Shown here: positions 1-32,204 of the stretch, piece after piece
Numbering within the stretch: position 1 is the first letter of the stretch
How the letters are laid out: the number at the start of each line of letters is the position of its first letter
From: a virus
Strand: one strand, 5' to 3'
IMG/VR virus record: IMGVR_UViG_3300034954_000540
Location: 1 to 32,204 of that record
DNA: 32,204 nt
Position numbers and translations under genes: made by a program
The notes under the pieces: generated by a model
What the model was told of the DNA's origin: nothing
Seen by the model: the letters and a program-made list of their open reading frames with translations, nothing else
Databases searched by the model: none

Positions 1-2
1 AG

Positions 3-218
3 TATATTGATGACACACATTTGCTGATGTGTATCAGTGAGAAACCCAATCCGCCTGGGTCTAGACGACCAATGAATAAATGTTGTATAGTTATTAATGA
101 GAACCACTGGGATGAGTTAGAGTTAGACTCTAATAACTTTGCATACAGCAGAGCATACAGAGGCAAGACTAATGATCACCCAGGCAATGAAATGTTACCA
201 GCACTTGCAGAACGATGA
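3..218 (+). CDS. 3' end of a small hypothetical protein (start unresolved)
   Basis: The frame is open from the left edge of the window to a TGA at 216-218, so the gene may begin outside. In-frame candidate starts are TTG 21, ATG 27 and ATG 72; none has a clear Shine-Dalgarno sequence. The readable part (about 71 residues) is polar, with no membrane segment and no motif I recognise. The C-terminal part contains YSRAYRGKTNDHPGNEM. The stop overlaps the next start as ATGA, which suggests translational coupling with the 46-residue gene downstream. I cannot assign a function. Confidence 0.55.
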   Translation, partial: YIDDTHLLMCISEKPNPPGSRRPMNKCCIVINENHWDELELDSNNFAYSRAYRGKTNDHPGNEMLPALAER

Positions 219-355
219 CTTATTATGAGTACAAAGAGATCGTAATCAATGAGTATTACGAGTCAGAAAAAGATGATCGAGTCAATAAATATGTGGAGAG
301 TGTATTAAGTGGTGAGGGACATCTACTCAAACGAGAGAGTCCTCTGTCCGATTGA
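215..355 (+). CDS. 46-residue hypothetical protein
   Basis: ATG 215 overlaps the previous stop by four bases (ATGA), and the frame runs to TGA 353-355. The product is small, hydrophilic and charged, with a tyrosine- and glutamate-rich N-terminal half (MTYYEYKEIVINEYYESEKD). It has no membrane segment or known motif. It is the last gene before a strong intrinsic terminator, so it closes a short operon that enters from the left of the window. Its support is position, coupling to its neighbour and the terminator 14 bases beyond the stop. Function unknown. Confidence 0.55.
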   Translation: MTYYEYKEIVINEYYESEKDDRVNKYVESVLSGEGHLLKRESPLSD

Positions 356-369
356 ATAACTGTCACAAG

Positions 370-391
370 GGGGTGCTAAGCACCCCTTTTT
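370..391 (+). terminator. Rho-independent terminator
   Basis: A perfect 7-bp GC-rich stem, GGGGTGC (370-376) with GCACCCC (380-386), has a TAA loop and is followed directly by five T residues (387-391). It lies 14 bases after the stop of the 46-residue gene and before the helicase gene, so it separates the two transcription units. Confidence 0.9.
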
Positions 392-395
392 GCTG

Positions 396-401
396 TATAA
401 T
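396..401 (+). promoter_or_regulatory. -10 box (TATAAT) upstream of the helicase gene
   Basis: A consensus TATAAT sits immediately after the terminator and 23 bases before the helicase start. No -35 match exists at normal spacing, because the terminator stem occupies that place. It could be a host-sigma promoter that relies on a phage activator, or a chance match. The terminator-then-promoter arrangement favours a real start. Confidence 0.4.
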
Positions 402-424
402 TTATGTACTGACACAGACACGCC

Positions 425-1684
425 TTGACCATCACTCTCCGTCCCCACCAAGCACGAGCACTCTCTGCAATGCAGGACGCTGACAAAGGTCAGGTTATCG
501 TGCCTACTGGTGGTGGCAAGACCATCATCATGATCGAACACGCCAAGCGCCTCATGGATGCTGCTGAGCGTCCTCTGACCTTTGTTGTGGTTGCTCCTCG
601 CATCCTGCTTGCTAATCAACTCTGCGATGAGTTCCTCGCCTTCCCTGGTGTTGTTCGTCCTGACCTTGTTCCTGCTCACGTTCACAGTGGCGAGACAAAG
701 CATTTCAGCACCACTAAGATCGAACGCATTTATATGTTCGACAAAATGTGTGCATCTATGAGCACACATCGTATCATCTTCACCACATATCATTCTCTTC
801 CTAAGATCATTGACAGTGGTATTTCTATCGACTGTGCATACTTCGATGAGGCACACAACAGTGTTGGTAAATCCTTCTTCGTTGGCACTGCTGCAACATC
901 CATGGTTGCTGATCGTTGCTACTTCTTCACTGCTACTCCTCGCATTTCTCGTCGTCACTCTCGTTCGATGTCTAATACTGACATCTACGGTGGCATCATC
1001 TGCAACGTTCCTGCTCCTGAACTCATTGAGCAGGGTCACATTCTCCGCCCCACGATTGTACCTTTCGAGACAGATGTCACTGAGCGTACAAAGCACAACG
1101 TCCACGATGTAGATGCTGACACTGTGCGTGACATTCTTGACAACCTTGATGAGACACATGCCAGCAAAGTTCTTGTTGCTGTGCCCTCTTCTCGTGTGTT
1201 GGGTAACATGGTATCTCGCACAACTCTGCTCCTTGACCTCAAAGAGCGTGGTTACAATGTGATGCACGTCACATCTAAGTTCGGTGCTATCATCGACGGT
1301 GTGAAGGTATCTCGTGAGGTATTCTTCGACACTCTTACAACATGGGGTAAAGAAGATGGTCGCAAGTTCATTGTTTTCCATTACAGTATCCTCAGCGAAG
1401 GTATCAACGTGCCTGGTCTCACTCACTGCATTCTGTTGCGTAACCTTAACGTAGTTGAGATGGCACAGACTATCGGTCGTGTTATCCGCCTAGATAAGGA
1501 AGATGCATCACGTTTGCGTACTGGTGAACTCACTGCATGTGAGTGGGGTTTCTACAACAAACCCACAGGTTTCGTGACTGTACCTGTCCACAAGACTTAC
1601 GGCAAGCACGTTGTCAAGCGTCTACAAAATGTTGTTGATGCTATCTTCGTCAAAGGCATTCCTCCCCTCTCACTTGTTGCATAA
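425..1684 (+). CDS. SF2 DEAH-box helicase (UvsW-like/type III Res-like)
   Basis: The 419-residue product carries the superfamily 2 helicase motifs in order: Walker A PTGGGKT (27-33), Ia VAPRILLANQ (57-66), DEAH (141-144), TATP (169-172), SEGINVPG (324-331) and QTIGRVIRL (348-356). It should be an ATP-driven DNA translocase or helicase. In T4-like phages, UvsW acts in branch migration, fork repair and the switch to recombination-dependent replication. The motif pattern also fits the Res subunit family, and the protein lacks the extra N-terminal domain I remember for T4 UvsW, so I leave the symbol blank. The start is TTG 425: an in-frame TGA lies at 410-412, and the next ATG (473) would remove the conserved LRPHQARAL Q-motif-like segment. 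There is no Shine-Dalgarno sequence. The stop overlaps the next start as TAATG. Confidence 0.85.
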   Translation: MTITLRPHQARALSAMQDADKGQVIVPTGGGKTIIMIEHAKRLMDAAERPLTFVVVAPRILLANQLCDEFLAFPGVVRPDLVPAHVHSGETKHFSTTKIERIYMFDKMCASMSTHRIIFTTYHSLPKIIDSGISIDCAYFDEAHNSVGKSFFVGTAATSMVADRCYFFTATPRISRRHSRSMSNTDIYGGIICNVPAPELIEQGHILRPTIVPFETDVTERTKHNVHDVDADTVRDILDNLDETHASKVLVAVPSSRVLGNMVSRTTLLLDLKERGYNVMHVTSKFGAIIDGVKVSREVFFDTLTTWGKEDGRKFIVFHYSILSEGINVPGLTHCILLRNLNVVEMAQTIGRVIRLDKEDASRLRTGELTACEWGFYNKPTGFVTVPVHKTYGKHVVKRLQNVVDAIFVKGIPPLSLVA

Positions 1685-2289
1685 TGGGTAAAGTACAAAA
1701 TCTATTTCCAAAGTGGTATTACCATGGTGAAGTAGCAAAGCATGAATCGCTAAAAGCACTGTTGCTGTATGAATTAGGTACAGCAACACTGACACAACCA
1801 AAAGAATGGAATTGTTCTGTTTCGTCGTCGTTTGAAAGTGACACGAATCAGGACGATTTTTCATGGCATAAGTTCAATGAGTATATTTCTGATAATTTCA
1901 TGGACATGCACATGCAACTGGGTGGGCGTGTCACCAGCGACATCAAAATGGTGGAAGCATGGATGAATGTATATAAGGAAGGACAATCGCAAGAGGTGCA
2001 TACACATTGTGGTGGTAATAATCCTGCATTCAGTTGTGCATACTTCTTACAGTATGATCCAGAGAAGGATGGAAAGTTCTTGTTCTATGATCCATCACAG
2101 GACATACATCATGGGTTCTTCTCTAAGCACTATCCAACAACAAATACATGGTTCCCTGATGTGAAGGAGGGTGATATAATTATCTTCCCTTCATATCTAC
2201 ATCATCAAGTGTCACCACAACGTGACACAGAGTGTGCAAGGATCACAGTCTCTGCTAACTTTACATTACAATCAGGCATACAACTATGA
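1684..2289 (+). CDS. 2OG-Fe(II) oxygenase-like protein 1
   Basis: The 201-residue protein resembles the putative 2OG-Fe(II) oxygenase family TIGR02466. Such enzymes use 2-oxoglutarate and O2 to hydroxylate a substrate. Visible candidate ligands are H106 and H108 in EVHTHCGG, a distal His (173 or 174) in IIIFPSYLHHQV, and R186 in ARITVSANF, which would bind 2-oxoglutarate. The segment WMNVYKEGQSQEVHTH leads into the core double-stranded beta-helix. The usual HxD/E is HxH here, as in three other copies in this window. It starts in a TAATG overlap with the helicase and ends in an ATGA overlap with a second oxygenase, so the three genes form one coupled cassette. The substrate is unknown. Confidence 0.75.
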   Translation: MGKVQNLFPKWYYHGEVAKHESLKALLLYELGTATLTQPKEWNCSVSSSFESDTNQDDFSWHKFNEYISDNFMDMHMQLGGRVTSDIKMVEAWMNVYKEGQSQEVHTHCGGNNPAFSCAYFLQYDPEKDGKFLFYDPSQDIHHGFFSKHYPTTNTWFPDVKEGDIIIFPSYLHHQVSPQRDTECARITVSANFTLQSGIQL

Positions 2290-2807
2290 GCGACGATATT
2301 ACAGTAATTGATGGATACTTTCCTGATTGGATTATAGATGATGTAGGTAACTATCTCTCAACAGATTTCCCATTCTTCTATAATAATACTCCCTATGGTG
2401 ACTATTCAAAGGCAAGATTCTGGGGTAATACTGTCATCAGAGACAATGAATTTACTCAGGAGACTCCTTGGTACTGGTTCTTCGCATACTTCAATGAGTG
2501 CATCATTAAAGATATATGTAAGGATCTACCTCTATCTCATGTCCATAGGTTATTGGTCAATGCACAAAATCCTGGGCATGTTAGTCAAACCCACACTGAT
2601 TTCAATCATGCCGCAACGTCAATCATATACCATGCTTATGGGGATAGTGGTGCTACGACATTTGCAAATGGTGAGAAAGTGGAATTCAAACAAGGTAGAA
2701 TTATCTACTTTGATTCAAGACTAGAACATGATGGCGAACCACCAACTAATGACATTCGTATCAGTCTTGGTGCTATCTGTCCACACAGGGGAGTCCACTT
2801 CTCCTAG
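2286..2807 (+). CDS. 2OG-Fe(II) oxygenase-like protein 2 (HxD type)
   Basis: The 173-residue product shows the classical facial triad of this superfamily: H103 and D105 in QTHTDFNH, H148 in DSRLEHDG, and R158 in DIRISLGA for 2-oxoglutarate. It is more like general prolyl-4-hydroxylase-type oxygenases than the four HxH copies in this window. The pattern GxATTFANGEKVEFKQGRI between the motifs fits beta strands of the jelly-roll. It overlaps the preceding oxygenase gene by ATGA and is the last gene before a late promoter, so it ends the helicase cassette. Substrate unknown; protein or small-molecule hydroxylation are both possible. Confidence 0.78.
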   Translation: MSDDITVIDGYFPDWIIDDVGNYLSTDFPFFYNNTPYGDYSKARFWGNTVIRDNEFTQETPWYWFFAYFNECIIKDICKDLPLSHVHRLLVNAQNPGHVSQTHTDFNHAATSIIYHAYGDSGATTFANGEKVEFKQGRIIYFDSRLEHDGEPPTNDIRISLGAICPHRGVHFS

Positions 2808-2811
2808 TGTC

Positions 2812-2819
2812 CATAAATA
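2812..2819 (+). promoter_or_regulatory. T4-type late promoter motif (CATAAATA)
   Basis: CATAAATA matches the NATAAATA late motif described for cyanophages and differs from T4 TATAAATA only at the first base. It lies 55 bases before the gene at 2875 and 4 bases after the previous stop. Transcription should begin about 6 bases downstream, at the foot of the hairpin at 2826-2844. Confidence 0.6.
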
Positions 2820-2825
2820 GTGGAG

Positions 2826-2844
2826 TACACGCCCTGAGCGTGTA
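2826..2844 (+). promoter_or_regulatory. Hairpin at the expected 5' end of a late transcript
   Basis: TACACGC (2826-2832) pairs perfectly with GCGTGTA (2838-2844) around a CCTGA loop. It begins about where a late transcript from CATAAATA 2812-2819 would start, and precedes a clear GGAG ribosome site at 2864-2867. There is no T run, so it looks like a 5'-end stabiliser rather than a terminator. That role is inferred. Confidence 0.5.
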
Positions 2845-2874
2845 TTATTACTAGGTAATCAACGGAGACAACAA

Positions 2875-3063
2875 ATGTACGGTGTTCGCCCCGCTCGCCT
2901 GACTCTCGACGAACTGTTTGCTGAGTCGCGTGAACTGCTCGCCAAGACCGCTCACAATGCTCCCCAGACCGAACCGCTGCCCATCGTGTGGTCCTGCGCT
3001 GAGGGTCGTTGGATCAACAACCCTGAGTACGCTACATTCAAGCACGGTAAGTTCCAGAAGTAA
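2875..3063 (+). CDS. 62-residue hypothetical protein, probably highly expressed late
   Basis: ATG 2875 follows a good Shine-Dalgarno sequence (GGAG, 2864-2867), a 5' hairpin and a late promoter motif. The codons look like those of strongly expressed genes (CGC, CTG, CTC, ACC, AAG), in contrast to the A/T-ending codons of the flanking oxygenases. The 62-residue soluble product has an N-terminal helix (LDELFAESRELLAKTAHNA) and a C-terminal part with WSCAEGRWINNPEY ending in lysines. I recognise no domain. The expression signals suggest a late protein needed in quantity, perhaps a minor virion or internal protein; that is inference. Confidence 0.7.
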   Translation: MYGVRPARLTLDELFAESRELLAKTAHNAPQTEPLPIVWSCAEGRWINNPEYATFKHGKFQK

Positions 3064-3083
3064 ACTATCACATAGAGGGTCTA

Positions 3084-3089
3084 TATAAT
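3084..3089 (+). promoter_or_regulatory. -10 box (TATAAT)
   Basis: A consensus TATAAT lies 46 bases before ATG 3136. The -35 position (3061-3066, TAAACT) is a poor match. A start near 3096 would leave GTG 3091 off the transcript, which supports ATG 3136 as the true start of the next gene. Confidence 0.45.
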
Positions 3090-3135
3090 TGTGTCTCCTG
3101 ACGCGAGACCTCCCCTCTTTCATTCTTCTATCATC

Positions 3136-3288
3136 ATGAGAATCGCCCTCGCTGCTATCATTGTTTTGATTGGTGCTAACATTGGCATCACTGCAATAAA
3201 CAAAGTGCAATCAATTCAAGATCAAAAGATGGATCGTCTATGTAAGATTGATCCTGATCTCTGTGACAACATCGATCCACGATCATGA
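3136..3288 (+). CDS. Small single-pass membrane protein, 50 residues
   Basis: From ATG 3136 the product begins MRIALAAIIVLIGANIG, one hydrophobic helix of about 20 residues. A polar tail with two cysteines (LCKIDPDLCDNID) follows. It may be an N-in single-pass membrane peptide or a secreted peptide with an uncleaved signal. A longer reading from GTG 3091 is possible, but the added residues are not hydrophobic or conserved-looking and the -10 box argues against it. The stop overlaps the next gene as ATGA. Small membrane peptides are common in cyanophages; whether this one affects lysis or the host membrane cannot be told. Confidence 0.6.
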   Translation: MRIALAAIIVLIGANIGITAINKVQSIQDQKMDRLCKIDPDLCDNIDPRS

Positions 3289-3485
3289 CAGGTTTACCAA
3301 GTTTCTTTAAGCAAACATCAGATAAACCGTATGATCGGCATAGATATAAGATATTCTGTGCCGATGGATCGGTAAAGATTGTTGACGACTACATGCAAGT
3401 AATTGAAGCATGGTGGAACTATGCTGACTATTGTGACCATGTAGAGATTATTGACGCAAAGACAAAAGGAGGCGGTTTCGCATGA
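3285..3485 (+). CDS. 66-residue hypothetical protein
   Basis: ATG 3285 overlaps the preceding stop as ATGA. The soluble product has a compact central segment, YKIFCADGSVKIVDDY then EAWWNYADYCDHVEIID, that looks like a small alpha/beta domain rich in aromatics. I do not recognise a named family. The C-terminus (KTKGGGFA) overlaps the Shine-Dalgarno sequence and start of the next gene, so the two are co-translated. Function unknown. Confidence 0.6.
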   Translation: MTGLPSFFKQTSDKPYDRHRYKIFCADGSVKIVDDYMQVIEAWWNYADYCDHVEIIDAKTKGGGFA

Positions 3486-3706
3486 CAACAGGGATTGATG
3501 TTCGTACCAAGGAATGCTATGTTCTTGAAGATGCTAAGAACAAAGTATTAGACTTGATGACCACATGTAAAGACATAAAGAGTGAGTATCTCCAAGGACT
3601 ATTAGACTCAATATACAACGAACTCGATCACCAACATGAACTGCTCAAATCCCCACACTTGTCCCAGTTGGCAACAGAGCAACCTAGACATATTGGGGAC
3701 GGTTGA
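3482..3706 (+). CDS. 74-residue hypothetical helical protein
   Basis: ATG 3482 has one of the strongest ribosome sites in the window (AAGGAGG, 3466-3472, 9 bases before the ATG) and overlaps the previous stop as ATGA. The product is mostly helical with heptad-like spacing (VLDLMTTCKDIKSEYLQGLL) and no membrane segment. Its stop codon lies inside the -35 box of the promoter that follows, so this cassette ends exactly where the next unit begins. Function unknown. Confidence 0.6.
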   Translation: MTTGIDVRTKECYVLEDAKNKVLDLMTTCKDIKSEYLQGLLDSIYNELDHQHELLKSPHLSQLATEQPRHIGDG

Positions 3707-3731
3707 CATCGACAACCCCAACGTATATAAT
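3703..3731 (+). promoter_or_regulatory. Consensus sigma-70-type promoter
   Basis: TTGACA (3703-3708) and TATAAT (3726-3731) are both exact consensus with a 17-base spacer. The next start codon (3760) lies 28 bases after the -10 box. It should be read by the host housekeeping RNA polymerase without phage factors and would give early transcription of the lysozyme-like gene and perhaps the oxygenase behind it. Confidence 0.8.
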
Positions 3732-3759
3732 CTGATTTTATCCTACGAATCTGACAAAC

Positions 3760-4338
3760 ATGATGATGTTCGACATGCCCCCAGCACCGAGGATTGAGTG
3801 TGTTGGTTGCACTCCTGCTGAGGTGTTGGTAACACAAACTCTCTGGGATCGTGGTATTACTGATAAGAATGCCATTGCAGTTGTGCTTGGCAATATCAAA
3901 CAAGAGAGCAACTTCAAGCATAATATATGTGAGGGAGGTGCAATCGTACCTTACGATCAATGTTTAAGTGGTGGGTATGGTCTCATTCAGTGGACCTCAC
4001 AGAACAGATATGACGGACTTGCCCATTTTGCCCGCGCATACGGGGGAGATCCTAATACATTTGAGACACAACTTAGGTACATGGTTAATGAACCTCAGTG
4101 GACCAGATTTGAACTCTCATTGAAAGGTAGGGGACAAACTGTTCAGTATTATATGAAGGAAGCATATTACTGGTTGGGATGGGGTATCCATGGCAATCGT
4201 ACCACATATGCATATGACTACACTAAAAAATTGAAACCTATTGTTCCTGATGAGCACAACACTGTTCCCGATCAAGTACCACCAAGCACACATTCACAAT
4301 CACAGGGAGACATTCGGATCCCTTTTGGAGTCTGCTAG
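3760..4338 (+). CDS. Phage tail lysozyme-like peptidoglycan hydrolase
   Basis: The 192-residue product fits the phage tail lysozyme family (Phage_lysozyme2): a helix TLWDRGITDKNAIAVVLGNI, then IKQESNF with E49 as the likely catalytic acid, and GYGLIQWTSQNRYDGL (73-88). These enzymes cleave the glycan strands of the cell wall during entry or lysis. There is no signal peptide. Three ATG codons in a row (3760, 3763, 3766) make the exact start uncertain. A consensus promoter lies just upstream. The last 30 residues (Pro/Ser/Gln-rich) are encoded in the overlap with the next oxygenase gene and look like read-on sequence rather than domain. Confidence 0.8.
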   Translation: MMMFDMPPAPRIECVGCTPAEVLVTQTLWDRGITDKNAIAVVLGNIKQESNFKHNICEGGAIVPYDQCLSGGYGLIQWTSQNRYDGLAHFARAYGGDPNTFETQLRYMVNEPQWTRFELSLKGRGQTVQYYMKEAYYWLGWGIHGNRTTYAYDYTKKLKPIVPDEHNTVPDQVPPSTHSQSQGDIRIPFGVC

Positions 4339-4837
4339 GCATCTCCTTACTGATGCTGAGGGTCGGTGGAATTGTAGTGTTCACACGACTTATTTTGAAG
4401 AGAAAGATGTCGTCCCGCCCGAAGAACTTGGACAAGTCCTAGCACCTTATCTGTATCAGTATTTCCCTCCTGATTGTGACATTGAAATTGTAAACTCATG
4501 GTTGAATCTGTATAACAGTGGACATGCACAAGAACCACATCATCATGTAAACTATCCTGAGTTCGTGAACTTCTCTGGTGTGATCTTCATTCAATTCGAT
4601 AAGGATAAGGATGGACGATTCTATTTTGAGAACATGAACTTAGATCATACAATCCTAGGTTACACACACATTTTCAAACAATCACCAGTGCATCATCCTG
4701 ATGTTAGTGAAGGCGATCTAATTGTGTTCCCTTCGTTTGTACGACATGGCGTAAGATTGCAGAAACATGACACTAATCGTTTGACGCTAAGTTTCAATAT
4801 GAATGTGACACCTCGCGAACTGGACCACGACTGGTAG
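4250..4837 (+). CDS. 2OG-Fe(II) oxygenase-like protein 3
   Basis: From ATG 4250 the product is 195 residues and starts MSTTLFPIKYHQ, which fits the usual N-terminus of the TIGR02466-like family. Candidate metal ligands are H97 and H99 in EPHHHVNYPEF and H166 in VFPSFVRHGV; R177 in NRLTLSF would bind 2-oxoglutarate. FSGVIFIQFDKDKDGRFYF closely parallels oxygenase 1 (CAYFLQYDPEKDGKFLFY), so these two are the closest pair by eye. The gene begins 89 bases inside the lysozyme-like gene in another frame. An in-frame TTG at 4241 would add only three residues. No Shine-Dalgarno sequence is seen, so translation may depend on ribosomes from the upstream gene. Confidence 0.75.
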   Translation: MSTTLFPIKYHQAHIHNHRETFGSLLESARHLLTDAEGRWNCSVHTTYFEEKDVVPPEELGQVLAPYLYQYFPPDCDIEIVNSWLNLYNSGHAQEPHHHVNYPEFVNFSGVIFIQFDKDKDGRFYFENMNLDHTILGYTHIFKQSPVHHPDVSEGDLIVFPSFVRHGVRLQKHDTNRLTLSFNMNVTPRELDHDW

Positions 4838-4854
4838 ATTTCTGCCCGTGGTCC
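4822..4854 (+). terminator. Hairpin across the oxygenase 3 stop codon (terminator-like, no T run)
   Basis: GGACCACG (4822-4829) pairs perfectly with CGTGGTCC (4847-4854) around a 17-base loop that contains the TAG stop. The sequence after it (TGTATTG) lacks a T tract. It may be a weak terminator or a 3'-end-protecting structure. Confidence 0.4.
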
Positions 4855-4878
4855 TGTATTGTATGTTTATTGATACAA

Positions 4879-5475
4879 ATGACCATGATTCTCGAATCTT
4901 TTCTCACAACATCTTTTCAGAATGTTCGCTCTTCCAAGCGTACTGACGAACTGCATTCTGTGCTGCTCGATGAGGTCTTGAATGCTAATCCTGACCTCGC
5001 TGAGTATACTTGGAAGTTTGAATATAAACTGCAAGAGGATGCATTCGGTGGCACATTTGATATTGATATTGCAGGATTTAATGATGATGGAGATCTTGTC
5101 GTTGCTATTCTTGCCAAGGCAATCAACAGCAACGTGAACAAGAATATCAAGAACTATGCAAATACCACTATCGGTGAAGCGGCACGTTTGTATTACGCTC
5201 CCAAGTGTAATACCATCGAGAAGATTCTCTTCGTTAGTGTTCTCCCTCGCATTGCACCTCGTTTCAACACAGCAGGCGAAGTGACTGGTTTCGATGATGT
5301 TATCAGTGCAAAGAATCGTACTAAGTTGGATGATGTTCTGCAACGTCAATATCATGGCACTGTTGATACCATCGACCTGTATTTTGATATTGATAACGTA
5401 AAGCAACAAACTAGCAAGGCAGACTATCAAGAAATCGGTGTGAGCAACCTTACACCATGCCCCATGATCTGGTGA
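4879..5475 (+). CDS. Hypothetical protein, possibly a degenerate PD-(D/E)XK-like fold
   Basis: The 198-residue product is soluble. Its central part, GGTFDIDIAGFNDDGDLVVA then ILAKAINSNVNKNIKNYANT, has the outline of a PD-(D/E)XK nuclease: an acidic residue ending one strand (D61 or D63), a turn, then a strand carrying xxK (K80). The expected acid two residues before the Lys is L78, so the site is incomplete if the fold is right. GEAARLYYAP and KILFVSVLPR follow. Possible starts are ATG 4879 and ATG 4885, with TTG 4870 just upstream; none has a good ribosome site. It stands alone between two hairpins. The nuclease idea is weak; the gene itself is secure from its length and coding character. 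Confidence 0.6.
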   Translation: MTMILESFLTTSFQNVRSSKRTDELHSVLLDEVLNANPDLAEYTWKFEYKLQEDAFGGTFDIDIAGFNDDGDLVVAILAKAINSNVNKNIKNYANTTIGEAARLYYAPKCNTIEKILFVSVLPRIAPRFNTAGEVTGFDDVISAKNRTKLDDVLQRQYHGTVDTIDLYFDIDNVKQQTSKADYQEIGVSNLTPCPMIW

Positions 5476-5483
5476 CTGTGCCA

Positions 5484-5523
5484 ATCGGATAACCTGCACA
5501 CAATCGGTTGTGTGGGGTCCGAT
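5484..5523 (+). ncRNA. Nested two-stem RNA structure
   Basis: Inner stem CACACAA (5497-5503) with TTGTGTG (5508-5514) closes a TCGG tetraloop. An outer stem, ATCGGA (5484-5489) with TCCGAT (5518-5523), encloses it across an internal loop of 7 and 3 bases. It occupies almost the whole gap between two genes and has no T run. It could be a processing site, an mRNA-stabilising element or a weak terminator. Confidence 0.5.
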
Positions 5524-5559
5524 CTCATGTAATCTAACAGTGTCAAAGAAATTTGTTCA

Positions 5560-5808
5560 ATGCAACTCTCCAATTCCATCTGCATTGTTGACTACTTCCC
5601 CGAAGCATTTATTGAGGGTGAGGGTGTCAAACGTTTCATCAAGCGTGTTACTTTCCCTTCTGATTATGGCAAGGATCAACAATCTTGGTCCGTAATCACT
5701 AAACTCACATTCACTAACGAAGTGAATGAGCGCATTGCCTCTGGTGCTAGTATCACTGGATTCAATACAGAAAAGTGTCCTGATTCTTACCGTCCTGCAT
5801 TCTGCTGA
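5560..5808 (+). CDS. 82-residue hypothetical protein
   Basis: ATG 5560 begins 84 bases after the previous stop, downstream of the nested hairpin. The product (MQLSNSICIVDYFPEAF then VKRFIKRVTFPSDYGKDQQ) is soluble with mixed charge and no recognised domain. No strong Shine-Dalgarno sequence precedes it. The stop TGA is followed directly by the ATG of the next gene with no spacer. It opens a run of five small, tightly packed genes reaching 6812. Confidence 0.55.
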   Translation: MQLSNSICIVDYFPEAFIEGEGVKRFIKRVTFPSDYGKDQQSWSVITKLTFTNEVNERIASGASITGFNTEKCPDSYRPAFC

Positions 5809-6000
5809 ATGAAATCAACGACTCAAATGTATCTCGTGAGACTCTACGATAAGTTCACGATGATGCAAGTTACTCGCACAATGCCCACTAAACCTACCAC
5901 AAATAAAGGTAGGATTGCACAACGCAATCGAGTATTAAAGTGGGCACAGAATACTTATCCCGATCAAATCCGCTACGAGGTTGAAGCATTCAATGACTAA
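5809..6000 (+). CDS. 63-residue basic hypothetical protein
   Basis: ATG 5809 abuts the previous stop. The product is basic (MKSTTQMYLVRLYDKFTMMQ, then TTNKGRIAQRNRVLKWAQNT), with several Arg and Lys residues in its second half, compatible with nucleic acid binding, although no known motif is seen. Its last eight bases are shared with the start of the next gene (ATGACTAA). Function unknown. Confidence 0.55.
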   Translation: MKSTTQMYLVRLYDKFTMMQVTRTMPTKPTTNKGRIAQRNRVLKWAQNTYPDQIRYEVEAFND

Positions 6001-6244
6001 GGACAACATCATCGACCGCGACCAACTGCAAGACGACTACATCAACCGCGTGATTGATGGTCTTGATATTAAAGATCTCATTGCACTGGTTTATGATCAA
6101 CTGGACCACAATCTTGACTCCTATTCTTGTGAAGAACTGATTGAAGAGGTAAATGAGCATTATCCTGACTTATTGGAGCAGGATGATGTAAACATCTCCG
6201 ACCTCGAATCTACTGCATCGGATCCGATGGGCATCGGTAAGTAG
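5993..6244 (+). CDS. 83-residue acidic hypothetical protein
   Basis: I place the start at ATG 5993, inside the end of the previous gene (8-base overlap). A TTG at 5981 in the same frame would add four residues. The product is acidic and helical: DYINRVIDGLDIKDLIALVY followed by YSCEELIEEVNEHYPDLLEQ. I recognise this type of protein as recurrent in T4-like cyanophages but know of no assigned function. It has no membrane segment. It follows a basic protein of similar size, and an interaction is possible but not shown. Confidence 0.65.
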   Translation: MTKDNIIDRDQLQDDYINRVIDGLDIKDLIALVYDQLDHNLDSYSCEELIEEVNEHYPDLLEQDDVNISDLESTASDPMGIGK

Positions 6245-6339
6245 TGGACACCTCGCCAAGTGGTTTTCCAGTTTTGTATCATGGTGAACTACCGCGACCG
6301 CTCGGATCTGCAATACTAAGATCAATCAAACGAAACGAC

Positions 6340-6579
6340 ATGGCAACGCCGATCTTCACTCTCTCCCCTGAAATGCAAGACGCTTGGGATGATGTAATGA
6401 TTCAAATGGAAGCATTTGTTAATGATACAAATGCAGACATCGATATGGCATACGATTGGGTGTGTGAGATGCTCGATATTGATTCGTTTGTTGATAACGA
6501 GATTGCATGGGATTCTTTCTACAACTGCTGGGAATCTTGCGACAATCGTAACGACCTCAACACATTTCAAATTGCATAA
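6340..6579 (+). CDS. 79-residue acidic hypothetical protein
   Basis: From ATG 6340 the product reads MATPIFTLSPEMQDAWDDVM and continues as an acidic, Trp- and Asp-rich helical protein. The same frame opens further up at GTG 6244, which would give 111 residues and overlap the previous stop. The extra N-terminal segment is proline- and arginine-rich and unlike the rest, so I prefer the ATG. If ATG is right, 95 bases (6245-6339) are untranslated. The stop overlaps the next gene as TAATG. No known domain. Confidence 0.55.
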   Translation: MATPIFTLSPEMQDAWDDVMIQMEAFVNDTNADIDMAYDWVCEMLDIDSFVDNEIAWDSFYNCWESCDNRNDLNTFQIA

Positions 6580-6812
6580 TGTACGACATTTTTAACAACC
6601 TCAACCAAGAACTAGCAAACCTTTCTATTTACAAACCAGTGACCAATCCTTACGTCGAAAATCTCATCGAAATGGGTTATGATCGTGCAGACTGTGAGAC
6701 AGTTGCAGTTGCAGGAGTTGAGAAGACTTTCCCGCTCGAAATCTATGGTCGAGTTTACAACACACAAGAGGAGTACGATGAGGCGCTCGCTGATTTCATA
6801 AACGGACAATAG
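6579..6812 (+). CDS. 77-residue hypothetical protein
   Basis: The ATG overlaps the previous TAA stop (TAATG). The product is acidic and probably helical, with the segment NLIEMGYDRADCETVAVAGV resembling a UBA-like helical turn pattern, then EIYGRVYNTQEEYDEALADF. The UBA resemblance is only visual. It is the last of five packed small genes; a late promoter motif follows 7 bases after the stop. Confidence 0.55.
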   Translation: MYDIFNNLNQELANLSIYKPVTNPYVENLIEMGYDRADCETVAVAGVEKTFPLEIYGRVYNTQEEYDEALADFINGQ

Positions 6813-6819
6813 TCCTCCG

Positions 6820-6827
6820 CATAAATA
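6820..6827 (+). promoter_or_regulatory. T4-type late promoter motif (CATAAATA)
   Basis: Identical to the motif at 2812-2819. It lies between two genes, 21 bases before ATG 6849, giving a very short leader. No -35 element is expected for this promoter class. Confidence 0.6.
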
Positions 6828-6848
6828 CATCAACTTTCCGCAGATTTA

Positions 6849-7172
6849 ATGCTCGTCATCACCAACTCCGCTCGCCGCAATGATCTTTTCTACTATCACG
6901 AGGATGTATTCGTGACGGATGATCGCGTCGTCTCCAATAACATTCAGCAACCCGCCTTCACTATTACTGAGGACCGCAGTGGTCCGCACATCGGTGACAA
7001 TTATGCTCCTAAGTACCGTGTCAACCAGCGCACAGAACTCCATGCTGGCGTGTACATTTACGAGCGTATCTTCGGTGCTGATACTGTTGCTGATGCTAAG
7101 GAACTCATCGAAGAATATATCAACGAAGAAGTGACACAATACATCAAAAAGTATCAAGAATTCGACCGATGA
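6849..7172 (+). CDS. 107-residue hypothetical protein, probably late
   Basis: ATG 6849 follows a late promoter motif. The product is soluble: an N-terminal beta-rich part (RRNDLFYYHEDVFVTDDRVV), then YRVNQRTELHAGVYIYERIF and a C-terminal helix (AKELIEEYINEEVTQYIKKY). No catalytic motif or membrane segment is visible. Codons are biased toward C-ending forms, as in other probable late genes here. Transcribed alone between a late promoter and a hairpin. Function unknown. Confidence 0.6.
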   Translation: MLVITNSARRNDLFYYHEDVFVTDDRVVSNNIQQPAFTITEDRSGPHIGDNYAPKYRVNQRTELHAGVYIYERIFGADTVADAKELIEEYINEEVTQYIKKYQEFDR

Positions 7173-7193
7173 AACCAGTTGGATAAGTGGCAC

Positions 7194-7217
7194 AACGGGA
7201 TGGCACAGTGTCCCGTT
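7194..7217 (+). terminator. Terminator-like hairpin with a following TATATT box
   Basis: AACGGGA (7194-7200) pairs with TCCCGTT (7211-7217) around a 10-base loop. Only three T residues lie at the 3' side, so termination would be weak. TATATT at 7224-7229 follows, without a -35 match, and may start the next unit. The same hairpin-then-TATATT layout recurs at 9429-9479. Confidence 0.4.
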
Positions 7218-7278
7218 TGCCTGTATATTAAAGAAGTGGAGGGGATTTCACTTCACAAACGTCCTTAACTTTCTGATC

Positions 7279-7620
7279 ATGCGTAAAATCGAGCAGGCAA
7301 TGAACACCGCCATCGCTAACAGCACCAACTGGCAATCTGGTAACACTTCTGTTCACTTTAACGAAGAAGAACAGATCAGCATCGTGAGACTTCACGGCAA
7401 CAAGATCGCTGAGATCGGTGAAGGTTTCATCCGCTTATTTGATGGCGGTTGGCAGACTAACACCACCAAATCTCGCCTCAATGCTATCCTTGCTGCAAAT
7501 GGTGCAGACAATGATAAAGTTTTCCAGAAGAACTTTGATTGGTTCGTACAAATGGACACCGCACAAGGTGTGTCCGTTGTTCCTTTCTTTTCTTCAATGC
7601 GTCTCGGTAACTGGTCATGA
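7279..7620 (+). CDS. 113-residue conserved hypothetical protein
   Basis: The product starts MRKIEQAMNTAIANSTNWQS and contains NTSVHFNEEEQISIVRLHGN, then GGWQTNTTKSRLNAIL and FQKNFDWFVQ. I recognise this type as a conserved protein found in cyanophages and some other phages, without a defined function. It has no membrane segment, and the conserved TTKSRLNA segment could bind nucleic acid; that is speculation. No good Shine-Dalgarno sequence lies next to ATG 7279, although a GGAGGGG stretch occurs about 35 bases upstream. The stop overlaps a tiny frame as ATGA. Confidence 0.7.
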   Translation: MRKIEQAMNTAIANSTNWQSGNTSVHFNEEEQISIVRLHGNKIAEIGEGFIRLFDGGWQTNTTKSRLNAILAANGADNDKVFQKNFDWFVQMDTAQGVSVVPFFSSMRLGNWS

Positions 7621-7676
7621 GCATCATTATTCTCTCCATTCGATTCATCATCAGTCACCAAACTTTCCTCCCATGA
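7617..7676 (+). CDS. Possible 19-residue coupling peptide
   Basis: ATG 7617 overlaps the previous stop as ATGA and its own TGA (7674-7676) overlaps the next ATG in the same way. The peptide, MSIIILSIRFIISHQTFLP, is hydrophobic. It exactly bridges two genes, so it may be translated mainly to carry ribosomes to the next start. It may equally be chance. Confidence 0.3.
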   Translation: MSIIILSIRFIISHQTFLP

Positions 7677-7831
7677 CTAAACTCTTACTCGTCGGAATCA
7701 TCGCCCTTCTTTGCTACAACTCCCCAGAGGTTCGTCACACTATTGCAGACGGATTAGAGGCAACTGCTGATACTATCCGCCCCACGAGTAAGTTACAACG
7801 ACAGATCAATGAGGCGTTTAGAGTACACTGA
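7673..7831 (+). CDS. 52-residue small membrane or secreted protein
   Basis: ATG 7673 gives MTKLLLVGIIALLCYNSPEV, a hydrophobic N-terminal helix, then an amphipathic stretch (HTIADGLEATADTIRP) and a basic end. It could be a single-pass membrane protein or carry a signal peptide; the Cys after ALL is not in a good lipobox. I recall very similar small proteins beside photosynthesis or accessory genes in cyanophages, with no known function. It is coupled to the 19-residue frame upstream and ends 35 bases before a TATAAT box. Confidence 0.65.
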   Translation: MTKLLLVGIIALLCYNSPEVRHTIADGLEATADTIRPTSKLQRQINEAFRVH

Positions 7832-7866
7832 GAGCGCCTGCAATCCCCCTGAAATATGTTATACTA

Positions 7867-7872
7867 TATAAT
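7867..7872 (+). promoter_or_regulatory. -10 box (TATAAT) before oxygenase 4
   Basis: Exact TATAAT within CTATATAATGTAG, 31 bases before ATG 7904. The -35 place holds a C-rich run and does not match. An activator-dependent promoter is possible. Confidence 0.4.
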
Positions 7873-7903
7873 GTAGCATTCACGCCCTATTTAATTCAAC
7901 ATC

Positions 7904-8530
7904 ATGGCAGACAAAGAGATTAATTTAAGTGACCAACTTGATGACGCAATTCAGTTTGAAACCTATGGACTATTCATGTCCCCCGTTACCAAGTATGATC
8001 TCTCAGATTTCGTTACTCCTGTACTCCAATGGATGAGAAATGAGGATTTCGTTGATCATGACAGACAAACAATTTGCCACAATGTTCAACAGATTGGACC
8101 AACAAATAAGATCCTCGAAGATCTCCCCGATCTCAAATCTGCTCTCCTTGATGTAGCACGAAAGCATAACGAATCAGGTCTCTCGTATGCATCCAACTTT
8201 GCCATCTCTGACTGTTACATTGAACTAGCAAGTAAGGGAGCATTGTATGCACCACACGAGCACTCTAATTGTTTATTCTCTGGCACGTTCTTCATTAACT
8301 ACATCCCCGAGTCGCATTCTTTTCTAAAATTCAAAAGAAATGTGATGTCACAAATGTTCCCTGTAATGATGCTCCCATTTGAAACAATGACCGCATTCAA
8401 TCTACAAGAGGCAACTGTTCCTTACTCTAATGGGGATGTATTAATCTATCCGTCCAATATGACCCATGGTTATGAGTCTAATCCCACAGATGATCGCATC
8501 ACATTAACATTCAATGTCATCCCAGTTTAG
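7904..8530 (+). CDS. 2OG-Fe(II) oxygenase-like protein 4
   Basis: The 208-residue product has the HxH-type layout: H118 and H120 in YAPHEHSNCLFSGTFF, H188 in IYPSNMTHGYES, R198 in DDRITLTFNV. The spacer between the two His groups is longer than in oxygenases 1 and 3 because of an inserted stretch around KFKRNVMSQMFPVMM. The N-terminal 100 residues contain WMRNEDFVDHDRQTICHNVQ, which may shape the substrate pocket. It is expressed from its own TATAAT box and is the only oxygenase here that does not overlap another gene. Chemistry is expected to be 2-oxoglutarate-dependent hydroxylation; substrate unknown. Confidence 0.72.
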   Translation: MADKEINLSDQLDDAIQFETYGLFMSPVTKYDLSDFVTPVLQWMRNEDFVDHDRQTICHNVQQIGPTNKILEDLPDLKSALLDVARKHNESGLSYASNFAISDCYIELASKGALYAPHEHSNCLFSGTFFINYIPESHSFLKFKRNVMSQMFPVMMLPFETMTAFNLQEATVPYSNGDVLIYPSNMTHGYESNPTDDRITLTFNVIPV

Positions 8531-8535
8531 TATAG

Positions 8536-8579
8536 TTTTCCACAGGATTGCGGAACGTTTTCCACATTCTTGTGGATTA
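8536..8579 (+). promoter_or_regulatory. DnaA-box-like cluster next to AT-rich DNA
   Basis: TTTTCCACA, the DnaA-box consensus reported for cyanobacteria, occurs exactly at 8536-8544 and 8558-8566 (22 bases apart). A related box, TAATCCACA on the minus strand, lies at 8571-8579. AT-rich sequence (TTAATTAAATACTAAAATAAA) begins within the last box. Boxes two and three also form a small hairpin (TCCACA/TGTGGA, loop TTCT), so a terminator after oxygenase 4 is an alternative reading. A third exact copy lies at 8904-8912. Confidence 0.45.
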
Positions 8580-8698
8580 ATTAAATACTAAAATAAATCT
8601 ACCTCTCTGTTCTATTTGTTTCATTAATGCCTCGAAAGTATGTCACCTTGGAGTGTATACGATCACGCCCGAGTTGTCAACACTAACAGGACCGCTGA

Positions 8699-8736
8699 GA
8701 AACTGTCACAAATGCCTTGACATTACTGACAGTTTC
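8699..8736. promoter_or_regulatory. 10-bp inverted repeat flanking a -35 box (operator-like)
   Basis: GAAACTGTCA (8699-8708) and TGACAGTTTC (8727-8736) are perfect inverse complements separated by 18 bases, and the -35 box of the promoter lies between them. The symmetry and placement fit a repressor or activator site. It could also fold as RNA only if transcription starts upstream. Confidence 0.5.
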
Positions 8737-8745
8737 ATACATAAT
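8717..8745 (+). promoter_or_regulatory. Sigma-70-type promoter
   Basis: TTGACA (8717-8722) is exact and CATAAT (8740-8745) matches five of six -10 positions, with a 17-base spacer. Transcription would start about 8752, 32 bases before ATG 8784, and would serve the packed small genes up to 9439. Confidence 0.7.
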
Positions 8746-8783
8746 TACATTGTTCTCTGATCGACACTTAATCGACCAATCTC

Positions 8784-8963
8784 ATGGGTAGGACTTACAA
8801 ACGAAACGACCTGCATAACTCTCGACGCCCCAAATCTATTAGGGAAAAGAGACAGTATGGAGGCAACGATTCTCGCCGCTACACTGATGACAATTCCACA
8901 GACTTTTCCACAGGAAAACAACAACAACGCAACCAACGATTCAACCCAGAAGACTATGAATGA
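8784..8963 (+). CDS. 59-residue very basic protein
   Basis: ATG 8784 follows the promoter and runs to TGA 8961-8963. The product is rich in Arg, Lys, Asn and Gln: MGRTYKRNDLHNSRR, then KSIREKRQYGGNDSRR and GKQQQRNQRF. It has no hydrophobic core and should be extended and nucleic-acid- or acid-protein-binding. I recall similar MxRTYKRND-type small proteins in T4-like cyanophages. Part of its sequence encodes a DnaA-box-like TTTTCCACA (8904-8912). Its last eight bases overlap an acidic gene, which argues for co-translation. A competing frame from ATG 8857 covers much of the same DNA, but only its end (from 8956) looks like a gene. Confidence 0.65.
   Translation: MGRTYKRNDLHNSRRPKSIREKRQYGGNDSRRYTDDNSTDFSTGKQQQRNQRFNPEDYE
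8904..8912 (+). promoter_or_regulatory. Isolated TTTTCCACA (DnaA-box-like)
   Basis: A third exact copy of TTTTCCACA, on the same strand as those at 8536 and 8558, with a weaker AATTCCACA directly before it (8892-8900). It lies within the 59-residue gene, where it encodes part of DFSTG, so coding constraint is an alternative explanation. Confidence 0.3.
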
Positions 8964-9084
8964 ATTTGAGATTACTGACTGGATTGATGACATCCTCGAC
9001 AGTGAAGATGACGACGATGGGTTAGTATATGAGGACATGTATTACGAGACTATTGACACACAACCCACAGGTGATGTACAATGA
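8956..9084 (+). CDS. 42-residue very acidic protein
   Basis: From ATG 8956 the product is MNEFEITDWIDDILDSEDDD and onward, with 14 Asp or Glu among 42 residues and no Lys or Arg. It overlaps the end of the basic gene by eight bases and the next start by ATGA. A longer reading from ATG 8857 exists, but it would run antiparallel in character (Ala/Asn/Gln-rich) through the basic gene. The basic-acidic pairing suggests the two proteins bind each other, or that the acidic one mimics DNA; both are inference. Confidence 0.55.
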   Translation: MNEFEITDWIDDILDSEDDDDGLVYEDMYYETIDTQPTGDVQ

Positions 9085-9248
9085 GCAAAGTAATCCAATT
9101 AGACACAAATCCCCCTGTAAGTGTACAGATCTGGGAGGACCGTCGTAAACACTTTTGGCGATACGATTACGACGGTTGTCCTAAGTATGGACCATTCCCT
9201 AACTATCAACAAGCACTCACAGATTCACTCCGCTATTCTACACAATGA
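9081..9248 (+). CDS. 55-residue hypothetical protein
   Basis: ATG 9081 overlaps the previous stop as ATGA, and TGA 9246-9248 overlaps the next start in the same way. The product (MSKVIQLDTNPPVSVQIWED, then RRKHFWRYDYDGCPKYGPF) is soluble and aromatic-rich, about the size of a single small beta domain. No named domain is recognised. Coding is supported by coupling on both sides. Confidence 0.6.
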   Translation: MSKVIQLDTNPPVSVQIWEDRRKHFWRYDYDGCPKYGPFPNYQQALTDSLRYSTQ

Positions 9249-9439
9249 GCATCCCTGCTAAGTATGAAGCACTGCTAGATCTTTATGATGCTGGTAGTCT
9301 CCCACCTGATGAACAGATTGAGTTAGCGCAGTTCCTAATTGACACTGGACTGAGTGAACAACTCTCTCAATATACACAGTGGTGCGACTACCTAATCATG
9401 GAAGGATTCTGTTATGATGTAGTCACTGGGGACAGTTAA
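9245..9439 (+). CDS. 64-residue conserved hypothetical protein
   Basis: The product, MSIPAKYEALLDLYDAGSLP followed by DEQIELAQFLIDTGLSEQLS and CDYLIMEGFC, is acidic and helical. I recognise the pattern of a short protein in which LYDxGSLxxxEQIELAQxLIDTG recurs in phages, of unknown function. It ends the packed set that begins at 8784, and a hairpin overlaps its stop. It may act in early takeover, judging from the sigma-70-type promoter, but nothing in the sequence shows how. Confidence 0.65.
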   Translation: MSIPAKYEALLDLYDAGSLPPDEQIELAQFLIDTGLSEQLSQYTQWCDYLIMEGFCYDVVTGDS

Positions 9440-9447
9440 TCTGTCCC
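9429..9447 (+). terminator. Hairpin across a stop codon (terminator-like)
   Basis: GGGACAG (9429-9435) pairs perfectly with CTGTCCC (9441-9447) around TTAAT, and the TAA stop of the preceding gene sits at the stem-loop junction. No T run follows. TATATT at 9474-9479 lies a little downstream and may start the next transcript. Confidence 0.45.
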
Positions 9448-9536
9448 ACTATGTGACAGTATCCGTGCGCCCGTATATTAATAAGTACCGTCTTTCTAAG
9501 CTATAACAGTATCCCAGAGCGGTCGAGATATTATTC

Positions 9537-9692
9537 ATGTTTCCGTTTCCCCCACCCACAAAAAATTTCCCAGGTAAAAACATCTCCCTCAGAGATGAAC
9601 TCACATACATCTCCCTATGTCTCACAACGACCGCCCAGATCATCGCCGCCCATATAACTATGAGGTTGCAGAGGACTGGAAGGAATGGGTAG
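9537..9692 (+). CDS. 51-residue possible membrane peptide overlapping the hydrolase start
   Basis: ATG 9537 gives MFPFPPPTKNFPGKNISLRD, then ELTYISLCLTTTAQIIAAHI and a basic tail (TMRLQRTGRNG), ending at TAG 9690-9692. A proline-rich start, a hydrophobic stretch and a basic end make a plausible small membrane peptide. It overlaps the NlpC/P60-like gene by 76 bases in another frame. It fills a gap that otherwise has no gene. Being next to a wall hydrolase, it could help lysis or tail assembly, but I cannot show it is translated. Confidence 0.45.
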   Translation: MFPFPPPTKNFPGKNISLRDELTYISLCLTTTAQIIAAHITMRLQRTGRNG

Positions 9693-10162
9693 GTCGCCCC
9701 TGGCCCCAGGCGTTCCGCAATAGAGCACTGGGAGGGTGTTACCAGGTAGTCAGAGACTTTTACAAACATTACTATGATAGGGATCTGTTTGACTACCCAG
9801 CAACACGAAAGTACCTGTTTGAGAATCATCTAATCGAAGAAGAGGTTCAGAGGCAGGGGGGCGCTATCACAGTCTACAAAGGAACACTATGGGAACCCAC
9901 ACCCATAGAGGATATGGAACTAGGGGACGTAATGATCATGAGACTGTTCTACGATCGCCTAGAAGGCGGTTATACTTGGAAGGAGGGGAAAACATGCAAT
10001 CACTGTGGTATATACCTCGGAGATGGATTCATGCTACACCAACCTGCACATGAAAAGTCCCAGATAACCGATATCATCCGACAGACTTATTGGGGCGACA
10101 ATACAGAGGTCGTGTTACGTTTAAGAGATCGTAAAAACATCAGACCCTATATAAAGACATAG
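9617..10162 (+). CDS. NlpC/P60-family peptidoglycan hydrolase
   Basis: The 181-residue product has the NlpC/P60 layout: C41 in GGCYQVVRDFYKHYYDRDL as nucleophile, MELGDVMIMRL as the strand before the His, H129 in NHCGIYLGDGFMLHQ as the base and H141 as the likely third residue. These enzymes are cysteine peptidases that cut the peptide stems of peptidoglycan; in phages they occur in tail tips or as endolysins. There is no signal peptide. Together with the lysozyme-like protein at 3760 the phage would cut both sugar and peptide bonds. The gene is followed closely by the AbrB-like and oxygenase genes and the virion block, which favours a tail-associated role. Confidence 0.8.
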   Translation: MSHNDRPDHRRPYNYEVAEDWKEWVGRPWPQAFRNRALGGCYQVVRDFYKHYYDRDLFDYPATRKYLFENHLIEEEVQRQGGAITVYKGTLWEPTPIEDMELGDVMIMRLFYDRLEGGYTWKEGKTCNHCGIYLGDGFMLHQPAHEKSQITDIIRQTYWGDNTEVVLRLRDRKNIRPYIKT

Positions 10163-10177
10163 TAGCATATATTGCAC

Positions 10178-10345
10178 ATGTCGAAAAGATTCACACTACC
10201 CGTAGAGGTAGACGAAGAGGACAACTACTTCATCACCCTCCCTCAGGAGATTCTGGATGAGATGGGATGGTATGAGGGGATTACCTTAGACTGGTCTGAG
10301 GATATTGATGGTTCTATCATTCTAAAAAAATCCGAAGACGCCTAA
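10178..10345 (+). CDS. AbrB/MazE-like small protein, 55 residues
   Basis: ATG 10178 to TAA 10343-10345 encodes MSKRFTLPVEVDEEDNYFIT, then LPQEILDEMGWYEGITLDWS and a closing strand GSIILKK. This follows the swapped-hairpin pattern of AbrB/MazE/SpoVT proteins: strand, Leu-Pro-x-Glu-Ile-Leu-x-x-x-Gly-Trp, a Gly turn, then beta strands. Such proteins are dimeric DNA binders, as regulators or antitoxins. No toxin gene lies beside it and it is more acidic than a typical DNA binder, so it may bind protein instead. It is too short to show further domains. It lies 15 bases after the hydrolase gene. Confidence 0.65.
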   Translation: MSKRFTLPVEVDEEDNYFITLPQEILDEMGWYEGITLDWSEDIDGSIILKKSEDA

Positions 10346-10363
10346 AAAATCTGCGTGACCCTT

Positions 10364-11008
10364 ATGACACTTGAAGACTGCCCTGGCAGAAGGTTTGGTA
10401 CATCCGACAAATTGTACTGGTGGCGATCGTGGGAACCGCGTACCCGCTTTGCTCCTTTGATTGATTGTCCGCTATGGGTCGATACCATACGAGAAGAGGC
10501 AGTTCAAAAAATTCTTTCTCGCTACTCTATGTTTCAGGGTAAGAAGTGGGATGAGTATAATTACTTTAAGGATGATCCTGTCTCCTTTATGGAGATCCTT
10601 GCATCCATATACTCTCAGTATTGTGCAGAGTTAAAGACTCCACTACCTGAGGGATTGTATATCAGGGGATGGTATAACGTCCTTAGACCTGGTGAGTACC
10701 TTCCTGTACATCACCACAGCATTCACGAGAACACGTTCCTGTCTGGTAACCTCTTGCTGACGGATAGTAAGATACCAACAGAGTATACTGTTCCATTGTA
10801 TTCAACATATGGGGGCAACTTCAAACCCCCTAGTAAGGCAGGCACAATAACTATCTTCCCCTCATGGGTAGAACATAAGGTGGAGACAAATGAATCAGAC
10901 CATGTTAGAATATCATTGGCATGGGATCTATATACGTGGGAGGGCATGATGTATTGCCGCGACCACTTCCCTGACGATGAAATGATGTTATCAGTTCCTT
11001 TCCTATGA
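10364..11008 (+). CDS. 2OG-Fe(II) oxygenase-like protein 5
   Basis: From ATG 10364 the 214-residue product reads MTLEDCPGRRFGTSDKLYWW. GTG 10355 in the same frame would add three residues. Candidate ligands are H116 and H118 in VHHHSIHENTFLSGNL, H171 in IFPSWVEHKV and R182 in HVRISLAWDL. The Trp-rich N-terminal part and WYNVLRPGEYLPVHHH distinguish it from the other copies. It ends in an ATGA overlap with the coiled-coil gene that leads into the 1490-residue structural gene, so it is expressed with virion components. That placement makes a virion protein a candidate substrate, though this is inference. Confidence 0.74.
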   Translation: MTLEDCPGRRFGTSDKLYWWRSWEPRTRFAPLIDCPLWVDTIREEAVQKILSRYSMFQGKKWDEYNYFKDDPVSFMEILASIYSQYCAELKTPLPEGLYIRGWYNVLRPGEYLPVHHHSIHENTFLSGNLLLTDSKIPTEYTVPLYSTYGGNFKPPSKAGTITIFPSWVEHKVETNESDHVRISLAWDLYTWEGMMYCRDHFPDDEMMLSVPFL

Positions 11009-11256
11009 ATGAAGACAAAGAGTTCCTTGATGTATACAAGGAGCATATGGAGATGATCGGTAAAGGTTTAGAGAACCTTAGCAACCGTATCAACACTTTG
11101 GAGAAGGCATTTGGAAGAATGCCAGAACCTGGTGCAAACATGATCAAGTACAAACCAGAGGGGTATGAGGACTACCTCAACATGCGGGAACTACTGGATG
11201 ATCTGTATGTGCGTCTAAATATGTTGGAAGAGCGCATCAAAGTCCTAGAACCTTAA
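11005..11256 (+). CDS. 83-residue coiled-coil protein
   Basis: ATG 11005 overlaps the oxygenase stop as ATGA. The product is mostly two heptad-patterned helices, MIGKGLENLSNRINTLEKAF and LDDLYVRLNMLEERIKVLE, joined by a Pro/Gly turn (RMPEPGAN). It should form a coiled-coil oligomer or a helical hairpin. Its TAA stop overlaps the start of the large structural gene (TAATG), which suggests a one-to-one partner such as an assembly chaperone or a small virion connector. No signal peptide or catalytic motif. Confidence 0.65.
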   Translation: MNEDKEFLDVYKEHMEMIGKGLENLSNRINTLEKAFGRMPEPGANMIKYKPEGYEDYLNMRELLDDLYVRLNMLEERIKVLEP

Positions 11257-14200
11257 TGGCAATTTTTATTAATGAAACAGGTCGGAGTTTCCCTAACGTA
11301 GATGACGGAGGGGAATATAAGAAGGACTGGGAACGCCCTGGTAGCGGTGACTACGAGTCCCATGCACATCACTCTGGACCTGGAACGACGTACAGGATCA
11401 CTTTTAATGAAGATGGTCCTGGTACGTCTGTGTTTGCAAAGGATCGTGTCTACTACATTGGTGACAATGATGAGGCGTGCTTTGATCCTAATGGTCTAGG
11501 TCTGGAACTGGATGAGTGTGACTATACTCGTCAACCGATCTATCGTTGGTACAGAGGCGGAAAGGATCATAAGTATACCCCTAGACAAGCACTACGTTGG
11601 CCTACTGACTTCACAGGTGAGCAGGCAGGTCCCGATAACACTAAGGTAGATAAGAAATATAATGCAGAACCCCGCAACGGTTCCCCTGTATTCTTCTGTG
11701 CCCGCACACCAAAACCTGGAAAAACCAAAGCACTACACCACTGGTACGAGAACGATAAGAACGATACGTGGTTAGTAGCGAACAATAACGAGTATACCGC
11801 CGCATCTTCCTCAGGCGGACCTGGTAGTGGGTACGTTTATATTGAACCAATCGGTTACGTTTATAATACTGAGTCAGACGCGCAAGATTATGCGGACACT
11901 GGGGAGACCCCAGTGCCTTTGTATGAGTATTATAGATCAAGTAGCACATCAAAGCGCGATCATTTCTACACTGCTAACCCTGCTGCTGAGGTAAACCTCG
12001 AACGTGGTGTGTCTGGTGTCCCTGATTGTAAGGATCCTCGCGGAGAAGACTATGATTATGTCGGCATTGTGGGATGGGTATTCCTAGATGACAGTGGATC
12101 TGGTAATAGAAGAGTATATGAAGACAAGGGACTGATCGGTCCTATCGGATATTCAAACCCAGTATCATATGCCACCCGCGCTGGATGGTATGACTGGGAA
12201 GAACCTGACCTTGCTGGACACTATTCTCGCGGAGGATCAACTCCTGCTGTCTGGGTGCATGAGAACTATGAGTATCAGTTTGATGCAAACAACGGTGGTC
12301 TGCGGCAGTATGATGCTGATGGTCAGTTGGTTATGCAAGGTAGTTCCTGGCACTCTACATTCAGGGCAAACAGATACACAGGATCGTACTCTACAAACTA
12401 CAAGGGCACTAATGGTAAACCAGACTTCCGCTGGGGACACCCTGACTACTGTCCACTACTCAATCGTGACGCATACTTTGAGTGGATCTACGGAAAGAAT
12501 GGAGCAGTCAAGGGTGCTGTACCTAAGTACCTAGAATTCCATACGGCATTTGACTCACAGTTTGTATACTACATCTACAATACAACGTATCCCTGGAAGG
12601 GTCCTATCTTCTCTGTCCAGTATTCTATTAGTGACCGCAACCAATGTCCTAACAGACGTATTGGTACAGGTAACAGACATGATGACAAATGTGTATGCGA
12701 CGAACAATACGTCACCAAAGAGTATCACTCACACTTCTATGAGATCAGACCTGACTCTTGGAAGACAACTAATACATCTCTGACACTTACCAACTTTGCA
12801 GATGGTAGTATTGAACAGTGTTTTAAGACAGTTGACACGGAGAGCACCACAATCTTGTTTAGATATACCAGTGGTGGTTTAGACAGATACGAGCAAGGTG
12901 ACACCATCAATGGATGGGAAGTCGGTGAGCACGGATACTTTGGTAATAAACTCCGTTGTGGTTACATGGAGTTGACGGGTAGAGGCGGAAAGTTTACTGC
13001 TGGTCAAACCTTTACACCAAAAGGCAAAGATCCTGCAACGATTGAGATCCTTGCTGGTTATGGTGTTGGAGACCGTGCAGGATTCTTTGGTGTCTATGAG
13101 TTCCCTAAACAACTCAGTTACTACAAGGTAGAGATTGATAAGACTGCATTGGTTCATAGTAAGACTCTTGACCAGGCAGAGATTTCTGCCAGTGTTGACG
13201 AAAGAGGTAGAATCGAAACTATCAGAATTGATAATGCAGGATTTGGATATAAGAATCCTAGTATCGTCATTCAGGATCCTGTCATCTTGAATGAGTATGG
13301 TGCTATGGATATGACTAGGGAAGTCGTAGGACAGATGGAGTTTGAAGCGCCTAGATTCAGATCACCTACTAACAATCTGGAAAACTACGACGGTGAAGAT
13401 TATAACTTCAACATGAAGAGGATCAAGAAGAATACCGTATCCACCATGAAGATGGATATGAAGAAGCAGATGCAAGAGCGTCAGCAAGACTATCCTTATG
13501 CAAAGAATTCTGATCTCAAAATTACAGGATCTGATCAAGACGAGAAGCAAACTGAACTAGCAGTTGTTTCAGTCAGAGACAAAGAACTCAAAACATCTAG
13601 TAGTGAAGATCGTCGTAGACAGAACATGAAACCTGCTGTTCTGGAAGTGACTAAGTTAGATGGTAACGGTTCTATTGAAGAAATTAGAATTGTCGATAGA
13701 GGACAGGGTTATGATCCTGATCCTAACAATCCTCCTAAAATCTTTATTGTTGAGGTAGAGGAAGAAGAATATAGAATGAGAGGTCCCAACACTAAGAAGG
13801 GACAGAAGGCATTCAGAGATACTGTCGCTCCTGAGTCTAATGATTTTAGTATTGAGGGCGGTGACTATGATGAAAATGGTAGAGCTATTCCTGCAAAGGG
13901 AAAACGTCAAACGCTCAAAGATGTTGTCAGGGATAACACTCGCGGTAAGAACAAACTAACACCAGAACAACTTTCCGTCTTGGATGATGGAACTATCGGT
14001 TCTATGAAAACCATGATGAATGGTTTCAATGCCAAGTACCCAACTGGATATATTAAAGTTGGTCAAGTTGATGAGATAGAACAAACAGAACTGTGTAGTC
14101 CTATTCCAAAGGAGTGTATCAAGATTAAGATGCCCAAACTTGTGGCACAGGCAGTTCCTGACTTCAAAGATCTGAAAGGTCTCATCAACAACGTTGAACC

Positions 14201-15728
14201 TTTTAGAGACATGTATAACGTTGAGTATAGTCAGGTACTTAATCAGGCTAACGAAGCAGACAGGGTTCATGAAAGATTGTCTGACTTGTATGGTTGGAAT
14301 AATGGTAACGAATGTATTACTATCCCTCAACCTAAGTTTTATAATGTCACACGTTTTAAGGATCTCCCTTGCCCTTACATCGATAAAGAAAGTGGTAGAG
14401 CATTCGGATGGATTGTCTACAAGTATTGTGGATCTAAGTCTGACAACGGACACTTCAAAGTCAATCTCTCTGTTCGTGGTAGAACCACAGGTAAGAGTGG
14501 TGAAGAGTTTATGCAGTTCCTGCATAACCTACCTCAACCTGTTTTGACACAACCCAGAGATGTTGTCATTAGTGATAAGAAGAATTGTTGGAAATGTACT
14601 CGTAACCTTGCAGCAGCAGGTGGTGAGATTGAAGGACGTTGCTACTGGGATCCATCTGGTGGTGATGATGTTGTATTCGTTCCTGTTGGTTTGGATGAGA
14701 ATACCTTTGACTGGGAGAACAATGATATTGGTAACAATGAACTAAACCAGTTGATGGTATGGTTAGGTGGTAATATCGACACATATAGAATTAGAACAGC
14801 AACTAACTACACTACTCCAAATACAGTCACTAATAATCCTGGGTCAGGTACTGAGGGACAACCAGGATACATTCCTCCTTCCCAAACAGTAGACCCTGGC
14901 GGTACATTTACTCCACCTGCTTTCTATACTGCATCAATCAAACGTCTGTCTGGTGGTATGCCAGCAGAAGAGTGCTGGGACACCTATGTAAGGCGCACAG
15001 GCAGCGATGGGAACAGCGAGGGTGTACTTGATGTCTATGGTGCCTATTTCCCACAAGGCAGCGGCAACAACCAAACACAAGGCAAGACTCCTGGATATAC
15101 CTTCTGGGAAAACCCTGGACAAGGCAGACAAGGCGTCTACAACGGGTTTGGTGCTCCTGTATTGGGTTACTGGGGTGGTGGTGCCTGTTGGTATAGTCTT
15201 ACTTACATCTATAATTTGATCTATGGTGGTGGTTCTAGTAGCGCACAAGCATCAAATGAGTTTGCATTGGAGTATGTGAACGATTTGTCCATCGCAATCG
15301 ACCCTCAACTGATGAATCAACTCGGTCTAATGATGGGTCCTTACTCAGGAACCATGGGAATTAAGAATTGGAGTACAGGTTCTACCATTGCATTCGGTCA
15401 AACTGCAAGAAATATGGGCAATCCTTTCTTCGATGAGTGCGGTGGTGGCATTTTTGACCGCAGAGATGAGGTCGTTCAACCCAATCCACCCGTTCCTGAC
15501 CGTAAGATACATAATTCTAGTTACGATCCTGGCGACAAAGAGCTCTTGAAGAAGCAATATAAGCCTGGAAAGATCGGTGAAGGCGACTTGAAGTTTGAAG
15601 ATGACACTTGGAAGCAGTTTTACGACGAAGATTTCGACTACAAAACCGACATCGACTCCAAAATCTCAGATTTTTCCACCGATGTTGACAATATGTTCAA
15701 CGGACAGAAGAACCCAGACGAAGATTAA
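11256..15728 (+). CDS. Large virion structural protein with DUF5648-like repeats (1490 residues)
   Basis: The product begins MAIFINETGRSFPNVDDGGE. Three repeats of DUF5648 type follow: PIYRWYRGGKDHKYTP (94-109), a diverged copy (143-203) ending YIEPIGYVY, and PLYEYYRSSSTSKRDHFYTA (221-240) ending VGIVGWVF. The middle has segments of the GxGY type (DNAGFGYKNP, DRGQGYDPD) also found in the giant protein, then a highly charged helical stretch from about residue 720. The C-terminal third is Gly/Asn-rich. It is probably a fibre or baseplate-associated host-contact protein; DUF5648 repeats occur in cell-surface and wall-binding proteins. The position before the PAAR-like, gp25 and gp6 genes fits the baseplate region. 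It is not a recognisable gp5. The start overlaps the coiled-coil gene. Confidence 0.75.
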   Translation: MAIFINETGRSFPNVDDGGEYKKDWERPGSGDYESHAHHSGPGTTYRITFNEDGPGTSVFAKDRVYYIGDNDEACFDPNGLGLELDECDYTRQPIYRWYRGGKDHKYTPRQALRWPTDFTGEQAGPDNTKVDKKYNAEPRNGSPVFFCARTPKPGKTKALHHWYENDKNDTWLVANNNEYTAASSSGGPGSGYVYIEPIGYVYNTESDAQDYADTGETPVPLYEYYRSSSTSKRDHFYTANPAAEVNLERGVSGVPDCKDPRGEDYDYVGIVGWVFLDDSGSGNRRVYEDKGLIGPIGYSNPVSYATRAGWYDWEEPDLAGHYSRGGSTPAVWVHENYEYQFDANNGGLRQYDADGQLVMQGSSWHSTFRANRYTGSYSTNYKGTNGKPDFRWGHPDYCPLLNRDAYFEWIYGKNGAVKGAVPKYLEFHTAFDSQFVYYIYNTTYPWKGPIFSVQYSISDRNQCPNRRIGTGNRHDDKCVCDEQYVTKEYHSHFYEIRPDSWKTTNTSLTLTNFADGSIEQCFKTVDTESTTILFRYTSGGLDRYEQGDTINGWEVGEHGYFGNKLRCGYMELTGRGGKFTAGQTFTPKGKDPATIEILAGYGVGDRAGFFGVYEFPKQLSYYKVEIDKTALVHSKTLDQAEISASVDERGRIETIRIDNAGFGYKNPSIVIQDPVILNEYGAMDMTREVVGQMEFEAPRFRSPTNNLENYDGEDYNFNMKRIKKNTVSTMKMDMKKQMQERQQDYPYAKNSDLKITGSDQDEKQTELAVVSVRDKELKTSSSEDRRRQNMKPAVLEVTKLDGNGSIEEIRIVDRGQGYDPDPNNPPKIFIVEVEEEEYRMRGPNTKKGQKAFRDTVAPESNDFSIEGGDYDENGRAIPAKGKRQTLKDVVRDNTRGKNKLTPEQLSVLDDGTIGSMKTMMNGFNAKYPTGYIKVGQVDEIEQTELCSPIPKECIKIKMPKLVAQAVPDFKDLKGLINNVEPFRDMYNVEYSQVLNQANEADRVHERLSDLYGWNNGNECITIPQPKFYNVTRFKDLPCPYIDKESGRAFGWIVYKYCGSKSDNGHFKVNLSVRGRTTGKSGEEFMQFLHNLPQPVLTQPRDVVISDKKNCWKCTRNLAAAGGEIEGRCYWDPSGGDDVVFVPVGLDENTFDWENNDIGNNELNQLMVWLGGNIDTYRIRTATNYTTPNTVTNNPGSGTEGQPGYIPPSQTVDPGGTFTPPAFYTASIKRLSGGMPAEECWDTYVRRTGSDGNSEGVLDVYGAYFPQGSGNNQTQGKTPGYTFWENPGQGRQGVYNGFGAPVLGYWGGGACWYSLTYIYNLIYGGGSSSAQASNEFALEYVNDLSIAIDPQLMNQLGLMMGPYSGTMGIKNWSTGSTIAFGQTARNMGNPFFDECGGGIFDRRDEVVQPNPPVPDRKIHNSSYDPGDKELLKKQYKPGKIGEGDLKFEDDTWKQFYDEDFDYKTDIDSKISDFSTDVDNMFNGQKNPDED

Positions 15729-15730
15729 GC

Positions 15731-16273
15731 ATGGCATACGGACTTTTATTACCAGTAGCACCTATCACAGGACTCCCATGTAGCGGACACGGCATCTGTG
15801 TGCCCCCAACAGTCCACTCTGTGCAGTTCTGTAAGACCCCTCCTGTCCCTTACAGCATCGTTATTAAGGATTGGACGTGCTGGTGGCCCCCTACACCACT
15901 AATTCCTGCCTCTCCACTGACCGCAGTGAAGGCATTAGTCCTCACAAATGGTCTACCGACCATGACTTTTGGTGATGTGTTCACTCCACACATCTCTACA
16001 TGTACAAATATCGTCATTTATATGTGCCCATGCAGCAAAGGATTGTGTCCAACACCTACTCCTGAACCTTGTTCGGCACTAACTATCGAAGATAATGCTG
16101 GTACTGGTCATGTCCGCTTCCTATTTTCTTCAACTTTGACAGTTTTTGCTTGCAAACTTCCTGTTGGACGCATTTTGGACCCGCTTGGAGTGGGAACTCC
16201 TGGTTGGTTAGGGTGGTCTTACCCTTGTAATAGCATGGTTGCCTACGGAAGTCCGAATGTGCTATCATCTTGA
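15731..16273 (+). CDS. Cys-rich PAAR-like protein, candidate spike tip
   Basis: The 180-residue product contains 11 Cys and little charge. The PAAR-like features are SGHGICVPPTVHSVQFCKTP, a CKTPPVPYS segment like that in DUF4150 PAAR-like proteins, and a C-terminal AYGSPNVLSS that resembles the repeated Gly-Ser-Pro-x-Val turn of PAAR proteins. PAAR proteins cap the central spike of contractile tails, with a Zn or Fe site at the tip (T4 gp5.4). Genomic position supports this: it lies between a large structural gene and gp25-gp6. The length is about twice that of T4 gp5.4, and the middle part is unassigned. It starts two bases after the previous stop. Confidence 0.5.
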   Translation: MAYGLLLPVAPITGLPCSGHGICVPPTVHSVQFCKTPPVPYSIVIKDWTCWWPPTPLIPASPLTAVKALVLTNGLPTMTFGDVFTPHISTCTNIVIYMCPCSKGLCPTPTPEPCSALTIEDNAGTGHVRFLFSSTLTVFACKLPVGRILDPLGVGTPGWLGWSYPCNSMVAYGSPNVLSS

Positions 16274-16291
16274 TGTCCCAAAAGGAGAATC

Positions 16292-16441
16292 ATGGCAACA
16301 AGAAGCAAAGTCGGCATCTCAGGCACTAACTTTATGCCTGGTAAACCCAAGGCAACACGTCAAGGATCATCTAAAAACACTAAGTATGCAGCAACATCTC
16401 GGAATAATGCAAAGAAGAAGTATCGTGGTCAAGGAAGATAG
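16292..16441 (+). CDS. 49-residue basic late protein
   Basis: ATG 16292 has a strong ribosome site (AAAGGAG, 16281-16287) and ends at TAG 16439-16441. The product, MATRSKVGISGTNFMPGKPK then ATRQGSSKNTKYAATSRNNA and a KKKYRGQGR end, is highly basic and disordered-looking. I recall closely similar proteins beside gp25 in T4-like cyanophages. A nucleic-acid-binding or virion-associated role is plausible but unproven. It belongs to the late block and is followed after one base by the next gene. Confidence 0.75.
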   Translation: MATRSKVGISGTNFMPGKPKATRQGSSKNTKYAATSRNNAKKKYRGQGR

Positions 16442-16442
16442 A

Positions 16443-16619
16443 GTGAAGACCACTCCTAAACTGGTCGAAGAGTCCAACACTGGACTCTTCCATGCCAAAA
16501 TGAACCTCCCTGAGGCAGCAAAGCACTGTGGTATGACTGAAAAGGAAATGAAAATGACTTTCTGGGAGTACCTAAAATATAATCCGCCCGTTGAACCTAT
16601 AAATAAACAAGAACACTGA
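16443..16619 (+). CDS. 58-residue conserved late protein
   Basis: I place the start at GTG 16443, with AAGGA (16431-16435) eight bases before it; the frame opens much further upstream, but that part overlaps the basic gene out of frame. The product reads MKTTPKLVEESNTGLFHAKM then NLPEAAKHCGMTEKEMKMTF and WEYLKYNP. The segment AAKHCGMTEKEMKMTFWEYL looks like a helix-turn-helix-like helical pair and recurs, as I remember, in cyanophages next to gp25. A late promoter motif lies within its last codons. Function unknown. Confidence 0.65.
   Translation: MKTTPKLVEESNTGLFHAKMNLPEAAKHCGMTEKEMKMTFWEYLKYNPPVEPINKQEH
16599..16606 (+). promoter_or_regulatory. T4-type late promoter (TATAAATA)
   Basis: Exact TATAAATA, the canonical T4 late promoter, 28 bases before the gp25 start and inside the end of the preceding gene. 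It should direct late transcription of gp25, gp6 and possibly the giant gene through the phage sigma (gp55-type) factor. Confidence 0.7.
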
Positions 16620-16634
16620 TATAAATCAGACAAA

Positions 16635-17048
16635 GTGGCGAGATACAGGTTCCGATCTGAGCAATTTTTGTCGAGAGGGTATAAAGATTTTGCAATCTCC
16701 TTCTCGATGAACCCTAATACTGAGGATTTTAGTTCGGTGTCGAACGAAAATGCTATCAAACAGTCAGTTAGGAACCTAGTTATGACACAATTCGGGGAGA
16801 GACCCTTCCAATTTGATATTGGTTCTCGTGTAAGAGGACTTTTGTTTGAACCTTTTGATATTTTTACCGCAGAAGATCTGCGAGATGAGATTGAAAATAC
16901 TATTGAACGACTTGAACCGCGTGTAGAAGTCGTAAACGTTGATGTTAATCTCTCTGAAAGTGAAGATGAACTCGATGTGAGCATCGAGTACAGGATTGTT
17001 GGCGAAGAACTTGTCCAAACTATCGAATTCCTTTTAGAACGCACCTAA
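16635..17048 (+). CDS. 25: Baseplate wedge protein gp25
   Basis: The 137-residue product has the GPW/gp25 domain across about residues 36-130: NAIKQSVRNLVMTQFGERPF, IGSRVRGLLFEPFD, then the diagnostic EPRVEVVNVDV. In T4, gp25 forms part of the inner baseplate wedge and nucleates sheath assembly with gp6 and gp53. The start is GTG 16635, giving MARYRFRSEQF; no better ATG exists in frame near it. TATAAATA lies just upstream. gp6 follows after one base, an order typical of T4-like cyanophages. Confidence 0.93.
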   Translation: MARYRFRSEQFLSRGYKDFAISFSMNPNTEDFSSVSNENAIKQSVRNLVMTQFGERPFQFDIGSRVRGLLFEPFDIFTAEDLRDEIENTIERLEPRVEVVNVDVNLSESEDELDVSIEYRIVGEELVQTIEFLLERT

Positions 17049-17049
17049 A

Positions 17050-19290
17050 ATGGCAGCACTACCATCAGAATTAACGTCCCTAGACTTCTTTGAGATCAAG
17101 GAATCTATCAAATCGTACCTGAGAACGAGAAAAGAGTTCTCCGATTATGATTTTGAGGGATCTGCTGCCTCATATTTGATTGATATCCTGGCGTACAACA
17201 CTTACTACGCTTCGTTTACGGCAAACATGTCGATGAACGAGTCGTTTTTGGAGTCTGCAACTGTCAGAGACAATATTGTTAGGATTGCTAAGCAAGTTGG
17301 ATACACTCCAAGGTCCAAAAAAGCGTCCAGAGCATGTATAACCATGACTGCCAAGGCAACTTTACTGCCTGGTAACCAATCTTTCCCTGATTCGATCACA
17401 ATCAAGAAGGGAGATGTCTTCGTAGCGACCGTTGGAGGCGATTCTTTCATATTTGCTAACCTTGCTGACATCCAATCGACTGTTGATCAGTCAACTGGCG
17501 TAGCAACGTTCAGTAAAATGCTGATTTATCAAGGAAACCTCCTAGATTACAGCTTCACTGTTGACGATACCAAGAAACCTGAGTATATCATCCCTGCTGA
17601 GAACGTTGATACTGACAGAATGAAGGTTATGGTTCGCCCTAACGAGCAATCTGTCGAAGTTGACGAGTATTCTATCGCAGATAACGTCACTGCACTGGAA
17701 TCTACGTCCAGAACTTACTTCCTTGAAGAAACTGAGGACCTTAGATACAAGGTTACCTTTGGTGATGGCGTCCTTGGACGTAAACTCATCGATAATGAGT
17801 TCATTACTATCGAATATCTTGACACAGACGGTCCAGAAGCGAACGGTGCCAAGAAATTCGGGTTCATTGGTCGTGCAATCGACTCTGCTGGTCGTCCTGT
17901 GCTGCCTGCTGCCATTACATTGGAGACTGTTGAGACAGCAGCAGACGGTGAAGACAGAGAAACCGCTCTGAGCATCAAGTATAGGGCACCCAAAGGGTTC
18001 TCTGTGCAGAATAGAGCAGTTACCGAAAATGACTATGCCTATCTGGTCAGCAAACTGTATCCATCGGCTGCATCAGTGACGGCGTACGGCGGGGAGAAGC
18101 TGTCTCCGCCCGAATATGGCAAAGTATACATTGCCGTTCGTACAAAGAGTGGTGTTAACCTGAACACTACTACAAAGCAGAGAATCAAGAACCAACTTCT
18201 TGATTACTCCATGGCATCGATCCAACCTGTGATCGTTGACCCGACTATTTTCTATATTTCCCCAACAGTTCATCTTGCTTTCAACGGAAACGAGACTGGT
18301 CGTTCTGCAAACGAGCTTGCTGCTGCTGTATTGAAGTCTGTTGATAAATTTAATGGTCAAAACCGTGACAACCGCTTTGGTGGTCGTTTAGAACCATCTA
18401 AGTTCAATGCAATGATCGACTCAGCAGATTCTGCTATCAGTGGTACTACCACTCAGATGAGTTTGGGTCAGAATCTGGACAAATTTACATTTGGCAACCA
18501 GTTCTCTCAATGTCTGAACTTCAACAACCCAATTACCGACCCTGGTAGATACGGTGGTGGTGATGGAAGCGGTGGAGGCGACGGCGGAGATGGTGGTGAT
18601 GGCGGCGGCACTGGTGACGGTGGCGACGGTGGTGGTACTGGTGATGGCGGTAACGGCGGTGGCGATGGAGACGGCGGTAAGTGTAAACCCAAGTTCTCCT
18701 CTGTTAAGTCTGGAACCTTCTATGCAACTGGTTACACCGAAGATGTTGCCGATTTGATCGCTGCTGGTGAAGCAGCAGGTTCTCTGTTACAGGGCAATGC
18801 TACTGGTCTTGCATCAGGTGTCATTGCTGGTGGTAGCACTGATCTTGAAGACGTTCTTATCAATAGCAACGTTGCTACTACTCAAACCTTGGTTCCTGTG
18901 AACCTTCGTGATGATGGTATTGGTAATATCATCATGGTAACGAATAGAAATGAAAAGGAAGTCGTTCTGAACGACCTTGTTGGAACAGTCAATTATGAAA
19001 CTGGTGAAGTTTGTGTTGGTCCTCTCGATGTGGCTGATACTCCTGATGGTACAACTCGTATTCCTGTGGTGGTTCTTCCCTCAACTGGACCAATTACTAT
19101 TCCACCTGGGGTAGACCCAACCTTGTTTAACCCAAGGATCTTCCCAAGAGATATCAACACTCAACCTGGTGCTGTGGACGCCTTTGATCCATTCAATTTC
19201 AACGGATGGAACTATGGTGGCAGCAACATAAATACAATCAACTACCCCACTGGATCCTTCACGTATCCAGAGTACGACTCCTGTTTCTAA
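17050..19290 (+). CDS. 6: Baseplate wedge protein gp6
   Basis: The 746-residue product starts MAALPSELTSLDFFEIKESI and has the N-terminal signature of gp6: DFEGSAASYLIDILAYNTYY then SMNESFLESATVRDNIVRIA. The middle (RAPKGFSVQNRAVTENDYAY, VYIAVRTKSGVNLN) is the baseplate J-like part. gp6 forms the inner baseplate ring that holds the wedges together and opens on contraction. At residues 502-543 a Gly/Asp-rich run interrupts the protein. The remaining 200 residues form a C-terminal domain beginning SGTFYATGYTEDVADLI. The run probably links two folded parts. It directly follows gp25 and is followed after seven bases by the giant gene. Confidence 0.9.
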   Translation: MAALPSELTSLDFFEIKESIKSYLRTRKEFSDYDFEGSAASYLIDILAYNTYYASFTANMSMNESFLESATVRDNIVRIAKQVGYTPRSKKASRACITMTAKATLLPGNQSFPDSITIKKGDVFVATVGGDSFIFANLADIQSTVDQSTGVATFSKMLIYQGNLLDYSFTVDDTKKPEYIIPAENVDTDRMKVMVRPNEQSVEVDEYSIADNVTALESTSRTYFLEETEDLRYKVTFGDGVLGRKLIDNEFITIEYLDTDGPEANGAKKFGFIGRAIDSAGRPVLPAAITLETVETAADGEDRETALSIKYRAPKGFSVQNRAVTENDYAYLVSKLYPSAASVTAYGGEKLSPPEYGKVYIAVRTKSGVNLNTTTKQRIKNQLLDYSMASIQPVIVDPTIFYISPTVHLAFNGNETGRSANELAAAVLKSVDKFNGQNRDNRFGGRLEPSKFNAMIDSADSAISGTTTQMSLGQNLDKFTFGNQFSQCLNFNNPITDPGRYGGGDGSGGGDGGDGGDGGGTGDGGDGGGTGDGGNGGGDGDGGKCKPKFSSVKSGTFYATGYTEDVADLIAAGEAAGSLLQGNATGLASGVIAGGSTDLEDVLINSNVATTQTLVPVNLRDDGIGNIIMVTNRNEKEVVLNDLVGTVNYETGEVCVGPLDVADTPDGTTRIPVVVLPSTGPITIPPGVDPTLFNPRIFPRDINTQPGAVDAFDPFNFNGWNYGGSNINTINYPTGSFTYPEYDSCF
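18553..18678 (+). repeat. Gly/Asp-rich repeat within gp6
   Basis: This 126-base GGN-rich repeat encodes 42 residues: 29 Gly, 9 Asp, 2 Thr, 1 Ser, 1 Asn. The unit GGGTGDGGD/N recurs twice. Gly at two of every three positions could form a polyglycine-II-type helix or a flexible linker. It has no proline, so it is not ordinary collagen, and it lacks the full RTX nonapeptide. Confidence 0.85.
19227..19234 (+). promoter_or_regulatory. Late promoter motif (CATAAATA) inside the end of gp6
   Basis: Identical to the motifs at 2812 and 6820 and placed 64 bases before the start of the giant gene, so it could give extra late transcription of that gene. It is coding sequence for gp6 (SNINT), so chance is a real alternative. 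Confidence 0.4.
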
Positions 19291-19297
19291 GAGATAA

Positions 19298-22200
19298 ATG
19301 TTTGGAAAAACGATCAACATTTCTGACAGAGTTGCTAATCAACTCCCAGAGTTTATTCGCTATGAGGATGAGCAACTCGTTAACTTCCTGATCGAGTATT
19401 ATCGATCACAGGAGAAAACTGGTCGTCCTTATAATGTACTTAATAACTTAATTAAGTATCTCGATATCGATGAGTATGATCAGAAGACTCTAACGTCTTC
19501 TACATCTCTGATTAAAGACGTTGGCGTATTCGATGACTTAATCGAAGTAGAACAGATCGATGGTTTCTTGGACCGTGAAGGTTCAGTGATGATCGATAAT
19601 GAGATTATCTACTACGAAGAGACTGTTCGTGGTCCTGATGCCATTCTGACACCTGGCATCTCCCTGGAAGAGTTCAATAAGAAGAGACAGGCACTTGAAT
19701 CTCCCTGGGAGTTCTTTGATGGAACTCGTACTACCTTTGATCTTAAATTCTTGGGCACTCCTGTGTCCCCAGTGTCTGCTGAGCACCTTGCAGTTACAAT
19801 CTACGGTGAACTGCTGATCCCTCAGACTGACTACACTATTTCTGGAAGTCAGATTACATTTATCGTTCCCCCTCGTGCTAGAACTGGTAACGATCAGGTA
19901 GAACTGACTCAAATTCTTTACTATGTTGGTTTTGCCGATTCTGTAATCAAAGAATTGACAATTCCTGAGATCACCACGATTGCTGGTGGCGACTCCATGA
20001 CTATGGAGTACCAACTTCTGCCATATTCTCCTATTGCAGAGATTGGTCTGATTATTAATCGTAACGGAATCCTTCAACGTCCGTATATTGACTATGTGTT
20101 GACTGATAACAACACTAGAATTAAATATTTCGTAAATATCTCCAATGGTGACGTTTTCCATATTCGTTCTATCGAATATGTGTCTCCTACTGTTGGTCAA
20201 GGTGCCAAAGCAGTTACCAGAGTTGGTTCTAACGGCGAGATCGACAGAATTATCGTTAAGGACGGTGGTAAAGGTTACGAACTGAACTTTGCACCCAAAC
20301 TTTCTATCTTCTCTTCTACTGGCATTGGTGAAGCTGCCGCTGGTAGGACTCTTGTCAACGGTATTAAGAATGCACAGTTAATTAGAGGTGGTCAAGGTTA
20401 CACTTCTTACAACCCACCCGTTGTTAGCATTACTCCTCCTTCGGATCTGACTAATGGATCCCAAGCATCTGCTGAAATCATCGTAGATGATACAACAGGC
20501 ATGGTGTCTGGTGTTGAGATCACTAACTCTGGTTCTGGTTACGACTTTATTCCGTCGATTACCTTTATCAACCCTAACGGTGCTGATATTAGCGATCCTG
20601 TAATCGATTCTGAGGGTCGTTTGGTTATTGGTTCTATCACTGTCACCTCTACTGGTGTTGGTTATAGCAATCCTCCTGCAATCTACATTGATCCCGCCCC
20701 AGAAGATGGTATTAATGCAGAAGCAACATGTTCTGTATCTCCTGATGGGCAAGTTGTTAGTGTAACTATCATTAATAGAGGTAGAGGGTATACTTCTGCC
20801 CCCAGAGCACGTATTATCCAACCTGTGGGCGCACAGGTGCTCGACGTAACCGTTGCTAACGGTAATGTAACTAACATCAACCTGTTGACAGGTGGTTCTG
20901 GTTACACCGATGCTCCTTCTGTCTACATTGTGGACGATCGTAAGGGTCCTTTGGGTGAAGCGATCGGTGGTACTGGTGCAGAGGCAGTTGCTACCATCTT
21001 CAATGGTGAAATTACTGATATCAACATCATCAACTTTGGTTCTGGGTACTCTGACACTGAACCACCCAAAGTTTACATCGCTGAACCTGCTGCTGCCCAA
21101 GCATCTTGTGATGTAGGTTTCGGTGAGGTCACTGGTTTCACTATTTTGTCTAGTGGACGTAATTATGAACCTTCTGCACTGAAAGGTTGTGCTCGTGGCG
21201 TCTCAGATGTTGCTGCATTCGACGATTATCATAATCAGATCTTTGCTTCTGAGTCACAACTGGCACAATCGAGTCATAGCGAGAATGCTATGGTTCATAA
21301 CCTTGATAGTATGATTATCAAGCAGGTATTCGACAAGTTCCGTCGTCAATACATGCCTACGATTGACATCGACTACTCTCAGGTCAACCCAATCAAGGTT
21401 ATCAAGAAAATCAAAGACTTCTATGTATCTAAGGGTACTAAGAAGGCAACGCAATACCTATTTAAGATTCTGTTCGGTGAACAGATCGATGTTTACTATC
21501 CTAGGGATGAGATGATCACCCCTTCTGCTGCATCTTGGGTTGTTGACACCATTTTGCGTGCAGAATTGATTTCTGGTAATCCTCAGGACTTGGTTGACGC
21601 TCAGTTGGTCCAAATTGCTGATCCTGTTGACCAGAATATCAAAGATGCGTCAGTTTTGATCGAGAACGTCATTTCGATCATCGAAGGTACTGATGTTATC
21701 TACGAACTTGCTATTTCCGAAGAAACTCTGACAGGTGACTTCAAGATTCCTTATAAAACCGTCCTGGTTGAACCTCTGAGCACAACAGAGGGTATTATTA
21801 CTGTTGACTCCACTATTGGATGGCCTGAGAAGAACGGTACGATCATTATTGATGATAATGAGGTTGTTCAGTACAAAGAGAAGTCTCTGAACCAGTTTAT
21901 TGAGTGTACTCGTTCTAAAAACGGTGTTGTAGAGGATTGGGATCCTGGCACCATCATTCATTCTGATATTTTCGTATATGCCAACCGTGGACAGAACACA
22001 GAAGTCAAACTTCGTATTCTGGGTATCGCAGAAGCGGGTACTACCGTCTTGGAAGACAGTGGTTCCTATTATCTGCCTGGTGACAAGCTGAATGTTGCTG
22101 CACTGGGTTCTACTGCCGAAGATGAGCGTTTGCAGTCCTGGTTGTACAACGTTAAGAAACTAATTAAGGTTGCTAACATCATTCCTGGTGGTTTGAACAG

Positions 22201-25200
22201 AACTGCCACTGTAACCTGCGAAAACCCCCATGGTTTGCTGGTTGAGGATACTGTTACCATCTATGGTGCAAACCCTGCTGTATATAACGGCACATTTGAG
22301 GTTACTGCACGTCTGGATGAATTTACTTTCTCCTATCTGATCCCTGTTCCTACTGACATCGAACCTCAGGGTAATATCCTGCTGTCTGTGGACCTTAACA
22401 GAGGTAAGTCTACTCAGAACACGATCGATGAAGTAATCTCTCTGTTTACTTCTAACATCCAGAACTCTTTCTTCAATAACGACTACGTTTACGTTGCTGC
22501 TTCTGGTCTACCCAACTATAAGGTTGGACCTTTTGTTGGATCTGCACTTATTCCTGGTAACCAGCGTAAACTGCTGAGATTCCCTAGAAGAGTTGAGACT
22601 GTATCTACAAGAACCACAGTTGCACCTAATACTCCTATTGGTGCCTGGGTTAACGGTGTGTCTGCCTGGGGTTATAAAGATCAAGAGTTTGTAACTTACG
22701 GACCTATCACTGCAATCAACATTAAGACTCCTGGTGAGAACTATGATGCTGGTAGCAAACCTGCACTTGAAATTACTGGTGGCGGTGGATCTGGTGCTGC
22801 TGCATCTGTAATCGTTAATGGTTCTCTTGATAGAGTTGATGTTACTAATGAGGGTAGTGGATATACTGATCAACCTCTGATCTCTATCGTTGGTGGTGGT
22901 GGATCTGGTGCTACTGCACAAGCAGTTGTTACTAATGGTCGTGTTACTCGTGTTCTGGTTGGTAACCCTGGTACTGGTTACACCTCTCAACCTACCATTT
23001 CTATTACTGGTGGTGGTGGATCTGGTGCTCTTGCTACTGCACAGGTTCGTGGTCCTATCTCTGGTATCAACTTAACATCCAAAGGAACTGGTTATACCTC
23101 TACTCCTGAGATCAAACTGAACTCTGGTGAAGGTGCTCTGGCACAACCTATCGTTATCAACGGTCGTTTGGTATCTATCGCTATTATTAATAGCGGTCAG
23201 GGGTATACAACTGCCCCTACGATTTACATTAATGGAGATGGTTTCGGTGCTCAGGCAGTTGCTGTTATCGGTACACTGGGTGAGGACAAGGGTAAAGTTA
23301 TTTCTGTACAGATTACCAACAGAGGTGTTGGATATACCCAAGGTAATACTGCTGTCAGATTGGAAGCAGTTGGACAACTCGCTACATTTGAAGCAGATGT
23401 GTTCCAGTGGAACAAGAACCTGGAATATGGACTGAGCTCTAAGTATGATATTGCTCGTGGTTATGTCTTTACTGGTTTCAACAACCAGTACGGTGGTGAG
23501 TATGCTCACGTCTCTGACCCCAAAGAACTGCGCTATGTGGTTGGTGATAACGTAATCCTCGACCCCGAAACTAATCAGTTCAAAGAAGAAGGAACTGAGA
23601 CTGGTGCTGCTATTACTCACTCTCCTATTCTTGGTTGGGCATTTGATGGAAGTCCGATCTATGGACCTTATGGTTACATCGATCCTACCGACCAGAGTGG
23701 TGGTATTAGAAGAATGCGTTCTTCTTACAGACTTAAATCTAATGTAGTCTATGATATCGACACTAATCCTACTCCTGCTCGTATTGATGGTCCTTCTCTG
23801 ACCACATATCCTGCTGGTCAGTTTGTAGATGACTATGAGTATGCTTTCCAACAAGGTGACCTGGATCCTTACAACGGTCGTTTCTGTAAGACCCCTGAGT
23901 ATCCTGATGGCATCTATGCTTACTTTATTACTATTGATGCATCGGAAGCAGGTCTCCCTGTGTTCCCTTACATCATTGGACCTCAGTTCAACTCTGTTGT
24001 TGATACTTGGAACCTGAGTCAGAAAGCAACTCAGGAGAATATTCCTGCTGATGTTTCTCGTTTCAGAGATCCTTATGATGAAGTTGATATTGATATCGAT
24101 CGTCAACCTAACCAACAGTCCGATCAACTCGTTACTGAGAGAGAAGGCGACCTCATCCTCTTTGAGACTGAGGATATTGATGGTGATGGTATCATCTCTC
24201 CGAATGAGATTGCAACAAATCAGGTAATGACCGAAGAAGCGGCATTGCAGATTTATGATTACTTCCCGAGAGTTTCAACAGAATCCAGAGTGGATATCGA
24301 AGTTGAAACTACTACCAAGTTCGAGAATGCTCAGATTGATGGATTTGTTATCGAGAACTCTGGTGTATCCTATCAGGTTAACGATACTCTGTTCTTCGAC
24401 AATACTGGAACTGATGGTTTCGGTGCTTCTGCACAAGTCGAATCTGTACAAGGTGCGGGTATTGCACAATATAGAAAGGAAGTCATCAATGACATTCCTT
24501 ATGGAAGAATTACAACCACACAAGACCATGAACTGATCGCTCAGGATGAAGTGATCGTTAGTTCTAGGGTCATCACTGAGAATACCAATAAGAGATTCTA
24601 TATGTCTGTTGTTACAGGCATCGATTCTATCTCTATCACTCAATCTGGTATTGGTTACAACGAAGCAATTCCTCCTACCTATGAGATCATTACTTCTCAG
24701 GGTCAGGACGTTGAACTTGATATTGATCTTGATGTTACCACTGGTAAGGTCAATGCTGTTAACATTATCAACTCTGGTTTTAACTACGATACTGAGAATC
24801 CTCCTCAAATCAGAGTATCTCATCCTCAGAGATTCAAGAAGACTTATTACTGGTCCACCCTTTATAAGGAAACTGCCCAAGGTGGTAAGTTCACCATCCA
24901 TGACTCAGCAGTTGCTTCTGATCGCAGTCTGTATGTCTGTGGTCAGCTGACTCAGGCTAATGGTGACAGTTCTGCTTTTGTTGCTAAGTTCAATGACCTT
25001 GGTAGCGTCGTTTGGGACAGATCCCTCCTTCCTAGTGCAACAATCAAGACAGCACGTTGGAAGAAGATGTATCTCGACGAAACTAGCGAAGAGAACACTC
25101 TCATCTACCTGATTGGTGAAACCGAATCCCAGAGCACTGCTGCTAACAACCCTGATATTCTGGTTGCTAAGTATGAGTCTGGTTTGGACAATGCCAACAA

Positions 25201-28200
25201 CCCTGAGGGTATCCTCAGATGGCAGAAAGAGATTGCTGGTGTGTCTGGTTCAACTCGTCGTGACTATGCTGGTGATATCTATCTTGATGATGAGCAGAGA
25301 GTCTATATTTGTGGTTGGACGGACACTAACTCCCCAGATCCTGATGATATCTGGGTTATGCAGCTCAATAACTTCGGTGATGTAATCGAGAAGCGTAAGT
25401 TTGCTTCTAATAGCGAAGGTGAGCAGATGCATCAACTGCATTACATCGGAAATAACAAAGTTATCTTCTGTGGCATTGATGGCGACAATAACGACCTCAT
25501 CTTTGGTGAGATGGAGTACGATGGCGCTAATATCGAACTCACTTATGTAAAACGTCTTGCTGTAAGTGGTGGTAGTGTACAAAGACCACAGTTTGTACTT
25601 GATGAGTACAATGATCTGTTCTTTGTGTGCGATATGTGGAATGGCACCAAGAACTATGGTGTTGCATTCTTCAAGATTGCAATGGATCAGATCAAACTGA
25701 CTGCTGCTGCTCCTGAGTGGCAATTTGCCAAGATTATGGCACCTACGGTCACTTTTGAGAGCATCAAACATGCTGGTATCACTGTTGACGTATTTGGTAA
25801 CGTAAATGTTGTTACTGAGATCAAATATAGTGATAATGAGCTGACTGGTAACATTGCTAGCTTCAAATACGATGGAACGTTAGTAAATCAGACTGATATT
25901 TGGAAAACTGCTGCTGATGTTGGTTTCTATTGCAACACTCATGCTGTTGACAACTCTGGTGACATCATTGTCCCGACAATGGTCCAGAATCCTGACCAGA
26001 CTGTCGTACATCGCTTTGAAGACGAAGTAAACCTGACTGCTGATGCTACAAAGCAAGATCTTGCTGGTTCTATCACTGTATTCAACGCTGGACAAATTGC
26101 ATCCGATAATACTCAGTATAAGTTCGGTTCTAGGTCGATTAACTTCCAAGATACCAATGCTCTCGTTTGGCAGGACCTAAATCTTCTCGATGACTGGACT
26201 GTTGTGATGTGGGTCCGTATGGATTCCACTCATGCCACTAATAACCCCCGTATCGAGATGATTACGGCGGTTGACGATGCTGGTGGTGATGTTCAGTTCG
26301 TTATTGACGGTAATTCTGGTAGTGGCAACTTTGGTAAGGTTGGTTTGGAACTTAACCCTGCTGGTGCTGCTTCTTCGACCATTTGGTCTGTTGGTTCAAC
26401 TTATTGGACCGCTATGAGTGATAGTCAGTGGCATCACATTGCTTTGGTGAAGGAAGAACCTACTTTGGGTTCATATGTCTACTCTTGCTACTTTGATGGT
26501 GTTCAAGTCGCTACTGCGATCACTGTCAACGATATTGTAATGAATGACCTTACTGTTGGTGCTTCTCAGAGTGGTCCTCTGATCGGTAACACCTTCTTGG
26601 GTCATATTGACGATCTTGTCGTTGATCCTAAGGCAGTTTACAGTGGTGCATCTCTACAAGTGCCTACTGCTCAGTATAGAATCACTACAACTGACAGCAA
26701 CCTTGAATTGATCAAGTTTGACCGTCTACACTCTAAGAGAGGTACATACACTCCTTCTAGCACCGCTAGAAGCGGCGAGAACCTGCGTCTCGAAGATATT
26801 GATGCTGGTAGTGGTGGTCTTAACGTTAATAACCTTTCTAACCCAGTTATCACTGTTTGGTCGGTTGGTTCTTCTGGTTTGCAGATTCTTGACTACTCTG
26901 ATGTAATCTCGACTCTTGCTCCTGGCACTTATACCTTTACACAGGACAGATACACTTACGAAACTAAAACTTCGACTATTCCTACTCCTCTGGGTAGAAA
27001 ACTGGTTATCGATCCTGTTGTACTGCCGAAATACTATATTAGAGATGCTGGTTACCAGAAGATCGATGCTGTTAAGGAATTTGTCTTCAACCAGGATATT
27101 AAGTTTAAGAAAGGGTCGATTATCCAGCAAGTCAACGATATCGGTGTTGTCCAAGCATATGGAACGATTGTTGAGACTCCTGTTGGCAGTATTGACAGTC
27201 CTGGTCTTGGAACCACTTATAAGGTCGGTAAGATCTATGGAAACTTCAATAATGATGATAAGTTCCAAAATGAACTTGGTGAAGAGAACAGAATTGATGA
27301 GATCTCCTTTGATGTGTCTCGTCCCCAACTTGCATGGGAATCTAACAAGGCATATGTAACAAACGATCAAGTTTGGTCTGATGGCAAGATTTACTATGCA
27401 ACTAACAATGCAACCTCAGGTTCTACCGCTCCTACTCATACTATCGGTGCTGTAACTGACGGTAGTGTTATTTGGCAGTATATCAGTGCTGCACCTAACA
27501 TTGAAGTTAATCTGCTTGATTATCCTTGGCCTACTCCTACTGATGCAGATCCTTGGGCAGAAACCAGATCTTATGCAGTAAATGACACTGTATACTTCGG
27601 TAGAAACAAGTATACCTGTACAGTTGCTGGTACTAGCGGTACAGTCGCTCCAACACATACAACAGGAACTGCCACTGATAATTCCGTTACATGGACATAC
27701 ACTAGTACATATGATCCACTCAGTCAGTATGCAAGCTTCCGTCCGTTCAGTTTGGCGGATTATAGAGTCACAATCCTGAATACCTTCCCTGGATCTGACT
27801 TTATCATTGGTGACGTTGTATCTCTGGGTAATAGCATCACTGCTGGCATCAAAGAGGACACTGACGATAAAATTGCAGAAGTTTCTGGTCTGAACACTGT
27901 TAGTTCTATCAGACTGACTGTAAACCTTAATAAGGACATTCTCAGAACTACTGAGAACAGAACTGACCTTATTTACTGTTCTGCACTGTCTCCACACAAC
28001 TTCAACACTAATGACATTCTGTTTGTTGAAGGATTTACTACTGCCGAGTTCAACGGTTCATTCTTCGTAAAAGAAGTCTTCTCTTCCAGAGATTTCATTT
28101 ACAGAATGCGTGCAGTTGCAACTGCCGAACCTGCCTTCCAGCAGAACGCTATTGCCCGTGTGAAGATTGCATCTAAGCACCCGACGCTTCTCCTGGTCAG

Positions 28201-31200
28201 AAATCACTCTTATATCTTCGATATGAGTGATGCTTCCAACTTCGGTTACTTCTTGTCGTTTGCACAAGATAATCAGTTCAAACTGGAATATTCCTTCAAC
28301 GTAATCGAACGTGAAGGTACTCCTGGACTTTCTTCCGCTACTGAGACCCCTGTGGTCAAATTTACGATCGGTGGCGAAGTTACCAACATTACTTACTACT
28401 TTGACCCATCTAGAACTGGTGAAACGTCTCCTGTCGGCACAAACTCCTTCATCGACGTTATTAAGACTCCATTCGACGGTAGATTCCAAATCAGCGAAGT
28501 TCTTAGCGATACTGAATTCAGATTCCCACTTCTGACCGAACCTGAGTTTACTAACGCTGAAATCGGTCTAGATGATCAAGATGTTCCAAATACGATCTAT
28601 TCGACGACTTCTACCAAGGCAATCGGTCCTATCAACTCTATTAAGTTGATTTCTCCTGGTGGATTCTATAAGAAGTTGCCTATCATTCAGGATATCTCTT
28701 CTGACCGTAAGATCGAAAAACTCAGAATTACCAACGCTGGTACTGAATATGCACCTGGTGTATACACTCAGATTTCTATCGACGGCGATGGTGAAGGCGG
28801 TCTCTGTAATATCACTGTTGAGCTTGATGCTGAGACTGGATCTGGTGCTATCACCGATGTTGCCCTGACTGACCCTGGTAAAGGATATACTTTCGGTACT
28901 ATCGATATTGATGGTATTCCTGGCATCCTTGGACCTACCCTGTCTGGTTCTGGTGGTTCTATTGAGGTTGTAATTCCTGCTGAGGGTAGCGGTGCTGCTG
29001 TGTTCCTCACTGGTAGACAGATCGGTAAGATCAAGACTCTGAAAAACAATGAGTTTGGTTATGGTTACTCCCATGACTACACCCTGCGTCCTGAGATTGC
29101 ATTCCCGATCAACCTGCAACTCTTCAACACCTCTATTCTCTCTCAGATTACTATCACTGATCCTGGTGCTGGTTACACCTCTGCACCTGCTGTTCTGATC
29201 TCTGGTGGTGGTGGATCTGGTGCTGAGGCAGAGGCAGTTGTTAAGAACAACAGATTGTCTGAGATTCTGATTAAGAATCCTGGTGCTGGTTACTCTTCAC
29301 AACCTACTGTTACTCTGAAATCTGAGTTCACCTATGTTGTGAACCTTGACTTGAACTATTTGCAGTTCAACTTCCCTCATGGTATTACCACTGGCGCTGA
29401 GGTTCAGTTCCGTGCTGAGGATATTGGTTCTACTGTTGGTGTTCTGCCGAAACCGAGTAGCGTTGGTTTGACCAGTCTGTCCTCTACCACTACTTACTAC
29501 GCTATTGCTGGTGAGATCAATGGTCTTGAAACTGATCAACTTCGTTTTGCACTGACCCCTGTTGACGCTGAGTCTGGTAACTTTATTACCTTCTTGACTC
29601 AGGGTGATGGTCGTCAGGTACTGCTTACCGAGGTGTTCGGTGGTAAAGCGACTGCTGTGGTTGAAACTTCCAGATTCTTGGAAGGTGAAGAAGTATTCCA
29701 AGGTGAGACATTTGAAACTGCAACTGCTTTCGGTCTTGTTTCTGAGAACGATGGTTGGCAGATTCAACCTAAGATCCTGAAAGTTACTAACCCTGACGGC
29801 GACTTTGTTGTCGGTGGTAAGGTACAAGGTGTTGTTTCTCGTGCATCTGGTGTTATCGACAATATCAACATCGCTAAGGGCGTGTTGAACATTGATGCTA
29901 TCACTAGAACTGCTGGTAGATTTACTGATGACGTTGGTAAACCTTCTGAGATTGTCCAGAAGATCCAAGACTCCTACTTCTATCAGAACTTCTCCTACGT
30001 TATTAAGTCTCAGATTCCCATCAACAGATGGAAGAATCAGATCTTGCAGAACAACCACCCTGTTGGTTTCAACATGTTCGGTCAGCTCGAACTGACTGGT
30101 GGTAAGGATATCTCTGGTCGTAAGGTTGCTGCTGACTTCACCAAACAGGTGAACATCAACGAGTACACCAACGTCAACGAGATCACCTCCTTCGGTGCTG
30201 CACAACCGATCTACTCGACCTTCAACAACTCCGAAGTTCTCTTCCGTAAGAAGAGACTGACTAACTCTGAGGAAATTCTGACTTCTATCGTTAAGAAGAT
30301 TGATAATATCTCTACTCAGTTTGACGGCGTTAAGAAGGCATTCCCTCTCCAAGTAGAAGGTGAACAAGTAATTGTTAAGGATAATCAACTCCTTATCACT
30401 CTCAATGGTGTGATTCAAGCACCTGGTGCTTCCTATCAGGTTGTCGGTAACCAGATCGTATTCTCTGAACCTCCTAGACCCGACTCTAAGGTTGTTTACA
30501 GAAACATCGGTTTCGACATCATGCCGATTACCAGACTGAACCTCAATACTATTGCTGGTATCTTCCCCTCTATCGGTGACACCATCAACGGTTTTGACTC
30601 TCAGGCAACTGCAAAAGTTGTTGCAACTGGCGCTACTAGTATCGATGTTGTTGACATCTCTGGTGGTCAGTTTGCCCTGAACGAGCGTGTTGACGTTGGT
30701 AGAACTGGATTCAGCGCACTGATTGGTTCTATCGATAAGTCCTTCACTAAACTGTTCTTGCAGAACATCGGTGGAACATTTAACACTCCTCTGATTGGCG
30801 ACATTGTAATCGGACAAACTACTGGTGCAAGAGCAACTATCACCTCTCTTGATCTGACTGAGCAGAGCATCCAAGTGACAGATATGTCTAACGGATACTT
30901 TGAGCGTGGTGAAGATGTAACCTTCTTCAATGCAGGTTATGGTGCAAACATTGTCAACGTTGATAGTGTCAACTACAAAACTATCTTCGAGTTTGGCGAG
31001 ACTGTAACCAGTCTTGATAACAATACTGCTGTTATTGAAGAAACCAACCTTGACCTCGACGGTAATGTCTCTGACCTTATCGTTCTGTCTAAGACTTCTG
31101 GTACTGCTGAGTATGAAACTGGTCAGTATCAGATCTTCCTGAATGACATCATTTATTCTGCTTCATCTAACATTGCTGCTCGTGTTACTAACATCTCCCC

Positions 31201-32204
31201 TTATAGAGATCCAATCACTAGCATCAACTTGGAGCGTCCTGCTGGCGTAAGTGGTGAGTGGACTACCTTCGTCGAAGGTGATATGTTCAGAGGTCTTACT
31301 TCTGGTGCTAAGGGTGAAGTTGTTAGAGTTGACTTTGAGGCATCTCCTCCGATCCTGTACTACTTGAAGAAGACAGAGATCGATTTCAACCTTGACCCTC
31401 AGAATATTGATCCTGATGATGGCGAACCTACTGCTATCAATGAAACTGTTCAGCGTTATATTATCGACGCTAACCAGAATGAAGTTGATGATGCTCTGAC
31501 TGAAACTACTGTCGGTGCTGCAAGAGTTGGTGATGTTGTTGATACTCTGATCATTAACAAAGGTTCTACCTTCTTCGGTATGATCTTTGAACGTCTGATC
31601 TCCTTGACTAACGCTAACGTTATCCTGGATGACGTTTCCAAGACTACTATCACACCGACTGAGATTCTTGATTCTGCTGATCGTATCAACGCTGACTTCC
31701 TCGACTTTGAAGAAGTACGTTCTACTGAGATCGAGTATGAAGGTCTGACAGGTGGCACACTTGCTGCTAATGATACTCTGCGTTCTATTCAGGTAACATA
31801 TGGCAACCCAGTAACTGATTCCATTAACAGATGGAAAGATGCTGGTCGTATGATCGAGTTCAACCGTCAAGAGATCATTGATTTCGCTAACGCTGAGATC
31901 TCTGTTCACCATCCTGGTTTCTACTATCCTGGCGATAACACTACTGATCAGTGGAGCAGATTCTCTGATGCATATCGTTTGATCACCAAGAACAAGGAAT
32001 ATATTATTGAGAAGTCCTATGTGGACATGGTTGCTCAATATCCTTCCCTGACTATTCCTTCTGGAACCGCATGTAGAAGAGATATTGGCAAGTTTATCGA
32101 AGCACTTTCGATGGACATGTTCCAAGGTGGTACAGTTTACACTCGTAAGTTGCTGCAAAAGTATTTCAGCACTGACGGAACTACCTTCCTCTACATCAAC
32201 GGCG
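19298..32204 (+). CDS. Giant gp7-like baseplate/adhesin protein, partial (right edge)
   Basis: ATG 19298 opens a frame with no stop to the window edge (4302 codons). In order: an N-terminal segment NQLPEFIRYEDEQLVNFLIE; GxGYT-type repeats (about 350-625); SKGTKKATQYLFKILFGEQI (712-731), similar to a T4 gp7 segment as I remember it; GGGGSGA repeats (about 1150-1350); a YHYH domain (about 1442-1568: DGSPIYGPYGY, CKTPEYPDGIYAYF); an EF-hand loop DIDGDGIISPNE (1626-1637); a propeller-like region (about 1865-2235); a LamG-like fold (about 2235-2448); two W-x-Y carbohydrate-binding-module-like repeats (about 2680-2805); more GxGYT repeats (about 3145-3340); and a second gp7-like segment, YVIKSQIPINRWKNQI to HPVGF (about 3567-3593). 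Near the end, INRWKDAGRMIEFNRQEIID and a CRRDIG segment resemble repeats of other cyanophage structural proteins. Following gp6, as gene 7 does in T4, fits a baseplate protein enlarged with host-binding modules. Confidence 0.85.
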   Translation, partial: MFGKTINISDRVANQLPEFIRYEDEQLVNFLIEYYRSQEKTGRPYNVLNNLIKYLDIDEYDQKTLTSSTSLIKDVGVFDDLIEVEQIDGFLDREGSVMIDNEIIYYEETVRGPDAILTPGISLEEFNKKRQALESPWEFFDGTRTTFDLKFLGTPVSPVSAEHLAVTIYGELLIPQTDYTISGSQITFIVPPRARTGNDQVELTQILYYVGFADSVIKELTIPEITTIAGGDSMTMEYQLLPYSPIAEIGLIINRNGILQRPYIDYVLTDNNTRIKYFVNISNGDVFHIRSIEYVSPTVGQGAKAVTRVGSNGEIDRIIVKDGGKGYELNFAPKLSIFSSTGIGEAAAGRTLVNGIKNAQLIRGGQGYTSYNPPVVSITPPSDLTNGSQASAEIIVDDTTGMVSGVEITNSGSGYDFIPSITFINPNGADISDPVIDSEGRLVIGSITVTSTGVGYSNPPAIYIDPAPEDGINAEATCSVSPDGQVVSVTIINRGRGYTSAPRARIIQPVGAQVLDVTVANGNVTNINLLTGGSGYTDAPSVYIVDDRKGPLGEAIGGTGAEAVATIFNGEITDINIINFGSGYSDTEPPKVYIAEPAAAQASCDVGFGEVTGFTILSSGRNYEPSALKGCARGVSDVAAFDDYHNQIFASESQLAQSSHSENAMVHNLDSMIIKQVFDKFRRQYMPTIDIDYSQVNPIKVIKKIKDFYVSKGTKKATQYLFKILFGEQIDVYYPRDEMITPSAASWVVDTILRAELISGNPQDLVDAQLVQIADPVDQNIKDASVLIENVISIIEGTDVIYELAISEETLTGDFKIPYKTVLVEPLSTTEGIITVDSTIGWPEKNGTIIIDDNEVVQYKEKSLNQFIECTRSKNGVVEDWDPGTIIHSDIFVYANRGQNTEVKLRILGIAEAGTTVLEDSGSYYLPGDKLNVAALGSTAEDERLQSWLYNVKKLIKVANIIPGGLNRTATVTCENPHGLLVEDTVTIYGANPAVYNGTFEVTARLDEFTFSYLIPVPTDIEPQGNILLSVDLNRGKSTQNTIDEVISLFTSNIQNSFFNNDYVYVAASGLPNYKVGPFVGSALIPGNQRKLLRFPRRVETVSTRTTVAPNTPIGAWVNGVSAWGYKDQEFVTYGPITAINIKTPGENYDAGSKPALEITGGGGSGAAASVIVNGSLDRVDVTNEGSGYTDQPLISIVGGGGSGATAQAVVTNGRVTRVLVGNPGTGYTSQPTISITGGGGSGALATAQVRGPISGINLTSKGTGYTSTPEIKLNSGEGALAQPIVINGRLVSIAIINSGQGYTTAPTIYINGDGFGAQAVAVIGTLGEDKGKVISVQITNRGVGYTQGNTAVRLEAVGQLATFEADVFQWNKNLEYGLSSKYDIARGYVFTGFNNQYGGEYAHVSDPKELRYVVGDNVILDPETNQFKEEGTETGAAITHSPILGWAFDGSPIYGPYGYIDPTDQSGGIRRMRSSYRLKSNVVYDIDTNPTPARIDGPSLTTYPAGQFVDDYEYAFQQGDLDPYNGRFCKTPEYPDGIYAYFITIDASEAGLPVFPYIIGPQFNSVVDTWNLSQKATQENIPADVSRFRDPYDEVDIDIDRQPNQQSDQLVTEREGDLILFETEDIDGDGIISPNEIATNQVMTEEAALQIYDYFPRVSTESRVDIEVETTTKFENAQIDGFVIENSGVSYQVNDTLFFDNTGTDGFGASAQVESVQGAGIAQYRKEVINDIPYGRITTTQDHELIAQDEVIVSSRVITENTNKRFYMSVVTGIDSISITQSGIGYNEAIPPTYEIITSQGQDVELDIDLDVTTGKVNAVNIINSGFNYDTENPPQIRVSHPQRFKKTYYWSTLYKETAQGGKFTIHDSAVASDRSLYVCGQLTQANGDSSAFVAKFNDLGSVVWDRSLLPSATIKTARWKKMYLDETSEENTLIYLIGETESQSTAANNPDILVAKYESGLDNANNPEGILRWQKEIAGVSGSTRRDYAGDIYLDDEQRVYICGWTDTNSPDPDDIWVMQLNNFGDVIEKRKFASNSEGEQMHQLHYIGNNKVIFCGIDGDNNDLIFGEMEYDGANIELTYVKRLAVSGGSVQRPQFVLDEYNDLFFVCDMWNGTKNYGVAFFKIAMDQIKLTAAAPEWQFAKIMAPTVTFESIKHAGITVDVFGNVNVVTEIKYSDNELTGNIASFKYDGTLVNQTDIWKTAADVGFYCNTHAVDNSGDIIVPTMVQNPDQTVVHRFEDEVNLTADATKQDLAGSITVFNAGQIASDNTQYKFGSRSINFQDTNALVWQDLNLLDDWTVVMWVRMDSTHATNNPRIEMITAVDDAGGDVQFVIDGNSGSGNFGKVGLELNPAGAASSTIWSVGSTYWTAMSDSQWHHIALVKEEPTLGSYVYSCYFDGVQVATAITVNDIVMNDLTVGASQSGPLIGNTFLGHIDDLVVDPKAVYSGASLQVPTAQYRITTTDSNLELIKFDRLHSKRGTYTPSSTARSGENLRLEDIDAGSGGLNVNNLSNPVITVWSVGSSGLQILDYSDVISTLAPGTYTFTQDRYTYETKTSTIPTPLGRKLVIDPVVLPKYYIRDAGYQKIDAVKEFVFNQDIKFKKGSIIQQVNDIGVVQAYGTIVETPVGSIDSPGLGTTYKVGKIYGNFNNDDKFQNELGEENRIDEISFDVSRPQLAWESNKAYVTNDQVWSDGKIYYATNNATSGSTAPTHTIGAVTDGSVIWQYISAAPNIEVNLLDYPWPTPTDADPWAETRSYAVNDTVYFGRNKYTCTVAGTSGTVAPTHTTGTATDNSVTWTYTSTYDPLSQYASFRPFSLADYRVTILNTFPGSDFIIGDVVSLGNSITAGIKEDTDDKIAEVSGLNTVSSIRLTVNLNKDILRTTENRTDLIYCSALSPHNFNTNDILFVEGFTTAEFNGSFFVKEVFSSRDFIYRMRAVATAEPAFQQNAIARVKIASKHPTLLLVRNHSYIFDMSDASNFGYFLSFAQDNQFKLEYSFNVIEREGTPGLSSATETPVVKFTIGGEVTNITYYFDPSRTGETSPVGTNSFIDVIKTPFDGRFQISEVLSDTEFRFPLLTEPEFTNAEIGLDDQDVPNTIYSTTSTKAIGPINSIKLISPGGFYKKLPIIQDISSDRKIEKLRITNAGTEYAPGVYTQISIDGDGEGGLCNITVELDAETGSGAITDVALTDPGKGYTFGTIDIDGIPGILGPTLSGSGGSIEVVIPAEGSGAAVFLTGRQIGKIKTLKNNEFGYGYSHDYTLRPEIAFPINLQLFNTSILSQITITDPGAGYTSAPAVLISGGGGSGAEAEAVVKNNRLSEILIKNPGAGYSSQPTVTLKSEFTYVVNLDLNYLQFNFPHGITTGAEVQFRAEDIGSTVGVLPKPSSVGLTSLSSTTTYYAIAGEINGLETDQLRFALTPVDAESGNFITFLTQGDGRQVLLTEVFGGKATAVVETSRFLEGEEVFQGETFETATAFGLVSENDGWQIQPKILKVTNPDGDFVVGGKVQGVVSRASGVIDNINIAKGVLNIDAITRTAGRFTDDVGKPSEIVQKIQDSYFYQNFSYVIKSQIPINRWKNQILQNNHPVGFNMFGQLELTGGKDISGRKVAADFTKQVNINEYTNVNEITSFGAAQPIYSTFNNSEVLFRKKRLTNSEEILTSIVKKIDNISTQFDGVKKAFPLQVEGEQVIVKDNQLLITLNGVIQAPGASYQVVGNQIVFSEPPRPDSKVVYRNIGFDIMPITRLNLNTIAGIFPSIGDTINGFDSQATAKVVATGATSIDVVDISGGQFALNERVDVGRTGFSALIGSIDKSFTKLFLQNIGGTFNTPLIGDIVIGQTTGARATITSLDLTEQSIQVTDMSNGYFERGEDVTFFNAGYGANIVNVDSVNYKTIFEFGETVTSLDNNTAVIEETNLDLDGNVSDLIVLSKTSGTAEYETGQYQIFLNDIIYSASSNIAARVTNISPYRDPITSINLERPAGVSGEWTTFVEGDMFRGLTSGAKGEVVRVDFEASPPILYYLKKTEIDFNLDPQNIDPDDGEPTAINETVQRYIIDANQNEVDDALTETTVGAARVGDVVDTLIINKGSTFFGMIFERLISLTNANVILDDVSKTTITPTEILDSADRINADFLDFEEVRSTEIEYEGLTGGTLAANDTLRSIQVTYGNPVTDSINRWKDAGRMIEFNRQEIIDFANAEISVHHPGFYYPGDNTTDQWSRFSDAYRLITKNKEYIIEKSYVDMVAQYPSLTIPSGTACRRDIGKFIEALSMDMFQGGTVYTRKLLQKYFSTDGTTFLYING
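20360..21190 (+). repeat. GxGYT beta-repeat array A in the giant gene
   Basis: Repeated units of about 40 residues carry GGQGYTSYNPPVVSI, NSGSGYDFIPSITFI, STGVGYSNPPAIYI, NRGRGYTSAPRARI, TGGSGYTDAPSVYI and NFGSGYSDTEPPKVYI. Each is a strand, a Gly-x-Gly-Tyr turn and a second strand. They lie between the N-terminal segment and the first gp7-like motif and look like a beta-rich stalk or prism. Confidence 0.8.
22700..23350 (+). repeat. GGGGSGA / GxGYT repeat array B in the giant gene
   Basis: Near-identical DNA beginning GGTGGNGGTGGATCTGGTGC occurs at 22778, 22892 and 23009, spaced 114 and 117 bases (38 and 39 residues), with diverging copies up to 23350. Each unit reads GGGGSGA, a strand, then a GxGYTxxP turn. 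A single further copy of the DNA motif appears at 29204, about 6.2 kb away. Confidence 0.85.
28720..29330 (+). repeat. GxGYT repeat array C in the giant gene
   Basis: Units include NAGTEYAPGVYTQI, DPGKGYTFGTIDI, DPGAGYTSAPAVLISGGGG and NPGAGYSSQPTVTL. The unit at 29160-29300 matches array B closely in DNA as well as protein, which suggests recent duplication or gene conversion. It lies just before the part that carries the second gp7-like motif. Confidence 0.75.

Follow-up and report, generated by a model that had tools for sequence, protein, structure and literature searches.

Five divergent genes of the 2OG-Fe(II) oxygenase fold in a fragment of a marine cyanomyophage genome

Many divergent 2OG-Fe(II) oxygenases, some of them arranged in runs, have been described in T4-like cyanophages. 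Published genomes hold 9 copies in S-SZBM1 (PMC9146016), 10 in S-CREM1 (PMC9964418) and 24 in S-SCSM1 (PMC9602691), in line with the statement in an earlier note on the present DNA that such phages carry several, and Nanhaivirus ms29 carries them at ORF213–216. Among fifteen isolates surveyed here, each genome contains 7–22 such genes, and at least five lie within 9.3 kb in nine of the fifteen. Oxygenase clustering is significant in most of these relatives, and the clusters often adjoin tail fibre or baseplate genes, as in P-SSM7, S-MbCM6, S-SM1, S-CAM8 and P-SSM2.

The stretch analysed here (the window; 32,204 nucleotides) is a fragment of a marine Kyanoviridae phage, a T4-like cyanomyophage close to Synechococcus phage S-WAM1. 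It is confirmed to contain five genes of the 2OG-Fe(II) oxygenase fold, Ox1–Ox5 (Table 1). All five had been picked out by the earlier note, and each is an open reading frame with a family match and an intact motif. Searches of the window with PF13759, phrog_81 and PF13640 found no sixth oxygenase; the count of five covers this 32-kb fragment and not a whole phage genome, as the published counts do. The helicase and lysozyme-like neighbours named in the same note are also real, and its AbrB-like gene seems to be, judging from its sequence by eye and from P-TIM40, where the gene in the corresponding position is annotated as AbrB/MazE/SpoVT.

Table 1. Coordinates of the five oxygenase genes and their neighbours in the window, with metal/2OG-binding residues predicted from alignment.
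Feature	Position	Strand	Basis and remarks	Predicted residues
SF2 helicase (ResIII/DEAD, phrog_16)	425..1684	+	Profile matches; directly upstream of Ox1	
Ox1, 2OG-FeII_Oxy_5 oxygenase	1684..2289	+	PF13759 54.7 bits; HxH...H...R	H106/H108/H174/R186
Ox2, PHD/P4H-like oxygenase	2286..2807	+	phrog_274 1.3e-28; HxD...H...R; fold match	H103/D105/H148/R158
Predicted sigma-70 promoter TTGACA-17-TATAAT, perfect	3703..3731	+	Ahead of lysozyme and Ox3	
Phage tail lysozyme (PF18013, phrog_512)	3760..4338	+	Profile matches; 89-nt overlap with Ox3 start	
Ox3, 2OG-FeII_Oxy_5 oxygenase	4250..4837	+	PF13759 47.4 bits; HxH...H...R; start taken as an ATG within a longer frame	H97/H99/H166/R177
Kyanoviridae Gp96 homologue (PF23790)	7279..7620	+	Upstream neighbour of Ox4	
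Ox4, 2OG-FeII_Oxy_5 oxygenase	7904..8530	+	PF13759 36.9 bits; HxH...H...R	H118/H120/H188/R198
AbrB-like small protein, 57 aa	10172..10345	+	Upstream of Ox5; assigned by eye	
Ox5, 2OG-FeII_Oxy_5 oxygenase, optional gene	10364..11008	+	PF13759 44.9 bits; HxH...H...R	H116/H118/H171/R182
g11005, 83-aa conserved protein (phrog_699)	11005..11256	+	4-nt overlap with Ox5	
T1490, 1490-aa structural/baseplate-region protein	11256..15728	+	phrog_22792; part resembles baseplate wedge phrog_719	

PAAR-like, gp25 and gp6 genes lie downstream of T1490. A search of the window for tRNAs and Rfam elements found none, and PADLOC returned a weak generic 2OG match for Ox1, generic helicase matches and nothing else. 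Late T4-type ATAAATA sites are not in excess (5 matches vs 4.4 expected). The perfect sigma-70 site occurs once against 0.02 expected; it was not found in orthologous loci and was rejected as a conserved promoter for the lysozyme–Ox3 pair.

The arrangement of the five genes is shared with known phages. S-WAM1 (NC_031944) has each of the five, their order unchanged, at 40.9–50.8 kb, with 65.9–84.4% identity between the oxygenases. It also matches the window's helicase, lysozyme-region, g11005, T1490, gp25 and gp6 genes, and differs in sequence only. A 187-kb contig (IMGVR_UViG_3300021364_000001) likewise holds five oxygenases in this order. Within the window, five genes fell inside 9.3 kb in 2.4% of random placements. 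The suggestion that five such genes so close together are exceptional did not survive comparison with the isolates: their density is typical of the virus family, and this cluster adds one more case to a pattern already in print.

Phylogenetic analysis placed each of the five in its own clade with orthologues from other cyanophages. Ox1 and Ox3, singled out by eye in the earlier note as the closest pair, are indeed the nearest to one another (35% identity, z 32, tree path 1.79), and every other pair is separated by a path above 3.4. By this tree, the five genes are old orthologous lineages, long separate, as that note had anticipated in doubting simple duplication. Ox1–Ox4 are under purifying selection (dN/dS about 0.02–0.3); for Ox5, dS was saturated and a single close pair gave dN/dS 0.54.

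Ox1, Ox3, Ox4 and Ox5 pass the gathering cut-off of PF13759 (27 bits) and Ox2 does not; none of the five reaches the 62.5 bits required by TIGR02466, the best being Ox1 at 46.7. The AF2 model of Ox1 (pLDDT 79) has 3BVC and 2RG4 as its best fold matches, with PHD2 and P4H lower down. These two solved members of 2OG-FeII_Oxy_5 (PF13759)/TIGR02466 have the HxH...H...R motif in common with Ox1, Ox3, Ox4 and Ox5, which belong to the same sequence family yet remain sub-threshold for TIGR02466. No cellular relatives of Ox1 were confirmed among GTDB genomes. The motif is kept in all 14 Ox3 orthologues, and two Ox4 homologues, 46% identical, have HxF instead of HxH. Most of the active sites being unable to bind Fe(II) or 2-oxoglutarate was an outcome that the earlier note named as refuting its reading; the predicted residues are intact in all five. 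The five genes are real and probably encode working enzymes.

In Ox1, Ox3, Ox4 and Ox5, histidine occupies the usual carboxylate position, and the classical 2-His-1-carboxylate triad is absent. HxH proteins form one clade of 91 members in a tree of 172 phage oxygenases (90 HxH and one HxN), and HxH is present in 29/29 aligned bacterial 2OG-FeII_Oxy_5 members as well as in 3BVC and 2RG4. Tentatively, the whole 2OG-FeII_Oxy_5 family, these four enzymes included, may coordinate iron through three histidines rather than through the usual two-histidine, one-carboxylate set; such a metal site would be a distinct one and could permit chemistry beyond plain hydroxylation. Nothing relevant to the HxH site or to 2RG4/3BVC was found in the literature searched.

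Ox2 has the classical triad, H103/D105/H148, and its motif is invariant in 13/13 orthologues. It has no significant Pfam match; besides phrog_274 (Table 1), it matches phrog_81 (2OG-Fe(II) oxygenase) at 2e-4. PF13640 (PHD/P4H-like) does not match Ox2 itself, but members of the same PHROG in P-SSM7 (31.7 bits) and S-MbCM6 (39.9 bits) pass. Foldseek matched a low-confidence model of Ox2 (pLDDT 64) to BaP4H and PHD2 with probability 1.00 and E about 1e-5. Prolyl hydroxylases lead its fold matches (BaP4H 5IAT/5IAV, PHD2 and Pseudomonas putida P4H 4J25/4IW3), and one TET-like entry appears at rank 50. Ox2 shares the HxD...H...R motif with PHD/P4H-type prolyl hydroxylases and probably also their fold; identity is only about 12–17% and the model is of low confidence.

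In PHROGs (phrog_274) and RefSeq, relatives of Ox2 are named 'DNA endonuclease V'; in S-WAM1, RefSeq calls three of the five genes 2OG-Fe(II) oxygenase, Ox2 DNA endonuclease V and Ox4 hypothetical. The endonuclease identity was rejected: PF03013 (Pyr_excise) has no match in Ox2 or elsewhere in the window, and phrog_274 has no match in T4. True PF03013 matches occur in T4 and in 9/15 cyanophages, elsewhere in the genome than the phrog_274 genes. Because the true endonuclease V is encoded elsewhere in these genomes and Ox2 resembles prolyl hydroxylases, the label is wrong. The label 'DNA endonuclease V' (phrog_274, denV, T4-GC 100) names oxygenases, so that DNA repair is assigned to the wrong cyanophage genes and oxygenases are undercounted.

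With moderate confidence, the window is read as part of a cyanomyophage 'oxygenase island' of five independent Fe(II) oxygenases with intact sites and a double-stranded beta-helix fold. Its genes share their order with S-WAM1 and related phages and would have been gained or lost singly. Each product would work alone in the cytoplasm as a small enzyme, with O2 and 2-oxoglutarate as cosubstrates for the hydroxylation of a side chain. That side chain would most probably belong to a protein, and each enzyme would have its own target, either a phage tail or baseplate protein or a host protein. Protein is the most probable substrate because, once the uncharacterised 3BVC and 2RG4 are set aside, the nearest solved folds include PHD2, BaP4H and P. 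putida P4H, the last solved with EF-Tu. Weighing on the other side, the usual metal-binding carboxylate is missing in four of the five enzymes, the Ox2 model reaches a pLDDT of only 64, and the proteins that the S-SZBM1 virion proteome study names in its text as detected include no oxygenase (PMC9146016).

The earlier note's further point, that each oxygenase is coupled to a different neighbour, is borne out in part. The helicase, whose stop shares 1 nt with the Ox1 start, occurs together with Ox1 and Ox2 in the window, S-WAM1, P-RSM6, S-SZBM1 (where one gene separates Ox1 from Ox2) and 17 contigs; Ox4 follows a conserved Gp96 neighbour; and Ox5 accompanies g11005 and T1490 in 22/22 Ox5-bearing loci, with overlaps of 4 and 1 nt. 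P-RSM6 and P-TIM40 have no Ox5 at this place. The coupling is looser for Ox3, whose adjacency to the lysozyme is inconsistently kept across contigs. Together with the oxygenase runs that adjoin tail fibre genes in other cyanophages, the tight Ox5 arrangement could point to a narrower form of the hydroxylase reading, in which the enzymes mature the virion by hydroxylating tail and baseplate proteins from adjacent genes. This version is unlikely, as nine loci retain g11005–T1490 without Ox5 and no T1490 residue tracks Ox5 in a small and weak sample (20 sequences with Ox5 vs 4 without, many near-identical). For these two reasons, coupling is no evidence of substrate. The absence of a diagnostic column weakens the Ox5–T1490 enzyme–substrate pair, and T1490 was rejected as an Ox5 substrate on co-variation. 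Separate substrates for the five enzymes remain plausible.

A role in nucleic-acid repair or base modification, with helicase–Ox1–Ox2 as one DNA-processing operon, is considerably less probable. An AlkB-like function has been proposed for cyanophage oxygenases near uvsX/uvsY (PMC2984593, PMC9146016), and the helicase–Ox1–Ox2 order is conserved, but operon position is weak by itself. None of the five has a Pfam match at E<=1 to AlkB, TET/JBP or other nucleic-acid oxygenase families, and the ranking of prolyl hydroxylases far above the TET-like entry for Ox2 argues in the same direction.

Sullivan et al. (2010) proposed, from multiple copies and NtcA sites, that such enzymes act chiefly on the 2-oxoglutarate pool, converting it to succinate and so shifting both nitrogen signalling through NtcA and the energy metabolism of the host (PMC3037559). 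One enzyme would suffice for such bulk turnover, against the five old lineages, each with orthologues, present here. In most members of the 2OG oxygenase superfamily, full turnover also needs the prime substrate, and the proposal is rated improbable. That the five are functionally redundant copies from a recent tandem duplication, as the proximity of four members of one Pfam family might suggest, is effectively ruled out by the five separate clades and by tree paths of 1.8–4.9 among the five vs 0.13–0.48 (mostly under 0.3) to the S-WAM1 orthologues.

Our best guess is that the five are stand-alone protein hydroxylases. Of more value than the cluster are the correction of the 'DNA endonuclease V' label, which is widespread in cyanophage annotations, and the HxH signature, which divides phage oxygenases into two halves. 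Finally, the window presents five divergent, syntenic enzymes, among which Ox5, found next to one baseplate gene in some phages and missing there in others, offers a natural comparison toward a first substrate.

The nearest named relative of the window, a 32,204-base IMG/VR record, is Synechococcus phage S-WAM1 (Kyanoviridae, Sokavirus), which shares 80.5% identity with it across 43% of the first 25 kb. The five 2OG-Fe(II) oxygenase genes that an earlier note had located in the window are real, having open frames and family matches, and four of them (Ox1, Ox3, Ox4 and Ox5, numbered 5′ to 3′) pass the cut-off for 2OG-FeII_Oxy_5 (PF13759). A sixth family member was looked for across the window and not found.

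Oxygenase genes of the window and their family matches
Gene	Position	Family match
Ox1	1684-2289	PF13759 above Pfam cut-off
Ox2	2286-2807	no Pfam match; phrog_274 strong, phrog_81 weak
Ox3	4250-4837	PF13759 above Pfam cut-off
Ox4	7904-8530	PF13759 above Pfam cut-off
Ox5	10364-11008	PF13759 above Pfam cut-off

The pattern His-x-(His/Asp)...His...Arg, previously noted in all five proteins, was borne out by an alignment of 172 phage oxygenases (the five plus 167 from 15 isolates), in which the active-site residues are intact in 5/5. Across this alignment, the first His is kept in 172/172, 90 proteins have H at the second motif position, 71 have D, 10 have E and one has N, the distal His is present in 170/172, and the 2OG position is R or K in 171/172. 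Among orthologues, active-site residues are kept in 13/13 for Ox2, 14/14 for Ox3 and 14/14 for Ox5. Similarly, Ox1 orthologues keep the His residues in 10/10 with R186 invariant, and Ox4 orthologues keep theirs in 9/9, save for Phe at the second His in two 46%-identical homologues (L151:8001-8624 and L152:8001-8624), which retain the distal His and Arg. Two other oxygenase-family proteins, S-MbCM6 33700 (L050) and S-ShM2 37663 (L097), have altered sites (HxN/Q/T, distal Tyr) and are possibly non-catalytic.

Values of dN/dS of ∼0.02–0.3 against S-WAM1 and contig orthologues, where dS was unsaturated, indicate purifying selection on Ox1–Ox4. For Ox5, dS was saturated for every distant pair and the single close pair gave 0.54 from very few changes; selection is suggested here by a motif invariant at 46–69% identity, rather than by dN/dS.

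The 172 proteins were placed in a maximum-likelihood tree by a quick method, with SH-aLRT as the sole support measure. Each window oxygenase groups there with its own S-WAM1 orthologue and with others: P-RSM6, S-SZBM1 and P-SSM7 for Ox1; P-RSM6, S-SZBM1 and P-TIM40 for both Ox2 and Ox4; P-RSM6 for Ox3; and S-WAM2, S-SM1 and S-RSM4 for Ox5. Path lengths among the five run from 1.79 to 4.88, compared with 0.13–0.48 to the S-WAM1 orthologues, indicating that the separation of the five long predates the split of these phages. Five separate clades agree with the suggestion that simple duplication does not explain the cluster, and Ox1 and Ox3, proposed as the closest pair, have the smallest path (1.79).

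The density of these genes, which the earlier note had found striking at five within 9.4 kb, is not unusual. Fifteen cyanomyophage genomes, picked as relatives of the five window proteins rather than at random, were searched with phrog_81 and phrog_274 and contain 169 oxygenase genes (7–22 per genome); T4 gave one weak match. The maximum per 9,325 bases is 2–7 genes, and 9/15 isolates reach at least five. In most of the 15, the genes are more clustered than uniform placement predicts, and oxygenase islands are therefore a family trait. The cluster is real and was correctly read, but is ordinary for Kyanoviridae. S-WAM1 holds at least nine oxygenase genes across 33.5–50.8 kb, so the window begins mid-island; further matches lie 4–5 kb upstream of the SF2 helicase gene in several contigs. 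Published counts are 1–5 copies in 14/16 genomes (PMC3037559), 9 in S-SZBM1 (PMC9146016), 10 in S-CREM1 (PMC9964418) and 24 in S-SCSM1 (PMC9602691), and ms29 has four consecutive oxygenase ORFs (PMC10436341). Inclusion of phrog_274 genes accounts for part of the excess of the present counts over older ones. Genes annotated as 'ferrochelatase' also lie within oxygenase runs of several cyanophages (S-SM1, S-RSM4 and S-CAM8; L011, L012 and L017).

The proposal that each oxygenase is tied to a different neighbour holds in part. Helicase–Ox1–Ox2 occurs in the window, S-WAM1, P-RSM6, S-SZBM1 (where one gene separates Ox1 from Ox2) and 17 contigs, and a Gp96 gene precedes Ox4 in most loci. Downstream of Ox5, g11005 (encoding 83 residues) and then T1490 (a 1490-residue baseplate-region protein) follow in 22/22 loci; nine loci (seven contigs, P-RSM6 and P-TIM40) have this pair but lack Ox5. 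The pairing of Ox3 with the tail lysozyme gene is inconsistent: in S-SZBM1 a lysozyme match occurs where Ox3 is absent, and Ox3 occurs in P-RSM6 and several contigs that lack a lysozyme match. These genes behave as cassettes. Part of T1490 resembles a baseplate wedge subunit, and no T1490 columns separating Ox5-bearing from Ox5-lacking phages were found (20 versus 4 sequences).

The lysozyme gene (3760-4338) and Ox3 overlap by 89 nt in different reading frames. A perfect TTGACA-17-TATAAT promoter lies upstream of the lysozyme gene at 3703-3731 (0.02 expected by chance), and was looked for in orthologous loci and not found. Beyond the cluster, a Gly/Asp-rich tandem repeat (18552-18680) lies within the gp6 baseplate wedge gene, and one open frame of >4302 codons (19298-32203) continues past the window end; in S-WAM1 the homologous gene is annotated at 58804-79017, for a protein of about 6.7 thousand residues.

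The analysis establishes the family of the five, the integrity of their active-site residues, their separate ancestry and their synteny. By analogy with the family, they would catalyse Fe(II)-dependent hydroxylation, and the conserved Arg suggests that this would depend on 2-oxoglutarate; the substrates may be proteins, a separate one for each enzyme. Among the detected S-SZBM1 virion proteins named in the text of the proteome paper there is no oxygenase, which fits enzymes that work inside the cell rather than being carried in the particle.

In Ox1, Ox3, Ox4 and Ox5, His replaces the usual metal-binding acid. A single clade of 91 proteins in the tree holds all 90 HxH proteins and one HxN protein. 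3BVC and 2RG4, the two bacterial members with solved structures, likewise show HxH when aligned, as do 29/29 sampled bacterial family members with an aligned motif region, and the predicted Ox1 model (pLDDT 79) best matches 3BVC and 2RG4, followed by FtmOx1, PolD and PHD2. The second His is a candidate iron ligand.

Relatives of Ox2 are called DNA endonuclease V in S-WAM1, P-RSM6, P-SSM7, S-MbCM6, S-SM1, Syn19 and P-SSM2, this (denV) being the PHROG/RefSeq name for phrog_274. That identity was rejected for Ox2: phrog_274 has no match in T4, from which the genuine enzyme comes; PF03013, the true endonuclease V family, occurs in T4 and 9/15 cyanophages, never at phrog_274 places; and HxD...H...R is present in 7/7 genes so labelled. 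Two of five tested labelled genes pass the PF13640 cut-off, and the predicted Ox2 model, of low confidence (pLDDT 64), gave a Foldseek probability of 1.00 to BaP4H, PHD2 and P. putida P4H. The examined 'denV' genes are oxygenases, and true endonuclease V genes lie elsewhere in these genomes. This reconciles three statements: that denV is absent from cyanophages (2010 review; PMC2984593), that it is present in 13 genomes (Sullivan et al.; PMC3037559), and that true pyrimidine-dimer glycosylases had been overlooked (S-CREM1 paper; PMC9964418). Two results are worth passing on: the mistaken endonuclease V annotation and the HxH signature.
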